DNA from: Hyphomonas beringensis
Lineage (GTDB): Bacteria; Pseudomonadota; Alphaproteobacteria; Caulobacterales; Hyphomonadaceae
Reading direction: 5' to 3'
Assembly (NCBI RefSeq): GCF_000682755.1
Contig: NZ_AWFF01000030.1
Location: 1 to 64,000 of the forward strand
Length of the DNA: 64,000 nt
Within the stretch, counting starts at the first letter, position 1; the number at the start of each line of letters is the position of its first letter. This document shows positions 1-64,000 of the stretch, one piece after another. The notes under the pieces are model-generated. The model ran no database searches. It was not told the DNA's origin and worked only from the letters and a program-made list of their open reading frames with translations. Made by a program: the position numbers and the translations under genes.

Positions 1-75
1 GTCGGAGCGATAGGATTCGAACCTACGACCCCTCGCCCCCCAGGCGAGTGCGCTACCGGGCTGCGCCACGCTCCG
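1..75 (-). tRNA. tRNA-Pro (anticodon GGG)
   Basis: The reverse complement folds as a full cloverleaf. The acceptor stem is CGGAGCG/CGCTCCG, the anticodon stem CTCGC/GCGAG encloses the loop CTGGGGG (anticodon GGG, proline), and the T arm carries the GGTTCGAATCC motif. CCA does not appear to be encoded, because only part of the 3' end lies inside the window. It lies just downstream of the merR gene on the same strand. Confidence 0.93.
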
Positions 76-128
76 ACACCGGCGGCTTGTAGCCAAGCCT
101 CCGCTTTTCCGCAATGCGTTATGTGGGA

Positions 129-602
129 TTAGGCTGCGCGTTTCTGCCGGACTGCGTCGAGGCGGGCTTTCAGGTCCGTCAGGCCGACCAGCGCATCTTC
201 CAGCCGCTCGCGGCTGCCAGTCGCTGCCGTGTCCTCGATCTTGGCATCGAACGCTTCAGCGACACTCTTCTGCAGCTCACGAGCCGGGCTCGGGGCGGAT
301 GCGCCCAGGGTTGCCTCGCCCGCCAGCACGGCCGGAACGCCCTGCTCCGCCAACAGCGCCTTCGCGCCTTTCAGGGTTAGGCCTTTTTCGTGGACGAGGA
401 TCTGAATCGCCCGCAGTGCCTCAAGATCCTGTGGCCGGAACATGCGGCGGCCATCGCCGCGCTTTACCGGGCGCACATCGCGCGTGAACTTGCTTTCCCA
501 ATAGCGGATGACATGTGTCTCCAGCCCCAGCTCTGACGCCGCTTCTCCGATTGACCGGAATGCTTTGGCGGACTTTTCAACACGAGCGCGGCTTGCAGAC
601 AT
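129..602 (-). CDS. MerR-family transcriptional regulator
   Basis: This 157-residue protein has an N-terminal winged helix-turn-helix of the MerR type: residues about 15-80 contain IGEAASELGLETHVIRYWE and then the wing GDGRRMFRPQDLEAL. The C-terminal half is a predicted coiled coil with no cysteine cluster, so metal sensing is not indicated. A good ribosome site (AGGAAGGATCC) precedes the ATG. It is the last gene of plsX-fabH-ihfA-merR on the minus strand, 17 bases after ihfA. This position is conserved in alphaproteobacteria, but the regulator's target is not known to me. The family is clear; the ligand and regulon are not. Confidence 0.9.
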   Translation of the reverse strand: MSASRARVEKSAKAFRSIGEAASELGLETHVIRYWESKFTRDVRPVKRGDGRRMFRPQDLEALRAIQILVHEKGLTLKGAKALLAEQGVPAVLAGEATLGASAPSPARELQKSVAEAFDAKIEDTAATGSRERLEDALVGLTDLKARLDAVRQKRAA

Positions 603-619
603 AAAGGGATCCTTCCTGG

Positions 620-913
620 CTAATCTTTATCGACCAATGACTTGAGCATTGGTGAGGGGCGGAAGGTGACGACGCGGCGCGCGGCGATCACGGCTTCTTC
701 CCCGGTTTTTGGGTTACGACCTTCGCGCGCGGATTTAGACCGCACCACGAAGTTGCCAAAACGGGAGAGCTTGACCTCATCTTCCTTCTCAAGCGCAGAG
801 CCGATCAGCTCCAGCGTCTTGTCCAGCAGATCAGACGATTCCTGACGTGTAACCCCTACTTCACGAACGATAGCGTCGGTAACTTCGGCGCGTGTGACAG
901 TCTGGTTAGTCAT
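620..913 (-). CDS. ihfA: Integration host factor subunit alpha
   Basis: The 97-residue protein is a full-length HU/IHF-type DNA-bending protein. It has the helical dimerisation half (TRAEVTDAIVREVG), the beta-arm region with GRNPKTGEE (residues about 65-73), and the C-terminal FRPSPMLKSLV. It starts at an ATG behind GGGAGAATCCC. The alpha rather than beta assignment rests on its location between fabH and merR, as is usual in alphaproteobacteria, and on the arm sequence. It would pair with IhfB to bend DNA at promoters and recombination sites in the nucleoid. Confidence 0.93.
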   Translation of the reverse strand: MTNQTVTRAEVTDAIVREVGVTRQESSDLLDKTLELIGSALEKEDEVKLSRFGNFVVRSKSAREGRNPKTGEEAVIAARRVVTFRPSPMLKSLVDKD

Positions 914-1016
914 GGGATTCTCCCGCTTTGGTTAATGGTTAGCCAAGGATTATTAACGGAATCCTAGCGCCCGCGTTCCTTCTGAACTTTGATAATGCTG
1001 ATTTTCGCCTGTGAGG

Positions 1017-1988
1017 CTAGAGGCGGAAAAGGCTCGCGCCCCAGGAAAAGCCGCCGCCCATCGCTTCAGACAGGATCAGGTCGCCCTTCTTGGCCCGTCC
1101 CGTGCGCACGGCATGGTTCAGGGCCAGAGGAATGGACGCAGCCGATGTATTGGCGTGCTGGTCCACCGTGATGATCACCTTGTCCTCATGGATGTTCATC
1201 TTCTTGGCCACCGCATCCAGGATGCGTTTGTTGGCCTGGTGCGGCACGAACCAGTCAATATCCTCGATGGTCAGACCCGTATCGTCCAGCACGGCCTGGA
1301 TGGCCGCGGAAATATTGGCCACGGCATGGCGGAACACGCGATTGCCTTCCATGCGGACATGGCCAATCGTACCGGTAGAACTGACGCCGCCATCGACATA
1401 GAGCAGATCGGACTTCGTTCCATCGGTGCGGATATGGTGCGTGATGACGCCCTCATCTTCAGCGCCGTCCCATTCCTCGGCCTGCAGCACGACAGCGCCG
1501 CCGCCATCCCCGAACAGCACGCAGGTGCCGCGATCAGACCAGTCCAGCAGGCGCGTAAACGTTTCCGCGCCGATCACGACCGCCGTATTGAACAGGCCCT
1601 GCTTCAGCATCGAATCCGCTGTCGACAACGCGAACAGGAATCCGGAACAGACGGCCTGAACGTCAAAAGCCGCGCCGCCGGTCATGCCCAGCTTCGCCTG
1701 CACCGCCGTCGCAGTGGCCGGGAACGTCTGGTCAGGTGTTGTCGTGCCCAGCACGATCAGGTCCAAATCCGCTGGCGTCAGGCCCGCCGCCGCCAGCGCA
1801 TCCCGCGCCGCCGCTGTTGCGATGTCAGACGTCATTTCCCCTTCGGCCGCTATGTGCCGCTGGTGAATGCCGGTCCGCTCGACAATCCATTCATGAGATG
1901 TATCGACCATTTTGGAGAGGTCGTCATTGGTCAGCACCTTTGTGGGAAGATAACTGCCAGTACCACGGATAAAACTGCGCCGTGCCAT
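1017..1988 (-). CDS. fabH: 3-oxoacyl-ACP synthase III (KAS III)
   Basis: FabH condenses acetyl-CoA with malonyl-ACP to start fatty acid synthesis in the cytoplasm. The 323-residue protein carries the catalytic cysteine in AVCSGFLF (about residue 114), the histidine in VPHQANKRI and the asparagine in HANTSAAS, so the Cys-His-Asn triad is intact, and the length is normal. An in-frame TTG lies one codon upstream, but the ATG at 1988 has the better spacing from AAAGG. It follows plsX by 22 bases and is presumably co-transcribed with it, coupling fatty acid initiation to phospholipid synthesis. Confidence 0.96.
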
Positions 1989-2010
1989 CAAATGCCTTTC
2001 ATAGAGCCGT

Positions 2011-3045
2011 CTATTCGGCCGCTATCCCTTTTTGCCGGATTTTTGAGAGGTTCGTGGCAACCTCATCTCTATAATGGCTTGTCGCCAAGTCTGCGGCAAG
2101 CTGGCAAGCGCGGGCAAATCCACGACCATCCGTGCCACCATGGCTTTTGACGGATACACCGCCCAGCCCCAGCAGGACACCGCCATTCACATTGCTCGGG
2201 TCCATCTGCGAACGCAGATTCTTCAGACCACCCATGGCGAGCACAGCGCCCAGCTTTGAGAACAGACTGCCCGTCAAGGCCTCGCGCACCCGCACCCCAA
2301 GCATGCGGGCCACACCTTCACCGGCCTTCAGGGCAACATTGCCCGTGAAGCCATCTGTCACAATGACATCTACCTTGCCGCTGGAAATATCATCGCCTTC
2401 GACAAAGCCCTGATAGTCCAGGTCCAGTTCACTGCCGCGCAGCAACTCATGGGCCTCGCGGATTTCGTCATGGCCCTTCATCTCTTCAGAGCCGATATTC
2501 AGCAAGCCGATCGTCGGACGCTCTATTCCCAGAATCGCTCGCGCATAGGCCTCGCCCATGATCGCGAAGGTGACCAGTTGGGCCGCGTCGGCTTCCAGGT
2601 TCGCGCCAACATCCAGCACGACAGTCCGGCCCCGAAGTGTCGGCCAGGCAGCCGTCATGGCGGGGCGATGTACGCCGTCCATCTTGCGCAGGACCAGCAT
2701 GGAAATAGCCATCAGCGCGCCCGTATTCCCTGCGGAAACGGCGGCATTCGCCCGGCCTTCCTTCACATCTTCCAGCGCGTTCCACATCGAGGAGTTCCGC
2801 CCACGGCGCAGGGCCTGGCTGGGCTTCATGTCACTGGTGATGACATCCTCAGTGTGAACGATTTCCATTCTGTCAGCGACGGAGGAATACTTCGCCATTA
2901 CGGGCTTCAGCTTTGCTTCATCGCCGTGCAGGCGCACAAATGCTTCCTTTCGCGCCGAGAGAAACGCTGCGGCGCCCTCTACGGTCACGTCAGGGGCATT
3001 ATCGCCGCCCATTGCATCAACTGCCAGGATTGTGCCTTTAGCCAC
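2011..3045 (-). CDS. plsX: Phosphate acyltransferase PlsX
   Basis: PlsX converts acyl-ACP to acyl-phosphate for phospholipid synthesis and is a peripheral membrane enzyme. The 344-residue sequence shows the family hallmarks [11 protein letters not shown] at residues 8-18, [17 protein letters not shown] and [15 protein letters not shown]. Translation starts at a GTG (MAKGTIL) behind GGAG with normal spacing. It heads the plsX-fabH-ihfA-merR operon. In many alphaproteobacteria a YceD/DUF177 gene sits just upstream; here only about 100 bases separate plsX from the bc1 chaperone gene and no DUF177 gene is present. Confidence 0.96.
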
Positions 3046-3142
3046 GGGCGCTCCAGCTCCACCGAGTTTGTCCGGATTACCCAGCGGTGTTTAAGGTGCG
3101 CCCCGCGCATTGGCAACGGCGGGCATGTGAAGGAATCGCAAC

Positions 3143-3676
3143 TCAGACCAGACTTTTCCAGAACAGGGCCCCGGAGAGAAACGCCTCATCCGGCTGATCT
3201 GCCAGCCACTGGCGCCGCACCAGCAGATAGTCTGCCAGCTCAATCTCCTTGTCCGGCATACAGATCGCGTTGCGGCGGACGCAGGCTGCAACCGCGTCGG
3301 CACGTGCATTATCTTCTACAGCATACGCCTCTGCCAGAGACTTCCCCAGCCCGTAATGAACTTCCGCCAGCTTGCGCATCTTGCGGGCGATAGATGAATC
3401 CCCGACGCCCTTTTCACGAAATGAGGCATCAAACCCATCCAGAATCAGGGCGTTCACCGCTTCGGCCAAACGGTCCCCATCGCGGGCTTCCATGGCATTG
3501 AGGCGGGGAATCAGAAGGCTGGCATGCGCCGTCACCATGGCCGCACGGCCTTCAAACGTATCTATGGCCAGGCCGCGCTCGTAAAGCGCCGGCTCCAGAG
3601 AGGCCATCACCATGCCGGAATGAAGCGCCCCGGCCGTGCGCTTGATGTTCGTGCGTTTCCGCCTGGCCCATAACAT
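3143..3676 (-). CDS. Ubiquinol-cytochrome c chaperone (CBP3-like)
   Basis: The 177-residue protein matches the ubiquinol-cytochrome c chaperone family, which helps assemble cytochrome b of the bc1 complex. Recognisable parts are the helical core ending in ILDGFDASFREKGVGDSS (residues about 88-105) and the following RKMRKLAEVHYGLGKSL. The reading frame is open upstream to 3829, but the start MLWARRKRTN at 3676 is preferred: homologues begin near here, and GGAGG lies upstream. The gene is divergent from bamE, whose start is about 90 bases away, a pairing common in alphaproteobacteria. Confidence 0.8.
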   Translation of the reverse strand: MLWARRKRTNIKRTAGALHSGMVMASLEPALYERGLAIDTFEGRAAMVTAHASLLIPRLNAMEARDGDRLAEAVNALILDGFDASFREKGVGDSSIARKMRKLAEVHYGLGKSLAEAYAVEDNARADAVAACVRRNAICMPDKEIELADYLLVRRQWLADQPDEAFLSGALFWKSLV

Positions 3677-3767
3677 AGGAAAACCCTTCGCCTCCTGCAT
3701 ACCTGCGCTTGCCAAGCCATACTCGCAACCGCTAGGTCTTTGCCAACGAGTTATCAGGAGTATTCCG

Positions 3768-4247
3768 ATGTCGCGATGCGCGATTCTGGCCCTATCGGTT
3801 CTGGCCCTGCCTCTGACGGCCTGTCTCACTCCGTCACGGGACTATCATGGCTATGTGGCTGACGAGGCGCAACCGCGTGACATGGCGCCGGGCGAGGATA
3901 CGCGCTCCACAGTTCTGGCCAAACTCGGCTCTCCTTCCACGACCAGCGTTTTCGATGAAGATACCTGGATTTACATGTCCGATATTCAGGAACGGATTGC
4001 CTTCCTGAAACCCAAAATCACCAAGCGCAGCGTTGTCGCCATCAGCTTCGGCACGGACGACAAAGTTGAAGAGGTGGTTGAGTACGATGCAGATGCAGGT
4101 CAAATCATCCAGTACGCATCGCGTGAAACGCCAACCCGCGGTCGTGAACTCGGCTTCTGGGAGCAAATCTTCGGCACAATCGGCGCAGTCCAGCTGCCCC
4201 GCACAGACGAAGCCACCCCGGACAATCCAACTGGCCGTCGCCGCTAA
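3768..4247 (+). CDS. bamE: Outer membrane assembly lipoprotein BamE
   Basis: The 159-residue precursor begins with a lipoprotein signal (MSRCAILALSVLALPLTAC, lipobox LTAC with Cys19). It contains the SmpA/OmlA fold, including the conserved stretch GEDTRSTVLAKLGSPS near residues 46-61 and the strand DTWIYMSDIQER. BamE is a periplasmic-face component of the BAM complex that inserts outer membrane beta-barrels. The start at 3768 was chosen over the longer frame from 3636 because it is preceded by CAGGAG and gives the signal peptide. It is divergent from the bc1 chaperone gene. Confidence 0.92.
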   Translation: MSRCAILALSVLALPLTACLTPSRDYHGYVADEAQPRDMAPGEDTRSTVLAKLGSPSTTSVFDEDTWIYMSDIQERIAFLKPKITKRSVVAISFGTDDKVEEVVEYDADAGQIIQYASRETPTRGRELGFWEQIFGTIGAVQLPRTDEATPDNPTGRRR

Positions 4248-4482
4248 CATTTTCAGCGTTCCTGCCTGACTTCCGAACAGCCCTTCCCCTTGGGGAATCG
4301 ATTCGCTTGTCATTATAAAAAAGTAACTCGCCTGAGCTGCGAATACCCGTTAGTGTGACATTACTGCCGCACTGGACATGGCCCTGTCCGCAGAAGTCAG
4401 GCCCATCCAGTCGGAACAGGTGTGCAAAACGCGGGGAGCGTATTTCCCCATACTGCAAACCAGGCAAGGCAGGAGGATGGTG

Positions 4483-4674
4483 ATGGCTTGGAAAATGCCA
4501 CTATTGAACAGAACGGTGAAATCGCTTGGACAAGCATCCCGGCAGGCACCGCAGAATTCATCAGCAACAGAAGCAGCCCAAAAGAGATATCAGCGGGTCA
4601 GGGATCTTGCGCGCAAGAGGCTGGCCATGGCTGAAAACCCGATGGAAGAAGATACGCCTCAGCCCGCGGGCTGA
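4483..4674 (+). CDS. Small hypothetical protein
   Basis: A 63-codon frame starting MAWKMPLLNR follows a near-perfect Shine-Dalgarno AGGAGG at 4471-4476 with six bases of spacing. The product is basic in the middle (KRYQRVRDLARKRLAM), acidic at the end (EEDTPQPAG) and has no signal peptide or membrane segment. I recognise no family. It is convergent with the nepR-like gene, ending 15 bases from it. The strong ribosome site is the main support; it could be a chance frame. Confidence 0.4.
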   Translation: MAWKMPLLNRTVKSLGQASRQAPQNSSATEAAQKRYQRVRDLARKRLAMAENPMEEDTPQPAG

Positions 4675-4689
4675 ACGGCCAGTTTGCCC

Positions 4690-4890
4690 TCATTTCTTTT
4701 TCTTGAGGTCTTCGGCTTTCTTTAATTGCTGCATAAGCTCGACCAGCCTGTCCGGGACGGGCTCCTCAAGAGTCTTATCGTAGACCTTTTTCAGGGCTCT
4801 TCCGAGATAATCATAGCGACTGTCGCTGGAACGATTGGGCTCACTGGAAGCTGACGTCGGCCATGGCGCCTTAAGCTTATATTTTTTCAT
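4690..4890 (-). CDS. nepR: NepR-family anti-sigma factor
   Basis: The 66-residue protein contains the NepR signature: a first helix LGRALKKVYDKTLEEP followed by VPDRLVELMQQL (residues about 29-56). NepR sequesters the EcfG sigma factor of the alphaproteobacterial general stress response and is released by phosphorylated PhyR. The start at 4890 follows GGGGG with good spacing; an ATG four codons upstream is less likely. Normally nepR sits beside phyR and ecfG, but neither is near here, so this may be a paralogue or a relocated copy. I found no GGAAC-N16/17-CGTT EcfG promoter in the 150 bases upstream. Confidence 0.75.
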   Translation of the reverse strand: MKKYKLKAPWPTSASSEPNRSSDSRYDYLGRALKKVYDKTLEEPVPDRLVELMQQLKKAEDLKKKK

Positions 4891-5053
4891 GTGAACCCCC
4901 ATGCATCTGACCGCCTACCCCAGCGATCAAACATACCCCAGCCAGATATTTATATTAAACCTTTAATAGGCGATTACCATCACACCCCTTGGGAGGTATA
5001 ATCTGCTTATTTGGAGGATATATTAGTATCACCGCCAAACCGTTCCATAATTT

Positions 5054-6280
5054 TCATGCAAAATGAAGCCGGCGGTACTTGCCGTTGAAATAAAGCAGTG
5101 GATCACGTCTCGGGTCAAATTTGGCCCGCATCACTTCACCTATCAGAATGATATGATCTCCTCCTTCATGAATGGCATGTTGGCGACACTCAAAATTGGC
5201 CAGTGCTCCAGAAAGTAGAGGCACATCATGCTGACCGGTCTCCCAGGGAGTCTGCGAAAACCGGTCTTCTCCAGGCTTCGCAAACAGGTTTGATGTGGGT
5301 TGCTGACCGATATGCAGTACATTGACGGCGAAGGTTTCCGCCACCTCCAGCGCGGCCCGGCTCTTCGATGTATTCGCGATGCAGACGAGCAACAAAGGCG
5401 GGTCGAGCGAGACGGAAGTGAAGGAGTTCGCTGTCAGGCCGACTGGCTCTCCGTCAGCATCCTTTGCGGTCACCACCGTAACACCGGTGGCAAAGCACCC
5501 CATCGCATCGCGTAGCGTCCGGGCATCCGACCCGGAACGATATTCCGGTACCGAGCGCGGCACGCGTCTCTCCAGAAAATCCAGAAGCGTCGCATTGAAA
5601 AGGTCAGCGGAATCCGTCGCAACGGCGTGCCCCGCCTCTCTGACTTCCGCATATTCCGCGTCGGCAAAGCGCCCGGCGAACCGGCCTGCTTCATCCGCAG
5701 GGCTAATCCGGCTGAGCGCGCCGCGGACGAACAAGACCGGCAGGCGGATGGTACCGGCTGCTGACTGAACTCTCTGAACCAGATCGCCCGAATAAAAGGT
5801 TTCCTGAAAGCGCGGATCAAACCGGCCGGAAGACAAGGCCGCCTCCGTCACGGCCCTGATGGCCGCATCTGACCTTTCGGAAGAGCCGGTTTCGGACTCA
5901 GGCGGCGCATCGACCAGAACCAGACCGGACGCCAGATGCGCGCCGTCTTCCCCAATCACAGCCGTCGCGATCCACCCCGCCAGTGACGATGCCACAACAA
6001 CGGGCCGAGAGGCCATCTGCGCCAGAACACAGCGGAGGTCTTCAACGCAGGCGTCAAAGTCATAACGGCCATCTTCCGGCCACTCGCTTTCGCCATGGCC
6101 GCGCAAATCAACTCTCAGGACTCGGCGGCCCGCCTTGCGGAGGGCATCAGCCACATCATTCCAGTCATCCCGGCTCTGGCCCACCCCATGGACCAGAAGC
6201 ACTGAGGGGTCATTCTCATTGCCGGAAACGTCTCCCTTGAGAGCCACCCCGGCAAATCCCTTGAAACTGATGTCGTGCAT
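5054..6280 (-). CDS. Alpha/beta hydrolase-flavin reductase fusion protein
   Basis: This 408-residue protein joins two domains. Residues 1-240 are an alpha/beta hydrolase: oxyanion region HGVGQ at 31-35, RGHGES, nucleophile elbow ASSLAG with Ser99, and GHAV with His218. Residues about 252-408 are a flavin reductase-like FMN-binding domain of the HpaC/DIM6 type (FATGVTVVTA, GLTANSFTSVSLDPPLLLVC, GGDHIILIGEV). The usual catalytic acid of the first domain (D in a G-x-x-S-D motif) appears as Arg191 in RGALSRISP. It has no signal peptide. Such reductases supply FMNH2 to two-component monooxygenases; none lies nearby. It is divergent from the hydrolase at 6424. The roles of both domains are inferred. 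Confidence 0.85.
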   Translation of the reverse strand: MHDISFKGFAGVALKGDVSGNENDPSVLLVHGVGQSRDDWNDVADALRKAGRRVLRVDLRGHGESEWPEDGRYDFDACVEDLRCVLAQMASRPVVVASSLAGWIATAVIGEDGAHLASGLVLVDAPPESETGSSERSDAAIRAVTEAALSSGRFDPRFQETFYSGDLVQRVQSAAGTIRLPVLFVRGALSRISPADEAGRFAGRFADAEYAEVREAGHAVATDSADLFNATLLDFLERRVPRSVPEYRSGSDARTLRDAMGCFATGVTVVTAKDADGEPVGLTANSFTSVSLDPPLLLVCIANTSKSRAALEVAETFAVNVLHIGQQPTSNLFAKPGEDRFSQTPWETGQHDVPLLSGALANFECRQHAIHEGGDHIILIGEVMRAKFDPRRDPLLYFNGKYRRLHFA

Positions 6281-6423
6281 GAATTGTCCTGACTACGCTT
6301 CGCGCTTTCCCTTCATTTATCCCGCTCGCCCAATGTGTCGAGAGCAGGCCTGTTTACACCTGCCGCGACTTGCCGCTGCGGAGTATCTGGACAAGCCGGG
6401 TCCAGCGGACGAAAGTCACCGGC

Positions 6424-7290
6424 ATGATTACAGGGCCAACATCTCATTCTTACTATTCGCAGCGTCTTCGGCTTCATTATGTCGATTGGGGAAATGAAGG
6501 CGCACCCATTCTGATTCTTCTCCATGGCGGGCGCGATCATTGCCGGAGCTGGGACTGGGTTGCGCAGGAATTGCGCGAGGACTGGCACGTTATCGCGCCG
6601 GATCTGCGCGGCCATGGCGACAGTGCCTGGTCAGCCGACGGGGAATATTCGCCGCGTGCATGCGTATATGATCTGGCGCAGTTGATCCACCAGTTGAATG
6701 CCGGACCGGTGACGATTGTGGCCCATTCCTATGGCGGCAATATCGCCCTTCGCTATGCCGGCATCTATCCGGAGATGGTCAAGAAGATCGTCGCGATTGA
6801 GGGTCTTGGCCCCTCCCCGAAGATTTTGGCTGAACGGGCTGAAGTCAGCCCGGCAGACAAGATGAAGGAGTGGATAGACTCCAAGCGCTCCGTCGCGGGC
6901 CGCCTGCCGCGCAAATATGAAAGCCTGGAGGTCGCTTACAAGCGGATGAAGGAAGAGAATACCTATCTCTCTGATGCTCAGGCGCGCCACCTGACTATTC
7001 ACGGAATCAGCCAGAATGAAGACGGCACATATTCCTGGAAGTTCGACAATTACATGCGCGTTTTTACGCCCTATGACATGCCCCAGGAAGATTTGGAAAA
7101 GCTGTGGCAGAACATCTCCTGCCCAACTCTGTTGATGTATGGCGACAAGAGCTGGGCGTCTAATCCCGCAGAAGATGGACGTGCCGAGCATTTCAAGAAC
7201 GCCCGCGTGAAACTCTACAAGGATGCCGGGCACTGGCTCCACCATGACAAGCTCGATGAATTCCTGGCGGACCTGAAAGACTTCCTCTGA
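6424..7290 (+). CDS. Alpha/beta hydrolase (epoxide hydrolase/dehalogenase-like)
   Basis: The 288-residue cytoplasmic protein shows the standard alpha/beta hydrolase landmarks: HGGRDH (34-39), DLRGHGDS, the nucleophile elbow AHSYGG with Ser102, an acid in YGDKSW and the histidine in AGHWLHHD. With serine rather than aspartate as nucleophile it is an esterase or C-C hydrolase rather than a true epoxide hydrolase or dehalogenase. The ATG at 6424 is preferred over an upstream ATG at 6370 because the family begins here, though the ribosome site is weak. It leads a rightward group with an SDR and an esterase. Substrate unknown. Confidence 0.85.
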   Translation: MITGPTSHSYYSQRLRLHYVDWGNEGAPILILLHGGRDHCRSWDWVAQELREDWHVIAPDLRGHGDSAWSADGEYSPRACVYDLAQLIHQLNAGPVTIVAHSYGGNIALRYAGIYPEMVKKIVAIEGLGPSPKILAERAEVSPADKMKEWIDSKRSVAGRLPRKYESLEVAYKRMKEENTYLSDAQARHLTIHGISQNEDGTYSWKFDNYMRVFTPYDMPQEDLEKLWQNISCPTLLMYGDKSWASNPAEDGRAEHFKNARVKLYKDAGHWLHHDKLDEFLADLKDFL

Positions 7291-7370
7291 ATTCCGGCCC
7301 ACCTGCCGCCGCGACATATCTGGCGAGTCCTGAGCGCGCCGGTACAGTGATGGCCAAAGAGGAGGAACGC

Positions 7371-8111
7371 ATGACAGACCCACTTTTCAGTCTTGAGGGA
7401 AAAGTTGCGCTGATCACCGGCGGCAGCCGGGGCCTTGGCTATCAGATGGTCAAGGCATTCGCAGAGCGCGGCGCGGACGTGATCATTGCCAGCCGTAATC
7501 AGGACGCCTGTGAGGAGGTCGCTGAAGAAGTCCGCGCAATGGGCCGAAGAGCGCTGGCCGTCGGCGCGCATTGCGGACGCTGGGAAGACATCGACCAGCT
7601 GATCGAGACCGCCTATGCCGAGTTTGGCCGGGTGGACATCCTCGTCAACAATGCGGGTATGGGCCCGATGGTGCCGAGCCATGAGGTGCCGGAAAACCTG
7701 TTCGACAGCGTCATGAATCTGAACTTCAAGGGCCCGTTCCGCCTTGCCTCGATCATCGGTGACCGGATGAAAAATGCTGGCAGCGGCTGCATCATCAATA
7801 TCTCCTCCATTGCCTCTCTGGTTCCGATGCCAGCGGTGGTTCCCTATGCCGGCGCGAAAGCGGCGCTGAATGCGATGACGACATCGATGGCCCGGGAGTA
7901 TGCGCCGGAAGTGCGGGTGAATTGCATCGCCGCAGGTCCCTTCCTGACAGACATCTCAAAGGCCTGGACTGAAGAAGCTCGCCAGACCGCTGATAATGCG
8001 CTTAATCGCCCCGGTCGCCCGGAAGAGATTGTGACCGCCGCCTTGTATCTGGCCACAGACTCCTCCAGCTTCACAACGGGCGTCATCCTGCGTGTGGATG
8101 GCGGCCCTTGA
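7371..8111 (+). CDS. SDR-family oxidoreductase
   Basis: The 246-residue protein is a classical short-chain dehydrogenase/reductase with the Rossmann motif TGGSRGLG (17-24), NNAG (93-96), catalytic Ser146 and the YxxxK pair Tyr159/Lys163. The C-terminal LRVDGG is typical of the FabG/gluconate dehydrogenase-like group. It starts at ATG 7371 behind GAGGAGG. Its stop codon overlaps the ribosome site of the next gene (TGAGGAGG), so translation of the two is probably coupled. The substrate is probably an alcohol or ketone product of the neighbouring hydrolases; this is inference. Confidence 0.92.
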   Translation: MTDPLFSLEGKVALITGGSRGLGYQMVKAFAERGADVIIASRNQDACEEVAEEVRAMGRRALAVGAHCGRWEDIDQLIETAYAEFGRVDILVNNAGMGPMVPSHEVPENLFDSVMNLNFKGPFRLASIIGDRMKNAGSGCIINISSIASLVPMPAVVPYAGAKAALNAMTTSMAREYAPEVRVNCIAAGPFLTDISKAWTEEARQTADNALNRPGRPEEIVTAALYLATDSSSFTTGVILRVDGGP

Positions 8112-8124
8112 GGAGGAAAAGCCA

Positions 8125-9081
8125 ATGTCATCGAAGTATCTGCTTGATCCTGAACTGAAAGCCTTTTTTGAGGCCCTGCCCCCGACGACACTGACCCGCG
8201 AGGCCTTGCCGGAAATTCGTAAAGTGCGGAAGGAATTTGCCATGGCGCAAATGCCTCCGCTGCCGCCGGAAGTGAGCATCGTTCAGGAAATGGCGCCGGG
8301 ACGGAATGGCGATCCGGACGTGCGGATGAAAATCTACCGCACCGGCTCTGATAGGACAGACCGCCCGGCCATTTTGCATCTTCATGGCGGCGGCTATGTC
8401 CTTGGCAGTCCCGATACGATGGCACCGCAATGCGCGGCCTGGGCGAAGGGAATGGACGCGGTTGTTGTGGGAGCGGCTTACCGGCTGGGGCCTGAGACGA
8501 GCTATCCCGGAAATGTCGAGGATGCCTATGCGGCACTGGCCTGGATGCATGAGAATGCAGATCAGCTGGGCATTGATACCTCGCGCATTGCCGTCGCCGG
8601 AGAAAGCGCGGGCGGCGGGCTGGCGGCAGCGCTGGCTCTATTGGTCCGTGACCGGAAGGAGTTCTCATTCTGTCATCAGCAGCTGATCTTCCCGATGATT
8701 GATGACCGGACGGCCATCCGGACGGACCTCTCCCCGATGTTCGGGGAGTTGGTGTGGACCCGTGAGATGAACCATTTTGGCTGGTCCGCCCTCTTGGGTC
8801 AGCCCCCCGGATCAGAGGGTGTCTCGCCTTACGCCGCTGCGGCCCGGGCAGAAGACCTTTCCGGCCTGCCTCCGGTGTTCATGGCGACAGGTGCAATGGA
8901 CCTCTTCACCGAAGAAAACCTCGAATATGCCCGCCGCCTGATGGCCGCCGGCGTTCCGGTGGAACTCCATGTCTATCCGGGGGCGCCGCATGGCTTCATG
9001 TGGGTGACAGAAGCCCGCGTGACCAAGCAATACACCCGAGACGCCTGGGACGCGCTGGCGCGAGGCATTGGCGCGGCCTAG
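8125..9081 (+). CDS. HSL-family (type IV) esterase
   Basis: The 318-residue cytoplasmic enzyme carries the hormone-sensitive-lipase motifs: HGGG in LHLHGGGYVLGS (about 87-90), nucleophile GESAGG with Ser161, an acid in GAMDLF and the histidine in APHGF. It is translationally coupled to the SDR gene. It closely resembles the Tat-exported lipoprotein esterase at 19621: both share an LGQ-PG-G block, EYARRL and P-GA-HGF, so the two look like paralogues sent to different compartments. Its 3' end overlaps the convergent CoA transferase gene by four bases. Ester substrate unknown. Confidence 0.92.
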   Translation: MSSKYLLDPELKAFFEALPPTTLTREALPEIRKVRKEFAMAQMPPLPPEVSIVQEMAPGRNGDPDVRMKIYRTGSDRTDRPAILHLHGGGYVLGSPDTMAPQCAAWAKGMDAVVVGAAYRLGPETSYPGNVEDAYAALAWMHENADQLGIDTSRIAVAGESAGGGLAAALALLVRDRKEFSFCHQQLIFPMIDDRTAIRTDLSPMFGELVWTREMNHFGWSALLGQPPGSEGVSPYAAAARAEDLSGLPPVFMATGAMDLFTEENLEYARRLMAAGVPVELHVYPGAPHGFMWVTEARVTKQYTRDAWDALARGIGAA

Positions 9082-10244
9082 TCCAGAGACAGGCCAAGCT
9101 CTGCAAGAACTTCTTCGGTGTGCTCACCGATACGCGGTGCCGGGCGGATTTCCTTTTTCGGCGCGCCCACAAAATGGACCGGCGGTTGGGGCTCCCAATA
9201 CCCACCTTCTGTAGGGTGCTCGCGCCGCTGGAAGAAATTGACCGCCTTGAGGTGCGGATCTTCCTGCAGATCCGGAAAATCATTCGCCCTGGCCGCTGGG
9301 ATATCCGCGTCTGACAGAACTTGCAGCCAGTGCTCCGTAGGCTGATCCTTGAAGTAGTGCTGCACCCGCTCCATCATATAGTCCATGTTGAAATAGCGGC
9401 CGCGATAATCACTGATACGGTCATCTTCCAGTTCCTGCGGCGCACCGATCACGTCGAACAGTTTCACCCATCGGGCGTCCACATAGGGCGCAATGACGAT
9501 ATAGCCGTTAGAGGTTTTCAGCGGCTGGCGGCACGGGTCCACCTGGCGCTGATAGCAGAACGGACCATTCGCCGGATCAAAGACCGCCTCGTAGAAATGC
9601 TCTTCCAGCAGGAAGTGGGTGATGCATTCGAACATCGGCACTTCGACATGGACGGCCTCTCCTGTGCGATCGCGCTGGCGGAGGGCAGCGAGCGTGGCAT
9701 AGACGGCATGAAGACCGGAAACCTTGTCTGCAAAGGCAGTCGGGATGAAACGCGGGCGCTCATTTCCATCAACCTTTGGCAACAGCATGGTCGCGCCCGA
9801 TAGCCCCTGGATAAGATCATCATAGGCTGGGCGGCCCGCATAAGGCCCCTCCGAGCCGAAGCCGACGCAATGGATATAGACAATATCCGGCTTGATCTTC
9901 TTCACTTCCTCAAAAGTGAGGCCAAGGCGGGCGACCGCATCGGCGCGAATGTTGTGGATGAAAACATCGCTCGTCTCTATCAGCTTTCGGATGGCGGCCT
10001 TGCCTTCATCGGATTTCATGTCCCAAACCACAGAGCGCTTGCCGCGGTTCATGGTCAGGTGACACGGCCCCATGCCCTTGGTGTTGGCGGGCTTGCCGAC
10101 ATTACGGAAATCGTCACCCTTCTCCGGCTCAACCTTCACGACCTCAGCACCCATGTCTGCCAGGGTCTGCGTGCAGTAAGGGCCGAAGATGACCGTCGTC
10201 ATGTCGGCGATGCGCAGGTCAGACAGAACATTCGTTGCGGGCAT
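9078..10244 (-). CDS. CaiB/BaiF family CoA transferase (family III)
   Basis: The 388-residue protein belongs to the class III CoA transferases. It shows FGPYCTQTLADMGAEVVKVE near the N-terminus, NRGKRSV, and the region AYDDLIQG holding the catalytic aspartate. These enzymes move CoA between a carboxylic acid and a donor such as succinyl-CoA during catabolism of aromatic, terpenoid or other acids. A very strong ribosome site (GGAGGAAACC) precedes the ATG. It is convergent with the SDR-esterase pair. Together with the hydrolases it suggests an acid released from an ester being activated for degradation, which is inference. Confidence 0.92.
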   Translation of the reverse strand: MPATNVLSDLRIADMTTVIFGPYCTQTLADMGAEVVKVEPEKGDDFRNVGKPANTKGMGPCHLTMNRGKRSVVWDMKSDEGKAAIRKLIETSDVFIHNIRADAVARLGLTFEEVKKIKPDIVYIHCVGFGSEGPYAGRPAYDDLIQGLSGATMLLPKVDGNERPRFIPTAFADKVSGLHAVYATLAALRQRDRTGEAVHVEVPMFECITHFLLEEHFYEAVFDPANGPFCYQRQVDPCRQPLKTSNGYIVIAPYVDARWVKLFDVIGAPQELEDDRISDYRGRYFNMDYMMERVQHYFKDQPTEHWLQVLSDADIPAARANDFPDLQEDPHLKAVNFFQRREHPTEGGYWEPQPPVHFVGAPKKEIRPAPRIGEHTEEVLAELGLSLD

Positions 10245-10384
10245 GTGGTTTCCTCCGGATTTTTCTTGCTCATAATGCGGTTGTCGCTGGGACAGACAAG
10301 ACGTTTCGAGCGATTGACTGACCTGCGCCTGTATCCGCGCCCGCTGATGAGGGCACGGCAGGAACGTGTGTTTTGGAGACAGGC

Positions 10385-10984
10385 TCAGCTGGTGTCACAC
10401 CAGTCCTGCAGCAGAGCGCGGATCATACCGGGCAAGGCCGCAGAGACGATGCCCAATTCCGGGCGCAGACGGTACGCACTGGCAATCGGCATAATCTGGG
10501 GTGCGGGCTCGCCCGCCTGTTTCTGCCGTGCGATACAGCGCGCCAGGCGCTTTGCATGCGCATCCGGGTCTTTCAGGACACGATAGAGCGCCGCGATGCG
10601 AGCCAGAAAGGGTGCCGCCAGAACCGGCTGCCCGTCCCGAAAGGGTGGCTGCAGGAAAACGGCATCTGAGACCATGGCCACCTTCTTTGCGGAAAGGGCA
10701 AAGCGCCGCTGAGTGGGAAAGGAAACGATCTCCGTGCCTTCCGGCAACTGGCGCGGCTCTGTCTTGCGGGGCTCCGCAGGCGCCGGAAGGCCCAGCATCA
10801 GAGCCATCAGGAACAGGAGCCGGCGGACAATCATCTCAAGCTGGGACAAACGCCCGGACGCGCGCTGCTTCAGGCTGCGCGGCAATGTTCTTGGCCTCAA
10901 CTGCGCGTTCGTCATGCCAATGATATTGGTCAGGGCGTAACGCGCCTGTTCAAGGCCGTGATTGATGAAGTCCGGATTGCTCAT
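10385..10984 (-). CDS. Hypothetical protein
   Basis: I do not recognise this protein. From the ATG at 10984 it has 199 residues, with a basic N-terminal part (LRPRTLPRSLKQRASGRL), a hydrophobic segment RRLLFLMALMLGLPAPAEP (about residues 52-70) that may be a membrane anchor or internal signal, and a basic C-terminal domain ending LLQDWCDTS. The frame stays open upstream into the 3' end of pabB-pabC, so a start inside that gene is possible. It follows pabB-pabC on the same strand and is probably co-transcribed with it. Confidence 0.6.
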   Translation of the reverse strand: MSNPDFINHGLEQARYALTNIIGMTNAQLRPRTLPRSLKQRASGRLSQLEMIVRRLLFLMALMLGLPAPAEPRKTEPRQLPEGTEIVSFPTQRRFALSAKKVAMVSDAVFLQPPFRDGQPVLAAPFLARIAALYRVLKDPDAHAKRLARCIARQKQAGEPAPQIMPIASAYRLRPELGIVSAALPGMIRALLQDWCDTS

Positions 10985-11048
10985 GCCCCACAGAATGAGG
11001 GCACGGCCTATGCGACGGATTCGGGCAGTGAACTCGGCCTCTGTCGCA

Positions 11049-13193
11049 TCAGGTTTCCTGATGCGTTTGAGCCAGCAAGTGCCCGTCCAGACTTGCAACG
11101 GCGCGGAGCCCCCACAGGGAATTGGCACCAAAGAGCTGGGCGCCCGGCTGCAACAGTTCCGCATAGTCGACGGGCCTTATCTCATAAGGTGCGCCATCTT
11201 GCTGAAGGCGGAGGAGGATGCTGGCGCGCATATAGCCGGGGCGTACGCCCTCTTCTTCCGGCGGTGTGACCCACACACCATCCGCCGTAACGAGGAACAG
11301 ATTTCCCATGGCAAAGCAGGCAGGCCGGCCAGCCATGTTGAGCATCAGGGATTCATCCGCCCCTGCCTCTGTGGCTTGCCGCCGCGCGGCGAGATTGTCG
11401 CCATAGCTGGTCGATTTGATCTGCGAGAGAGGAGATGTCTCGTTCCGGCGTATCGAAGCTGTAATCACACTCATGGGTGCATAGGGCCGCGTATCAGAAA
11501 GCGGGGTGGCGCTGAGCACGGTCAGAGGCTCGCTGCTCGTGGCGTCTGCCCCGCGCCCGCCTGCCCCGCGGCTGACCGTTAGTCTCAGGGCGGCCTCGCC
11601 CGTGATGCGCTTTGCGAGCTGCTGAAGGGCCTGCCTCAGGGTTTCATCCTGGGGGATGCCATTTATTCCCAGCACGGAAAGAGAGCGCCGCAGTAGGGCG
11701 ATATGCTCATCCAGGCCTTCAATGCTACCCCCTGACAGGCGCAGGGTTTCAAAACATCCATCGCCCAGCAGGAATGCCCTGTCGCGCACGGACACTTCTG
11801 GTGAGGCGGTCTGGGCTGAGCCCTTGAAGGCAATGTCCATAGGTTCCGGCATGTTATCCTCCATCAGCGCACGGATTACGGCAGATGCCTTGTCCAGTGT
11901 TTCCTGATATTCCTCTGACGGAACAGAATCCGAGACGATCCCGCCTCCCGACCGGAAATGGCCCGTCCAACGATCATCCTGTTGCCTGGCCATAGCCACG
12001 GTGCGGATAAGGATGGAGGATTCCATGTTCCCGTCAGGACTCATCCAGACGAGTGAGCCGCAATAGGGGCCGCGCGCTTCCTGCTCGAGTTCAGCAATGA
12101 TTTGCATGGCCCGGATCTTCGGCGCGCCCGTGATGGAGCCGCCCGGAAAGGCCGCCTGGATAACATCCAGAGCATCACGCCCCTCTTCCAACTCGCTCGT
12201 CACGGTCGAGACGAGATGGTGGACATTCGCATAGCTTTCCAACGCATTCAGTTTCGGAACCTTCACGCTGCCCGGCCTGGAGACGCGCGAGAGATCATTA
12301 CGCATGAGGTCCACAATCATCAGGTTTTCCGCACGGTCCTTTTCGGAGGTCACAAGTTCTTCCGCCAGGCGCTTATCTTCGTCCGGTGCTTGGCCGCGAG
12401 GGCGCGTCCCCTTGATGGGCTGAGTGGTTACCTTGTGTACGCCGTCTGGCGTGACGTGAACCTTCAGGAACCGCTCGGGTGAATTCGAGACGAGGGCATG
12501 ATGCGGCAAGCGGAAATAGGCCGAAAATGGCGCCGGGCTGTTCCCTGACAGGCGGCGCATGAGATCATAGGGATGCGCGGCGCCCTCCAAGTCGAAATCG
12601 AAGCGCTGGGAAATGTTTGCCTGAAAACAGTCCCCGGCATGAATGTAGGCCACAGTGCGGGCGATGCTTTGCTCATACTCCGGACGGGCGATTGTTGTGC
12701 GTGGCGCATGATGGGTTAGCCGAGGGGGAAGAGGTGCGTGGGCCTGCAGAGAGATCATGTCTCTCAAGGATGGCTTGCCTGTGTCGCCCCATGACCAGCG
12801 CCAGTATTCAGCCCTTTGCTGAATGTGATCAAACGCGATGACCTCCGGATAAAGGCCCAGCGCGATATCGGGCCAGCCTTCCCGCTCTGGCCCGGAATCC
12901 AGATTTGGCAGCAAGGCGCGGCCATATTCATAGGAAAGGAGCCCAGCCCAGCCACCACAAAAGGGCGGCGCATCAGATGGACGCTCAAAGCCCAGCCGCC
13001 GCGTCATCGCCCGGATTTCATCCAGATGCCGCGCGTCGCTGGCGACATCCGCCGTCACAACGCTGACCGGGTTTGCGCAGATATAGCTCCAGCGGGCATC
13101 GGGGCTGTAGAGCAGCAACGCATAGGGGCTGTCTCGCAGGGGCGCAAAGGCCTCAAGCGGGTCGCACCATGGGATGAGATCGCGGCGAAACAT
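11049..13193 (-). CDS. pabB: Fused aminodeoxychorismate synthase component I / aminodeoxychorismate lyase
   Basis: This 714-residue fusion makes p-aminobenzoate for folate. Residues about 1-445 are the PabB/chorismate-binding domain with PIKGTRPRG and FPGGSITGAPK. Residues about 455-714 are the PLP-dependent PabC (class IV aminotransferase fold) with LLGDGCFETLRL and the lysine in IKSTSYGDN. The PabA glutaminase is not here and must be supplied elsewhere. PabB-PabC fusions are known in alphaproteobacteria. The ATG at 13193 follows a weak ribosome site. The upstream side holds the divergent regulatory region of the sugar locus, about 340 bases. Confidence 0.93.
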   Translation of the reverse strand: MFRRDLIPWCDPLEAFAPLRDSPYALLLYSPDARWSYICANPVSVVTADVASDARHLDEIRAMTRRLGFERPSDAPPFCGGWAGLLSYEYGRALLPNLDSGPEREGWPDIALGLYPEVIAFDHIQQRAEYWRWSWGDTGKPSLRDMISLQAHAPLPPRLTHHAPRTTIARPEYEQSIARTVAYIHAGDCFQANISQRFDFDLEGAAHPYDLMRRLSGNSPAPFSAYFRLPHHALVSNSPERFLKVHVTPDGVHKVTTQPIKGTRPRGQAPDEDKRLAEELVTSEKDRAENLMIVDLMRNDLSRVSRPGSVKVPKLNALESYANVHHLVSTVTSELEEGRDALDVIQAAFPGGSITGAPKIRAMQIIAELEQEARGPYCGSLVWMSPDGNMESSILIRTVAMARQQDDRWTGHFRSGGGIVSDSVPSEEYQETLDKASAVIRALMEDNMPEPMDIAFKGSAQTASPEVSVRDRAFLLGDGCFETLRLSGGSIEGLDEHIALLRRSLSVLGINGIPQDETLRQALQQLAKRITGEAALRLTVSRGAGGRGADATSSEPLTVLSATPLSDTRPYAPMSVITASIRRNETSPLSQIKSTSYGDNLAARRQATEAGADESLMLNMAGRPACFAMGNLFLVTADGVWVTPPEEEGVRPGYMRASILLRLQQDGAPYEIRPVDYAELLQPGAQLFGANSLWGLRAVASLDGHLLAQTHQET

Positions 13194-13389
13194 CGGCCTC
13201 AGCCAATCCTGACAAAGCTAAATCCAGCAGACCGCCTGTCTTAGCGGGGAAGTCTCATCGGCGAAAGCACAGGCTTTGGGCATTAGCGCGCCCTTTCGCG
13301 CAGCTTGCCCTAAAAGCGACTTAACACATTGAATCCAATAGCAATACACCATGACAGAAAGGATGCATGAAAGGGCGAACACACAAAAT

Positions 13390-13430
13390 ACAAACGTTTG
13401 TGTTGACGCCTGCGCGCGGCTTTGTATGGT
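13390..13430 (+). promoter_or_regulatory. LacI-type operator 1 and promoter of the SGNH operon
   Basis: Bases 13390-13401 are the perfect palindrome ACAAACGTTTGT. Directly after it comes a candidate sigma-70 promoter: TTGACG at 13403-13408, a 16-base spacer and TATGGT at 13425-13430. The operator therefore abuts the -35 element, a position where a bound repressor would block polymerase. The palindrome recurs upstream of four other units of the locus. The rest of 13194-13389 shows no gene. Confidence 0.75.
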
Positions 13431-13447
13431 CCGATTCAATAATGGGA

Positions 13448-13516
13448 GCCCCCGTATGGCGGGGCCTGAGATAAAGCACAGCATCGTCGTGAGCCTGCCT
13501 TGATGCCCCGATGCTG
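13448..13516 (+). promoter_or_regulatory. Structured 5' leader with two hairpins
   Basis: The predicted leader of about 95 bases before the first SGNH gene contains two inverted repeats: GCCCC/GGGGC (13448-13465) and an 8-base perfect stem CAGCATCG/CGATGCTG (13479-13516, loop 22 bases). The second stem ends just before the GAGGAGGAG ribosome site. It could stabilise the mRNA or influence translation. It matches no riboswitch I know. Confidence 0.4.
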
Positions 13517-13530
13517 AGGAGGAGAAGACA

Positions 13531-14388
13531 ATGAAGCTGACCCACACGTTCCTGGCATCCATGGCTGCGGTCTCACTTGGCATGGCCGCTCATTCGGAAG
13601 AACCTGTTGCCGCCCCCGCCCCCCATGTGTGCCCGGAATTGAGCCCTGAGGGCGCCGTGTTCATGGAGGGCGTCGTTGAGCGGATGATGGATCCGGACAG
13701 CAATTTCACCCATGCCTCGGTGCTCAGCGCCCCGGAGTTTCCCGAAATTCGCGCACGGGATGAACGCCTGCTCAAGGAAGACTGGGGGAATGTCTGCAAA
13801 TACCAGAAAGACAATGAGACGGTGCTTGAAGGACAAGCGCCGAAAGTCGTCTTCATGGGCGACTCCATCACGGAATTCTGGCGTGTGGGCGACAAGGAGC
13901 TGTTTACTGACGGCGTCATCGATCGCGGCATCAGCGGGCAAACCTCTTCGCAAATGCTGGTTCGCTTCTGGCAGGATGTGGTAGCACTGAAGCCCCAAGC
14001 CGTGCACATCATGGCAGGCACGAATGATCTGGCCGAGAATACCGGTTATGTCAGCGACGAAGCCTACAAAAACAATATCCGTTCCATGACGACCCTGGCC
14101 CAGAGCAATGACATTGCTGTCATTCTTGCCAGCATACCGCCCGCCGACGTGTTCGGGTGGCGCCCGGAACTACAGCCCGCCAAGCGTATCGACACCCTGA
14201 ACGCCTGGCTTGAGGACTATGCCGCCGAAGTCGGCGCAGTTTATGTGGACTATCACAGCCTTCTGTCTGAAGATGGCAAGGGCATGACGCCCAAATATAC
14301 GCCTGATGGTGTTCACCCGAACCGCCTTGGCTATGCCGCAATCCATGACACAGCAGAAGCGGCAATCACTAAAGCCCTTCAAGACTGA
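13531..14388 (+). CDS. Exported SGNH/GDSL hydrolase
   Basis: The 285-residue precursor has a Sec signal peptide (MKLTHTFLASMAAVSLGMAA) and then an SGNH hydrolase domain: block I FMGDSIT with Ser112, block II glycine in ISGQTS, block III MAGTNDL and block V DGVHP with the catalytic Asp-His pair. It resembles the GDSL esterases related to platelet-activating-factor acetylhydrolase, which remove small acyl groups from sugars or lipids. It is expected in the periplasm. It is the first gene after operator 1, has a strong GAGGAGGAG ribosome site, and is followed 11 bases later by a second SGNH gene. Likely sugar deacylase; the acyl type is unknown. Confidence 0.88.
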   Translation: MKLTHTFLASMAAVSLGMAAHSEEPVAAPAPHVCPELSPEGAVFMEGVVERMMDPDSNFTHASVLSAPEFPEIRARDERLLKEDWGNVCKYQKDNETVLEGQAPKVVFMGDSITEFWRVGDKELFTDGVIDRGISGQTSSQMLVRFWQDVVALKPQAVHIMAGTNDLAENTGYVSDEAYKNNIRSMTTLAQSNDIAVILASIPPADVFGWRPELQPAKRIDTLNAWLEDYAAEVGAVYVDYHSLLSEDGKGMTPKYTPDGVHPNRLGYAAIHDTAEAAITKALQD

Positions 14389-14399
14389 GGCCTGAGCAA

Positions 14400-15677
14400 A
14401 TGAAACGCTTTTCTCTGCGAAAGCCTTCGGGCGTACTGGCCCTCCTCGCTTCCAGCGCCACATTGATGCTGGCCGCCTGCCAAACGGCCGATCTGGAAGC
14501 CCAACCCCTTTCCTCCGAAAACTGGGTTGCGACATGGGCCAGCAGCCCTTCCCTGCCTGTGCCGCCTGAAGCCGCCCCTCGCGGCATGGTGGCGCCCCGC
14601 CTTGAGGGCACAGTGCGCTATTTCATGCGTGTCAGTGCAGGTGGCGAGAAAGTCCGCATCGTTCTGGATGGCGGCCCAAGTGTTGACCGTCTATCCATCG
14701 GCTCTGCCAGTATCGCGCTCGCCACCAAAGATGGCATCGATACGGATACGATCCGTCCCCTGAAGTTCTTCGGCCGTGATGATTTGCTTCTGCTGTCTGC
14801 CGGCGCGCCGATCTGGAGCGACCCCGTCGACCTCGATGTTCCCGATGGCAGTGTTGTGGCCGTCAGCCTCTATATGCGTGAACCTGTGAATGTCGCTCAA
14901 GCCGACCCACAACTCATCGCGCATGTTGCACCGGGTGCAGATCAGACCCGCAGCCAGAAATTGGAAAACAGCAAAACACTTGTCGGACAGCCTTTGGTAT
15001 CCGCCATTCACACAGACAATGCGGATGTTGACCGCGTGGTCGTGGCCTTTGGCGACTCTATCACGGACGGCATGGGCAGCCGCGATCCCTTGATGAGAGG
15101 GTGGCCGGACTATCTGGCAGAGCGAATGCGCGCCGCAGGCATGGACGATGTGGCGATTGTGAATCACGGCATCGGTGGCAACCGTCTGCTTCAGGATAGT
15201 GTAGGCCAAAGCGCCCTCGCCCGCTTTGATCGCGATGTGCTTGGAATGCCCGGCGTGACGGATGTGATCATTCTGGAAGGCATCAATGATATTGGCGTGA
15301 GCGGACTGGTCATGCCTGGCCGGACAGAGCCTTACGGCCGGGTGACCGCTTCCGATATTACGAGCGCTTACATACAGCTGATCGAACGAGCACACGCCAA
15401 TGGCATCCGCGTAATCGGCGCCACCCTGACGCCTGATCTTGGCTCTCCGTTTCCGGGCTACGCCACAGAGAAAAAAGATGTCATCCGCAAGGAGGTCAAT
15501 GACTGGATCCGCAATAGCGGCGCGTTTGATGCCGTCATCGACTTTGACGCCGCCGTGCGAGATCCGGAAAATCCTGACTATCTGGCCGAGAAATACAATT
15601 CCGGCGACCGTATTCATCCCTCAGATGTCGGCTACAAGGCTATGGCAGAGTCGATTGATCTCGACCTGTTTCGCTAA
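14400..15677 (+). CDS. SGNH/GDSL hydrolase lipoprotein
   Basis: The 425-residue precursor carries a lipobox LMLAAC (Cys27), so it should be a membrane-anchored lipoprotein. Residues about 40-200 form an all-beta N-terminal module, and residues about 212-425 form the SGNH domain: FGDSITDG, HGIGGNR, EGINDIG and DRIHPSDVGY. This two-part layout is seen in secreted esterases acting on decorated polysaccharides or plant esters. It is in one operon with the preceding SGNH gene. A second operator lies between this gene and the transporter downstream. Having two esterases of different architecture in one unit suggests they remove different acyl groups, which is inference. Confidence 0.88.
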   Translation: MKRFSLRKPSGVLALLASSATLMLAACQTADLEAQPLSSENWVATWASSPSLPVPPEAAPRGMVAPRLEGTVRYFMRVSAGGEKVRIVLDGGPSVDRLSIGSASIALATKDGIDTDTIRPLKFFGRDDLLLLSAGAPIWSDPVDLDVPDGSVVAVSLYMREPVNVAQADPQLIAHVAPGADQTRSQKLENSKTLVGQPLVSAIHTDNADVDRVVVAFGDSITDGMGSRDPLMRGWPDYLAERMRAAGMDDVAIVNHGIGGNRLLQDSVGQSALARFDRDVLGMPGVTDVIILEGINDIGVSGLVMPGRTEPYGRVTASDITSAYIQLIERAHANGIRVIGATLTPDLGSPFPGYATEKKDVIRKEVNDWIRNSGAFDAVIDFDAAVRDPENPDYLAEKYNSGDRIHPSDVGYKAMAESIDLDLFR

Positions 15678-15744
15678 GCGTGCACCTGACCGGACCTGAC
15701 TTGACCCAAAAGACCAGAATGGAGATGAGCGAGCGCGACGGATT

Positions 15745-15758
15745 TACAAACGTTTGTA
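15745..15758 (+). promoter_or_regulatory. LacI-type operator 2 (transporter-glycosidase operon)
   Basis: TACAAACGTTTGTA is a perfect 14-base palindrome, 37 bases before the start of the MFS gene and downstream of the SGNH stop codon. Its 12-base core is identical to operator 1. I could not define a convincing -35/-10 pair here; TTTACA overlapping the operator is a weak -35 candidate. Confidence 0.75.
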
Positions 15759-15795
15759 TTTCTCGTAGCGTTCTCCCATACCGAGGAACATTGAT

Positions 15796-17070
15796 ATGAG
15801 CTCACTGGATAGTTCTGCCCCATCAGGCGCCGGACAGACCCGCAGCGGATACCCGCTGGTCACCGCCCTCACCTATGCGATGTTCTTCATGTTCGCCATG
15901 ACAACGGATGCCGTCGGCGAAATCATCAGCATCGCCAAGGAGGAGATGAATCTCTCCAATACCGAGGCAAGCCTGTTCCACTGGGCGACGATGGTCGGCA
16001 TCGCGCTGAGCGGCATTCTGCTGGGCTCGCTCGCCGACTCTATTGGCCGGAAGAAGGCGATCATTGTCGGCCTGGCCGTGTACGCAGTTTCGTGCGCCGC
16101 GTTTTTCGGGTTCAGCTCATTTGCCTTCTATCTCGGCCTGCTGTTTGCGGGCGGCCTCGCGATTGGTGTATTCAAGACGGCCATCCTGGCGCTGATTGGT
16201 GACATCACTACGTCCACCCATGACCACACGCGCCGCATGAACGCCTGCGAAGGCTTCTTCGGAATTGGTGCCATCATTGGCCCCATGATTGTCGTTTCGC
16301 TGGACAAGGCTGGCCTGTCCTGGCGCTGGCTCTACCTGTTCGCTGCCGCAATGTGTGTGGTGATGATCATTGCCTCGCTGAGAACGACCTACCCCTCTGC
16401 TTCAGAGAGCAAGAAACCCGATCCGGAAAAGACAGACACAGATCTGCTCAGCACCATTCGCCTGATGGGAAATCGCTATGCCATGGGCTTCTCCATGGCC
16501 ATCGCCCTCTATGTGGCATGCGAAGTCTCGATCTTCGTCTGGGCCCCTACGCTGTTCGCAGACTTTACCGGCACGCCACTTGCCACGGCGGTCGCCGCCT
16601 ATGCCGTCATGATCTTCTTCATCCTGCGTGCAGTGGGCCGGTTCCTGGCCGTCTGGATCCTCCAGATGTTTGACTGGAAGCTTGTCATGGCGGCGTTCAC
16701 CGGTGTGATCTTCCTGTGCTTCCTGTTGAGCGCCGTGATGGGCAAGGCGACCGCCGTGTTCCTGCTGCCCTTCTCCGGCCTGTTCATGTCGATGATCTAT
16801 CCAACATTCAACTCGAAGGGCATCAGCTGCCTTCCCAAGGCCAAGCATGGCGCCGCAGCAGGACTGATCCTGTTCTTCACGGCCGTATCTGCCGCCTTTG
16901 CACCGCTTCTGATGGGCTATGTCAGCGATACGTTCGGCGGTGGGAACATGGAGATTGGCTTCCGCCTGGCCACCATCTTCGCCGGCCTGCTCTTCGTCTT
17001 CGCCATTTACAACGCCATTGCAGACCCGGCCGGCAGCACGCTCGCTGAAGCTGACTCGCAAGAATACTGA
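15796..17070 (+). CDS. MFS sugar transporter
   Basis: The 424-residue protein has about 12 hydrophobic segments and the MFS loop motif GSLADSIGRKKAI between helices 2 and 3. Its overall pattern suits a sugar:proton symporter of the inner membrane. It is followed nine bases later by the GH-J-like glycosidase, so the pair probably imports and then cleaves the same sugar. Expression should be controlled by the palindrome just upstream. The substrate is inferred from its neighbours to be a beta-fructoside such as sucrose or a fructo-oligosaccharide; the sequence alone does not show this. Confidence 0.85.
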   Translation: MSSLDSSAPSGAGQTRSGYPLVTALTYAMFFMFAMTTDAVGEIISIAKEEMNLSNTEASLFHWATMVGIALSGILLGSLADSIGRKKAIIVGLAVYAVSCAAFFGFSSFAFYLGLLFAGGLAIGVFKTAILALIGDITTSTHDHTRRMNACEGFFGIGAIIGPMIVVSLDKAGLSWRWLYLFAAAMCVVMIIASLRTTYPSASESKKPDPEKTDTDLLSTIRLMGNRYAMGFSMAIALYVACEVSIFVWAPTLFADFTGTPLATAVAAYAVMIFFILRAVGRFLAVWILQMFDWKLVMAAFTGVIFLCFLLSAVMGKATAVFLLPFSGLFMSMIYPTFNSKGISCLPKAKHGAAAGLILFFTAVSAAFAPLLMGYVSDTFGGGNMEIGFRLATIFAGLLFVFAIYNAIADPAGSTLAEADSQEY

Positions 17071-17079
17071 GACGCATAT

Positions 17080-18204
17080 ATGTCTACCCAAAAACCGACA
17101 CCGGTTCCGCCGCCGTCGCCCCTTCGCTTTGAGAATGGTATCGCGCACCCTGACCTCTGGTTGTGGGATTCCTGGACGACCCAGCTGAATGGCAAGACGC
17201 ATCTCTACAGTCTGGCGCTAAGCCGTGTGGACTCTGCAGGCCATCAGGTCAGCGAAGGCGAGCGCAATAACTACCCCTTCCATATTCGCCACTTTGTCTC
17301 TTCAGATGAAGGCATGACGTGGGCAGACGAAGGCGTCTTTCTGGAACCGAAGGATGTTGGCGATGGCGCATTTGCCCGCAATGTCTGGAGCGGGTCCATC
17401 CTGGCCAGACCTGAAGGCGCCTGGGTCTGCGGTTTTACGGGTGTGCGCGAGGTCAATGCCCTGACGCCGTTCCTGCAAACCATCTGCCTTGCATCCTCTG
17501 AAAACGGAGCGCACCTGGACACACTGCCCGAAAGCCCGCTCTCCTGTCCGCAGCGTGACTATGATGAGATCCGTGCCGCAGGTTATTACCTTCCCGAGAA
17601 AGACAAGATCGGCGCCCATGATGGCGAAGAAGGTGGCCCTATTCTGGCCTGGCGCGATCCGTTCATTCTGGAAGGCGAGCAAGGCAAATTGGAAGTGTTC
17701 TGGTCGGCCAAGGTCTCGCCCGCACGCGGCGCTGTTGCCCACGCAACCGTTGTTCAGACCGGCAGTGATTTCCGTATCGAGACGCTGCACCCGCCGATGA
17801 CGCTTCCCGATGATGAGGCCTTCACGCAGGCCGAAGTACCGAAAGTGTATCAAGACGCCAAATCTGGTGCGTACTATCTCATCATCTCGGCCTGTGATCG
17901 CCTGAGCGAAACGCAGCCTGCGGATGAGGTGACCAAGATGCTGCGGCTCTACAAGGCGCCCTCTCTGCGCGGGCCATGGGTCTCCGCATTTCCAGGACAA
18001 GACTCCGTCATCCCCGGAACAGAGAATTTGTTTGGCGCGAGCATCATGAGTACGGATTTCGACGCTGGCATCCTACGCCTGATCGCACCTTATACTGAGT
18101 ATGCCTCAGCCGATCTGCAGCTGACCTTCCCGCTGCCTGTCGACATTCAGCTGCCTCAGCAAAGCGCTGATATCGCCGTCGCAGCGAACGCTGAAGCCAA
18201 CTAG
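17080..18204 (+). CDS. GH68-like (clan GH-J) beta-fructosidase, cytoplasmic
   Basis: The 374-residue protein shows, in the right order, the marks of a five-bladed propeller of clan GH-J: LWDSW with candidate nucleophile Asp30, VWSGS (102-106), WRDPF with Asp193 as transition-state stabiliser, and AEVPKVY with candidate acid/base Glu252. These parallel WD-W, WSGS, RDP and E-P of GH68 levansucrases and inulosucrases. It lacks a signal peptide, so it likely acts in the cytoplasm as a sucrose or fructoside hydrolase. It follows the MFS gene by nine bases and is convergent with lacI, the two stop codons lying one base apart. The exact family is uncertain because the motifs are divergent (EVPK rather than ERPH). 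Confidence 0.75.
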   Translation: MSTQKPTPVPPPSPLRFENGIAHPDLWLWDSWTTQLNGKTHLYSLALSRVDSAGHQVSEGERNNYPFHIRHFVSSDEGMTWADEGVFLEPKDVGDGAFARNVWSGSILARPEGAWVCGFTGVREVNALTPFLQTICLASSENGAHLDTLPESPLSCPQRDYDEIRAAGYYLPEKDKIGAHDGEEGGPILAWRDPFILEGEQGKLEVFWSAKVSPARGAVAHATVVQTGSDFRIETLHPPMTLPDDEAFTQAEVPKVYQDAKSGAYYLIISACDRLSETQPADEVTKMLRLYKAPSLRGPWVSAFPGQDSVIPGTENLFGASIMSTDFDAGILRLIAPYTEYASADLQLTFPLPVDIQLPQQSADIAVAANAEAN

Positions 18205-18205
18205 A

Positions 18206-19210
18206 TCAGGCTGAGTCGCGGACGATCAATTCGGTTTTGGTGAAACGTGAATTCACCTTCTCGCCCTCAAGTTTGGCGAGCAGAAGCTCAACCATCATCT
18301 GACCACCCTGGGAGATGTTCTGGGAGACTGTCGTGAGCGGCGGGGTCATCATCGAGGCCTGGCCGATATTATCGTACCCAACGACGCGCACATCACCTGG
18401 AACGCTGAGGCCTTTGGCCACCAGGGCATGGATCGCAGAATTTGCAAGAAGGTCAGAGCTGGCGAATATGCCGTCGATCTTGTTGCCGGCGCGAAGGAAG
18501 TCCAGAACCTGATTATAGGTCGTGCGGCCACCAAAATTCATGCGCAGCAGATAGGATGGATCATGGCTGATACCGGCCTCTTTTTGCGCTTTCAGGAAAC
18601 CATCATAGCGTAGCTTGACTTCTGGCAGGTCCGGGTCCCCCAGGAAGAGGATGCGCCTGGCACCGCGCTCAAGAAGGTGTGAGGTCGCAATGTGGCCGCC
18701 CTTTACATTGTCGCTGCCGACCGTCGTGTATTTGGCGCGCTTGATACGTCCGCCCCATACCACGAAATTGGAGTGAACTTCGGCCAGTTCATTCAGCCGC
18801 TCAATCCGAGCCGCCTGCCCGATCACGATAATGCCATCCGCACGCCCCGTATTCAGAAGGCGTCTCTCGGCGACCTGACGCGCATCGCGCGGCACAGTAA
18901 CGACAAGATCATAGTCCAGATCCGCTGCAGCCTGCGAAACAGCTCCCACCATTTCCAGATAGAAAGGGTCAGACATCGTCTGCTCGGCTTCCTGATCCAG
19001 AGGGATAACCATGCCAATGGCGCGCGCAGACTTGCGGCGCAGACTGCTGGCAGGCGCATTCACAGCATAGCCGATTTCGTCAGCAATGCGCTGGATACGG
19101 CGGCGCGTGCTTTCTTTGACGACAGGGCTGTTGTTCAATGCCCTCGATACCGTCGAGATATCGACGCGGGCAATCTTTGCCAGCTCCAGCATTGTTACTT
19201 TCTTGTTCAT
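18206..19210 (-). CDS. LacI-family transcriptional regulator
   Basis: The 334-residue protein has an N-terminal LacI helix-turn-helix (MLELAKIARVDISTVSRALNN, 7-27) with hinge-helix NAPASSLRR, then a periplasmic-binding-protein-like sensor domain (residues about 60-330) with DGIIVIG and GVRVVGYDN-type signatures (VRVVGYDNIG). LacI proteins of this kind bind CG-centred palindromes and let go when a sugar binds. Five such palindromes flank the genes around it, making it the obvious local repressor. No copy lies within about 250 bases of its own start, so it may not be autoregulated. Confidence 0.93.
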   Translation of the reverse strand: MNKKVTMLELAKIARVDISTVSRALNNSPVVKESTRRRIQRIADEIGYAVNAPASSLRRKSARAIGMVIPLDQEAEQTMSDPFYLEMVGAVSQAAADLDYDLVVTVPRDARQVAERRLLNTGRADGIIVIGQAARIERLNELAEVHSNFVVWGGRIKRAKYTTVGSDNVKGGHIATSHLLERGARRILFLGDPDLPEVKLRYDGFLKAQKEAGISHDPSYLLRMNFGGRTTYNQVLDFLRAGNKIDGIFASSDLLANSAIHALVAKGLSVPGDVRVVGYDNIGQASMMTPPLTTVSQNISQGGQMMVELLLAKLEGEKVNSRFTKTELIVRDSA

Positions 19211-19469
19211 TCCTGCCGTCCGTTAGTCTTTATAATCCGGATATTTCAAGCAGTCCCCACCCTCAACTCCATGAGCAATCTGCCTCGTCTTGTAATAATC
19301 TAAGGCAATGCTGATGGGAATGCGAGTGCCTTCCCCTGCCAAGGGTAACGGGCGCGCTGAGGTGAGACAAAAACATGCTGATCTGCCCTCATTGCTGCGC
19401 TTGCAGGCTTTAGGCCCCTGCTATGCAGGAGAAGAATGTGACGTCGTTTTACAGCACCTGAATGGAGTA

Positions 19470-19483
19470 TACAATCGTTTGCA
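19470..19483 (+). promoter_or_regulatory. LacI-type operator 3 (esterase-esterase-kinase unit)
   Basis: TACAATCGTTTGCA is an imperfect CG-centred palindrome. It overlaps a -10-like TATACA (19468-19473), giving the block GGAGTATACAA that recurs at the receptor promoter. It lies 137 bases before the Tat-lipoprotein esterase gene, in the 410-base gap between it and divergent lacI. The rest of that gap (19211-19465 and 19485-19620) shows no gene or RNA I can recognise. Confidence 0.65.
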
Positions 19484-19620
19484 TTTCATGACCCAAACGT
19501 GTTAATGTTCAGGCATAAGCTGCGCCATGCCCCGGTGCCTGCAAAGGCATATGAATTTCCGGGAGTTGGTCATCAGGCAAGTTAGCCTCTTTGAGAGGCA
19601 AAATTGAGGAAACCTGAAGG

Positions 19621-20703
19621 ATGAAGATCAGCCGCCGGCAGTTTGGACTCGCAGGCCTCGGTGCGGCAGGCGCAGTGGCACTGGGCGCATGCGCGAGCAG
19701 GGCAACGGCTAAGCCAGGCATCCCCAGCGGTGCTGTCGCAGCAGACCCCCTAACCCATGTCGCGCCTGAGTATCGCGAAGCGGCCCGGTTCTTTATCGAG
19801 GGCGGCCCTCCGGGTGTCGACTCCATGGAGACCCTCAAAGCGGCGCGTGGTGGCGGAGCCGCCTTCGCCGCGCCGCGTTTACCAGACATTCCCGTCAGCA
19901 AGGAAATCATTCCCGGCAGCATCGATCAGCCGGATGTCACCCTGTATGTGATCAACGCGAAGCCGGGCGAGAAGCGCCCTGCCATTCTGCACACACATGG
20001 CGGCGGCTTCATTCTGGGCGCTGCCGAATGGGAAGTGGGCAAACTTCAGGGTATCGCGAAAGAGCTGAACTGCGTCATCGTGACGGTTGAGTATCGCCTT
20101 GCCCCGGAAACGCGTTTCACAGGCTCTGTCGAAGATAATTATGCCGGGCTGCTCTGGCTCTACAACAATGCCGCATCTCTGGGAGTCGACCAGGATCGTA
20201 TCGCCCTGATGGGGGAAAGCGCAGGGGGCGGGCACGCTGCCCTGCTCGCCATCGCAGCGCGAGACCGGCGCCAGGTGCCTTTGGTGCTGCAGATCCTGAT
20301 CTATCCAATGCTGGATGACCGGACCGGCAGCACGCGGCAGATGCCACCCTATATTGGCGCAATTGGCTGGACTGCCGATTCCAATCGTTTTGGCTGGGAA
20401 TGCTTCCTTGGCCAGACGCCCGGCGGCCCCGATGTTCCTGCTGCGGGTGTTCCTTCGCGTCAGACAGATCTCTCAGGTCTTGCCCCAGCCTTTATTGGCG
20501 TAGGCGGCGTGGACCTGTTTGTCAGCGAGTCGCTTGAGTATGCGCGCCGTCTGACAGAAGCAGGCGTCATGACGCAGTTTCATCTCGTGCCCGGCGCATT
20601 CCATGGCTTCGACTTTGTCCAGGATGCCATGCCCACCAAACTTTTCAACAAGGCCAAGATGAATGCCCTGCGCAGAGCATTCGGACAGCCTTTGGACCTC
20701 TGA
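19621..20703 (+). CDS. Tat-exported lipoprotein esterase (HSL family)
   Basis: The 360-residue precursor begins SRRQFGLAGL, a twin-arginine signal, and ends the signal in LGAC (Cys24), so it should be exported folded and then lipidated. The catalytic domain has HGGGF (125-129), GESAGG with Ser199, Asp297 in GGVDLF and His327 in AFHGFD, an intact triad. It is very like the cytoplasmic esterase at 8125. It leads a unit with a second alpha/beta hydrolase and a ROK kinase, controlled by operator 3. The likely role is to remove acyl groups from the incoming sugar at the membrane surface. Confidence 0.9.
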   Translation: MKISRRQFGLAGLGAAGAVALGACASRATAKPGIPSGAVAADPLTHVAPEYREAARFFIEGGPPGVDSMETLKAARGGGAAFAAPRLPDIPVSKEIIPGSIDQPDVTLYVINAKPGEKRPAILHTHGGGFILGAAEWEVGKLQGIAKELNCVIVTVEYRLAPETRFTGSVEDNYAGLLWLYNNAASLGVDQDRIALMGESAGGGHAALLAIAARDRRQVPLVLQILIYPMLDDRTGSTRQMPPYIGAIGWTADSNRFGWECFLGQTPGGPDVPAAGVPSRQTDLSGLAPAFIGVGGVDLFVSESLEYARRLTEAGVMTQFHLVPGAFHGFDFVQDAMPTKLFNKAKMNALRRAFGQPLDL

Positions 20704-20774
20704 TAAAGTCAGGCTCCCCCTTTCAGAGGCCCTTGCCCACTCATATACCGACACCATCCCATGGAGGAATGAAC

Positions 20775-21902
20775 ATGAAAGCCGGATTTTCCATCCCTGC
20801 CCCTCTGGGCCGCCTGATGATCGCGGGGGCTATCTCGCTCTCTGCAGCGCTTGGGACAGCCCAGGCACAAGACGGCCCTCCGAAAAACCCCGTAACGGTT
20901 GATACAGACGGCACGGTGAATGTGCCCGCCATGTCTGTGCCCGTGACAGAGTATCTGAGCCCGGAAGGCAAGGCATACCTGACCGAGCACTTGCTGACGA
21001 TGCAAAACCCAGCGCTTCTGAAGGAAGTTGAAGAGATCGGCGCGCCAGGCTTTCTGAAAGGCTACATGGAGCGCCAAGCCGAGCTGTTTCCGTTCAAAAA
21101 AGAAGATACCGAAATCGGCGGCGTGCATGTCTATGAGTACACGCCAGTTGATGGTGTTGCAGAAAGGAACAAGGACCGCGTCCTGATCAATCTGCATGGC
21201 GGCGGCTTTATCACCTGCTGGCCGGGCTGCGCGGAGCTCGAATCTGTTCCGTTGGCCTCGCTGGGCAAGTTTCGGGTTGTCTCCGTCGATTATCGCCAAG
21301 CCCCTGAATACAAATTCCCTGCTGCCAGTGAGGACGTTGCGAAAGTCTATGCTGAGCTTCTGAAAACGTATCCCGCTGAAAACATCGGCATCTATGGCTG
21401 CTCCGCAGGCGGAATGCTGACGGGTATGTCTGTCGCATGGTTCCAGGCACACGGACTGCCGAAGCCGGGCGCGATTGGCATCTATTGCGCAGGATCAGCG
21501 GCGCCCGTGAATGGTTTTGGCGGGGACGCAAACTATACGGCAACAGCTATTGGCGAAGGCCGCTTCATGGCCCCGCCGAGCGGAGCACAATCCGAAAAGC
21601 CAAAACGCTCCCAGATGCCTTACCTTTCCGAAGCAGACCCGTATGACCCGCTGGTCGCTCCGGCCGAGTCCGATGAAGTCATGGCGCAATTCCCGCCAAC
21701 CCAGATCATCACCGGGACACGCGGCTTTGAGCTAAGCTCGGCTGTCTATACGCACAGCCGTCTCGTCAAGGCCGGTGTGGATGCTGATCTGCATGTCTGG
21801 GAAGGCATGTTCCACGGCTTCTTCTACAATCCGGACGTACCGGAATCCCGCGACGCCTATGATGTGATGATCAACTTCTTCGACAAGCATCTGGGCAACT
21901 AA
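20775..21902 (+). CDS. Exported alpha/beta hydrolase (HSL-like)
   Basis: The 375-residue precursor has a Sec signal peptide ending near GTAQAQ (29-32). The mature part carries HGGGF (141-145) and GCSAGG with Ser210, and the histidine in FHGFFY. At the place where related enzymes have GTRD (catalytic Asp) this one reads GTRGFE, so the acid appears replaced by Gly, with a Glu two residues on. The ATG at 20775 is preferred over that at 20769 because GGAGG is then correctly spaced. It follows the Tat esterase by about 70 bases. A periplasmic acyl-ester hydrolase is likely. Confidence 0.87.
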   Translation: MKAGFSIPAPLGRLMIAGAISLSAALGTAQAQDGPPKNPVTVDTDGTVNVPAMSVPVTEYLSPEGKAYLTEHLLTMQNPALLKEVEEIGAPGFLKGYMERQAELFPFKKEDTEIGGVHVYEYTPVDGVAERNKDRVLINLHGGGFITCWPGCAELESVPLASLGKFRVVSVDYRQAPEYKFPAASEDVAKVYAELLKTYPAENIGIYGCSAGGMLTGMSVAWFQAHGLPKPGAIGIYCAGSAAPVNGFGGDANYTATAIGEGRFMAPPSGAQSEKPKRSQMPYLSEADPYDPLVAPAESDEVMAQFPPTQIITGTRGFELSSAVYTHSRLVKAGVDADLHVWEGMFHGFFYNPDVPESRDAYDVMINFFDKHLGN

Positions 21903-22005
21903 GCGCGCAGTCAAAAGCGCAGACTATTCCAAGCCATGGGCGCAGTGATTTCTCGCTGCGCCCTTTTCAAACCCCCGCCAGGAATTCAGATAATCGGAGC
22001 GCGAT

Positions 22006-22902
22006 ATGGATACGGATCAGCTTCTGGCAGCTGTGGAACTGGGCGGGACAAAGTCTATCGCCCTGCTTGCCAGAGGGCATGACATTCTGGAGCAGATAAC
22101 TGTTCCAACGACGACACCGGACGAAACGCTCAGTCAGCTGCAAAATCAGCTAAGAACGTGGTATGCTGCGGAGCCATTCTCCGCCATTGGCATCGCCTCA
22201 TTCGGGCCTGTGCAATTGCAGCAGGATCAACCGGATTTCGGCTGCATGCTGGATACGCCCAAACCGAATTGGAGCCAGGCACGTGTTGCGCCCGTCCTGA
22301 CTGAGCCATTTTCCTGCCCGTGGAAATTCGATACGGACGTCAATGGCGCGGCGCTGGCGGAATATAAATGGGGCGCAGGCAAGGATTGCGACAGTGTATG
22401 CTATGTCACAATCGGCACGGGCCTGGGCGCAGGTTTACTGATCCACGGTACGCCGATCCATGGCGCTATGCATCCGGAAGTCGGCCACATCAAAACTCGT
22501 CGGGCCGAGGGAGACTCATTTGGCGGCGCTTGCCCTTTTCATGGAGACTGTATTGAGGGTCTGGTTGCCGGACCCGCACTCGCAGCACGCTTCAACGCAG
22601 ACATGCGCACCGTACCGGACGATCACCCTGTTTGGCAGAATGTAGCGCATGATATTGCGGAGCTAACAGCGACAATCCTTCTGACAACCTCTGCGCAGCG
22701 CATTTTGTATGGAGGCGGTGTCTCCACATTGCGCCCATTCCTGCTTCCTATGGTGCGAGAGCGCGTCGTCAAGAACCTTGGCAGCTATCTGCCATTCCTT
22801 GATGCTCAGTCAGCAGAAGAGATCATCCGTCCTCCTGCTCTAGGGAATGAGGCCGGCCCACGCGGCGCCTTGGCCCTGTCCATGGCCGCTCTGGAGATCT
22901 GA
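22006..22902 (+). CDS. ROK-family sugar kinase (fructokinase-like)
   Basis: The 298-residue cytoplasmic protein has the ROK phosphate-binding motif ELGGTK (11-16), catalytic Asp in DTDVNGA (Asp111), the glycine-rich TIGTGLGAG (135-143) and a zinc site formed by EVGH161 with CPFHGDC (Cys176, His179, Cys182). The CPFHGDCIEGL form is characteristic of the fructokinase branch of the family (such as Bacillus YdhR/GmuE). It would convert fructose to fructose-6-phosphate. It is last in the unit begun by the Tat esterase, and a bidirectional terminator follows. Mannose or glucose activity cannot be ruled out. Confidence 0.85.
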   Translation: MDTDQLLAAVELGGTKSIALLARGHDILEQITVPTTTPDETLSQLQNQLRTWYAAEPFSAIGIASFGPVQLQQDQPDFGCMLDTPKPNWSQARVAPVLTEPFSCPWKFDTDVNGAALAEYKWGAGKDCDSVCYVTIGTGLGAGLLIHGTPIHGAMHPEVGHIKTRRAEGDSFGGACPFHGDCIEGLVAGPALAARFNADMRTVPDDHPVWQNVAHDIAELTATILLTTSAQRILYGGGVSTLRPFLLPMVRERVVKNLGSYLPFLDAQSAEEIIRPPALGNEAGPRGALALSMAALEI

Positions 22903-22953
22903 GCGGAGCACGCGCCCTTCTCCTCGATCAGTTCGCATAGCGGATAAAAAAAG

Positions 22954-22988
22954 AAGCCGGACAGGACTTGAAGGTCCGTCCGGCTTTT
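22954..22988. terminator. Bidirectional rho-independent terminator
   Basis: A long inverted repeat, AAGCCGGACaGGAC then TTGAAG then GTCCgTCCGGCTT, ends in TTTT on the plus strand and in a run of seven T on the minus strand. It lies between the convergent ROK kinase and ceramidase-fold genes and can stop both transcripts. Confidence 0.9.
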
Positions 22989-23028
22989 CAGTTTGTGAGC
23001 GGATTGTAAAACGCTCAGGCCCTATTGC

Positions 23029-24396
23029 CTATTCTACCTCTTCCACAAGATCGAGCAGACCATCCACGATGGCGGTTTCCGCGCATCCTGGTTTCAGGCG
23101 TGAAGACACAACCTCAAAAGTATACTGACCATAAGCGGCATCATTCGGGATATAGCCCGTACGCGCCATGCCATTGGTCAGGGTCGTCATCATAGTGTGC
23201 TTGTAGGGCGATTCATTCTTGAAGCGCTGCGCGATCATCGTGAAGATCTCAGCATTAACGCCACCAATCACCGTGTCGCCAATCTTCAGCATGCTCAATT
23301 GGATACCGAGCGGGTCAGCGTCTTCATATACGCCCGCATATCCAGCGCGTCCCTTGTCCAGGCGATTGCGACCCGGGCACATCACGATTTCCTGCGTTCC
23401 GGTGATACTGGCTTCGGAAACAGGGCGCTCCAATCCGCTCCGCATGACATGAAGAACTTCCTCGCCAAGCATCTGTCCCATTGAGAGGGTCATCTGCTTC
23501 TGCTGCTCCATCAGCATGGCAACCTTCGGATTATCACGATCCATACCCTTGCCGCCTGGCGGCATGGCATTGCTGATATCTTCACCACGCTTCGCATAAT
23601 CCTCAATGCGGATTTCACGAAGGTCATAGGTTTGCTGGAAATAGATCGGGTTCTGATCACCTGCAGCGCCATTGGAATACACCGCAATGGCATCATTACC
23701 GAGGGATTGCTCGATATAGCGGGACGCAGCCCCTGGCAGATCGCCGCTGATGAGGTCCAAATTTCCGGTCAAAACAGCATGGACGCCATAATTGTAATAA
23801 ACGCCAATCGGCTTTCCTTCGGGTGTTTCGAAGGTGACGACCGCAACAGTCTTGTCTGAAGGGCCTTCATAATTAGGGCCTTCCCACCAGCGATTAGTCT
23901 CCGGATCGATGATGTTGCGATTTACATTGATATAGGAAACGCCTGTTCCATAGGCCATTTCGGCAGGCTGCAGGGTACTGGCCGCATCCTTGATGGCTTC
24001 ATAGATTTCGTCTTCATACCCCTCATCCCACCCGAACGGCACACTATGAGTGTGCGTCGCGGTCAGCATGACGTTCTCTGCGGGAATGCCGAGTTCAGCT
24101 TCAGCCTTTTCGGTGACGCGCTGCCAGATCGGATCAGGGATAACGCCGGCATCGACGGTCACCAGCGCGGCGCGCGTCTCGCCATTATCGATCACGATGG
24201 CCCGGGCAAAAATATGGTCCAGAACGCCCAGGAAATTCTTTGGCAGAGCTTCCCCCATCGGGGTGATGTCTACTTTGGCGGCACCGGCCTTCAGTGCCAG
24301 ATCATCCGCATAAGCAGCCCCTGCAGCCATGACTGCACTGGCCGCCAACGCGACCATTTTTCGAACCCGTCCATTTGGGCGTGGAAATACTGACAT
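23029..24396 (-). CDS. Exported neutral ceramidase-fold hydrolase, serine replaced
   Basis: The 455-residue precursor (Sec signal ending AAGAAYADD, about 24-32) matches the N-terminal domain of neutral/alkaline ceramidases: AGAAKVDITP, zinc ligands in THTHSVPF (His115, His117), GVHAVLTG (His206) and YSNGAAGDQNP. In characterised ceramidases the last motif reads GDVSP and its serine is catalytic; here it is GDQNP, with Asn249. The C-terminal ceramidase domain also looks short. It is therefore unlikely to be a true ceramidase, and may be a zinc hydrolase acting on another ester or amide. The ATG at 24396 follows GGGAGGAC; the upstream frame to 24552 crosses operator 4 and is rejected. Confidence 0.82.
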   Translation of the reverse strand: MSVFPRPNGRVRKMVALAASAVMAAGAAYADDLALKAGAAKVDITPMGEALPKNFLGVLDHIFARAIVIDNGETRAALVTVDAGVIPDPIWQRVTEKAEAELGIPAENVMLTATHTHSVPFGWDEGYEDEIYEAIKDAASTLQPAEMAYGTGVSYINVNRNIIDPETNRWWEGPNYEGPSDKTVAVVTFETPEGKPIGVYYNYGVHAVLTGNLDLISGDLPGAASRYIEQSLGNDAIAVYSNGAAGDQNPIYFQQTYDLREIRIEDYAKRGEDISNAMPPGGKGMDRDNPKVAMLMEQQKQMTLSMGQMLGEEVLHVMRSGLERPVSEASITGTQEIVMCPGRNRLDKGRAGYAGVYEDADPLGIQLSMLKIGDTVIGGVNAEIFTMIAQRFKNESPYKHTMMTTLTNGMARTGYIPNDAAYGQYTFEVVSSRLKPGCAETAIVDGLLDLVEEVE

Positions 24397-24441
24397 GTGT
24401 GTCCTCCCTGTCTTCTCGATGGAATCAGATGCAACAAATTT

Positions 24442-24455
24442 TGCAAACGATTGTA
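24442..24455 (-). promoter_or_regulatory. LacI-type operator 4 (ceramidase-fold gene)
   Basis: TGCAAACGATTGTA on the plus strand is the exact reverse complement of operator 3 (TACAATCGTTTGCA). It lies 46 bases upstream of the minus-strand ceramidase-fold gene and overlaps a -10-like TACAAT in that direction. Confidence 0.65.
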
Positions 24456-24730
24456 CGATGTTTAAAGACGCCCCCTTCCTGATGCAAGTTTGCAAGCAAT
24501 TTTCATGACTTTTTTGAGGTCTGCATTCGTTATTCCATTCTAGAGAGCGCAAAAGAGAATAAACATCACTTTAGGTTGGCACCCCCAAAGACACAAAATT
24601 ATCTTTGTTTTTATTGTATTTTATTGAAATCCGAACTTCCTTTTGTCTCATTTCAGGTGCGGCATGAGTGGCCCTGTCTTAAAACCGATGCATTTGCGCA
24701 ACGGATGACAGCGAAACGAAGCGCGCACTC

Positions 24731-24769
24731 TTGGAATCTAAAATTTCGGAGAGTATACAAACGTTTGGA
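24731..24769 (+). promoter_or_regulatory. Receptor promoter with LacI-type operator 5
   Basis: TTGGAA (24731-24736), a 17-base spacer and TATACA (24754-24759) form a credible sigma-70 promoter. The operator TACAAACGTTTGGA (24756-24769) overlaps the -10 and the predicted start of transcription, the classical position for repression. The receptor ATG follows 33 bases later. The remainder of the 406-base gap 24397-24802 is AT-rich with no gene seen. Confidence 0.75.
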
Positions 24770-24802
24770 ATACGCAAAAGATGACCCACAGGGAGGGATA
24801 AA

Positions 24803-26917
24803 ATGTTGCGACTTCAAAATGCTTCCATGTTGTCACTGGCAATCGCCATGACCATGATGGCCAGCCCGAGCTACGCTCAGGAAGACACTCAGGAAACTCC
24901 TGAAAAAGACTACCAGCTCGACACTGTGGTCGTGACGGCAACGAAATCCGGCGCCACAGAACTTCAGACCGTTCCTCTGGCAATCCAGGCTTTCAGTGGC
25001 GAAGAACTGAAAGAAAGAAACATCAACACGGTCGATGACCTTGTTTCTACCATTCCAGGTGCCTTCGAAGGCCAGCGCCAGTCTGTCGCTTCGCGCTCCT
25101 ACAACCTTCGCGGCGCTGGCGGCAGCAACGCGAACGGCGACTCCCCTATCGGCTATTATCTGGACGATGTCCCCTTCATCGTAACCAATTTCGGCATTGC
25201 ACCGCCGGTACGCTTCCTGGACATGGAACGGGTTGAAGTTCTGCGTGGCCCACAAGGTACGCTGTATGGCCAAGGCTCTTCAGGTGGTGTGTTCATCTTC
25301 CACACGAAGGACCCGAACCTGCAGGAAGTAGAATATGCTGCTGAAGCTGAACTGTCCCAGACAGCAGATGCCAGCGACATGAACTACGGCATTTCCGGTG
25401 CGGTCTCCGTTCCAATCATCAAGGACAAGCTGGCCCTGCGCGTCAGCGGTGGCCACTCCCGTAATCCAGGCTGGGCTGATGCCTATTACGGTCCGTTTGA
25501 TGGCACACCAGACGAAGAAGATGTCAACGAAGCGAAGAACGATGACATCCGTCTTGTCGCCCTGTACCGCCCTACCGACAATATCACACTGCGTGGTCAG
25601 TATTGGCACTTCCAGCCGCGTCAGGATTTCACGGGCTTCACAGCGTCAGTTAAGCCACCCTATTTCGAAAACACAGCTGGCCAGCAGGGCTTCAGTAACG
25701 GCGACTTCAAACTTTGGAGCTTCACGGCCGAAGTTGAGTTCGACAACTTCATGGTCACCAGTGCCACCAGCAATCTGGAAGGCGAGTTCGGAATCAATAT
25801 TCCGCTGTCGCCGGCCGGTTCCTTCTCCAGCCAGTTCTACCCGAAAATGTTCGCTCAGGAACTTCGCGTGAACTCCACGACGCCAGGGCCTCTGCACTGG
25901 ATTGTCGGCGCATCCTACCAGGATGGTGAAGGCCCACAGGCCAACGACCTGACCCTCCCGGCGATTGTCATCAATGCTGACAACAATACGCTGACGGAAA
26001 ACTGGGCGCTGTTCGGCGAAGTCAGCTATGACCTGTTCGACGGCAAACTGGTTCCGCTGGTTGGTCTGCGTACATATCACGATGAACGCACCTTTGAGGA
26101 CGACACGGTTTCCCTGCCGACGGAAAAAGACGTCAACACATGGCGCCTGAACCTGTCATATATTCCGAACGACAACCTCACCATGTTTGCAACGGCCTCT
26201 ACAGGTTTCCGCGCAGGCATTGTGCAGTCCAAGGTACAGGTTGAATCCCTGCGCCTCGCAGGTGTTCCCGCCGAAGTCGCCCTGCAGCCCGAAGAGTCAA
26301 CCAACTACGAAGTCGGCCTGAAATGGCGTAACTCCAGCCGTACCCTGACGGTTGGCCTGAACCTCTACCAGACTGAGTACACCAACCTTCAGACAAGCAC
26401 GCCTGGCTTCATTGATGATGTCGACGGCTTCTCCAATTTTGGTGATGCGACCACCAAGGGTCTCGATTTTGAAATCCGCTGGGACACGCCGCTCGAAGGC
26501 CTGACGCTCAGCACCGTCGGCAACATCAATGACGGCGAGTATGACAGCGTGAACCAGGCCGTTCAGCAGGCACTGCCGCTGTTCACGCCCGGCTCCCGCA
26601 TGGTGAACTCCATCGAGGATACATATCGTTTCGACGCAAACTATACGCGTGATCTCGCGAATGATCTGGAAGGCTTCGGCAACATTGGCTTCACCCATAC
26701 GGGTGACCGTCTGCAGGCAAATGGCCTTACGGCGGATCCCTATGACATGGTCAATGTAACTCTGGGTGTGCGCACTGGTCCGTACGAGATTGCGTTCATC
26801 GGCACCAATCTCGGCGACGAGCGTGGGCCGAGCTTCCTGGGAACGGACGGCCCGCTGTCCGGCTCCGGCCCGATCCCGCGCACGATGGGTATCCGCGTTC
26901 GCGTTCTTTCGCAGTAA
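24803..26917 (+). CDS. TonB-dependent receptor
   Basis: The 704-residue precursor has a signal peptide (MLSLAIAMTMMASPSYA), a TonB box-like LDTVVVTA, a plug domain (residues about 55-170, with YYLDDVPF and RVEVLRGPQGTLYG) and a C-terminal 22-strand barrel. The last residues are RVRVLSQ, without the common terminal Phe. It imports a substrate across the outer membrane using TonB energy. There is no SusD partner, as expected for Proteobacteria. Control by an operator overlapping its -10 element ties it to the sugar locus. It begins behind AGGGAGG. Confidence 0.93.
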   Translation: MLRLQNASMLSLAIAMTMMASPSYAQEDTQETPEKDYQLDTVVVTATKSGATELQTVPLAIQAFSGEELKERNINTVDDLVSTIPGAFEGQRQSVASRSYNLRGAGGSNANGDSPIGYYLDDVPFIVTNFGIAPPVRFLDMERVEVLRGPQGTLYGQGSSGGVFIFHTKDPNLQEVEYAAEAELSQTADASDMNYGISGAVSVPIIKDKLALRVSGGHSRNPGWADAYYGPFDGTPDEEDVNEAKNDDIRLVALYRPTDNITLRGQYWHFQPRQDFTGFTASVKPPYFENTAGQQGFSNGDFKLWSFTAEVEFDNFMVTSATSNLEGEFGINIPLSPAGSFSSQFYPKMFAQELRVNSTTPGPLHWIVGASYQDGEGPQANDLTLPAIVINADNNTLTENWALFGEVSYDLFDGKLVPLVGLRTYHDERTFEDDTVSLPTEKDVNTWRLNLSYIPNDNLTMFATASTGFRAGIVQSKVQVESLRLAGVPAEVALQPEESTNYEVGLKWRNSSRTLTVGLNLYQTEYTNLQTSTPGFIDDVDGFSNFGDATTKGLDFEIRWDTPLEGLTLSTVGNINDGEYDSVNQAVQQALPLFTPGSRMVNSIEDTYRFDANYTRDLANDLEGFGNIGFTHTGDRLQANGLTADPYDMVNVTLGVRTGPYEIAFIGTNLGDERGPSFLGTDGPLSGSGPIPRTMGIRVRVLSQ

Positions 26918-26936
26918 TCCTCCCATTACTGTCACT

Positions 26937-26974
26937 ACGGCCCTGCTTCTCCGGAGGCAGGGCCGTTTCTTTTT
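26937..26974 (+). terminator. Rho-independent terminator after the receptor
   Basis: The 10-base perfect stem ACGGCCCTGC/GCAGGGCCGT, with loop TTCTCCGGAG, is followed by TTTCTTTTT. It is 20 bases after the receptor stop codon. Confidence 0.93.
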
Positions 26975-27304
26975 GTGGGAATACTTTCAAAGAGAGTGCT
27001 TACGTCAACCGGCGCTCCGCCCAAGGATCATGGATCCATGGCGGCACATAAATATCTCGCTGTAGCGCTCTGGGAGAGCCTGGCACACGCATGTATAGGG
27101 ATCAGCGCCTGAGAGCTCCAGAACGCTCCTGAAGGCGCCTCAAACGCTCACCTTGTTGCGGCCCCAGCAAGCCGGCAGACGCCTTTGCTAACTACCAAGG
27201 CACAAACCGATCAGCCCAGCACAGGCTGCGCCAGAGGAGCAGATGCCCCCCAGATCAGGCAGAAAACCTTATGGTTTCCTGCTTCGTCTTAGAATGTGTG
27301 AAAT
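26975..27304. other. Intergenic stretch without recognised features
   Basis: About 330 bases between the receptor terminator and tRNA-Gly. I see no convincing coding frame, RNA fold, repeat or integrase remnant. It contains the short palindrome GGATCATGGATCC near 27030, which may be chance. Confidence 0.6.
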
Positions 27305-27379
27305 TGGAGCGGGCGAAGAGATTCGAACTCTCGACCCCAACCTTGGCAAGGTTGTGCTCTACCCCTGAGCTACGCCCGC
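27305..27379 (-). tRNA. tRNA-Gly (anticodon GCC)
   Basis: The reverse complement folds as a cloverleaf: acceptor GCGGGCG/CGCCCGC, anticodon stem CAACC/GGTTG around TTGCCAA (anticodon GCC), T loop GTTCGAATC and an encoded 3' TCCA. Such genes are common attachment sites, but no integrase or direct repeat is visible next to it. Confidence 0.95.
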
Positions 27380-27507
27380 GTCCTATAGGGTATGTCACGA
27401 CGTCTCCGCCGAGAGGCGTGATAAAGCGCATCACGCTGGCCTTTGCAAGGTGGAATTTCGGCAAATCTGCACAAAATGCAGATGGACGCCAAAACCCCCT
27501 TTATCCG

Positions 27508-27972
27508 TTAGCCTCTCAACACAGCGCGGATCTGATCCGGACGGACTTCACGGCCTTCCAGGTCCACAAAAGCGGCTCGAATCGCGCTCTTTGAGCCCGC
27601 CTTGGTGAAACTGATGGGCGGTGTCTCGCCCTGCCCCAGCCAGGCATCGCCCCACTGCGTCAGCCCGATCAGAATCGGCCGCAGCGAGAGCCCCATGGAA
27701 GAGAGTGTATATTCCGGACGCGCACGCTTGCCGGGCGATTTATAAGACCGTTTCGTCAGAAGGCCTGCCTCAACCAGATTCTTCAGGCGCCCCGACAGAA
27801 CTGTGCGGGGGCAGCTGAGCTCGGCCTGGAAGTCATCAAATCTGCGAACACCATAAAGGGCGGCGCGCAGGATCAGCAGCGTCCAGCGATCTCCGATAAT
27901 ATCAATCGCTTTGGCAAGGTTACAGGATTCAGGCGGAACGGGCGAGCGGCGGGCAAGAGGGATCTGTGACAT
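27508..27972 (-). CDS. HxlR-family transcriptional regulator
   Basis: The 154-residue protein has the HxlR winged helix-turn-helix: CNLAKAIDIIGDRWTLLILR (17-36), RFDDFQAEL, RTVLSGRLKNLVEAGLL and the wing PEYTLSSMGLSL. A single cysteine (Cys17) lies at the position that some redox- or electrophile-sensing HxlR proteins use, so thiol sensing is possible. It is divergent from the lipoprotein gene at 28076, with about 100 bases between containing a 7-base inverted repeat that may be its operator. Target and signal unknown. Confidence 0.92.
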   Translation of the reverse strand: MSQIPLARRSPVPPESCNLAKAIDIIGDRWTLLILRAALYGVRRFDDFQAELSCPRTVLSGRLKNLVEAGLLTKRSYKSPGKRARPEYTLSSMGLSLRPILIGLTQWGDAWLGQGETPPISFTKAGSKSAIRAAFVDLEGREVRPDQIRAVLRG

Positions 27973-28006
27973 GACAAATGTCTTGGATAAGTTCGCTTTT
28001 TAAATC

Positions 28007-28026
28007 CAGAGTCTTTCGGGACTCTG
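28007..28026. promoter_or_regulatory. Inverted repeat, candidate HxlR operator
   Basis: CAGAGTC-N6-GACTCTG lies in the 103-base gap between the divergent hxlR and lipoprotein genes. The 7-base perfect arms and central position suit a dimeric regulator. Proof of binding is lacking; it could instead form a hairpin in the lipoprotein gene leader. Confidence 0.4.
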
Positions 28027-28075
28027 TCACAATTTTCAGCGATATGCTCTGCTCGCTACAAGAGGAAACCGATTC

Positions 28076-29182
28076 ATGCGCACCGCCCTGCTTTGTCTTC
28101 TGATACTGCCTAGTCTGTCTGTCGGTTGCGCCGCGCCATCGGAATCTGAAGGCGCCCTTGCGGAGGCGCCCCTGTCCGGCCTGCAAGAAGCGCCCGGCGA
28201 AGCCGCAATGAAAAAGATCATTGCTGAGAGCTGTCCGGCGGGAAACCAGAAGATTGCCCCCACGCCTATCGATATAGACACCACATCCATACCACTTTGG
28301 CCAAAGGGAAAGGCCGATGACCTGCCGACCGGAACACGCTTTGTTGGCGGCTGGGTTCTGACATCATCGCATCACGGTTTTGGCGGATTGTCCGGGATAG
28401 ACCTGCTTCCAGACGGCAACCTGCTGACCGTGTCAGATGAAGGCGCGTTCGTATGGATCGACATGAAGGATGATGCCCCAGCGGGCCGTGGCAAGCTTGC
28501 TTATATGCGCGGACCGGATGGAAGCTATCTCCGCGGCAAGACGGATGGAGATTCCGAGGGCCTCGCAGTGAGTGACGGCATAGCCTATGTCAGCTTTGAG
28601 CGGCGTCACCGTATTGAGGCTTTCGCGCTGGAAGCCTGCGGTGCAGCGGCCCAGTCTGTCCTGATAAGCACCTTACCGAACGATATCGATGGCGTCGGCA
28701 TTCATGAGAATGCCGGAGCAGAGGCATTAGCCTTCAATGCAGAGACGCTTCAGGCAGGCTTTGAACAGGTTATCAACGGCCGCTCAGGTGTCATAAGCTT
28801 GTCTGACGACATGGCATCTGTCGAGATGCTGGAGCCTGTCGCTTCCGGCTATGGCGGCCCATTGGTAGGCATGTCGAATGCCTTGCCAACGGCCTCGGAT
28901 GACGGAGAGAAAATCACTTTTGCCCTGCGCCGTCAGTTCAATCCTATCTTTGGTAACCGCCTGACTATTGAGGCACGTTATTCAAATGCAGATGAATACA
29001 CACTCGCGGAGGGCGCCGTGCCGGTGCTCAAACTGTCGCCCCCGATGAGTGTCGACAATTTTGAAGGCATCGCGGCAAAGATTCAGCCAGATGGCAGCTA
29101 TCGGCTCTGGCTGATCTCGGACAACAATTTCAGCCCAAGGCAAAGAACCCTTCTTTACGCCTTTGACGTCAGCCTGCCCTGA
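28076..29182 (+). CDS. Lipoprotein with phytase esterase-like domain
   Basis: The 368-residue precursor has a lipobox LSVGC (Cys18). From about residue 80 it matches the 'esterase-like activity of phytase' beta-propeller family: GFGGLSGIDLLPDGNLLTVS, DSEGLAV, VSFERRHRIEAF, NAGAEALAF and the terminal LWLISDNNFSPRQRTLLYAF. Despite the name, the enzymatic role of this family is poorly established. It should face the periplasm, attached to a membrane. RBS AGAGGAAACC precedes the ATG. It is divergent from an HxlR regulator that may control it. Confidence 0.85.
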   Translation: MRTALLCLLILPSLSVGCAAPSESEGALAEAPLSGLQEAPGEAAMKKIIAESCPAGNQKIAPTPIDIDTTSIPLWPKGKADDLPTGTRFVGGWVLTSSHHGFGGLSGIDLLPDGNLLTVSDEGAFVWIDMKDDAPAGRGKLAYMRGPDGSYLRGKTDGDSEGLAVSDGIAYVSFERRHRIEAFALEACGAAAQSVLISTLPNDIDGVGIHENAGAEALAFNAETLQAGFEQVINGRSGVISLSDDMASVEMLEPVASGYGGPLVGMSNALPTASDDGEKITFALRRQFNPIFGNRLTIEARYSNADEYTLAEGAVPVLKLSPPMSVDNFEGIAAKIQPDGSYRLWLISDNNFSPRQRTLLYAFDVSLP

Positions 29183-29252
29183 AGCATTTGCACCACGGCG
29201 CATCAATCCCTCTTACAAAGAGGTGCAGGCCGAATTACATCATAGCCAGCAC

Positions 29253-29440
29253 AAGGGCTGCTGCGTTTGCAATGGGACTGATCTCCGGCGACCTTACTTA
29301 CCGTCAGGGAGCTGGCAATCTGGTCCGGACCGTGGTCCGGGCTCACCTGGCACCCACCTAGTCTCTAGGTTGACGGGAGTGAATATGCCCAGCGGCGTTG
29401 GTGGTTCTTGTGCGCATATAATCTGGTGACGCCAGCCCTT
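29253..29440 (+). ncRNA. ssrS: Probable 6S RNA
   Basis: The gap directly before 5-formyltetrahydrofolate cyclo-ligase is where 6S RNA is found in many proteobacteria. This stretch folds as a long broken rod. The closing pair AAGGGCT (29253) / AGCCCTT (29434) is followed by an inner stem CCGTCA/TGACGG and the terminal hairpin CCGGAC-CGTG-GTCCGG, with an open centre between. 6S RNA binds sigma-70 RNA polymerase and mimics an open promoter. Exact ends are uncertain, and no covariance model was run. Confidence 0.55.
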
Positions 29441-29462
29441 ATGGCCGTTAAGGCTGCTGCAG

Positions 29463-30065
29463 ATGACACAGAGCATAGACAAAACTGATCTGCGCCACCG
29501 TATGCGTACCCTCCGCGCCGAAGCCGCCGCGCGTGATCCCGACGCAGCAGAGACGCTGGCCGAACAATTTCCAATGAAATTGCTGGAGCGATATGGCCCT
29601 GTCGTCGCTGGCTATGTGGCAATCAATGAAGAGATTGACCCGGCACCACTGATGAAGCGTCTTGCGAAGGCTGGCGCGGAACTGTGCCTGCCCCGTATCG
29701 AGGATAGCGGAGAGCTGACTTGGCGCCTGTGGTCTGTGGGCGAACCTCTGGAGCGCCGCCCCTTTGGTCTGCTCGAACCTGCACAAGATGCTCCGATGGC
29801 TAAGCCGACGCTGATCCTGACGCCCTTGCTGGCATTTGATGGCATGGGCAACCGCCTCGGCTATGGCAAAGGTCATTATGACCGAGCTTTTGAGGCTCTG
29901 CGCGCAAATGGCCGCGCGTTTGCCTGCGCCCTCGCCTATCCGGCGCAGCAGATTGATCAGGTTCCTACGGAATCCCATGACCAGCCTCTGGACTGGGCCG
30001 TGACCCCCATCGGCTCGATACCGCTTTTCATGATGCGAAACATGAAAAGCCTGACAGACAGCTAG
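29463..30065 (+). CDS. ygfA: 5-formyltetrahydrofolate cyclo-ligase
   Basis: The 200-residue protein converts 5-formyl-THF to 5,10-methenyl-THF using ATP. It shows the family features KTDLRHRMRTLRAEA at the N-terminus, LCLPRI, and the signature LTPLLAFDGMGNRLGYGKGHYDRAF (roughly residues 120-144; the nucleotide site is GNRLGYGKGHYD). Length is normal. It lies 22 bases after the predicted 6S RNA, and the two may be co-transcribed as in other proteobacteria. The start ATG at 29463 has only a weak ribosome site. Confidence 0.93.
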   Translation: MTQSIDKTDLRHRMRTLRAEAAARDPDAAETLAEQFPMKLLERYGPVVAGYVAINEEIDPAPLMKRLAKAGAELCLPRIEDSGELTWRLWSVGEPLERRPFGLLEPAQDAPMAKPTLILTPLLAFDGMGNRLGYGKGHYDRAFEALRANGRAFACALAYPAQQIDQVPTESHDQPLDWAVTPIGSIPLFMMRNMKSLTDS

Positions 30066-30128
30066 GACGCTCAGAAAACTGGCGCATTTCTTGCGAAATA
30101 CCTGAAAAGGTAAACGCAAAGCAGTGAA

Positions 30129-31130
30129 ATGCAGTCTTCAGAAGAAAACATCGAAAAGAAGTGGCTAGGCCATTTCAGCGATATTCATGCCATTGTGGGA
30201 CTCTGCCTGGTCGCAGTGTTTCTATTCGGGATCATAGGCCTCGTGTCTTCCAAAAAGACAGACAGGCCCTCCCTGATGGCGGACGTGCCCGTTTACTATC
30301 CCGCCACACCTCCAGAGGCTGAACCTGCGCCTCATGATGATACCAAGACGCCTGCGCCGGACGCCGTGCCAGAGCCAGCCCCCGAGCAGAACGCCCCCCA
30401 ACCCAAACAGCTCGCCAATTCGAGCCCAGCCTTCATCTCATTGCTGGGAGATGCCCCTCTGGAGGACACCTATTATCTCGCCAAGAGCAATGGCCCCCGC
30501 GATTTCTACGGCGGCCGATGGGCGCCCGAAAACATCGAGACCACAGCCGATGGCACCACCTTCACGGTGAAGAAGGAAGACAATCCGGACGTTCCGTTCT
30601 CGATTGCGGAGGCGAGCACCTACAAGCGCTACGGCTATGGCCGCTATGAAGCGATCATGCAGATCGGCAAGGGTTCAGGGCTGGTTTCGGCCTTCTTCAC
30701 CTATACCGGCCCCTATTTCGGGGACCCGCATGATGAAGTGGACATCGAATTCCTGGGCAAGGACACGACCAAGATCCATTTCAATTACTGGCGAAATGGG
30801 AAACGCGGCAAGTTTGCCACGTTCGACCTGCCCTTTGATGCCTCTGAAGGACCACACCTTTACGCGTTTGAATGGCTTCCGGACCGCATCACCTGGTATG
30901 TCGACGGTGTGCCATTCTATGCGAGCGACCTGAACGATCCCTCTATCCCCAAAACTGCAGGCAAGATGCATTTCAGCCACTGGACCGGCATCCCCCAAAT
31001 GCGGGACTGGCACGGAAAGCCCGGCTTTGGGGATGAGGCTGTGACGACCGTCAGCTGCGCGTCTTTCACGCCGATGGGCGAAGACAAGCGGTCCTGCAGC
31101 GATGTCTACAAGGAAAAGAAAAACTCCTGA
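30129..31130 (+). CDS. Membrane-anchored GH16 family glycoside hydrolase
   Basis: The 333-residue protein starts with a short cytoplasmic tail, one transmembrane helix (AIVGLCLVAVFLFGIIGLVS, 21-40), then a proline/alanine-rich linker (residues about 58-93) and a GH16 jelly-roll domain (about 105-330). The catalytic signature DEVDIEFLG is complete, with Glu203 nucleophile, Asp205 and Glu207 acid/base. GH16 enzymes of this type (ExoK, lichenase, xyloglucan-cleaving) cut beta-1,3/1,4 glucans. A signal-anchored form suggests trimming of the cell's own exopolysaccharide at the inner membrane, which is inference. A hairpin terminator overlaps its stop codon. Confidence 0.87.
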   Translation: MQSSEENIEKKWLGHFSDIHAIVGLCLVAVFLFGIIGLVSSKKTDRPSLMADVPVYYPATPPEAEPAPHDDTKTPAPDAVPEPAPEQNAPQPKQLANSSPAFISLLGDAPLEDTYYLAKSNGPRDFYGGRWAPENIETTADGTTFTVKKEDNPDVPFSIAEASTYKRYGYGRYEAIMQIGKGSGLVSAFFTYTGPYFGDPHDEVDIEFLGKDTTKIHFNYWRNGKRGKFATFDLPFDASEGPHLYAFEWLPDRITWYVDGVPFYASDLNDPSIPKTAGKMHFSHWTGIPQMRDWHGKPGFGDEAVTTVSCASFTPMGEDKRSCSDVYKEKKNS

Positions 31131-31170
31131 GCCGTCCTTTGAAGGAGGCTCAGGAGACAGTTTTCTTACT
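31124..31170. terminator. Bidirectional terminator overlapping a stop codon
   Basis: The 10-base stem CTCCTGAGCC (31124-31133) / GGCTCAGGAG (31147-31156), extended by TCCT/AGGA inside the loop, is followed by TTTTCTT on the plus strand and TTTTTCTTTT on the minus strand. It sits between the convergent GH16 and zeta-subunit genes and includes the GH16 stop codon. Confidence 0.9.
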
Positions 31171-31489
31171 TGTCCTTGAGGATTTGCTCGCGGGCGACCG
31201 GCAGCAATTCAGCCATCTGCTCGCGAATACGGGCGTCCGTGCGATCAATGCCTGCTTCGTCGAAATCCTTGCGAACCTTGCGGAACACGTCCTCATCGCC
31301 GGCTTCTTCCAGGTCAGACAGGACAACAGATTTCGCATAGGCTTCGGCGTCAGCACCGCTCAGCCCCATCAGATCCGCAGCCCAGACGCCAAGCAGCTTG
31401 TTGCGGCGCGCCATCACTTTGAACTGGGTTTCCTGATCCAATGCGTAGCGTGCCTCTTCTGCGCGCTCGCGATCATCAAATGTGCTCAT
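31166..31489 (-). CDS. F1-ATPase inhibitor zeta subunit (DUF1476)
   Basis: The 107-residue protein is the alphaproteobacterial ATP synthase inhibitor known as zeta: N-terminal FDDRERAEEARYALDQE is the inhibitory segment, followed by KVMARRNKLLGVWAADLMGL and a helical bundle ending EQILKDK. It blocks ATP hydrolysis by F1 when energy is low. The frame remains open far upstream on this strand, but the start MSTFDDRE at 31489 matches the family. It is monocistronic, divergent from purC, with a strong terminator after it. Confidence 0.93.
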   Translation of the reverse strand: MSTFDDRERAEEARYALDQETQFKVMARRNKLLGVWAADLMGLSGADAEAYAKSVVLSDLEEAGDEDVFRKVRKDFDEAGIDRTDARIREQMAELLPVAREQILKDK

Positions 31490-31663
31490 GAAATGGCCTT
31501 TCTGAAAGGTGGTCTTCTTCTGGGTGCATATAGGGGCTGACATGAGGTGTGCGCAATAATTGTTTCTTTGGGCAGATTGGCGTAACAGTCGCGCTTTCTG
31601 GGGTTGCTGTTCACGATTCTCGTTACAGGCGAACCAGATCCCTTTGCAGGAGGCCCGGTACGT

Positions 31664-32437
31664 ATGAACAAGAAGCGCGTAGTCTATGAGGGCAAGGCCA
31701 AGATTCTTTATGAAGGCCCGGAACCCGGTACACTGATCCAGTACTTCAAGGACGATGCGACCGCATTCAACGCAGAAAAGCGCGCCGTCCTGGACGGCAA
31801 AGGCGTCCTGAACAACCGCATCAGCGAGTTCATGATGACCCGTCTTTCCGCCGTGGGCATCCCGACACACTTCATCCGTCGCCTCAACATGCGTGAGCAG
31901 CTGATCAAGAAAGTGGACATCATTCCGCTGGAAGTCGTCGTGCGCAATGTTGCCGCAGGCACGCTTTCTAAGCGCCTCGGCATTGAGGAAGGCCAAGTCC
32001 TTCCGCGCCCTATGGTGGAGTTCTACTACAAGGACGACGCCCTGGGTGACCCCCTTGTCACAGAAGAGCATATTGCTGCATTTGGCTGGGCCGGGCCGCA
32101 GGAATATGATGACCTGATCTCTCTGGCTCTGCGCGTGAATGATTTCATGTCCGGCCTGTTTGCTGCCGTTGGTATTCGCTTGGTCGACTTCAAACTTGAG
32201 TTTGGTCGCCATTATGATGGTGACAGCGAAGTGCCGCGCATCCTGCTGGCTGACGAAATCAGCCCGGACAGCTGCCGCCTCTGGGATTTTGAGACGGGCA
32301 ACAAGTTGGACAAGGATCGCTTTCGCCGTGACATGGGCGGCGTGACAGAGGCCTATGCCGAAGTCGCTCGCCGCTTGGGCATTCTCAAGGAGTCCGGTGA
32401 AACGGACAATGTGGTCAGCTTCAACGGGGGCAAATAG
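31664..32437 (+). CDS. purC: SAICAR synthetase
   Basis: The 257-residue enzyme joins aspartate to CAIR in purine synthesis. It shows [10 protein letters not shown] (7-16), [33 protein letters not shown] and the ATP-site stretch LVDFKLEFG, then [14 protein letters not shown], all standard for bacterial PurC. The ATG at 31664 follows CAGGAGG. It is followed by purS after 115 bases, as in the alphaproteobacterial purCSQL order. Confidence 0.97.
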
Positions 32438-32552
32438 CCCCCAATCGCCCTTAGGCAAAAACCTTCACAATCGCGCGCTGCCTGTCTGTTCCAATGACGA
32501 GGCAATTGGGCTAAACGAAGCCCGACTCAGACTTCGCCAGGAGATCATTTAC

Positions 32553-32798
32553 ATGAAGGCCATCGTTCACATCGCACTCAAGAATGGTGTTCTGGACCCT
32601 CAAGGTAAGGCCGTTGCGGATACTCTGGCACGTATGGGCTACAAGGAAGTTGAAGCGGCGCGCATCGGCAAGGTCATCGAACTGGATCTTGAAGATGGCC
32701 TCTCCAAAGATTCCGCGGACGCTCGCGTAAAGGAAATGTGCGAGAAGCTTCTGGCAAACACCGTGATCGAAAGCTATCGCTACGAACTGGCTGACTAG
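32553..32798 (+). CDS. purS: FGAM synthase subunit PurS
   Basis: The 81-residue protein is the small subunit that bridges PurL and PurQ of formylglycinamidine ribonucleotide synthase: MKAIVHIALKNGVLDPQGKA, GYKEVEAARIGKVIEL and ANTVIESYRYEL are typical. The ribosome site is CCAGGAG. Usually purQ follows immediately; here a hairpin and a TetR gene follow instead, so purQ must lie elsewhere. Confidence 0.95.
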   Translation: MKAIVHIALKNGVLDPQGKAVADTLARMGYKEVEAARIGKVIELDLEDGLSKDSADARVKEMCEKLLANTVIESYRYELAD

Positions 32799-32811
32799 GC
32801 TGTCGCCCTCA

Positions 32812-32831
32812 GGGCCCCAGTCATGGGGCCC
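32812..32831 (+). terminator. Hairpin after purS, weak terminator
   Basis: GGGCCCC-AGTCAT-GGGGCCC is a strong 7-base GC stem 13 bases after the purS stop. It is followed by ATAATTATA rather than a clear T run, so termination may be partial or it may act as a 3' end stabiliser. Confidence 0.55.
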
Positions 32832-32906
32832 ATAATTATAGCAAACTTCTGAAATGCATTTTGCTGGTATGTGCGTCACTTTCTGGCGCATGCAACGTCA
32901 ACTGCA

Positions 32907-32930
32907 TTAGTGAGCAAGTAATCACTTGCG
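32907..32930. promoter_or_regulatory. Palindromic operator candidate upstream of tetR-plsC
   Basis: The block TTAGTGAGCAAGTAATCACT at 32907 followed by TGC contains two overlapping palindromes: AGTGA-N8-TCACT and GCAAGT-N4-ACTTGC. It lies about 50 bases before the TetR start, where such regulators commonly bind their own promoter. Binding is inferred. Confidence 0.5.
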
Positions 32931-32981
32931 GGAATTTCCTGTCGAGGCTATATCTGGGCCAGAGAGATAGGGGAATGCACC

Positions 32982-33590
32982 ATGGCGCGACAAGCCAGCA
33001 AAACCAAAGACGAGGCAAAAAAACCTCGCGCGCGTAATGCGCGCCCGAAAATCGAGCGGGCCGCCCTCAAGCTCTTCATTCACGAAGGGATTGATGCCGC
33101 GACAACGCGCGAAATTGCCGAGAAAGCTGGCGTGTCTGAAGGCGCGCTTTACCGACACTACAAGGGCAAGGACGAGTTGGCCCTCTCCCTGTTCATGGAA
33201 ACTCATAACCGCCTTGGTGCGATGATGGCCGAAGCCCTGTCGGGTGATGGCAATCTGGATGAAAAAGTGCTTTCCGCTGTGACGGCCTACTGCGAACTGG
33301 CCGATGAGGACTTTCTGCTCTTCTCATTCCATCTCGTCTCGCTGAACCGGTTCCTACCTTATGACAAACGCCGCGAAGATGATCCGGTCTCGATCACGGA
33401 GAAGATCATCGCCAGTTTGATGCAGGAAGGCGTAATTCCCAAAGGCGACCCAGCCCTGAAGGCTGCCATGGCCTTGGGTGTCGTCATGCAGGCTGGACAG
33501 AACAAGATCTATAATCGCCTGCCCGGCCCACTCTCCCAGCATGCGGAAGCCATGGCCCGCGCAGTCCTCTGTGTTCTGAAGTCGGAATAG
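32982..33590 (+). CDS. TetR-family transcriptional regulator
   Basis: The 202-residue protein has a TetR DNA-binding domain after a basic lysine-rich tail: RAALKLFIHEGIDAATTREI, AEKAGVSEGALYRHYKGKDE (about residues 46-65). The C-terminal ligand-binding domain is of the AcrR/FadR-like helical type with no further recognisable signature. It is followed 23 bases later by a plsC-type acyltransferase and preceded by a palindrome, suggesting it controls membrane lipid synthesis in response to an acyl ligand. That role is inference. Confidence 0.92.
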   Translation: MARQASKTKDEAKKPRARNARPKIERAALKLFIHEGIDAATTREIAEKAGVSEGALYRHYKGKDELALSLFMETHNRLGAMMAEALSGDGNLDEKVLSAVTAYCELADEDFLLFSFHLVSLNRFLPYDKRREDDPVSITEKIIASLMQEGVIPKGDPALKAAMALGVVMQAGQNKIYNRLPGPLSQHAEAMARAVLCVLKSE

Positions 33591-33613
33591 TTCCTTTTAA
33601 GGAGAACGACGTC

Positions 33614-34420
33614 ATGCGCGCCCTGGTCTTCACACTCGTATACTATCTGCTGTCAGCGATTTATGTGCTGGTTTCCGTCCCGTTTCTGGCTCTGCCAGGT
33701 CGCGGCCCGGTCAGCAGGATCATCCGTAGCTATACGCGTGCCATGAACTGGAATTTGCGCATGGTCGCCGGCATTCGCAAAGAAGTGCGCGGCAAGGAAA
33801 ACCTGCCGGAGGGCGCGTTCGTGATCGGCGCCAAGCATCAAAGTTGGGGCGATGGATACCTGATCTATCCCGAAGTGAAGAACCTCGCCTTCGTCACCGG
33901 CGATCATCTGGAGAAGTTCCCGCTCGTCGGCGGCATACTGCGAAAGCTTGGTGCAATTGTTATCGACACATGCGGCGGCGGAGAACGTAAGGCAGCCTCT
34001 CTTCGTGAAGGCATGGAAGTCGCCCGAAAGGAAGGTCGCCGCGTATTGATCTATCCGGAGGGGCACCTGGCCCCGGCTGGTTACCATTTCCGCTACAAGC
34101 CCGGCATCTGGCACATGGCGCAAGCCATGCAGGTGCCAGTCGTTCCCGTTGCCACAAATATCGGTGTCTTCTGGAGGCAGCAGGAAAAGAAAAAACGACC
34201 CGGCACAGCTGTCATCGAGTTTCTGGAGCCGATCCCGTACGATCTGCCCAAGGACGAGTTCATGAACCGGCTGACAGAAGTCGTTGAGGCGCGGACTGCA
34301 GAACTCGTTGCCGAAGCCACCGGCTCCCCTGTCACGCCTGCCATACTTATCCCGGACCCGCCAAAGGGCATGGAAGCCCAGCCTACGCCCAGCGACCTCG
34401 CAGCCTATGGCAAGCCTTGA
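33614..34420 (+). CDS. plsC: 1-acyl-sn-glycerol-3-phosphate acyltransferase
   Basis: The 268-residue membrane-associated enzyme has an N-terminal hydrophobic helix (LVFTLVYYLLSAIYVLVSVP) and the acyltransferase motifs HQSWGD (the HX4D box, His76-Asp81 approximately), GGGERKAASL and YPEGHLAP, followed by a VPVVPVA block. It makes phosphatidic acid from lysophosphatidic acid. It is co-transcribed with the TetR gene before it, with ribosome site AAGGAGAA. It is convergent with the pyrophosphatase gene. Lyso-ornithine lipid acylation (OlsA) is an alternative activity for this family. Confidence 0.9.
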   Translation: MRALVFTLVYYLLSAIYVLVSVPFLALPGRGPVSRIIRSYTRAMNWNLRMVAGIRKEVRGKENLPEGAFVIGAKHQSWGDGYLIYPEVKNLAFVTGDHLEKFPLVGGILRKLGAIVIDTCGGGERKAASLREGMEVARKEGRRVLIYPEGHLAPAGYHFRYKPGIWHMAQAMQVPVVPVATNIGVFWRQQEKKKRPGTAVIEFLEPIPYDLPKDEFMNRLTEVVEARTAELVAEATGSPVTPAILIPDPPKGMEAQPTPSDLAAYGKP

Positions 34421-34426
34421 TCTGCC

Positions 34427-35032
34427 CTATTCGGCGCCCTGTGCCCTGTAAGCCTCTAAGGCGGCTTCCACTACGCCTTGTGCTTCCGCTGCATCCCCAT
34501 AGCCACTCAGCACCACCTGGTTGCCACCTACGGGAACCTGCTTGTAAGTCAGAAAGAAAGCCTCGATCTGGTCACGCTGTACTGTCGGCAAGTCAGAGAC
34601 GTCACGAACTTCCTTGTAGAAAGGGTCGACGTCATCAGCAGGCACGGTAATGATCTTGTCGTCAGGGTCCCCTGCATCCGTCATGCGTAGCACGCCGATA
34701 GCGCGCACTTTGAGGTAAGCCCCTGGTACGACAGGCTGGCGCGTCAGTACCATGGTATCCAGTGGGTCCCCATCGCCTGCAAGAGACGACGGAATAGACC
34801 CGTAATTCGCAGGATACCCGACAGACGTGGACAGGAACCGGTCGACGCGCACATGGCCCGTCTCTTTATCAATCTCGTATTTTGTGAAGCTGCCCGCCGG
34901 AATTTCGATGACGGCGTAGAAACCGTCTGTCTCTTCTGGCTGCGGAATCGCGAATGGATGCACCGGTTCGGCAAACGCAGACACTAAACTCAGGGACGCT
35001 ACTCCCAGCAGCAGGCTCGCCAGTTTCTTCAT
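34427..35032 (-). CDS. Exported family I inorganic pyrophosphatase
   Basis: The 201-residue protein is a family I pyrophosphatase with the signature DGDPLDTMVL (87-96), EIPAGSFTKYEID and GYPANYGSIP, but it begins with a clear Sec signal peptide (MKKLASLLLGVASLSLVSAFA). Family I enzymes are normally cytoplasmic; this one should act in the periplasm. The start at 35032 follows GGGAGG and is chosen over the longer frame to 35221. It may recover phosphate from external pyrophosphate. A cytoplasmic enzyme is presumably encoded elsewhere. Confidence 0.87.
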   Translation of the reverse strand: MKKLASLLLGVASLSLVSAFAEPVHPFAIPQPEETDGFYAVIEIPAGSFTKYEIDKETGHVRVDRFLSTSVGYPANYGSIPSSLAGDGDPLDTMVLTRQPVVPGAYLKVRAIGVLRMTDAGDPDDKIITVPADDVDPFYKEVRDVSDLPTVQRDQIEAFFLTYKQVPVGGNQVVLSGYGDAAEAQGVVEAALEAYRAQGAE

Positions 35033-35060
35033 CCCAGACCTCCCATAAAGCTGAACCCTG

Positions 35061-35555
35061 TCAGTTATCGCCCAGAAGCGCAGCACGCCATAGGGCACAC
35101 TTCTGTTGAAACCGCATGGCCGCATAGGCTGGGCTGGTGGACGGCACGGCAAGTGCCTGCGCCGATGGCGGCAGATGATCACGCGCAAAGCGGTCAAAAC
35201 TCTTGGCAGCCTTTCCGCCATTCAGCGCGACACGGCGAATATTTGGATGCCTGAAAAAAAAGCCAGAAAAGTCATTCGGCACTTCGGCCTTGATATTGGA
35301 ATCGAGACTACCTTCTCGTTTGCAGAACTGAAGCACATCCCACACGGCGACACCTTGAGTCTTGAGGATCTGCGCACGCGTCTCATAGGGCTTGTCCGGG
35401 CCCGCGCCAAACAATTCCCCCATGATGGGCCAGAATGCATTGCGGGGATGGGCATAGTATTGCCCTGCCTCAAGGGAGGCGACGCCAGGCATGCTACCAA
35501 GAATAAGAATTCTCGCATCAGGGGCCGCGATCGGATCAAAGCTCTGAATGATCAT
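35061..35555 (-). CDS. DNA-deoxyinosine glycosylase (UDG superfamily family 6)
   Basis: The 164-residue protein belongs to the uracil-DNA glycosylase superfamily, hypoxanthine-specific branch: motif I ILGSMPGVASLEAGQYYAH, then HPRNAFWPIMGEL, and motif II PSTSPAYA. These enzymes excise deaminated adenine (hypoxanthine) from DNA. The length is typical. It is on the minus strand just after the exported pyrophosphatase's promoter side and just before the suf operon end, probably a separate unit. Confidence 0.9.
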   Translation of the reverse strand: MIIQSFDPIAAPDARILILGSMPGVASLEAGQYYAHPRNAFWPIMGELFGAGPDKPYETRAQILKTQGVAVWDVLQFCKREGSLDSNIKAEVPNDFSGFFFRHPNIRRVALNGGKAAKSFDRFARDHLPPSAQALAVPSTSPAYAAMRFQQKCALWRAALLGDN

Positions 35556-35589
35556 TCGGGCCCTGCTCCGGCAATCAGATTCAGGGGCC

Positions 35590-35949
35590 TCAGGCGTCTA
35601 CAGCCGGCACAATCGTGACGCTTTCACCGCATCCGCAGGCATCTGTCTGGTTCGGGTTCCGAAACACAAATTTCTCGTGCAGCGGAGTGACTTCATAATC
35701 GACTTCACTGCCCAGCAGAAACAGGACGGCTTTGGCATCTATCAGGATGGTCACGCCATTGTCTTCCACCACCTCATCCAGAGTTTCCGGCGCGGTGGCG
35801 TAATCCATGACATATTCCATGCCAGCACAGCCGCCATTCTTCACGCCAACGCGCAAATAGCCGGCGCCTTTTTCCTGCATGATCTCCTTAACGCGCTCTG
35901 CAGCGGCGTCAGTGAGCTTTACGGGTTTGGGTCTCGGTCTTCTGGCCAT
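35590..35949 (-). CDS. sufA: A-type iron-sulfur carrier (HesB/IscA/SufA)
   Basis: The 119-residue protein has the A-type carrier fold with the three conserved cysteines: one in NGGCAGMEY and two in DACGCGESV near the C-terminus. It receives Fe-S clusters from SufBCD and delivers them to apo-proteins. It is the last gene of the SUF operon, 35 bases after sufT. ErpA is a close relative, so the exact name is uncertain, but the operon position favours SufA. Confidence 0.92.
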   Translation of the reverse strand: MARRPRPKPVKLTDAAAERVKEIMQEKGAGYLRVGVKNGGCAGMEYVMDYATAPETLDEVVEDNGVTILIDAKAVLFLLGSEVDYEVTPLHEKFVFRNPNQTDACGCGESVTIVPAVDA

Positions 35950-35984
35950 ACTGACTAGATAGGAAGGATAGGGTTCAGGTTCAA

Positions 35985-36368
35985 TTAAAGCATGTTCAGC
36001 GCAAGACGCGCTTCATCGGACATACGGGACGGATCCCAAGGCGGATCGAAGGTAAGGTGTACCTCGACATCCTTGATGCCCTCTACAGTTCGCGCGGCCG
36101 TCTCCACCCAGCCCGGCATATCGCCCGCCACCGGGCATCCTGGAGCCGTGAGGGTCATTTCCACGTCCACTTTGCGGTCATCATCAATGTCGACTTTATA
36201 GATCAGGCCCAATTCATAGATATCGACCGGGATTTCCGGGTCGAATACCGTCTTGAATGCCTCGATCAGCGCATCGGTGATCTTGTTCAGCTCATCCTGC
36301 GGAATCGCCGAAGGCGCCGCATCCTCTGAAACATCGACCATGTCGCGAGATGTCATATCATCTGCCAT
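35985..36368 (-). CDS. sufT: SUF system assembly factor SufT (DUF59/MIP18)
   Basis: The 127-residue protein carries the MIP18/DUF59 domain: AFKTVFDPEIPVDIYELGLIY, followed by DVEMTLTAPGCPVAGDMPGW and HLTFDPPWDPSRMSDEARL. SufT helps maturation of Fe-S proteins in SUF-based systems. A short N-terminal tail precedes the domain. It lies eight bases after sufS. Confidence 0.93.
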   Translation of the reverse strand: MADDMTSRDMVDVSEDAAPSAIPQDELNKITDALIEAFKTVFDPEIPVDIYELGLIYKVDIDDDRKVDVEMTLTAPGCPVAGDMPGWVETAARTVEGIKDVEVHLTFDPPWDPSRMSDEARLALNML

Positions 36369-36376
36369 GGTGCCCT

Positions 36377-37600
36377 CTATACCAGCATTTCCCGGGCCTT
36401 GGCGAGCGCTTCAATGAAAGCGTCCACTTCGGCCTCAGTGTTGTAGATTGCGAAACTTGCCCGCGCCGTGGCGCTGACGCCCAGATGCTCCATCAGTGGC
36501 TGGGCACAGTGGTGGCCCGCGCGGATGGCAACGCCATAGCGATCCAGAATTTGCGCCAGATCGTGTGGATGGGCCCCTTGCAGGCTAAATGTAAGTACAG
36601 CGCCTTTGTCTGGTGTCGTGCCGTGAACCGTCATGCCATTCACGCCGCGCAGCCCGTCATAGGCACGATTATAAAGCGCCACTTCATGCGCTTCGATTTC
36701 CGCATGATCAAACGCCTTGATCCATTTCAGCGCGACCCCCAGGCCGATAGCCTCCAGAATAGGCGGCGTGCCAGCTTCGAATTTATGCGGCGCAGTATTG
36801 TATGTGACGCGATCACGGGTCACGACTTCGATCATCTCGCCGCCGCCCTGATAGGGGCGCGCGCGATCCAGCGCTTCGGCCGTGCCGTACAGCACGCCAA
36901 TGCCGCTGGGGCCGTAGAGCTTGTGGCCGGTCATAACGTACCAGTCGACGCCCAGCGCCTGCACATCAACCGGAATGTGTACGGCGGCCTGGCTGCCATC
37001 TGCCAACACCTGAGCGTCAGCATCGTGGGCCAATTGGCAAATCTTCGCCATCTCAGTGACGGTGCCCAGTACGTTACTCATATGTGTGATGGCAACCATA
37101 CGGGTCTTCGGCCCGATAGCCTCGGCCAGCTCTTCCATATTGAGCGAGCCGTCCTCGTGGAGGCCGACCCATTTCAGTACAGCGCCATGCCGTTCGCGCA
37201 GGAAATGCCACGGAACAATGTTCGAGTGGTGCTCCATAATGGAGAGCACAATCTCGTCCCCTGGACGGATCTCACCTGCCAGTGCTGACGCAACAAGATT
37301 TATGCCTTCGGTCGAGCCTTTGGTGAAAACAATATTATCCGTAGACGCAGCATTCAGATACGCACGGCACGTTTCGCGGGCCGCCTCATACGCTTCAGTC
37401 GTTTCATTCGACAGCGTATGAATGCCCCGGTGGACATTGGCGTAGGCTGTACGGGACTGATTGGCGATTGCATCAATCACCGCATTTGGCTTCTGCGCAC
37501 TCGCGGCATTATCCAGATAGACCAGCGGCTTGCCGTTCACCTCACGCGACAGGATCGGAAACTCTGCCCGAATGGCGTCTATGTCCAGCGCCCTACTCAT
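36377..37600 (-). CDS. sufS: Cysteine desulfurase SufS
   Basis: The 407-residue PLP enzyme mobilises sulfur from cysteine. It has YLDNAASAQKP (29-39), EHHSNIVPW, the PLP-lysine motif MTGHKLYGPSGIG and the catalytic cysteine in RAGHHCAQPLM, all typical of group II desulfurases. Its ATG overlaps the sufD stop (ATGA), so translation is coupled. Normally it works with SufE or SufU as sulfur acceptor; none is visible in this operon. Confidence 0.96.
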   Translation of the reverse strand: MSRALDIDAIRAEFPILSREVNGKPLVYLDNAASAQKPNAVIDAIANQSRTAYANVHRGIHTLSNETTEAYEAARETCRAYLNAASTDNIVFTKGSTEGINLVASALAGEIRPGDEIVLSIMEHHSNIVPWHFLRERHGAVLKWVGLHEDGSLNMEELAEAIGPKTRMVAITHMSNVLGTVTEMAKICQLAHDADAQVLADGSQAAVHIPVDVQALGVDWYVMTGHKLYGPSGIGVLYGTAEALDRARPYQGGGEMIEVVTRDRVTYNTAPHKFEAGTPPILEAIGLGVALKWIKAFDHAEIEAHEVALYNRAYDGLRGVNGMTVHGTTPDKGAVLTFSLQGAHPHDLAQILDRYGVAIRAGHHCAQPLMEHLGVSATARASFAIYNTEAEVDAFIEALAKAREMLV

Positions 37601-38823
37601 GACTCGGCCAACCAGTTGCTGGCTTCATCACGCAAAATATCTTTCAGATCCCCCGCCGTTTCCACAGCTTCGGCGATGAAGGCTTCGGTCAACAGGGCCC
37701 GTGCGGCGCGTTCCGGAATGCCGCGCTGACGCATGTAAAACAGCTGGTTCGCATCCAGCGCGCCGCACGTATTACCGTGTGCGCATTCCACATCGTCGGC
37801 ATAAATCTCAAGCTCTGGCTTGGCAAACACAACCGCGCCTTCTTCCAGCAGCAAGGCTTTATGCTGCATGTCGGCATCGGTGTATTGCCCGGCTGTACGG
37901 GGCACATGGAATTTGCCCTGGAAGACACCCGTGCCGCCATCAAGCACAGCGCCCTTGGTCATCTGCCGCGTAATACAGGACGGCGCACCGTGGCGCACAT
38001 GCGTCGTAATATCAGCATGCAGACCTTTTCCAACAAGGTACGCAGCATTCATGATTGCCTTGGCTCCGGCTTCCTTGTGGACAAGGCGCGTTTCCAACCG
38101 GGCCAGTTTTGCACCAAAAGCCAAACTGGTCTGCGTGTACTCAGACGCGCCTTCCAACTGAACAAGCGCAGTCGCCGCCATTGTCTCCTGGTCTGCGCCG
38201 CGTTGATAAACCGTCCGGTTTAGCTTCGCATCGCCCTGGAGACTATATTCGAACACGGAAGACAGGAACCCAGCGCCCCCGAGATAGCTTTCCGAAACAG
38301 AAAGTTCAGCGCCGGGCCGCACAACGATTGTCACGCGGGCAAAGCTCGCTTCACCTTCGCCGCCGAACGCAAAGTGAAGGCGTGGCAGATCAGCTGCCGT
38401 CACTTCAATCATCAGCGTTCCTGGACGCGTCTTGGAGCCTGCAAGTGCTGCAGCGAGCGCGCCGAGCGGCACATCCTCAGCAGAGCCAAGCGCTTGTGGC
38501 TCAGGCTTTACAAACAGGTGGATGCCTTCCGGCAGATCCTTGGGATATTCAAACCCATCCGGCGAAAAACGGAAGCATAATGCGTCATCAGATGCCAGCG
38601 GGTCAGAGGCGCTCTGGCTAGCTGGACGATCAAGCGCGCTCAGCGCGGCTTTGAAATCCGTCCACTTCCACGCTTCCATACGCCGCGTGGGCAGGCCGGT
38701 TTGCGCAAACGCTTCGAACAGCCGCTCGCGCCGCGGATCTTCCGGCTGCATGCCATACCGGGCAATCAGCTCAAGCTCTGCGGTATTCGGGTTGGAGATG
38801 AGGTCGCGAAGAGCTGTGGTCAC
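37597..38823 (-). CDS. sufD: Fe-S assembly scaffold protein SufD
   Basis: The 408-residue protein has the SufB/SufD beta-helix core, with DHP-type ending region DDVECAHGNTCGALD, QLFYMRQRGIPERAARALL and AFIAEAVE. It pairs with SufB in the SufBC2D complex, where Fe-S clusters are built. It starts with a GTG that overlaps the sufC stop (GTGA), indicating coupled translation. Confidence 0.95.
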   Translation of the reverse strand: MTTALRDLISNPNTAELELIARYGMQPEDPRRERLFEAFAQTGLPTRRMEAWKWTDFKAALSALDRPASQSASDPLASDDALCFRFSPDGFEYPKDLPEGIHLFVKPEPQALGSAEDVPLGALAAALAGSKTRPGTLMIEVTAADLPRLHFAFGGEGEASFARVTIVVRPGAELSVSESYLGGAGFLSSVFEYSLQGDAKLNRTVYQRGADQETMAATALVQLEGASEYTQTSLAFGAKLARLETRLVHKEAGAKAIMNAAYLVGKGLHADITTHVRHGAPSCITRQMTKGAVLDGGTGVFQGKFHVPRTAGQYTDADMQHKALLLEEGAVVFAKPELEIYADDVECAHGNTCGALDANQLFYMRQRGIPERAARALLTEAFIAEAVETAGDLKDILRDEASNWLAES

Positions 38824-39581
38824 GCCACTTCTCCCAGAACTCCATCATAACCTTCTTTTTCCAGACGATGCGCCAATTCAGGTCCGCCGGTCGCGATGAT
38901 GCGGCCCTTGGCCAGCACATGCACCTTGTCAGGCTGGATATGATCCAAAAGGCGCTGATAGTGCGTGATCACCAGCATGCCGCGATCGGGTGAGCGCATG
39001 GCGTTCACCCCATCAGAGACAGTCTTCAAAGCGTCGATATCAAGGCCAGAATCCGTCTCGTCGAGGATCAGGAATTTCGGCTCCAGCATCATCATCTGAT
39101 AGATTTCGAGCCGCTTCTTCTCGCCGCCGGAAAAGCCGACATTCAGCGGACGCTTCAGCATGTCGGCGTCCAGTTTCAGCTTCTGGCCAAGTTCGCGGGA
39201 TTTCTTGATGAAATCAGGCGCAGAAATCTCGTCTTCACCGCGCGCCTTGCGCTGCGAGTTCATCGCCGCACGTACAAAGGTCATCACCGGCACGCCAGGA
39301 ATCTCGACAGGATACTGGAAGGACAGGAACAGGCCCTTCGCGGCACGCTCTTCCGGATCCATGCCCAGAATGTCTTCGCCGTTCAGAGTCGCAGAGCCGC
39401 CCGTGACCTCATAGCCATCACGGCCCGTCAGGACATAGGACAGGGTCGATTTACCGGCGCCGTTAGGCCCCATGATGGCATGGACTTCCCCAGCAGGCAC
39501 TTCCAGGTCGAGACCATTGATAATGGTTTTGGCCTCGTCTTCTTCGCCGACAGTCGCGGTCAGATTCTCAATCTTCAACAT
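38820..39581 (-). CDS. sufC: Fe-S assembly ATPase SufC
   Basis: This 253-residue ABC-type ATPase has the Walker A motif GPNGAGKST, the signature NVGFSGGEKKRLEI, Walker B FLILDETDSGLD and the switch histidine in VITHYQRLL. It powers cluster assembly in SufBC2D. The start MLKIENL at 39581 matches the family; an ATG seven codons upstream is also possible, and neither has a clear ribosome site. Confidence 0.95.
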   Translation of the reverse strand: MLKIENLTATVGEEDEAKTIINGLDLEVPAGEVHAIMGPNGAGKSTLSYVLTGRDGYEVTGGSATLNGEDILGMDPEERAAKGLFLSFQYPVEIPGVPVMTFVRAAMNSQRKARGEDEISAPDFIKKSRELGQKLKLDADMLKRPLNVGFSGGEKKRLEIYQMMMLEPKFLILDETDSGLDIDALKTVSDGVNAMRSPDRGMLVITHYQRLLDHIQPDKVHVLAKGRIIATGGPELAHRLEKEGYDGVLGEVA

Positions 39582-39665
39582 GGTGCGCATGTAAGCGGGC
39601 ATGAGGCCCGGGAAAAGCCCCTGATGCAGGAAAAGGTTGGTTTAGGTGAATGCTGTAGGCCGGGT

Positions 39666-40061
39666 TCAGGCGTCACGCTGGGCCAACATGTCGGCTTCGC
39701 GCACTGAGAGGGTTTCCGTCCACAGGGTCAAACGGGTGCACAGCCCGGCCTCATTCAGTTCCGCCTTCAAGATGCCGTCAGCTCTCCATGGCTCGTCCAG
39801 GGCAATGATTGTACCGCCTTGAGACCAGTGCGCCCAGCCATCTCCAATCCGCTTGATCTCGAAAACACCGCGCTCCAGTCGGCTCCACGATGCCTCATAT
39901 TCGCGACAAATCGCATCTCGTCCCTCAAGAGCGCGGTCAAACGGGGTTTTCAGAAAGTGCGCGGAAACGGAGAACACTTTTGCCAGCTGATCCGCATTCC
40001 TGGCCTCAACAGCCCGAGAATAGGCGTCTAACCATGTCTGGAAAGCGTCTGGATCAACCAA
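39666..40061 (-). CDS. NTF2-like/SnoaL-like protein inside the suf operon
   Basis: The 131-residue protein looks like a SnoaL/NTF2 fold: an N-terminal helix with [17 protein letters not shown], a [13 protein letters not shown] helix, and then a beta-sheet of tryptophan-rich strands ([22 protein letters not shown]). No catalytic residues are evident. It begins at a TTG overlapping the sufB stop by eight bases and lies between sufB and sufC, so it is co-transcribed with the Fe-S machinery. Homologues in this position exist in some alphaproteobacteria, but I know of no assigned function. Confidence 0.78.
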
Positions 40062-41616
40062 CGCTACCCTCCAGACTGACCTTCAGAAGGCTCTGGGCTT
40101 CCACGGCGAACTCCATGGGCAGCTCCTGCAGAACCTCACGCACAAAGCCGTTAACAAGCAAGGCAACCGCCTCTTCCTCTGCAATGCCGCGCTGGCGCAC
40201 ATAGAAAAGCTGATCATCTGACAGCTTGGTTGTCGTCGCCTCATGCTCCAACTGGGCATCGGCCCGGCGGTTTTCGACATAGGGCACCGTATGCGCGCCG
40301 CAGCGGTCACCAATCAGCAGGCTGTCGCACTGGGTGAAGTTCCGGGCCTTGTCGGCCTTTTTGTTCACCGAGACGAGGCCGCGATAGGTATTGTTGGATT
40401 TGCCAGCCGAAATGCCCTTGGAGATGATCCGGCTGCGCGTGCGCTTGCCAAGGTGGATCATCTTGGTGCCTGTATCAGCCTGCTGGCGGCCATTGGTGAC
40501 GGCGATGGAGTAGAACTCACCCACGCTGTCATCGCCGCGCAAAATGCAGGACGGATACTTCCAGGTCACGGCTGAGCCAGTCTCGACTTGTGTCCAGCTG
40601 ATCTTGGAACGGTCCCCGCGGCAGTCGCCGCGCTTCGTCACGAAATTGTAGATTCCGCCCTTGCCGTCTTCATCGCCTGGCCACCAGTTCTGGACCGTGG
40701 AGTATTTGATCTCGGCATCTTCCAGCGCAACCAGCTCCACCACAGCGGCATGCAGCTGGTTCTCGTCACGCATCGGCGCCGTGCAGCCTTCAAGATAAGA
40801 GACATAGGCCCCCTCGTCGCACACGATGAGCGTCCGCTCGAACTGGCCGGTATTCTCGGCGTTCATGCGGAAATAGGTCGATAGCTCCATCGGGCAGCGC
40901 ACGCCTTTGGGCACATAGACAAACGTTCCGTCAGAGAAGACGGCGCTGTTCAGCGTCGCGAAGAAATTGTCGGATTGCGGCACCACCGTGCCCAGATACT
41001 TCTTCACCAGATCCGGATACTCATGCACGGCTTCGGAAATCGACATGAAGATCACGCCAGCCTTTTCCAGCTCCTTCCGGAACGTGGTCGCGACCGATAC
41101 GGAATCGAACACGGCATCGACGGCTACACGCGGCGTCTCCCGGGCCGTCGCGGCAGTTTCCGCTGCGCCCTCGACGCCCAGCAGAACCTCGGCCTCGCGA
41201 AGCGGGATGCCCAGCTTCTCATAGGTTTCGAGGATTTCCTTCGGTACGTCATCGATCGACTCATACTTCGCGCCCGTTTTCGGGGCCGCGTAGTAGTAAT
41301 AATCCTGATAATTGATCTCTGGATAGCTCACCATCGCCCAGGTCGGCTCTTCCATGGTCAGCCAGCGCTTGTACGCAGCCAGGCGCCATTCGAGCAGCCA
41401 TTCGGGCTCATTCTTCTTCGCGGAAATGAAACGGATCGTGTCCTCTGACAGGCCCTTGGGCGCCATGTCCATTTCGATGTCGGTGGAAAAGCCCGCCGAA
41501 TAGTTTTCAGACTGCAGGCGCTTTGCCGCCTCGACAGTGCCCGCGTCGATGCTGTCCTTCACCTTTACATCGGTGCAGTCGTCTTCATGTTCGTCGATGC
41601 CGCCGCAGCAATCCAT
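40054..41616 (-). CDS. sufB: Fe-S assembly scaffold protein SufB
   Basis: The 520-residue protein contains the full SufB sequence: [55 protein letters not shown], and the C-terminal [22 protein letters not shown] with the conserved cysteine, then [11 protein letters not shown]. The first 20 residues ([14 protein letters not shown]) are extra relative to typical SufB and hold three cysteines. A GTG at codon 19 could be the real start, but the ATG is annotated. It follows the NifS-like gene by about 50 bases. Confidence 0.95.
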
Positions 41617-41667
41617 ACCAAGTCTTTCTTCTCAATCAGGTCTGGGAGCAATATCCCGGCAACCAGG

Positions 41668-42813
41668 TCAGGCTTTTTCCTTCAGCACTGTGCGTTTGGC
41701 CGCCTGTAACCACGCATCTGCCACGCCTTTAAAGTCTTCCGGCGTGCTATTCCATCCAAAGCTGGTGCGGATTGCAGATTCCGCAAGGGCATCAGATGCG
41801 CCCATGGCCAGCAATACGAGCGAGCGCTTCACCTTTCCAGACGAACATGCAGACCCGGCTGAAATACAGACGCCAGCCAGATCCATGGCCATCACCTGCG
41901 TTTCGGCCGCAAAGCCAGGCAAGGCGAAATTGGATGTACCAGCCAGACGGTCTGCGCCCTTGCCCATGACTGTCACGCCTGCCACTTCTTCCAGTCGGCG
42001 CTCCATCTCGTCACGATGTGTCGATAGTTTAGCATATTTTGGCATGTCGCGCAGGGCCGCTTCGATTGCGGCATGAAATCCGGCAAACGCCGCTACGTTT
42101 TCCGTGCCTGAGCGCAGGCCGCGCTCCTGACCGCCGCCCTGCTGAACCGCCTTCAATGGCGCGCCTGCCCGGTGCCACAAGGCGCCCGCGCCCTGCGGCC
42201 CGCCAATCTTGTGCGCGGACAGGCTGAGATAATCGACGCCCAGCATGGCCACATTGACCGGGATCTTGCCGAGCCCCTGAACTGCATCACAGACGGTCAG
42301 CCCTTCGGCCTCGCGCACCAGGGCCGCCGCCTCAGCCACTGGCTGGATCACGCCTGTCTCATTATTCGCCAGCATCAGGCACAGGACCGGAACGCCCTTG
42401 GCGTCATGGTCCCAATCCGACAGGCGCGCGGTGAGATCCTCAAGATCAATAATGCCTTCCGGCGTGACATAGGCTGTTTCGACACGTGCGCCTGAGAAAG
42501 CCGCCGCCTTCGCAATCGCCTCATGTTCAATCGCCGAGACCAAAAAGGTACATTTGCCTTCCAATGCCGCCACGATTCCGTGAATGGCCAGATTGTCAGC
42601 CTCCGTGCCGCCACTGGTCAGCACCACGTCTTCCGCGCGGCTACCAATGGCCCCGCCAATGGCCGCACGTGCTTTTTCCAATACAGCGCGCGCTGCCCGT
42701 CCGGCCGTGTGGACCGATGACGGGTTGGTCGCTCCCATGTCCCAAACAGCCTGCATGGCATCACGGGCTTCGGGCCTCAGAGGAGAGGTTGCATTGTGGT
42801 CTGCATAGATCAT
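41668..42813 (-). CDS. Cysteine desulfurase (NifS/IscS-like, group I)
   Basis: The 381-residue PLP enzyme is a group I desulfurase: YADHNATSPLRPEARDAM (3-20), TSGGTEADNLAIHG, the PLP lysine in LSAHKIGGPQGAG and the flexible-loop cysteine in ISAGSACSSGKVKRS. It opens the suf operon, so the operon holds two desulfurases, this one and SufS, as is frequent in alphaproteobacteria. No IscR/RirA regulator gene precedes it here. The upstream gap to the divergent hydrolase is about 110 bases. Confidence 0.93.
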   Translation of the reverse strand: MIYADHNATSPLRPEARDAMQAVWDMGATNPSSVHTAGRAARAVLEKARAAIGGAIGSRAEDVVLTSGGTEADNLAIHGIVAALEGKCTFLVSAIEHEAIAKAAAFSGARVETAYVTPEGIIDLEDLTARLSDWDHDAKGVPVLCLMLANNETGVIQPVAEAAALVREAEGLTVCDAVQGLGKIPVNVAMLGVDYLSLSAHKIGGPQGAGALWHRAGAPLKAVQQGGGQERGLRSGTENVAAFAGFHAAIEAALRDMPKYAKLSTHRDEMERRLEEVAGVTVMGKGADRLAGTSNFALPGFAAETQVMAMDLAGVCISAGSACSSGKVKRSLVLLAMGASDALAESAIRTSFGWNSTPEDFKGVADAWLQAAKRTVLKEKA

Positions 42814-42922
42814 GTAATGAATATACGTACTTCCGGCGTTTTTTGCAGGTGCAGAAAAATTTGCTTTTCATACAGCAAATGGCTTATGACCGCGCCCTTC
42901 CCCCGTGACCAGCGAGTATAAC

Positions 42923-43600
42923 ATGGCAGAACTCATAATTCCTGGCCCACAGGGCCGCATTGAAGCACGCTACACTGAGCCGCCTTATGAAGGCGCGCCC
43001 ATTGCTCTGATCCTGCATCCTCACCCGAAAGCAGGCGGTACCATGCAGGATCCGATCACGATCATGCTGTATCAGATGTTCGAGAGACACGGCTTCGGCG
43101 TCCTGCGGTACAATTCTCGCGGCGTCGGCCGCAGCCAGGGCCAATACGACCAGGGCGTAGGTGAGCTGGAAGATGCCGCCTATGTGCTCGATTATGTCGA
43201 GAACCTGTCTGAAAGCCCCCGCTTTGTTTGGTGCGCCGGGTACAGCTTCGGAGCCTGGATCACGCTTCAGCTGCTGATGCGTCGCCCCGAGATCGACGGC
43301 TTCCTGGCAGTCTCCCCGCCGGCCAACCATTATGACCTGTCCTTCCTGGCACCCTGTCCGGCCTCAGGCCTGATCGTCTCTGGCGACTCCGACTCGATCT
43401 CCTCACCTGAAGATGTTGAGCGCGCGCTGACCAAGGTTCGCGTTCAGAAGGGTGAACAGATTGACCGCGCCCGCATCAAAGGGGCCAACCACTTCTATCA
43501 GGACAAACGCGAAGAGCTGATCGGCCTTTGCGAGGAATACCTTCTGCAGCGTCTGGCAGATGCCGAAGAAAAGCTGCGGCTGGAAGCTGAAAAAGACTAA
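42923..43600 (+). CDS. Alpha/beta hydrolase (COG2945-like)
   Basis: The 225-residue protein is a small alpha/beta hydrolase: LILHPHPKAGGTMQD near residues 29-43, YNSRGVGRSQG, the elbow AGYSFGAW with serine nucleophile, and a C-terminal GANHFY histidine. This family is widespread and uncharacterised in bacteria. The ATG at 42923 is preferred over a GTG at 42905, neither having a clear ribosome site. It is divergent from the suf operon and overlaps the convergent anmK gene by four bases. Confidence 0.87.
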   Translation: MAELIIPGPQGRIEARYTEPPYEGAPIALILHPHPKAGGTMQDPITIMLYQMFERHGFGVLRYNSRGVGRSQGQYDQGVGELEDAAYVLDYVENLSESPRFVWCAGYSFGAWITLQLLMRRPEIDGFLAVSPPANHYDLSFLAPCPASGLIVSGDSDSISSPEDVERALTKVRVQKGEQIDRARIKGANHFYQDKREELIGLCEEYLLQRLADAEEKLRLEAEKD

Positions 43601-44715
43601 TCCAGCAATATGCCGCCTGTCAGCGGAGCCGGAACGCCCGTCGTATCCGGCCAGCTGATGGGCAGGCCCTTTGCGGTTCGCGCTGCCAGATAGGCAAACG
43701 CCTCCGCCTCAATCGAATCCCCGCGCCAGCCAACCTCTTCTGCCGTCAGGACGGGACACGCCATTGCTGCGCGCAGGAAAGCCATAAGTGTCGGATTATG
43801 CCGCCCTCCGCCACAGGCGATTACGCGCCGGGGGTATTCGGCCAGTTGCGAGAGACCCGCTGCAACAGCCCGCGCAGAGAATGCTGTCAGCGTCGCTGCA
43901 CCATCCTCCAGAGACAGGCCACGCACCATTTCAGCGCTGAAATCATAACGGTCCAGAGATTTCGGAGGTGGCTGGCGGAACCAGTCACGTTCAAGCAAGC
44001 CGGCAAGCAAGCCCTCATCAACCTGCCCCGCCGCAGCAAGCCTGCCATCGACATCATGCGTGCCCTGCCTGTGAGCCTCCACCCACTCATCAACTGGGCC
44101 GTTGGCTGGTCCGGTATCGAAGGCAACCAGCGTTCCGTCTGAAGTGCGCACCGTGATGTTGGCAACGCCCCCCAGATTCAGCACGCAGGACGTTTCATCC
44201 CCGAGCCGGCGCAACAGCGCAGCATGGTAGGCTGGCGCTAAGGGCGCACCTTGCCCGCCTTGGGAAACGTCATGCGTCCTGAAATCATAAGCGAGCGGCA
44301 CCCCTAGAGCGCGGTGCATCGCGGGCCCATCAATCAGCTGAAGCGTCTCACCCTTCTGGCTATCTTTAGGTGCCCTGTGCAAAACCGTCTGACCGTGCAC
44401 GCCAGCAAGGGCAGGCCGAGGTCCGTCCCATGCGTCGAGCAGCGCCTGCCAGGTCTCCTGGTGGGTTGAGGTGATGACAGTGCGAGCCTGCGCAAAAAGG
44501 GCCGCGGGTGGCTCGCCTGTCCAGTTCCAGGCGCGGGCGGCCTCTGTTGCCTGCTGCAGAATAAGGCGCTCTTCCGGCAGATATTTACGCTCGGCCGTCG
44601 CGCCAAAATCCAGCACATTCTCGCCATCCGTCAGGATCAAGGCGGCATCAACGGCATCCAGGGAAGTGCCGGACATAAAGCCTGCGACCCATTGGTATTC
44701 AGATTTTTCACTCAC
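43597..44715 (-). CDS. anmK: Anhydro-N-acetylmuramic acid kinase
   Basis: The protein of about 372 residues belongs to the AnmK family ([15 protein letters not shown] near the N-terminus; [38 protein letters not shown]). It phosphorylates 1,6-anhydro-MurNAc in peptidoglycan recycling. The start is placed at GTG 44715 because AGAGGTGATC lies just upstream and it gives the family length; the frame is open to an ATG at 44760, only 15 bases from the divergent tyrS start. Confidence 0.92.
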
Positions 44716-44774
44716 AGAGTTCAAGATCACCTCTTTCCATGGTACGCGCGGCTTCCTCACGGAGACACGAGAAA

Positions 44775-46025
44775 ATGAGCGAATACAAGTCGGAATTCCT
44801 GAAGACCCTCTCAGACCGGGGTTACATCAAGCAAGTCACGCATCCAAAGGAACTGGATACGTATTGCGACCAAGGGACTCCGATTGGTTATATCGGCTTC
44901 GACGCGACGGCGGATAGCCTTCACGTCGGCTCCCTGTTGCAGATCATGATGCTGCGCCGCCTTCAGAAGGCTGGGGGCAAGCCGATCGTCCTGATGGGCG
45001 GCGGCACCACGAAAGTGGGCGACCCGACCGACAAGGAAAAGTCTCGCCCGCTGCTGACCAATGAGCAGATCGAAGCGAACATAGCCGGTATCAAGAAGGC
45101 ATTCGAACCGTTCCTGAAGTTCGGCGACGGCCCGACGGATGCCATCATGGTCAATAATGACGACTGGCTGAGCAAGGTCGGCTATATCGACATGCTGCGC
45201 GAAGTGGGCGTGCACTTCACCATCAACACAATGGTGAAACAGGATACGGTTGCCCGCCGCCTCACCAATGAGCAGCCCTACACCTTCCTCGAATTCAACT
45301 ACCTGTTGATGCAGTCCTATGACTACCTTGAACTGTTCCGTCGGCAGAATTGCCGCCTGCAGTTTGGCGGGTCTGACCAATGGGGCAACATCGTTGGCGG
45401 TGTTGACCTGGTCCACAAGGCCGATGGCGGCGAAGTGTACGGTCTCACGGCGCACCTCATCACGACGGCATCTGGCGGAAAGATGGGCAAGACAGCGGAT
45501 GGCGCTGTCTGGCTGAATGCTGACCGCAAGAGCCCGTATGAGTACTGGCAGTTCTGGCGCAATACCGAAGACGCGGACGTAGGCCGCTTCTTGCGCCTGT
45601 TCACCGAGCTGCCCCTCGACGAGATCGCCCGCCTCGAATCTCTCGAAGGCGCAGAGATCAATCAGGCGAAGGTTACGCTGGCCAATGAGGCAACCACGCT
45701 GCTGCATGGCGAGGCCGCCGCGAAGGAAGCTGAAGCAGCGGCCTCAGCGGTTTTCGCGCAAGGAGGCTCGGCTGAAGCACTGCCAACCGTCGAAGTCACC
45801 AAAGAAGAGATTGTAGGCGGCATGCTGGTCGCAGCAGCCTTCATGGCCGCCGGCCTGACCGAGTCCAATGGCGAGGCCCGCAGACTGATCAAGCAAGGCG
45901 CCGCCAAGGTGAATGATGTTCAGGTCAAAGACCAGAATGCCGCTTTGTCAGCAGATGATATCGTCGACGGTACGATTAAGCTATCGGCCGGCAAGAAGCG
46001 TCACGCCCTGGTGAAAGCAGTCTAG
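44775..46025 (+). CDS. tyrS: Tyrosyl-tRNA synthetase
   Basis: The 416-residue class I synthetase has the HIGH-type motif HVGSLLQ, the tyrosine pocket region [16 protein letters not shown], the KMSKS-type motif [10 protein letters not shown] and a C-terminal S4 domain ([19 protein letters not shown]). The KMSKS loop reads KMGKT, as in the TyrRS family branch of many alphaproteobacteria. It is divergent from anmK and its 3' end overlaps the AsmA-like gene by four bases. The ATG at 44775 follows GGAGACACGAG. Confidence 0.96.
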
Positions 46026-49000
46026 AATTCCTCTTCAGGAATAGGCGGCAGTTCGGACGGGATCGGCTCATCTTCGGGCCGAGGCTTGGCCTCTGGAATG
46101 GATGTATCCGCCGGGTTTTCAAACACTCGGCGGATAACCCCAGGCGCCAGGGCGGATAGCGGGTTCACGGACACGTTCGCTTTTTCAAGGCTTCCCCGCA
46201 CGCTGTAGGTCAGCGAAAAAACACCTTCGCCATCGCGGCCAACAACAAGGTCCCCGATGATCGGAATGCTACCGAGTGCGGAGTTCATCCCGAAGCTGGG
46301 CACGAGAACGCCATCCACGCTGATCTCATTTGTCCCGGACTCAAGAAATCCGTTCACGGTCAAACCCAGCGCCGGCCCCTGGGCCTTGCCGCCTGTCACG
46401 ACATAGCGGTCCGCTGCCAGCGTCAGCGGAATATCTATGCGTGAGAAGAGCACGCCTTCGCCGCCAAGGGTGTCCGCCAGACCACGCAGGGAAGCCAGGG
46501 AAAGTATCTGCGTGAGAACAGGCGCATTCCGTACCCTGCCATTCGTAATGACAATCTCAAACTTTGAGGCCTGGCCTTTTGGCGCAAGCTTTCCATCCAC
46601 CTCAAGCTTGCCACCTTCCAGAAAGTCCAGACCGAGAAAGGCGCTGGCCAGAAACCCCGCATCGCCACTCACGACGTGAATATCTGTGCCGTCAGTTCCC
46701 GTGCCATCAAGGTTCACTTCGAACGGAGAGCCATCATCGGTGGCCCCATTGGCAGCAAAGCGCTGCATCCCTGCAGATGTTGAATACCATGACGCGGTGG
46801 CACCGCGAACATTCAATCCCGGCCCAAGGGTCAGCGTATCCAGATTGGCATCCACCCGCAGCGGCGTTCCATTATCGGAGTCAGCGTTCTCAATCGCACC
46901 GAGACCAGGAAGCGCGCCCGTAAGGTCCAGATATGTCCCCTCCAGACCAACGACGAGATTACCATCATCCCCCCTGCGCACATCTCCTTTTACGTCAGCC
47001 GTATCGGCCAGATAGGCGCGCCGCACGTCTGCAGAGATCAGGCGGGAATCCTTGCCCAGCGCAAATGTGCCGTCAAAATAGGCCTCCGCACTGGTGAATA
47101 GCACATCAGATGAAAAACCGTCTTCCTTGTTCGAATAGACGACAGACACCTTGCCGCTGTCTCCCGCAGGCTTGATCCAGCCCAATTCAGACAAATCAAT
47201 GCGCGCCTCAGTCAGATCTGCTGAGATCGTCGCGAGAGACACAGACTCATCTGCGATAGAGGCCTGGATTTCTGCCGGAACTTCTCCGGTCAGATATGCC
47301 CTGCCCGGCAAACCAAACCGGTTCAGCACATCCGCTGTTATGATCGCACTCGCGGTGAGCGCAGAGGGTTGATCATCATCATTGAACCCATCCCGCCAAG
47401 TATATTGGACTGGTGCAGGGCCGAGTTCTCCGAAACCGGAAATCATGATCCCATCCTGATCGACATTGATCTTGGAGGACGCTTCTTTCAAATTCAGACC
47501 CAGAGCAGCATTCTTCAGGCCGCCATTCTCCAGAGTGCCAATGGCGGTGAAACGGACATCTTCATACGGAACATCGTCAAGCGCAGGACGGAACATCTCG
47601 AATGTCATTTCGGCATCTCCGCTTAGACGCTCGGCATCAAAATCAAGCTGCAGGCGAGATTCATTGAGAATGCGAATAATATTCTGAACAGGCCCCCTGC
47701 CTTTGGCAAATACCCGGAAGTCCTCTCCCTTGGGATTAAAGGCCGGAAAGTCGACCAGAGCCTCGTCGACATCCCAACCGCCATAGTCAGCTGAATCGAC
47801 CGTCACACGAAAGCTGTTGCCCGTCAGACGTCCCTTGCCTGCAGCATTTTTCACAGCGGGCAAATCATCCAGAAAACGCACCTGCGCGCCCGTAACATTA
47901 AAGGTGAGGTTCAGATCCTCATCTCTGAGATACCCTTCGGCCAGACTGTCACGCTTGAGCTCGAGACGCCCCTTCAGGCCGGAGACATCTGCTGCTTCGA
48001 TACGCTCGTCTGTGAAGTTGCGCGCGCCCGTACCCAGCCCGACAGGCCAGAGAGCCAGAACAGTATTCTTGGTGACAGCGCCTTCTGTTTCCAATTCGAT
48101 CGTGCCCAGAATAGGCGGCTCATTCTCTTTCTTGTCCTTGGTCAGGGCAAGATCAAGGTCGGCCTTGAAGAGCGTTTCGCCATAACGAAAGGTCGCATGC
48201 GTCTTCTCAATGCGGCGCTCTGGCAGATCGATATGACCTTTGAAATTTACGGCTCCAAGCTGCAGGGCAGTTTCAAAGCCCGGAGTCAGATCAAGCACAA
48301 GATCCTTGCTCTGCATCTGGAAAGGCCTGGGTCCTGTGCCCTTCAGGGCGTCGTTCAGGCTGAGGGAAAGCTCTCCTGAGACCGGCCCCGCCTTTGTACT
48401 TGTCCCCACAAGATCCAGCTGGTCCTCTCCGGCCTTGTAAGTCAGCGTGACATCCAGGTCGGAAACATCCCGCGCTTCGCCGCCAAAAGGTATTTTTCCT
48501 TCCGCCAGATGCGCCTTGAGAGCCACCTGTTCGACACCGGCACTTGCCGATGTATCAAACTCAACGGAGACATCGGCCGGCAGGCCGGTCAGGTTTTCCC
48601 CGCCGACACCAAAACGGCTTGCAAGGTCTGCAAGCGGCCAGTCTGCTACAGCGAACTCGGCAGACATGCGCTGGCTGAGATCGCTCGTGCGGATGTCCAT
48701 TGCCACTCCGCCAGGCAGGCCTTCGCCAACACCGCTTCCGGAAACCGACAGGCTGAGGCCATCCTCATCCCTGGACATCAGCCCCCGGGAATCGATCAGC
48801 TGCATGACAGGCGCACCTTGAGCGTCCTTCACCCGGATTTCAAAATTCTCGAAAGACACCCGTTCGAGGCTGAACTCTTGCTGTGCTTGCTGAAGGGCCG
48901 TCAGCACTTGTGGAAGCACGGTGTTGGCGCGATCCAGCCATTCTGAAGGATTTTGTGGCAAGGTGCCTTCCGGCAGCTCTGGCAGAGGATCTCCGCCAAC

Positions 49001-49405
49001 GCGCCACGTACCGTCTGCTGTCTCGTCAACATTGACCCAGCCATCCTGCATCGCCAACCCGAGAACCTCGACATCCCCGAAGACGAGTGCAGAGCCAGCC
49101 AGAACGATTCTGGCGCGCTTGGCCTCGGCGGCCACGTTGCCATCATCATCCATCAGGCGAAGATCATTACCTGTCACCAGAACCCGGCGATCCTTGGTGG
49201 ACCATTCAAGATAGACATCATCGAGGGTAACAGGCCGGCCATTCCTGGCACTGGAAATCGCTTTCTCGATATCATCCCGAAACATTTCGAGTTTGATCGG
49301 GCCGCTTGAGAGCCGGAAGACCAGAATTCCCGCGAGAACAATAGCCAGTAGAATCAAGCCGCCCAGAATCTCGAGAACGATGAGTGAGGCTTTCTTACGG
49401 ACCAA
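46022..49405 (-). CDS. AsmA/YhdP-like (DUF3971) envelope protein
   Basis: The 1127-residue protein has one N-terminal transmembrane helix ([20 protein letters not shown]) followed by a very long periplasmic region of beta-strands typical of DUF3971/AsmA-like proteins, ending with [31 protein letters not shown] and a proline-rich acidic tail ([20 protein letters not shown]). Such proteins form bridges that carry phospholipids between the inner and outer membranes. The start is a TTG behind GGAGCCGAGAT, as no ATG is available nearby. It is divergent from bcp. Confidence 0.88.
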
Positions 49406-49504
49406 ATCTCGGCTCCGGTCTGGTGAGGGAGGTTACTTGAACCACGAACAACGGCTTACTAGCGATATATGCAACTGAATCTGAGCGTACCATAGGAGGA
49501 ATAC

Positions 49505-49969
49505 ATGGCAGACACACTTGAGGCAGGCGACAAGGCACCGGACTTCTCCATGCCGTCCACATCAGGCCCGGTTAAGCTGAGGGATTTCAAAGGCAATTAT
49601 CTGGTCCTGTACTTCTACCCAAAGGACAATACCCCGGGCTGCACGAATGAAGCGAAGGACTTCACTGCCCTCGCAGACGCATTTGAGGCAAAGGGTGCAA
49701 AAATTGTAGGCGTCTCTCGTGACAGTCTCAAAAAGCATGAAAATTTTGCTGCGAAGCACGAACTCAAAGTCATCTTGGCCAGCGACGAGACGGGCGCCGT
49801 AACCGAAACCTATGGCACCTGGGTCGAGAAGAAATTGTACGGACGCACATATATGGGAATTGCTCGCGAAACCTTCCTGATAGATCCGAAGGGAACAATC
49901 ATTAAAGTTTGGAAAAAAGTCCGCGTGAAGGGTCATGCAGAGGACGTTTTTGACTCCATACCGGAGTGA
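49505..49969 (+). CDS. bcp: Thiol peroxidase Bcp (PrxQ), single-cysteine type
   Basis: The 154-residue peroxiredoxin reduces hydroperoxides. The peroxidatic cysteine is Cys46 in NTPGCTNEAKDF. No other cysteine exists in the protein, so the resolving cysteine found five residues later in E. coli Bcp is absent, and regeneration must use another thiol. It has a good ribosome site (AGGAGG). It is divergent from the AsmA-like gene. Confidence 0.95.
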   Translation: MADTLEAGDKAPDFSMPSTSGPVKLRDFKGNYLVLYFYPKDNTPGCTNEAKDFTALADAFEAKGAKIVGVSRDSLKKHENFAAKHELKVILASDETGAVTETYGTWVEKKLYGRTYMGIARETFLIDPKGTIIKVWKKVRVKGHAEDVFDSIPE

Positions 49970-50175
49970 TCAATTTCCATTAAATATAAGGTCTAAGGCG
50001 AAATAATTTAATATTAATGGGAGGTTTACCCTATGAGGCGAAAATTAGCACAAATTATGCTCCTTAGGGGTTTCGTCTCGAAGTGATTAAGGTATGTATA
50101 TTAGCAACGGGTTTGGGAACTTGCTGTAAAGACTGTTGCAGTAGGCGGTGTGATTCCAGTCGACGGGTGGCGTGA

Positions 50176-51399
50176 ATGGCGAAATGGAGTGCGAACCTCA
50201 AGGCGACGTTCGATCGCGCATTTCCGGAACGGCAAATATATCATCGTAGTGGCGGCACAGTCCGTTACATTTCCATTTCTCCTTGGCAGCAGGCCATTTT
50301 CGCACTGGGTGCGGCAGCCGTTGCCGGGTGGACAATCTTCCTGACAGGTTCATTTGCGCTGGGCGGATCGTCCGGTGCGCTGACAGGCAATCCCGATGAT
50401 CGCGAGTTGGCCAAGTATGAGCGCTGGGTGCAGGAACTTCGCGCCAAGGACGCGCTGTCCCGGTCTCTCCTTGAAGAGCGCACTGACGCCTTCCAGAAGG
50501 AAACTGCCGAGTGGGAAGATCGCCAGAAAGCTCTGGAAGATCTGTTTGAACAGCTTAAGGGCGAAGAAGATCTGGAAGTATCCGCCCTGAAGGGTGATGG
50601 TTCAAACCTGCTCGTCCAAGCATCTATCGAGGAGGCTGATACACGTCAGTCCCGCGACAGTTTCCGTATGACCGCCTCATTGGATACAAGCGGCACACGT
50701 GTCAGCGTCCGCAACCTGAAATACAATCAGGAGCGTATGCTGAACGAAGCAGAAGAAATGGCCATTGATCGCGCAGAACGTGCGCGCAGCGTTATCCAGC
50801 TGACCTCCGTAGGCAGTGACCGTATTCTCTCCGGCACGGAAATGGGCGGTCCGCTTGTCTCCATGGCCAATCTGACTTCCGGCGCGAATGGTGTTTCCGA
50901 TCAAAGCGCCGCATTCTATCAGCGACTTGCCGAAACGCAGGCGCGGGTCGCTGAAATGCAGTATTATGAGCAAATTCTTGAAAGTCTGCCGATCAATCGG
51001 CCAGTCGGTGTACCATACCGTCTGACCAGTGATTATGGCGTCCGGGTCGATCCTTTTACGAAACGCCCCGGCTGGCATAATGGGCTTGATCTGGCAGCTT
51101 ACCGTAACGCACCCATCGTGGCCTCCGGGCCGGGTGTTGTGAGCTATGCTGGGGCACGCTCAGGGTACGGGCGTCTGGTGGAAATCGACCATGGGCATGG
51201 ATTCAAGTCCCGCTATGGCCACTTGCGCTCCATTACGGTAAAAAAAGGGGACATCGTTAATGTCGGTGACCTTGTGGGGAAGATGGGCACGACTGGGCGA
51301 AGCACCGGCGACCACCTTCATTTCGAAGTGTGGTTCAACGGCAAACCATATGATCCTATTAAATTCTTGAAAGCAGGCCGTCATGTTCACCAAAAGTAA
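50176..51399 (+). CDS. lmdC: M23 peptidase LmdC-like, bactofilin partner
   Basis: The 407-residue protein has a cytoplasmic N-terminal tail of about 40 residues rich in basic and aromatic residues (AFPERQIYHRSGG), a transmembrane helix (AIFALGAAAVAGWTIFLTGS), a coiled-coil stretch (residues about 75-230) and a C-terminal M23 LytM domain: HNGLDLAAY, YGHL and GDHLHFEVW with the metal-binding histidines. It is a peptidoglycan endopeptidase in the periplasm. The bactofilin gene overlaps its end, matching the LmdC-BacA pair that shapes Hyphomonas and related cells, where the short N-terminal tail binds the bactofilin. Confidence 0.9.
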   Translation: MAKWSANLKATFDRAFPERQIYHRSGGTVRYISISPWQQAIFALGAAAVAGWTIFLTGSFALGGSSGALTGNPDDRELAKYERWVQELRAKDALSRSLLEERTDAFQKETAEWEDRQKALEDLFEQLKGEEDLEVSALKGDGSNLLVQASIEEADTRQSRDSFRMTASLDTSGTRVSVRNLKYNQERMLNEAEEMAIDRAERARSVIQLTSVGSDRILSGTEMGGPLVSMANLTSGANGVSDQSAAFYQRLAETQARVAEMQYYEQILESLPINRPVGVPYRLTSDYGVRVDPFTKRPGWHNGLDLAAYRNAPIVASGPGVVSYAGARSGYGRLVEIDHGHGFKSRYGHLRSITVKKGDIVNVGDLVGKMGTTGRSTGDHLHFEVWFNGKPYDPIKFLKAGRHVHQK

Positions 51400-51910
51400 T
51401 AAATCCTCAGCCTCGACCCCACCGCAGGCCGAACCCATGAAAGCTGCTCCCGCGCAGGATGCCATTCGTGGCGCCTCCTCCAAACCCGCAGCTCGCGCAG
51501 CATCCATCATTTGCGCCGACATGAAGATCAATGGCTCTGTCAGCTCTGAAGGCGCGCTTCAGATTGACGGCGTGGTGGACGGCGACGTCACCGCAACCGA
51601 CATCACCATCGGTGCCAGTGGCCACATTACCGGCGAAGTGAAAGCCGAAGTGGTCAAGGTCAAAGGCCGCATCAAAGGTTCCATCCGCGCTCGCAAGGTC
51701 GAGCTGGAAACCGGCGCGCACGTTAAAGGCGACATCGTTCACTCTTCCCTGCAGATCCAGTCCAATGCTGTATTTGAAGGCCAGGTGAAGCACGCGGAAG
51801 ATCCGCTGAAGGACACAGCGCCTCGCGCCGCAGCCGAAAGCAGACCATCTGCCAGCGTTACGCCGCCGGCGGCAAATGCGAACTTCGGTATTTCGCCGAA
51901 CGCTTCCTAG
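51383..51910 (+). CDS. bacA: Bactofilin
   Basis: The 175-residue protein has a disordered N-terminal arm, the bactofilin (DUF583) beta-helix core from about residue 45 to 145 (SIICADMKINGSVSSEG, GDVTATDITIG, GHITGEVKAEVVKVKGRIKG, HVKGDIVHSSLQ) and a disordered alanine-rich tail. Bactofilins polymerise into filaments without nucleotide and position cell wall enzymes. It overlaps the M23 gene by 17 bases and so is translationally coupled to it. A terminator follows. Confidence 0.95.
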   Translation: MFTKSNKSSASTPPQAEPMKAAPAQDAIRGASSKPAARAASIICADMKINGSVSSEGALQIDGVVDGDVTATDITIGASGHITGEVKAEVVKVKGRIKGSIRARKVELETGAHVKGDIVHSSLQIQSNAVFEGQVKHAEDPLKDTAPRAAAESRPSASVTPPAANANFGISPNAS

Positions 51911-51935
51911 TTCATTCCTCATTCGGGAATACTGG

Positions 51936-51964
51936 CAGCGGCTTCTTCGGAGGCCGCTGTTTTT
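51936..51964 (+). terminator. Rho-independent terminator after bacA
   Basis: The 7-base perfect stem CAGCGGC/GCCGCTG with loop TTCTTCGGAG is followed by TTTTT, about 25 bases after the bactofilin stop codon. Confidence 0.92.
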
Positions 51965-52058
51965 CCATTCGGAACAAAGCCTTGCCTTCGCTAGACTTGC
52001 TAGCTGTGCACCGGCTGTCTAGGGTCCGCCCCAAACAGAAACAAGTTTGAGGTGTCTC

Positions 52059-53570
52059 ATGCGCGGTTGGTTACTTGCACTTTGCCTGGTTGTATCTTCG
52101 GGTCAGGCATTCGCCCAGGATGCTCCGAAGGATAGTAAGGAAGCTGCAGAAATTCCGGAGCCGAGTGTCTTTGCATCGGAACACTCTCTGCGCCTCAACG
52201 GAGCCAACATCAAATATAAGACTGTCGCAAGCGAGACCTATCTGCGCGACGACAAGGATGAGCCGACCGCCTCCATCTTCTCCGTTTCATATGTCCGCGA
52301 CGGATTGAGCGATGCCACAAAACGCCCCGTAACCTTCGTATTCAATGGCGGCCCAGGCTCTGCTTCACTCTGGCTTCATATGGGGGCTTTCGGTCCGAAA
52401 CAGGTTATCACACCGTCGGACGCAAAAGGCGTCGGCGCGCCGCCCTATACGATCCGCGATAATCAGAACTCCCTGCTCGATGTCACAGACCTCGTCTTCA
52501 TTGATCCCGTTGGCACCGGCTATTCCCGTCCGCTGGGCGATACCGAAGGCAAGGAATTTTACGGCGTGAATGAGGATGCAGAGAGCATCGCCGAATTCAT
52601 CCGCCTTTGGCTGACAGAGAATGGTCGCTGGAACAGCCCGAAATTTCTGGCTGGCGAAAGCTATGGCACAACGCGCGCTGCGGCCCTGACGGAAAAGCTT
52701 CAAGGCGGCTGGAATGGCATCGGCCTGAACGGCGTGATCCTGATCTCCGCGATCCTGGACTTCCAGACTGCGCGTTTCGCGCCGGCGAACGATACTGCAC
52801 ACCTCGCCTTCTTTCCTACAGAAGCTGCGATCGCCTGGTATCACGGCAAGGCAGACAAGGCGAAATGGAACAATGACTTTGCCGCATTCGTCTCCGATGC
52901 GCGTACCTATGCCATCGAAACGCTGGCCCCTGCCCTGATCCGCGGCTCTACCCTGTCCGATGCTGAGGAAACTCAAATCGCCAATGAGATGAGCGCCTAT
53001 CTTGGCGTCTCGGCTGAGTGGATCAAGCTGGCCAATCTGCGTGTGGAACCGACACGCTTCCGCAAGGAATTGCTGCGCCGCGAAGGCTACACGGTCGGTC
53101 GCTTCGACGGACGCTATAAAGGCATCGATAGCGAAGGCACCAGCGACATGCCGGAAAACGATCCGTCTGGATACGGAATGGATGTCGCCTATGTGGCGGC
53201 CATCAATGACTATCTGACGCGTGAGCTGAAAGTTGATTTCACACGGCCTTACAAGGTTCTGACAGGAGAGCCGGGATCACAGTGGAATTGGGACATGAAC
53301 AATCGCGGCTGGCCATCCTATGTCAACGTCACGCCATGGCTGGGCAAAGGCATGCGGGAAAACCCTGATCTGAAGGTCCTGCTGGCTGCAGGCTGGTATG
53401 ATCTGGCGACACCATTCTTTGGCGCAGAGATGTCCCTTTACAAGAATGGCGTTGTATTGGACCGCGTCCAGTTCGATTATTACGATGCGGGCCACATGAT
53501 GTATCTGAAGGAAAAGGACGGCGAGAAGCTGTCTCAGGATGTGCGCGACTTTATCGAAGCCGCGCACTGA
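52059..53570 (+). CDS. Exported S10-family serine carboxypeptidase
   Basis: The 503-residue precursor has a signal peptide (MRGWLLALCLVVSSGQAFA) and the S10 carboxypeptidase fold: FVFNGGPGSASLWLH for the oxyanion hole, LAGESYGTTRA with the catalytic serine, the aspartate in AAGWYDLATPF and the histidine in YDAGHMMYL. It should remove C-terminal residues from peptides in the periplasm or outside. The ATG at 52059 behind GAGGTG is preferred to the TTG four codons upstream. It stands alone. Confidence 0.92.
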   Translation: MRGWLLALCLVVSSGQAFAQDAPKDSKEAAEIPEPSVFASEHSLRLNGANIKYKTVASETYLRDDKDEPTASIFSVSYVRDGLSDATKRPVTFVFNGGPGSASLWLHMGAFGPKQVITPSDAKGVGAPPYTIRDNQNSLLDVTDLVFIDPVGTGYSRPLGDTEGKEFYGVNEDAESIAEFIRLWLTENGRWNSPKFLAGESYGTTRAAALTEKLQGGWNGIGLNGVILISAILDFQTARFAPANDTAHLAFFPTEAAIAWYHGKADKAKWNNDFAAFVSDARTYAIETLAPALIRGSTLSDAEETQIANEMSAYLGVSAEWIKLANLRVEPTRFRKELLRREGYTVGRFDGRYKGIDSEGTSDMPENDPSGYGMDVAYVAAINDYLTRELKVDFTRPYKVLTGEPGSQWNWDMNNRGWPSYVNVTPWLGKGMRENPDLKVLLAAGWYDLATPFFGAEMSLYKNGVVLDRVQFDYYDAGHMMYLKEKDGEKLSQDVRDFIEAAH

Positions 53571-53585
53571 TAAAAATCTCTAAGA

Positions 53586-54053
53586 CTATACCTTGCGAAC
53601 GAGGGCCGTGTTCATGCGCGCGCCCTCGACAATGACGGCTTCACCTTCGCTGATGGTGGAGCCGTCTGACACCTCAGCCCCCCAAACCGTATCGCCAATT
53701 TTGACACGGCCGCTACCGGCTGCGGAGAAGTCGCCGGTCGCAATGCCACGCTGACCTACCAGGCTGGCCATACGCTTATTGAGCGTAGGATGCTCTTCGC
53801 CGCTGTTGCGCATGCCTGAAAGAACTGTGCGGCCCAAAACAACCAGCGCGAAGGCGGCCACCCCGAATACGATAAGCTGCCCCTGCCAGGTCGACAGGTT
53901 ATCTGGCGCAAAATAGGCAAAGGCCGCCGTCAACCAGGCTGCAATGGAGACCATCAGCAGGTCGAACGTGCCGGTCATCATCTCGATACCGAACAGCAGC
54001 AGACCAATCGCCAGCCAGTGCCAGAATGTCAGCTCAGTGAAGATCTGTTCCAT
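53586..54053 (-). CDS. NfeD-family membrane protein
   Basis: The 155-residue protein has three hydrophobic segments in its first 85 residues (WLAIGLLLFGIEMM, AWLTAAFAYF, LIVFGVAAFALVVLG) and a C-terminal OB-fold (GQRGIATGDFSAAGSGRVKIGDTVW). NfeD proteins pair with SPFH proteins, and the SPFH gene lies directly upstream with a three-base gap. It is likely part of a membrane microdomain or protein quality complex. Confidence 0.93.
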   Translation of the reverse strand: MEQIFTELTFWHWLAIGLLLFGIEMMTGTFDLLMVSIAAWLTAAFAYFAPDNLSTWQGQLIVFGVAAFALVVLGRTVLSGMRNSGEEHPTLNKRMASLVGQRGIATGDFSAAGSGRVKIGDTVWGAEVSDGSTISEGEAVIVEGARMNTALVRKV

Positions 54054-54056
54054 GTA

Positions 54057-54974
54057 TCAGTCCTCCTTCTTCTTGGCGTCCGTCAGTCCCTTGATGCCTT
54101 CGATTGTGCCGATGATGCTGGAGAACTCCGCCGGAATAATGACCGTCTTCTGCTGGTTGGAGGATGCCAGTTTCTCAAAGGCCTGCACATAGGCCTGGCC
54201 GAGGAAGTAGTTGATGGCGTTTACGTCACCGGCCGCGATGGCTTGGCTGACCATTTCGGTTGCCTTCGCTTCGGCTTCGGCTTCGCGCTCGCGTGCTTCA
54301 GCATCACGGAAAGCGGCTTCCCGGCGCCCTTCGGCCTCCAGAATTTGTGCTTGTTTTTGGCCTTCAGCCTTCAGAATGGCGGACTGCTTGTCGCCTTCTG
54401 CGGTGAGGATTTCCGCACGCTTCAGGCGCTCTGCCTTCATCTGGCGGGCCATGGCCTCGGTGATATCAGCAGGCGGGCTGAGATCCGCGATCTCTATACG
54501 GGTGACCTTTACACCCCACGGATTGGTCGCGGCATCAATGACTGTCAGGAGGCGCGCATTGATATCGTCCCGGTTCGACAGCACTTCGTCCAGATCCATT
54601 GAACCGACAACCGTACGGATGTTCGTCAGTGCCAGATTGGTAATGGCATGATGCAAATTGTTGACCTCATAGGCCGCAGAAACGGCATCCACGACCTGGA
54701 TGAAGACCACGGCATCACAGGAAACCATGGCGTTGTCCTTGGTGATCACCTCCTGCTGGGGCACATCCAGAACTGTCTCCATCATGTTCATCTTGCGGCC
54801 AACCCGGTCAAAGAACGGCGTGATGATGGACATGCCCGGCCCGAGCGTGCGCGTGTATCTTCCGAAGCGCTCAACCGTATAGTTATATCCTTGGGGCACA
54901 AATTTGAACGCCGACGTCAGGCCGATCAGACCGACAACAGCAACCAGAATAACGACAGCAAAAATCGGGTCCAC
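54057..54974 (-). CDS. SPFH/Band 7 membrane protein (QmcA/stomatin-like)
   Basis: The 305-residue protein has an N-terminal membrane segment (VVILVAVVGLIGLTSAF), the SPFH domain from about 20 to 190 (FVPQGYNYTVERFGRYTRTL, DVPQQEVITKDNAMVSCDAV, NPWGVKVTRIEI) and a coiled-coil rich in alanine, glutamate and lysine (KAEGQKQAQILEAEGRREA). It starts at GTG. It is in an operon with nfeD. Such pairs organise membrane domains and may scaffold the FtsH protease. Confidence 0.93.
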   Translation of the reverse strand: MDPIFAVVILVAVVGLIGLTSAFKFVPQGYNYTVERFGRYTRTLGPGMSIITPFFDRVGRKMNMMETVLDVPQQEVITKDNAMVSCDAVVFIQVVDAVSAAYEVNNLHHAITNLALTNIRTVVGSMDLDEVLSNRDDINARLLTVIDAATNPWGVKVTRIEIADLSPPADITEAMARQMKAERLKRAEILTAEGDKQSAILKAEGQKQAQILEAEGRREAAFRDAEAREREAEAEAKATEMVSQAIAAGDVNAINYFLGQAYVQAFEKLASSNQQKTVIIPAEFSSIIGTIEGIKGLTDAKKKED

Positions 54975-55044
54975 GTGCCCTCTCCTTTATTATTACCTGT
55001 ATTTAAGGTGGGGAGAGTTTTCCGTTATTCAATAAAAATTGGGC

Positions 55045-55084
55045 GAAAAAAGGGTGCGCCCGGCCCCACCAGACGCACCCTTTA
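55045..55084 (-). terminator. Rho-independent terminator after the peroxiredoxin
   Basis: On the minus strand, AAAGGGTGCG and CGCACCCTTT form a 10-base stem around a 15-base loop, followed by a run of T (CCCTTTTTTCG). It lies 33 bases after the peroxiredoxin stop. The plus strand also ends in TTT, but no gene points that way. Confidence 0.88.
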
Positions 55085-55116
55085 TGTCTCACTTTGCTTA
55101 AAAAAGCTCGCGGGAA

Positions 55117-55599
55117 TTAGAGCTGATTCAACATGTAGTCCGCGCTGGAAACCTTGAACTCACCGCCGTCTTCGACATTGAGCTCAGAAACCACGCCATC
55201 TTTCACGATCATGGAATAACGCTGGGAGCGCTGACCCATGCCAAAGCCGCTCGCATCCAGTTCCAGGCCAACAGCCTTCGCAAAGGCGCCATTGCCATCG
55301 GCCAGCATGCGCACGCTTTCATTTGCGTCAGCATCCTTGCCCCATGCGCCCATGACGAACACGTCATTCACGGACGTACAGACAATATCGTCCACGCCTT
55401 TGGCTTTCAGATCACCCGCCTTGTCGACAAAGCCCGGCAGGTGACGCGCCGAACAGGTTGGCGTGTAGGCGCCAGGAACAGCAAACAGCGCAACGGTCTT
55501 GCCGCCGAACACATCCGCCGTCGTTCGGGGTTGAGGGCCATCTTCCGTCATCTCCATGAAGGTAGCCTCGGGAAGCTTGTCACCGACCTTGATGCTCAT
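55117..55599 (-). CDS. Peroxiredoxin (Prx5 type)
   Basis: The 160-residue protein has the Prx5 core with catalytic Cys49 in VPGAYTPTCSARHLPGF, and matches the atypical two-cysteine or glutaredoxin-dependent group (FVMGAWGKDADANESVRMLADG). It reduces peroxides in the cytoplasm. The start MSIKVGDKLP at 55599 follows GAGAGAAAG; the frame extends to 55650. A second cysteine occurs in IVCTSVND. It is divergent from yqgE. Confidence 0.93.
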   Translation of the reverse strand: MSIKVGDKLPEATFMEMTEDGPQPRTTADVFGGKTVALFAVPGAYTPTCSARHLPGFVDKAGDLKAKGVDDIVCTSVNDVFVMGAWGKDADANESVRMLADGNGAFAKAVGLELDASGFGMGQRSQRYSMIVKDGVVSELNVEDGGEFKVSSADYMLNQL

Positions 55600-55722
55600 A
55601 TCTTTCTCTCCTTGATTATCGTGCCGTTGAGATAGGTGTTCCGCCGTCATGCGACAAGCGCGCTATCCCTTGCCAATAGTCTGGATTTGCCTCAGCATCA
55701 TCGCATAAAGGTATACGGACGT

Positions 55723-56283
55723 ATGGATGTTGACCTGACAGGAAAAGTATTGATTGCCTTGCCAGGCATCGGAGATCCGAGGTTTGCCCGGTCTGTCATC
55801 CTGCTATGCGCCCATTCCCCCGAATTCGCGATGGGCATCGTTCTCAACAATCCCATGGTCGGCTTGAAACTGCCCCAGCTACTCGAGCAGCTGGATGTAC
55901 CTGTGGAGATCGACGTATCCGATTCCTACGTGCTGGATGGCGGCCCGGTCAGCAGTGATCGCGGCTTCGTGCTTCATACCGAAGACGTGATGAGCGAAGG
56001 CGCAACGCTGGAGGTCAATGAGGACCTCTGCATGACCGCGACACGAGACATTCTACACGCCATTGCTTCTGAGGCAGCGCCACGCCGCTCTGTGCTCGCT
56101 CTGGGCTATTCAGGCTGGGGCGCAGGACAATTGGAATATGAACTGGCAGAAAATGCCTGGCTCGTTGCCGATCCTGACCCTGAACTGGTGTTTGGAGAGG
56201 ACCATGAAGAGAAATGGCACAATGCCCTGAGCAGTCTGGGCGTGGATACGGGCCGTCTTCAGGTCGATCCCGGCCGCGCCTGA
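55723..56283 (+). CDS. yqgE: YqgE/AlgH family protein (DUF179)
   Basis: The 186-residue protein has the AlgH signature GKVLIALPGIGDPRFARSV (7-25), HSPEFAMGIVLNNPM and VLDGGPVSSDRGFVLH, then LGYSGWGAGQLEYEL. The family is widespread and its function is not firmly established. The start at 55723 is preferred over an upstream frame to 55636 because the domain begins here. It is convergent with the EAL gene (stop codons adjacent). Confidence 0.93.
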   Translation: MDVDLTGKVLIALPGIGDPRFARSVILLCAHSPEFAMGIVLNNPMVGLKLPQLLEQLDVPVEIDVSDSYVLDGGPVSSDRGFVLHTEDVMSEGATLEVNEDLCMTATRDILHAIASEAAPRRSVLALGYSGWGAGQLEYELAENAWLVADPDPELVFGEDHEEKWHNALSSLGVDTGRLQVDPGRA

Positions 56284-57405
56284 TCAGCCCAGCAGAAACT
56301 TCATGGCCGCTTCTTCATCCATTGGCCGCGCGAACGCAAATCCTTGTGCGTAGTCAAAACCAAGGCTGCGAAGGCGGGCCGCATCTTCCTTGTTCTCGAC
56401 GCCTTCTGCGGTCGTCGTCATCCCCAGACGGCTCGCCAGCAAGGTGATCGCCCCGAGGATCGTGTCAGTACGATATTGGCCCAGGCGACGAGTCAAACCG
56501 TGATCCACCTTCAGGCTATCTGCCGGAAAGTCCGCCAGCCAGGCGAAGGATGAGTGTCCGGTCCCGAAATCATCCAGAACAAGCCCGGCCCCTACAGCCT
56601 TCAATGCCATGACAGCGGCCAGGGCGTGGTTCTCATCGCGCAGCGCCGCCTGCTCCGTCAGCTCGATCCGGATGGCACGCTCAGGCAGGCCATAGCCATT
56701 CATCAAGGCTTCAACCAGCGCAGGCAAGGCACTTCTCGCCAGATCCCGCGCCGTCAAATTCACATGCATGAACAAATCATCGCGGCCCGAAGCTTCGCGC
56801 AGCTTGGACAGGGTTTCCGCGGACCGGATCAGCATGTTGGAGGCAAGTGCCTCGTCTTCATAGCGGCTGGGGGGCGATTTCACATCGCCATCATCCCAGC
56901 GCGCCAAAGCTTCGAAGCCGGCAATGCGGCCATTGGCCAACGATACAATCGGCTGGAAAACCGGATGCAAATCTGGCCCCGGTTTCAGGTCCGACGGGTC
57001 CATGTCCGAAAACTCAGAGCCGCTAAGCAACAGGCCATGCGCTTCTGCATCACCGATAAACGCCCCGACAAGATGAATATCTTCGCCGCGAGACAGGCGC
57101 AACGCGCATCTGACCGGGCCTTCATTATCCGCAAAGGCTTGCGCCAGACGCCCTCGGCTCAGGCCCTCGAACATCTGTTCAATGGCATCCAGCGTCCAGT
57201 CCCCGGCCAATTCCGACAAGGCGCTACCACTGCCCGTCTCAATGACCAGATGCCGTGTGGGCGCAAACCAGTGCCAGCTGCCTTGAGGCTGAGTTGTAGG
57301 GCCAAGAGTCATATAGCCATATCTATCGCTATGAATCCGGCCTGACGAGGGCGAAAAGGACATGATCGCGGCGTTCGCCTGCGATTTCGAGATAAGCCTT
57401 TGCAT
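56284..57405 (-). CDS. EAL-domain cyclic-di-GMP phosphodiesterase
   Basis: The 373-residue protein has an N-terminal region of about 145 residues with no signature I recognise, then an EAL domain (about 147-373) containing FQPIVSLANGRIAGFEALARW, HVNLTAR, IELTEQA, LDDFGTGHSS, the lysine in LKVDHG, TAEGVEN and YAQGFAFARP. All metal and catalytic residues appear present, so it should degrade cyclic-di-GMP. The start at 57405 overlaps the GNAT gene by 77 bases; a start at 57363 or 57312 is also possible. It is last in a run that begins with thrC. Confidence 0.88.
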   Translation of the reverse strand: MQRLISKSQANAAIMSFSPSSGRIHSDRYGYMTLGPTTQPQGSWHWFAPTRHLVIETGSGSALSELAGDWTLDAIEQMFEGLSRGRLAQAFADNEGPVRCALRLSRGEDIHLVGAFIGDAEAHGLLLSGSEFSDMDPSDLKPGPDLHPVFQPIVSLANGRIAGFEALARWDDGDVKSPPSRYEDEALASNMLIRSAETLSKLREASGRDDLFMHVNLTARDLARSALPALVEALMNGYGLPERAIRIELTEQAALRDENHALAAVMALKAVGAGLVLDDFGTGHSSFAWLADFPADSLKVDHGLTRRLGQYRTDTILGAITLLASRLGMTTTAEGVENKEDAARLRSLGFDYAQGFAFARPMDEEAAMKFLLG

Positions 57406-57892
57406 GTCCCTCTTCCTGAAATCCGTTTGTTTCCAATACTTTCCGGGAACGCAGGTTTGATGCCAGAATGCCCGCTTCTATGCGATAAAGTCCCAATTCA
57501 CTGAAAGACCATTGGCAAACAGCCCCAACGCCTTCGGCCATATAGCCATGGCCCTGGAAGTCCTTCCCAAGCCAATAGCCCATGCTGGCCGCGCTTGCGG
57601 GCCATGGGCGAACATTGGTGAGGGAAATCCCGCCCACAAGGCGGTCATCCTTCAAACGCCGGATCAGGAAGACAAAAGCCCGGCCGGACTTCCAGCCATT
57701 TTTCCAGGCATGCGTGCGACGCGTCCAGTCTGCTCTGGAATTGGCATCCTTGGACCATAGCGGCTCCCAACGCTCCAGATGCTTGCGGCTGGATTTACGC
57801 AGTTCAGACCAGTCCTCAAAGTCAGATTTCCGCGCCGGCGTGATCACCAGGCGTTCTGATACAAGGACCGTATCCTTTCTTCTCGGAGGCAT
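57329..57892 (-). CDS. GNAT acetyltransferase (RimJ/RimL type)
   Basis: The 187-residue protein has the GNAT fold of ribosomal-protein N-acetyltransferases: RLVITPARKSDFEDWSEL, LVGGISLTNV, ASMGYWLGKDFQGHGYMAEG (acetyl-CoA site QGHGYM), LGLYRIEAGILASNLRSRKV and ETNGFQEEGHAKAYL. It probably acetylates an N-terminal amine. It follows thrC with four bases between stop and start. The M16 peptidase gene often found between thrC and this gene in alphaproteobacteria is absent. Confidence 0.92.
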   Translation of the reverse strand: MPPRRKDTVLVSERLVITPARKSDFEDWSELRKSSRKHLERWEPLWSKDANSRADWTRRTHAWKNGWKSGRAFVFLIRRLKDDRLVGGISLTNVRPWPASAASMGYWLGKDFQGHGYMAEGVGAVCQWSFSELGLYRIEAGILASNLRSRKVLETNGFQEEGHAKAYLEIAGERRDHVLFALVRPDS

Positions 57893-57895
57893 GAT

Positions 57896-59272
57896 CTACC
57901 CGGTTATCTCTTCTACGCGCGCGCGGACAGCACCGAGATTGGGCTCAATACGCTCGAACACCTCTTCCTGATCGCGCAGACCTTTAACACGGTCCGGCAG
58001 CGGGCAGTCGCGCCCCGTCGCCTCCAGAACCGTTTCAGGAAACTTCGCAGGAGAGGCCGTTGCGAGCACAACTGTCGCGACATCAGCTTTCGGCAAAGAC
58101 CGCGCGACATGCGTTCCAACAGCCGTGTGCGGACAAATGAGCCAGCCCGTTTCGGCCTCAACCCTCTTCATCTCGGCCATTGTATCGAGATTGCTGACAC
58201 TTGCTGCCTTCATGCCGGAACACGCAAGCCGGCTCGTCACGTTTTCCGGCAGCACGGCCTCTCCCGACTGCGCGAAACTATTGTAGGCCGAACGCACCAC
58301 ATCGCTGTCACGTCCAGACAATTCAAACAGCAGGCGCTCAAAATTGGATGGAATGGAAATATCCATCGCAGGGCTCGGCGTGGAAACCGCAGCCTCTCTC
58401 GCCATAACACCTGTATTGAAAATACGCGCGAGAGAATCGTTTTCGTTCACGGCACAGACGATTTCCAGGCCACCCGTGAGCATCCCGCAGCGCGCAGCCA
58501 CATAACCGGCCAGCGCATCGCCCATATTCCCGCTGGGCACCACGAACCGGATAGGCTGGGCCAGCGCAGCCTGAGCTGTCGCGTAATAAACCATCTGCGC
58601 AGCAATGCGCACCCAATTGATTGAGTTGACGCCAGAGAGGCCAACTCGCGTCACGAAATCACGATCCGAAAACAGGGATTTCACAATTGTTTGACAGGTG
58701 TCGAAATCGCTATCGAGCGCGAGATTGAAAACATTCTCTGCGCCGGTGGTCGTCATGAACAGGCGTTGCACCGGCGATATCCGCTCGAACGGGTGCAGGA
58801 TGACGAGATTGGCATTCTTCGCTCCGGCAAAAGCCGCGGCCGCAGCACCGCCCGTATCGCCCGAAGTCGCGCACATGATCGTCATGCGCTGGCCCGTCTT
58901 GGCCAGCAAATGGTCATACAGCTGACCAATCAGCTGCATCGCCACATCCTTGAACGCCAGCGTCGGGCCGTGGTGCAGCTCAAGCTGCCAACTGGCCGGT
59001 CCCGTCTGGGTCAGCGGCGCAACGGATTGGTGTGCGAACGTCCCATAGGCTTTCTCGCAGAGCCCCTCTAGTTCATCCAGAGACAGGGTATCGCCCGCGA
59101 AGGCGGACAGGATACGCGCAGCAACCTGCGTATAGGTCTCGCCCGGTTTGGCCGGAGCAATGGACGGAAATGTTTCCGGGACATACAGCCCCCCATCGGG
59201 CGCCAAGCCAGCCAGGCAAGCCCCGACAAAATCAACAGGTTCAGATTGTCCCCGTGTGGAAATATACTTCAC
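57896..59272 (-). CDS. thrC: Threonine synthase
   Basis: The 458-residue PLP enzyme converts phosphohomoserine to threonine. It has KYISTRGQSEPVDF at the start, the PLP lysine in HHGPTLAFKDVAMQ, CATSGDTGGAAAAAF and VVPSGNMGDALAGYVA, typical of the longer, fungal/proteobacterial ThrC form. The start is GTG 59272 behind AAGGA; the frame extends to 59362. It overlaps surf1 by four bases, so the two are translationally coupled. Confidence 0.95.
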   Translation of the reverse strand: MKYISTRGQSEPVDFVGACLAGLAPDGGLYVPETFPSIAPAKPGETYTQVAARILSAFAGDTLSLDELEGLCEKAYGTFAHQSVAPLTQTGPASWQLELHHGPTLAFKDVAMQLIGQLYDHLLAKTGQRMTIMCATSGDTGGAAAAAFAGAKNANLVILHPFERISPVQRLFMTTTGAENVFNLALDSDFDTCQTIVKSLFSDRDFVTRVGLSGVNSINWVRIAAQMVYYATAQAALAQPIRFVVPSGNMGDALAGYVAARCGMLTGGLEIVCAVNENDSLARIFNTGVMAREAAVSTPSPAMDISIPSNFERLLFELSGRDSDVVRSAYNSFAQSGEAVLPENVTSRLACSGMKAASVSNLDTMAEMKRVEAETGWLICPHTAVGTHVARSLPKADVATVVLATASPAKFPETVLEATGRDCPLPDRVKGLRDQEEVFERIEPNLGAVRARVEEITG

Positions 59273-59961
59273 GATCCATTCCTTCCGCGTAGCCGCAAGC
59301 GGCCTTTCTGGTGATGGAAAGCCAGATACACAGCCAGCAAGGCCATGGCGAGCCCCCACCACGTAATCGCATAGCCAAAATGCCGTTGGGGCGGCAGTTG
59401 GTCATCCATTCGAAGGCGGGCAAACGGGTTGCGTCCAGCCTTCGCCCGGCCATTCTCGACCATGCGCAATGTTTGAGGTTCAAAGACATCCGGATCAATG
59501 CGGGCTGCATTCTCCGGCGACAGCAAATGCGACAGTTCCGCGGGCTTGTAGGAGTAGAAGACGCCAGAAGCGGGATGGTCCTTGCCTGCGAACGGATTTT
59601 TTCCACCCGGAGTCTTGTAGATCCCCTCCGCCGCAAATTTGAGATTGGCCCCGCAATCCGGCCCCTGGCACGGCACGGGCGGGTCGACCTGATACAACAG
59701 CTCGATCGTGGTGAAGACGATATCGTCACCGCGATCAATCGCCACCACACGGCGCCAAGCTGATGCACCATCCGCATAGGCGTAGACCATGGCCTCGCTG
59801 CCAGGCACGACACGGCCTTCCAGCATCTGCCATTCGGGCTCCATCTCATCCAGCGCCATTTTCTCGCTGAATCGGCCATACTGCCAATTCCCCAGCATGA
59901 TCAGGATGACCAGACTGACCAGCGTGAACACCGTCATCACAGGATATGGCCGGAAGCTCAT
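59269..59961 (-). CDS. SURF1 family cytochrome oxidase assembly protein
   Basis: The 230-residue protein has two membrane helices, one near the N-terminus (VMTVFTLVSLVILIMLGNWQ, which includes the conserved GNWQ) and one at the C-terminus (ITWWGLAMALLAVYLAFHH). SURF1 motifs GRFSEK and the PLP-free Shy1 core (VPGSEAMVYAYADG) are present. It helps insert haem a into subunit I of cytochrome aa3 oxidase. A strong terminator separates it from ctaE, so it may have its own promoter or depend on read-through. Confidence 0.93.
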   Translation of the reverse strand: MSFRPYPVMTVFTLVSLVILIMLGNWQYGRFSEKMALDEMEPEWQMLEGRVVPGSEAMVYAYADGASAWRRVVAIDRGDDIVFTTIELLYQVDPPVPCQGPDCGANLKFAAEGIYKTPGGKNPFAGKDHPASGVFYSYKPAELSHLLSPENAARIDPDVFEPQTLRMVENGRAKAGRNPFARLRMDDQLPPQRHFGYAITWWGLAMALLAVYLAFHHQKGRLRLRGRNGS

Positions 59962-59975
59962 GGAAAACTATACCT

Positions 59976-60017
59976 TGAAAAAAATCAGGCCCGCCAGGCA
60001 TGTCGCCGGCGGGCCTG
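59976..60017 (-). terminator. Rho-independent terminator after ctaE
   Basis: On the minus strand the 10-base perfect stem CAGGCCCGCC/GGCGGGCCTG with a 12-base loop is followed by ATTTTTTTC. It lies between ctaE and surf1, inside an otherwise unidirectional run of genes. Confidence 0.92.
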
Positions 60018-60045
60018 GTGTAAATTAGCTCGTCAGCAAGGCGGC

Positions 60046-60918
60046 CTAGCCGCCATGGGCCAGGAACGGCACCACATAAACGAATGCAAAGAGGAAGATC
60101 CAGACGACGTCAACGAAGTGCCAGTACCAGGCAGCAAACTCAAAGCCGAGGTGCTTCTCAGCGCTCATATTGCCAGCCATCAGGCGCAGCAGGCAGACGA
60201 TCAGGAAGAGCGTACCGATGACTACGTGCGCACCGTGGAAGCCCGTCGCCATAAAGAAGGCAGAGCCATACAGCGTACCGTCAAAGGTGAACTGGGCGTG
60301 CTGATATTCGAAGACCTGCAGGCAGGTGAACATCATGCCGAGCAGAATGGTCAGCAGCAGGCCAAGCTTTGCACCGGAACGGTCATCATGCTGCAGCGCG
60401 TGGTGCGCCCAGGTAACCGTCGTACCGGACAGGAGCAGGATCAGCGTGTTCATCAGCGGCAGGTGGAAGGGGTCAAAAGTCTCAACGCCTACTGGCGGCC
60501 AGTCTCTGAAGCGCGAAAGCCCTTCAGCGAAGAGCGGGTTCGCAGCATCCCAATTCGGGCCGACGCGCGCGCTGTTGAAGATAGCAAACTCAAAAAAGCT
60601 CCAGAACCAACCTGCGAAGAACATAACTTCGGAGGCGATAAACAGGATCATCCCGTAGCGAAGACCGATCATGACGACCGGCGTGTGGTCCCCGTGACGG
60701 CCTTCCTTGATGACTTCGCGCCACCAACCGAACATGACCCAGGCAACCATTGCCAGGCCAAGGGCGAGCAGCCACCAGGTGCCCTTTTCAAGGCCAAACA
60801 GGCCTTTCATGAACGTTACCCCGCCAAGCGCCGTCACAACGACAGACATAGACCCAAGCAGTGGCCAGGGTGATGGATTGACGAGATGGTAATCGTGTTT
60901 GACTTCGTCGTGAGCCAT
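60046..60918 (-). CDS. ctaE: Cytochrome c oxidase subunit III
   Basis: The 290-residue inner-membrane protein has seven hydrophobic helices and the CoxIII landmarks HDYHLVNPSPWPLLGS, REVIKEGRHGDHTPVV, FIASEVMFFAGWFW, SARVGPNW and ATGFHGAHVVIGT, ending in WYWHFVDVVWIFLFAFVYV. It is a structural subunit of aa3-type oxidase. It is followed by a strong terminator and preceded by ctaG. Confidence 0.97.
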   Translation of the reverse strand: MAHDEVKHDYHLVNPSPWPLLGSMSVVVTALGGVTFMKGLFGLEKGTWWLLALGLAMVAWVMFGWWREVIKEGRHGDHTPVVMIGLRYGMILFIASEVMFFAGWFWSFFEFAIFNSARVGPNWDAANPLFAEGLSRFRDWPPVGVETFDPFHLPLMNTLILLLSGTTVTWAHHALQHDDRSGAKLGLLLTILLGMMFTCLQVFEYQHAQFTFDGTLYGSAFFMATGFHGAHVVIGTLFLIVCLLRLMAGNMSAEKHLGFEFAAWYWHFVDVVWIFLFAFVYVVPFLAHGG

Positions 60919-60995
60919 GGCCTTTTAGACCCCTCTAGAAATTCACATGAATCAGATCGCTCTTTAGCCCGCTCCGCATAGGAAACGCAACTGTA

Positions 60996-61574
60996 TCAGC
61001 CGGGTTTGGCCGAATTCGCCGCACCTTTCACAGCGGCTTCCTTTGGCCCTGAATAGGCCGAGCTTTCAAAGAACGTGTAGCTAAGTGTTATTGTCTCCAG
61101 ATTTCGCGAAACGCGATCATCCTGCATGTCTGCGGAGACAAAATAGACAACAGGCAATTTCTTGGTTTCCCCGGGCGCAATGACGCGTTCTTCAAAGCAG
61201 AAACACTCCAGCTTGTAGAAGAACGGACCAGCATAGTGCGGGGTCACATTATACGTGGCGACGACGCGGTATTCGCGATCCGTCGGGTTGGTAACCTCAT
61301 AAAAGGCAAGGCCATGCTGGCCCAGCTTCAGCGTCTGATCAGATTGCAACGGACGGAAGGTCAACGGCATATCTGCGACGTTCGCGTCGAAACGGATATG
61401 CACCATCTGATCGGCCACCTTGTCAGGCGCAGCCGTCGCAATCCGGGTTGTGCCACCGAATCCGGTGACACGGCAGAATGTGTTGTAGAGCGGGTCAGCC
61501 GCAAAACCGAGGCCCAGCATGCCGCCAAAGACAGCTAGCGAAATGGCCGCGACCTGGACATTGGAAAGCTTCAT
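60996..61574 (-). CDS. ctaG: Cytochrome c oxidase assembly protein CtaG/Cox11
   Basis: The 192-residue protein has an N-terminal membrane helix (VAAISLAVFGGMLGLGFAA) and a periplasmic copper-binding domain with the Cox11 signature LECFCFEE (two cysteines) near residues 118-125, plus a cysteine in YNTFCRVTG. It delivers copper to the CuB site of subunit I. Its ATG overlaps the stop of the coxF-like gene by one base. Confidence 0.95.
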   Translation of the reverse strand: MKLSNVQVAAISLAVFGGMLGLGFAADPLYNTFCRVTGFGGTTRIATAAPDKVADQMVHIRFDANVADMPLTFRPLQSDQTLKLGQHGLAFYEVTNPTDREYRVVATYNVTPHYAGPFFYKLECFCFEERVIAPGETKKLPVVYFVSADMQDDRVSRNLETITLSYTFFESSAYSGPKEAAVKGAANSAKPG

Positions 61575-61897
61575 TACAGATCATCCCCCGTTGGCTCATC
61601 CTGCTCCGGTTCCACCGGCGTCAGATTGGGCGGCGGAGCAGCCTGGTCAGGCTCCATGCCGGGTGGCAGCTGCATCTCTTCCTCAGCCGCCTTGTCCTTG
61701 AAATTATAGTAGAACCCGCTTTTGCTGAGGTCAGAAGATGACAGACGAATAAAGGTCACCACGCCAACCAGAATAACGAAACCCGCCAGGGCAAAACCCA
61801 GCACACGGTTACGGCTGCGGCGGGCGCGTTGCTCTTCCGCGCTCGGTATGTAGATCTCCTTGAACTGTCCTTCGTATTTGTTCTCAGGTTCAGTCAT
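61574..61897 (-). CDS. CoxF-like small membrane protein
   Basis: The 107-residue protein has a charged N-terminal tail, one transmembrane helix (VLGFALAGFVILVGVVTFI, about 32-50) and a proline-rich acidic tail (PPPNLTPVEPEQDEP). It occupies the place of the small CoxF-like gene between ctaB and ctaG in alphaproteobacterial cox operons and probably assists oxidase assembly. It is recognised by place and shape more than by sequence. Confidence 0.78.
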   Translation of the reverse strand: MTEPENKYEGQFKEIYIPSAEEQRARRSRNRVLGFALAGFVILVGVVTFIRLSSSDLSKSGFYYNFKDKAAEEEMQLPPGMEPDQAAPPPNLTPVEPEQDEPTGDDL

Positions 61898-61898
61898 C

Positions 61899-62852
61899 TC
61901 AGAATACCTTCACCGGAAAATACAGCCCGAAGGCGTGCTCTACGATCAAGGCCGCAAAGACCAGGAAAAGATAGAGAATCGAAAACAGGAACATGCCCTT
62001 GGCCAGCTTCATATCAGCCGGCGCGGCGCCCTTGTCGCCTGCATGGGAACGCCAGACGCGGACAGCGTAAGACAGGAAAACAAGGCCCAACACGCCGGCA
62101 ACTGCGCCATAGAGCCAACCGCCAAGACCGGTCAGAAGTGGCGTCATGGCCAGAGGCACCAGCAGAATGGTATAGAGAAGGATCTGGTTACGGGTCGCCT
62201 TTGCCCCATGCGTCACCGGCAGCATCGGCACGCCGGCCTTTTCGTACTCACCATGGGCCAGCAAGCTGAGCGCCCAGAAATGCGGCGGCGTCCAGAAGAA
62301 AATGATGGCAAACAGGATCCACGCATCCAGCGGCGTATTACCTGTCACAGCAGCCCAGCCAATGACGGGCGGAAACGCCCCTGCTCCGCCGCCGATCACA
62401 ATGTTCTGCGGCGTCGAGCGCTTCAGCCACATCGTGTAGATCACGCCATAATAGAAGATGGAAAAGGCCAGCAAGCCCGCTGCGAGCCAGTTGGATGCGA
62501 GCCACATCAGCATGACGGAAACACCGCTCATGATCAGGCCCATGGCCAGTGCTTCCTCGCGCGGTACAGCGCCGGATGGGATCGGCCGCGTCGAAGTACG
62601 GGTCATGATCTGGTCGATATCGGAATCGTACCACATGTTGATTGCCCCGGCCGCGCCAGATCCAAGCGCGATGGAAAGCGTGGCAATGGCCGCCATGATC
62701 GGATTGATCGGCTGGCCGGTCACGCCAACAGCAGCCACAAGACCCGACACGGCCGTAAACACGACCAGCATCATGATGCGCGGCTTCAGCAGCTGAACAT
62801 AATCACCTGCTGTGGCGTAGCGTTTCGTTTGGGATGCGGACATGTCGGTCAT
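61899..62852 (-). CDS. ctaB: Protoheme IX farnesyltransferase (haem O synthase)
   Basis: The 317-residue protein is a UbiA-type prenyltransferase with about nine membrane segments and the signature NMWYDSDIDQIMTRTSTRP for farnesyl diphosphate and magnesium binding. It makes haem O, the precursor of haem A for aa3 oxidase. The start at 62852 is chosen over an ATG at 62891 on ribosome site (AAGAGCATCC). It lies 111 bases downstream of ctaD, with a hairpin at 62936-62954 between. Confidence 0.95.
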   Translation of the reverse strand: MTDMSASQTKRYATAGDYVQLLKPRIMMLVVFTAVSGLVAAVGVTGQPINPIMAAIATLSIALGSGAAGAINMWYDSDIDQIMTRTSTRPIPSGAVPREEALAMGLIMSGVSVMLMWLASNWLAAGLLAFSIFYYGVIYTMWLKRSTPQNIVIGGGAGAFPPVIGWAAVTGNTPLDAWILFAIIFFWTPPHFWALSLLAHGEYEKAGVPMLPVTHGAKATRNQILLYTILLVPLAMTPLLTGLGGWLYGAVAGVLGLVFLSYAVRVWRSHAGDKGAAPADMKLAKGMFLFSILYLFLVFAALIVEHAFGLYFPVKVF

Positions 62853-62935
62853 GGATGCTCTTGGTGAGGACTTAGAAACGAAACGGCCCATGCGCCTGTG
62901 TACGCTGGGCCGCCCCGTGTTTCATTCAGACTGGC

Positions 62936-62954
62936 AGGAGGGCCACGCCCTCCT
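62936..62954 (-). other. Hairpin between ctaD and ctaB
   Basis: AGGAGGG-CCACG-CCCTCCT forms a strong 7-base stem nine bases after the ctaD stop. No T run follows in either direction, so an mRNA-stabilising or processing structure is more likely than a terminator. Confidence 0.5.
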
Positions 62955-62962
62955 CCCTTGAA

Positions 62963-64000
62963 TTAGTGGCCACCCTTCGCAGTAACGTGCGGCAGCTCGT
63001 TATACTGGTGGAATGGCGGCGGAGATGACAGCGTCCACTCCAGGGTCGTGGCACCTTCGCCCCACGGATTGGCAACACCCTTGCGGCGGCGGATCAGTGC
63101 CTCGGCCAGGCCAACGAAGAAGACCAGAGTTGCAACCAGCGTGATCGCATAGCCGATGGAAGAGACATGGTGCCAGGTGGCGAAGCCGTCAGCATAGTCG
63201 ATGTAGCGGCGCGGCATGCCTTGCAGACCTAGGAAGTGCTGCGGGAAGAACAGGACGTTAGACCCGATGAACATCAGCCAGAAGTGCAGACCACCGATAA
63301 AGCCATTGTACTTGATGCCGAACATCTTCTCGAACCAGTAGTACCAGCCCGCAAAGAGGCCGAACACGGCGCCGAGGGACAGCACGTAGTGGAAGTGTGC
63401 CACAACATAGTATGTGTCGTGCAGGGCGTGGTCGATACCGGCATTAGCCAGAACCACACCGGTCACACCGCCAACGGTGAACAGGAAGATGAAGCCGATT
63501 GCCCAGAGCATCGGAACCTTGAACTCGATGGAACCGCCCCACATCGTCGCGATCCATGAGAAGATCTTGATGCCAGTGGGAACCGCGATCACCATGGTTG
63601 CGGCCACGAAGTAGGCTTTCAGGTCAACATTCATGCCGACCGTGTACATGTGGTGCGCCCACACAACGAAGCCGATCACACCGATGGAGACCATGGCGTA
63701 GGCCATGCCGAGATAGCCGAAGATCGGCTTCTTGGAAAAGGTCGAAACGATGTGGCTGATGATGCCGAAGGCCGGCAGGATCATGATGTACACTTCAGGG
63801 TGACCGAAGAACCAGAACAGGTGCTGGAACATGACCGGGTCACCACCACCTGCCGGGTTAAAGAACTGCGAACCGAAGTTACGATCTGTCAGCAGCATCG
63901 TCAGCGCGGCAGCAAGAACCGGCAGAGACAGAAGCAGAAGAACAGCCGTGACCAGAACGCCCCATGCAAACAGCGGCATCTTGTGCAGCGTCATGCCAGG
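62963..64000 (-). CDS. ctaD: Cytochrome c oxidase subunit I (C-terminal part)
   Basis: The window holds the C-terminal 345 residues or so of CoxI; the gene continues beyond the edge. The recognisable parts are [20 protein letters not shown] (haem-copper site with the Tyr-His crosslink region), [12 protein letters not shown] (two CuB histidines), [17 protein letters not shown] (haem ligands) and [10 protein letters not shown]. It is the catalytic subunit of aa3-type terminal oxidase. The true N-terminus is outside the window; the internal ATG at 63994 is not the start. Confidence 0.97.

Follow-up and report, generated by a model that had tools for sequence, protein, structure and literature searches.

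The evidence tilts, modestly, towards reading ten neighbouring genes of Hyphomonas beringensis as one LacI-controlled regulon for the use of a small beta-fructoside that bears acyl groups, a sucrose ester being the likeliest candidate. The genes lie in the first 64,000 nucleotides of contig NZ_AWFF01000030.1 (assembly GCF_000682755.1), a stretch that is termed the window here. The gene content, the operator-like sites, the co-occurrence of the genes, the exchange of the receptor, and the motifs and fold of the GH-J enzyme were computed. An earlier note on this DNA had named nine genes at positions 13531-26917, and all of them are present as placed, both by family matches and by coordinates (Table 1). 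The tenth member of the set, which it had left unnamed, is the LacI regulator.

Table 1. Genes and operator-like sites of the locus, in positions of the window
Feature	Position	Strand	Details
LacI-type operator-like site TACAAACGTTTGTG	13389..13402		142 bases before SGNH1
SGNH1, exported GDSL hydrolase	13531..14388	+	PF13472 E 6e-27; GDS motif at residue 110
SGNH2, two-domain SGNH hydrolase related to FjoAcXE-type sugar acetylesterases; lipobox-like signal	14400..15677	+	PF13472 E 2e-26
LacI-type operator-like site TACAAACGTTTGTA	15745..15758		51 bases before MFS
MFS transporter, probable inner-membrane sugar uptake	15796..17070	+	PF07690 E 3e-38
GH-J (GH68-like) probable beta-fructosidase, cytoplasmic	17080..18204	+	motifs W29-D30-x-W32, R192-D193-P194, E252-V-P
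LacI-family protein, probably regulating the locus	18206..19210	-	PF00356, PF13377
LacI-type operator-like site TACAATCGTTTGCA	19470..19483		between LacI and ABH1
ABH1, PF07859 hydrolase (GESAG), twin-arginine and lipobox-like signal	19621..20703	+	PF07859 E 1e-52
ABH2, PF07859 hydrolase (GCSAG), exported	20775..21902 (listed ORF start 20733; start ~20775)	+	PF07859 E 2e-32
ROK sugar kinase, with fructokinase ScrK as its top NCBIfam match	22006..22902	+	PF00480 E 2e-47
CERA, ceramidase-fold protein; HTH and VH kept, Asn at the nucleophile serine position	23029..24396	-	PF04734 E 2e-22
LacI-type operator-like site TGCAAACGATTGTA	24442..24455		46 bases before CERA start
LacI-type operator-like site TACAAACGTTTGGA	24756..24769		47 bases before TBDR
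TBDR, TonB-dependent receptor, of a type other than that of the plain core	24803..26917	+	PF00593 E 1e-32, PF07715 E 1e-16

By simple hydropathy, all five hydrolases carry a hydrophobic N-terminal stretch, given corrected starts of ABH2 and CERA. The start of CERA most likely lies at 24396 and not at 24552, as the extra N-terminus is not conserved and an operator-like site is present just upstream of 24396. Lipobox-like motifs were seen in SGNH2 and ABH1, which are probably lipid-anchored; the GH-J enzyme has no signal-like N-terminus. In the whole genome (E<=1e-10), there are two PF13472 proteins, both inside the locus, and nine PF07859 proteins. Thus, four of these 11 proteins fall within the 13.4 kb of the locus in a genome of 3.8 Mb, for which random placement expects about 0.04. 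On these family counts, along with the operator-like sites and the co-occurrence, a chance clustering of esterases was rejected. An origin as plasmid cargo was also rejected, since none of the 72,556 plasmid records searched holds a near match to the locus, though very near genomes may be missing from them.

The GH-J gene was found in 13 of the 61 genomes, and the extended form with all five hydrolases in seven; the 13 are related and not independent. Close orthologues of SGNH1 (at least 58% identity), SGNH2 (at least 59%), ABH1 (at least 60%), CERA (at least 74%) and ABH2 (at least 75%) were each found in these same seven genomes, and GH-J is present in every one of them. The extended form is known in two gene orders, A (as in Hyphomonas polymorpha) and B (as in H. 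chukchiensis). Two further hydrolases are present in order B: one is a PF00135 carboxylesterase, and the other, an alpha/beta hydrolase, directly precedes ABH1 and GH-J, both families being taken from L039. The percent identity of the order-B ROK kinase also comes from L039 alone, as the gene was missed by the gene caller in L040 and L041. An independent assembly of the two orders is not shown by the trees: the GH-J tree does not join them, though their joining is not rejected by the AU test (p 0.318), and in the LacI tree they group together with weak support (79/79).

A plain core, consisting of a ROK kinase, a carrier, a GH-J enzyme, LacI and a TonB receptor, is found in Hyphomonadaceae (as in H. 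atlantica), Robiginitomaculaceae and Parvularculaceae. Of the 20 named loci, 15 have the plain core, and none of these shows any of the five hydrolases within the stretch covered, in agreement with the earlier note, which had held that ordinary sucrose loci such as sux/scr are devoid of esterases. The plain core has the same GH-J family, LacI family and operator motif as the locus, and the MFS proteins of the nine core loci compared are 59-65% identical to that of the locus. It differs in lacking the hydrolases, in its receptor and in its ROK subgroup (34-41% identity), and at least one such core (L038) has a PF13347 carrier instead of the MFS. At E<=1e-60, the plain-core receptor was matched in 6/6 core genomes, in four of them only over the first ~350 residues at 40-42% identity, and in 0/7 extended genomes; the TBDR of the locus thus falls outside the plain-core outer-membrane receptor of the order. 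A 69% identical TBDR fragment is present at a contig end of one further genome (G029), where GH-J, CERA, SGNH1, SGNH2 and ABH2 found no match and ABH1 only a 41% homologue. In the favoured reading, the locus is kin to a plain sucrose-like module that occurs in the same order; hydrolases have been added to it, and another outer-membrane receptor has taken the place of the first.

The palindrome TRCAAWCGWTTGYA, with at most one mismatch, occurs at five sites in the window, all of them in five promoters of the locus and none elsewhere. With up to three mismatches, six sites were seen against 0.49 expected in shuffles, five of the six being in the locus. Over 22 loci, the window included, the motif gave 73 sites in 467 kb, whereas five Markov resamples gave 0-2. 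As the window itself supplied the palindrome, and an earlier scan the sites behind its degenerate form, counts made on these loci are no independent test. For the 22-locus scan and the trees, contigs that occur under two locus ids were counted a single time (L020=L040, L021=L039, L034=L014, L035=L016, L036=L015, L037=L018, L043=L033, L044=L028). L023, L024, L027 and L031, which were part of the earlier scan that gave the degenerate motif, were left out of both, and the set of G028, being split over two contigs, makes up two of the 22 stretches (L039, L076). In 4/4 loci of order A, each of these five promoters has an operator-like site. The site before SGNH1 recurs in the three other loci of this order (L014, L015, L016), and in these the 47-base distance between site and TBDR is also identical. 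All 14 operator-like sites of order B carry one mismatch.

Genome-wide, matches to the palindrome with at most two mismatches are not commoner than those of a reversed control (7 against 10), so only the clustering of the sites counts. For the same reason, two extra genomic sites mean little: one lies ~110 bases before a large TonB-receptor-like gene (C1:224155), and the other, inside the start of a small ORF (C65:39072), is probably due to chance. The LacI gene adjoins the GH-J gene in 13/13 of the GH-J-carrying genomes and in 20/20 named loci. At the level of the motif, LacI, the MFS carrier, the GH-J enzyme, the ROK kinase and the TonB receptor of the locus have one operator in common, as in a LacI-regulated sucrose utilisation locus. 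The ten genes are thus a probable LacI regulon, in which LacI would bind these sites. The proposal of the earlier note that the esterases belong with the beta-fructosidase is supported by this common motif, the same seven genomes, the two gene orders and the exchanged receptor.

What the hydrolases act upon is approached through their relatives. The nearest solved structure to SGNH1 is 3p94 (E 8e-50), deposited as a GDSL-like lipase. ABH2 matches the GCSAG HSL subfamily model (E 5e-105) with 351 bits, under the cut-off of 410, and its nearest solved relative is PMGL2 (E 5e-65), with E25 also among the closest; both are general esterases. PF07859 proteins are active on many esters, and plant acylsugar acylhydrolases are carboxylesterases of this kind.

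CERA is a shorter protein than neutral ceramidase (455 residues against 646). About 210 residues of its N-terminal region align with 2ZWS and 4WGK (E 1e-12), with the HTH motif in common, while against the NCBIfam neutral ceramidase equivalog it reaches 18.9 bits compared with 1200. Right where the alignment stops, 7/7 sequences have AGDQNP in place of the AGNLSP of neutral ceramidases, whose serine is the nucleophile. With this residue replaced by Asn, CERA may be inactive or may do something else. Its structure model, made from 5 sequences, was unusable (pLDDT 40.8). Among 385 genomes drawn from the class, CERA was matched, besides in the window's genome, by one distant case (G234); the other six extended genomes are not among the matches and were probably not in the draw. 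The distant relative has a TonB-receptor-like gene and, on reading the translations by eye, no recognisable sugar enzyme in its surroundings.

SGNH2 matches 7toj (E 2e-60) and 7tog (E 3e-56), the alignment with 7toj running over residues 35-425 of 425 and including both the N-terminal CBM-like and the C-terminal SGNH domain. These structures belong to the FjoAcXE-type sugar acetylesterases (7TOG-7TOK), which are described as acetyl xylan esterases in PMC9105624. The two-domain architecture and the overall sequence are alike. However, the same paper gives a GNSI serine motif and a DGRGS arginine contacting the ligand as features of that type, whereas SGNH2 has GDSI and DGMGS, with Met for Arg; its substrate would thus differ from that of the acetylesterases. 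There is also no xylanase among the locus genes. Almost as close to SGNH2 (E 6e-59) are the SGNH/GDSL hydrolases 9kqz-9kr3, which share its GDSITDG and for which the literature search found no paper. Distant relatives of SGNH1 and SGNH2 (in G053, G045, G042, G026 and G060) have surroundings that appeared unrelated by eye, giving no substrate clue.

It could be argued that the substrates of the esterases are esters other than those of sugars, such as lipids or cutin-like or aromatic esters, which co-occur with sucrose, so that sucrose or fructose is the switch-on signal only. The breadth of the PF07859 and GDSL families, the general esterases nearest to ABH2 and the similarity of CERA to a lipid amidase are in its favour. 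It is nevertheless unlikely: the nearest solved relatives of SGNH2 with a known function are carbohydrate esterases (PMC9105624), and with the plain-core receptor not found in the seven extended genomes, the sugar itself may enter through the new one.

The cleavage enzyme had been called GH68-like in the earlier note, and this holds for its relatives, motifs and fold, which place it in the GH68/GH32 group, though not for the window protein against Pfam, where GH68 is not listed at E<=1 and GH32 is touched below the cut-off (E 0.002). Among the 21 members of the alignment, 15 match Pfam GH68 (best E 2.6e-6) and six also touch GH43. The residues of WDxW, RDP and ExP are invariant in 21/21; in GH68, these motifs hold the Asp nucleophile (WDxW), the Asp of RDP and the Glu acid/base (ExP). 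All the 16 PDB matches of the GH-J profile are levansucrases or GH68, the levansucrases at E 8e-6. In a Foldseek search with the AlphaFold2 model (pLDDT 89.8), ranks 1-9 are all GH68 (inulosucrase/levansucrase; E 1.6e-14 to 3e-11, TM by query 0.56-0.64), GH32 follows from rank 10, and GH43 arabinofuranosidases appear from rank 23 (E 2e-10, TM by target 0.71). As modelled, the window enzyme has the beta-propeller fold of GH-J, which does not decide between GH68 and GH32, and its sequence is too divergent to fix its sugar. The ROK kinase matches the ScrK model NF045550 (E 2e-53) with 181.8 bits, under the cut-off of 400.

These weak family matches, the GH43 contacts in sequence and fold, and the low kinase score would suit an acylated glycoside of another sugar, with the specificity of GH-J shifted to, for example, an arabinofuranoside or a different fructoside. 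The invariant motifs, the first nine fold places, the uniform PDB matches and the fact that ScrK is still the best NCBIfam match of the kinase make this rather improbable. A small beta-fructoside as the sugar is supported in part, by the GH68-like motifs, by the kinase being nearest to ScrK, albeit below that model's cut-off, and by the lack of an exported fructanase among the locus proteins, as judged by family search. The earlier note had also admitted an acylated fructan (levan or inulin type), which would be degraded outside the cell. Fructans are beta-fructosides on which GH68 relatives act; yet the only fructosidase of the locus is cytoplasmic and MFS carriers take small sugars, so this substrate is very improbable. 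That an ordinary sucrose locus has unrelated esterases beside it by chance has a probability close to nil, for although each family alone is common in bacteria, it is already contradicted by the sites in five promoters, the same seven genomes for all five hydrolases and the two gene orders.

In the favoured reading of an acylated small beta-fructoside, the order of steps, the substrate with its acyl groups and all the enzyme activities are proposed as follows. The TonB receptor would bring the ester through the outer membrane, and the acyl groups would be removed by the five exported hydrolases, either on the cell surface or in the periplasm. The freed sugar would then enter the cell via the MFS carrier, to be split by the cytoplasmic GH68-like enzyme, and the ROK kinase would phosphorylate the fructose. 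LacI may be released by the sugar or by one of its breakdown products.

The sux loci of Xanthomonas and the scr loci follow the logic of a carrier, intracellular sucrose cleavage, a fructokinase and LacI. The present locus would be alike in all four, but its cleavage enzyme differs, and to our knowledge de-acylating enzymes are no part of those loci. The sucrose regulators SuxR, ScrR and CscR are listed in PMC4052901, in whose main text Hyphomonas is not named. Plant acylsugar turnover involves acylsugar acylhydrolases and the acylsucrose fructofuranosidase ASFF1 (PMC7599763). Deacylation and fructoside cleavage on acylsugars would be common to both; however, the plant enzymes are those of trichomes and have no genetic system in common with the locus. 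The literature search, made in open-access papers, is consistent with the view of the earlier note that no locus of such make-up has been described.

A bolder proposal, possible but on the doubtful side, is a dedicated bacterial pathway for polyacylated sucrose. Its receptor would take up intact acylsucrose, its 5-7 hydrolases would divide acyl positions or chain lengths among themselves, the serine-less ceramidase-fold protein would be a new type of sugar-ester hydrolase, and GH-J would be a family distinct from GH68 and GH32. If so, the seven genomes would indicate that the places where these bacteria live contain a supply of acylated sucrose which has escaped notice until now. The regulon for an acylated small beta-fructoside, if true, would itself be a complete and regulated bacterial route for sugar esters, and would show how a sucrose pathway can be retargeted by an exchange of receptor and the addition of hydrolases. 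It would also provide several esterases, perhaps with different preferences for the position or length of the acyl group, and would be a hint that these bacteria have access to acylated sucrose or esters like it.

Ten genes were found at 13531-26917, namely two SGNH hydrolases, an MFS carrier, a GH-J-like enzyme, LacI, two PF07859 hydrolases (ABH1 and ABH2), a ROK kinase, the ceramidase-fold protein CERA and a TonB receptor (TBDR). The gene set claimed by the earlier note for this region is confirmed and strengthened; all the genes that it named are among the ten, and LacI is the one that it left out. With corrected starts and simple hydropathy, the N-termini of all five hydrolases are hydrophobic, and SGNH2 and ABH1 carry lipobox-like motifs. 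By simple hydropathy, neither feature is seen in the GH-J enzyme.

Coordinates of the locus genes and of other features mentioned in the text
Feature	Position	Strand
SGNH1	13531-14388	
SGNH2	14400-15677	
MFS carrier	15796-17070	
GH-J enzyme	17080-18204	
LacI	18206-19210	-
ABH1	19621-20703	
ABH2	20775-21902	
ROK kinase	22006-22902	
CERA	23029-24396	-
TBDR	24803-26917	
408-residue ORF	5054-6280	
CaiB-like group, window	8092-10244	
CaiB-like group, H. atlantica	L028:15328-18213	
Tryptophan-halogenase-family gene	L045:13175-14719	
Tryptophan-halogenase-family gene	L038:13260-14816	
Receptor fragment of G029 (L080)	C176:7011-8543	
Operator-like site within core GH-J gene	L028:10811	
Operator-like site at L069	G000:C1:224155	

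For the GH-J enzyme, the sole Pfam match is GH32, below threshold, and the single protein has no match among PDB sequences at E<=0.001. A profile from 21 aligned GH-J proteins reaches levansucrases at E 8e-6, with all 16 PDB matches being levansucrases or GH68; W29, D30, W32, R192, D193, P194, E252 and P254 are invariant in 21/21. The AlphaFold2 model (pLDDT 89.8) retrieves GH68 structures at ranks 1-9, then GH32, with GH43 arabinofuranosidases from rank 23. The enzyme is, as judged from profile and model, a divergent GH-J protein with GH68 as its nearest family, and the sugar it would cleave is a presumed one.

Among the hydrolases, SGNH2 aligns over almost its entire length with 7toj, which PMC9105624 describes as one of the esterases freeing acetate from glucuronate-substituted xylan. 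Unlike those esterases, however, SGNH2 has neither GNSI nor the DGRGS arginine; a sugar ester is therefore plausible, and glucuronoxylan not likely. The solved structures 9kqz-9kr3 are almost as near to SGNH2 as 7toj and have GDSI in common with it, which 7toj does not, and a literature search found no paper on them. ABH1 and ABH2 are, by sequence, hormone-sensitive-lipase-type esterases. In CERA, the match to neutral ceramidase extends over some 210 residues; HTH and VH are retained, and the serine position holds Asn in 7/7.

Genomes assigned to H. polymorpha, H. chukchiensis and H. atlantica share a genus group with that of the window. Of 61 genomes compared (57 with completeness of 90% or more and contamination of 5% or less), 13 carry the GH-J gene, and it adjoins a LacI gene in all 20 named loci: 15 plain cores, three in order A (that of the window) and two in order B, a second extended gene order. 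In the 15 plain cores, not one of the five hydrolases was found at E<=1e-10 within the surrounding stretch compared, some stretches being short. The extended set is present in seven genomes, G000, G016, G008 and G034 with order A and G005, G002 and G028 with order B; in two of these, G028 and G005, contig ends interrupt the set, and in G002 a contig end interrupts the second receptor. Close orthologues of all five hydrolases occur in these seven and in no other of the 61. At the cut-offs used, distant homologues were seen in further genomes for SGNH2 (three, 36-40%), SGNH1 (two, 40-46%), ABH2 (three, 31-41%) and ABH1 (23, 41-47%). A group of CaiB-like CoA-transferase, SDR and alpha/beta hydrolase genes lies near the locus and adjoins the plain core in H. 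atlantica, and the cores of L029 and L033 likewise have a CaiB homologue nearby; the core and the extended locus may be located at neighbouring places on the chromosome. Elsewhere in the window, a single ORF encodes a protein of 408 residues that, by eye, is alpha/beta hydrolase in one part and flavin-reductase-like in the other.

With the plain-core receptor of L018 as query (E<=1e-60), matches were obtained in 6/6 core genomes against 0/7 extended ones. Two extend over the whole receptor (100% in the genome that supplied the query, 65% in the other), four cover the first ~350 residues at 40-42%, and none of the six is more than about 8 kb away from the GH-J gene. Since this receptor has no match in the seven extended genomes, their strains seem to import something other than its cargo. 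The window-type receptor is found in these seven at 69% or more, in G005 split into two parts, each on its own contig (75% and 68%). The exception is G029, with a receptor fragment of 69% or more at a contig end; no match to the GH-J enzyme, CERA, SGNH1, SGNH2 or ABH2 was found there, and ABH1 has a 41% homologue only. An assembly break or a receptor that stands alone may account for this. The receptor exchange is the strongest hint that the substrate has changed. Because the 13 genomes are related to one another, the pattern does not amount to 13 independent cases. Beside the plain-core receptor of L045 and L038 stands a tryptophan-halogenase-family gene, identified by PF04820 in L045 and by eye in L038.

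When the intergenic stretches were scored for palindromes, four of them yielded an identical sequence, and a pattern search added a fifth site upstream of the corrected CERA start. The sites precede SGNH1, MFS, LacI/ABH1, CERA and TBDR, and none of the ten genes would be left uncovered, provided that SGNH2, GH-J, ABH2 and ROK are each co-transcribed with the preceding gene. At one mismatch or fewer to TRCAAWCGWTTGYA, the window holds these five and none elsewhere. The same five promoters carry the site in 4/4 order-A loci; order B has 14 over four stretches, each with one mismatch. All 14 plain-core loci scanned have at least one, and in 13 of them a site adjoins the GH-J, kinase or carrier gene; L018, L038 and L045 have additional sites upstream of a gene that is a TonB receptor by Pfam; one core site falls within the GH-J gene. 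Against 73 sites in 467 kb, five Markov resamples gave 0-2, counts that are descriptive and no test of the motif, because it was derived from the window and an earlier site scan of related loci. At two mismatches or fewer, the whole genome has seven sites, five in the locus, and the reversed pattern has 10; the weight thus rests on clustering and conserved places, not on genome-wide number. About 110 bases after one operator-like site (L069) begins a 992-residue TonB-receptor-like gene, whose neighbours resemble, by eye, Lrp, sulfatase and carrier genes; it is a possible further regulon member.

In order B (families tested in L039), an extra alpha/beta hydrolase (BD-FAE, E 3.5e-17) stands directly before ABH1 and GH-J, and a PF00135 carboxylesterase (E 2e-93) adjoins the second receptor. 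The order-B carrier is another MFS protein, to which the window MFS has no match at E<=1e-8. With these features, order B adds weight. Relative to the window, similarity is about equal in order B and in the order-A loci L015/L016 for ABH2, CERA and TBDR (70-77% and 67-74% identical), SGNH1 (56-58% and 57-59%) and ABH1 (62-63% and 64%); order B is more distant for GH-J (49% and 61-63%), LacI (60-61% and 80%) and SGNH2 (58-59% and 69-71%). This pattern would fit the attachment of a hydrolase module to two different cores, although SGNH2 speaks against it and trees give no decision. For the order-A ROK kinase, identity is only 34-41% with the kinases found in 13 cores and 36% with the L039 kinase of order B; a different subgroup seems to have come in at this position.

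The substrate would be taken up by the receptor, deacylated by the exported hydrolases, imported by the MFS carrier and cleaved in the cytoplasm, with the fructose then phosphorylated. According to PMC7599763, the plant acylsugar system has two chemistries in common with this proposal, acylhydrolases and fructofuranosidase. The evidence leans, if modestly, towards an acylated small beta-fructoside, with sucrose as its likeliest core. Were the substrate a polymer, the fructosidase would be out of place, as the only one in the locus stays inside. Plain sucrose is not favoured, as receptor and hydrolases point away from it. The acylated beta-fructoside reading of the earlier note is supported in outline, with the substrate a putative one. 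The locus is a variant, itself new, of a locus type already known.
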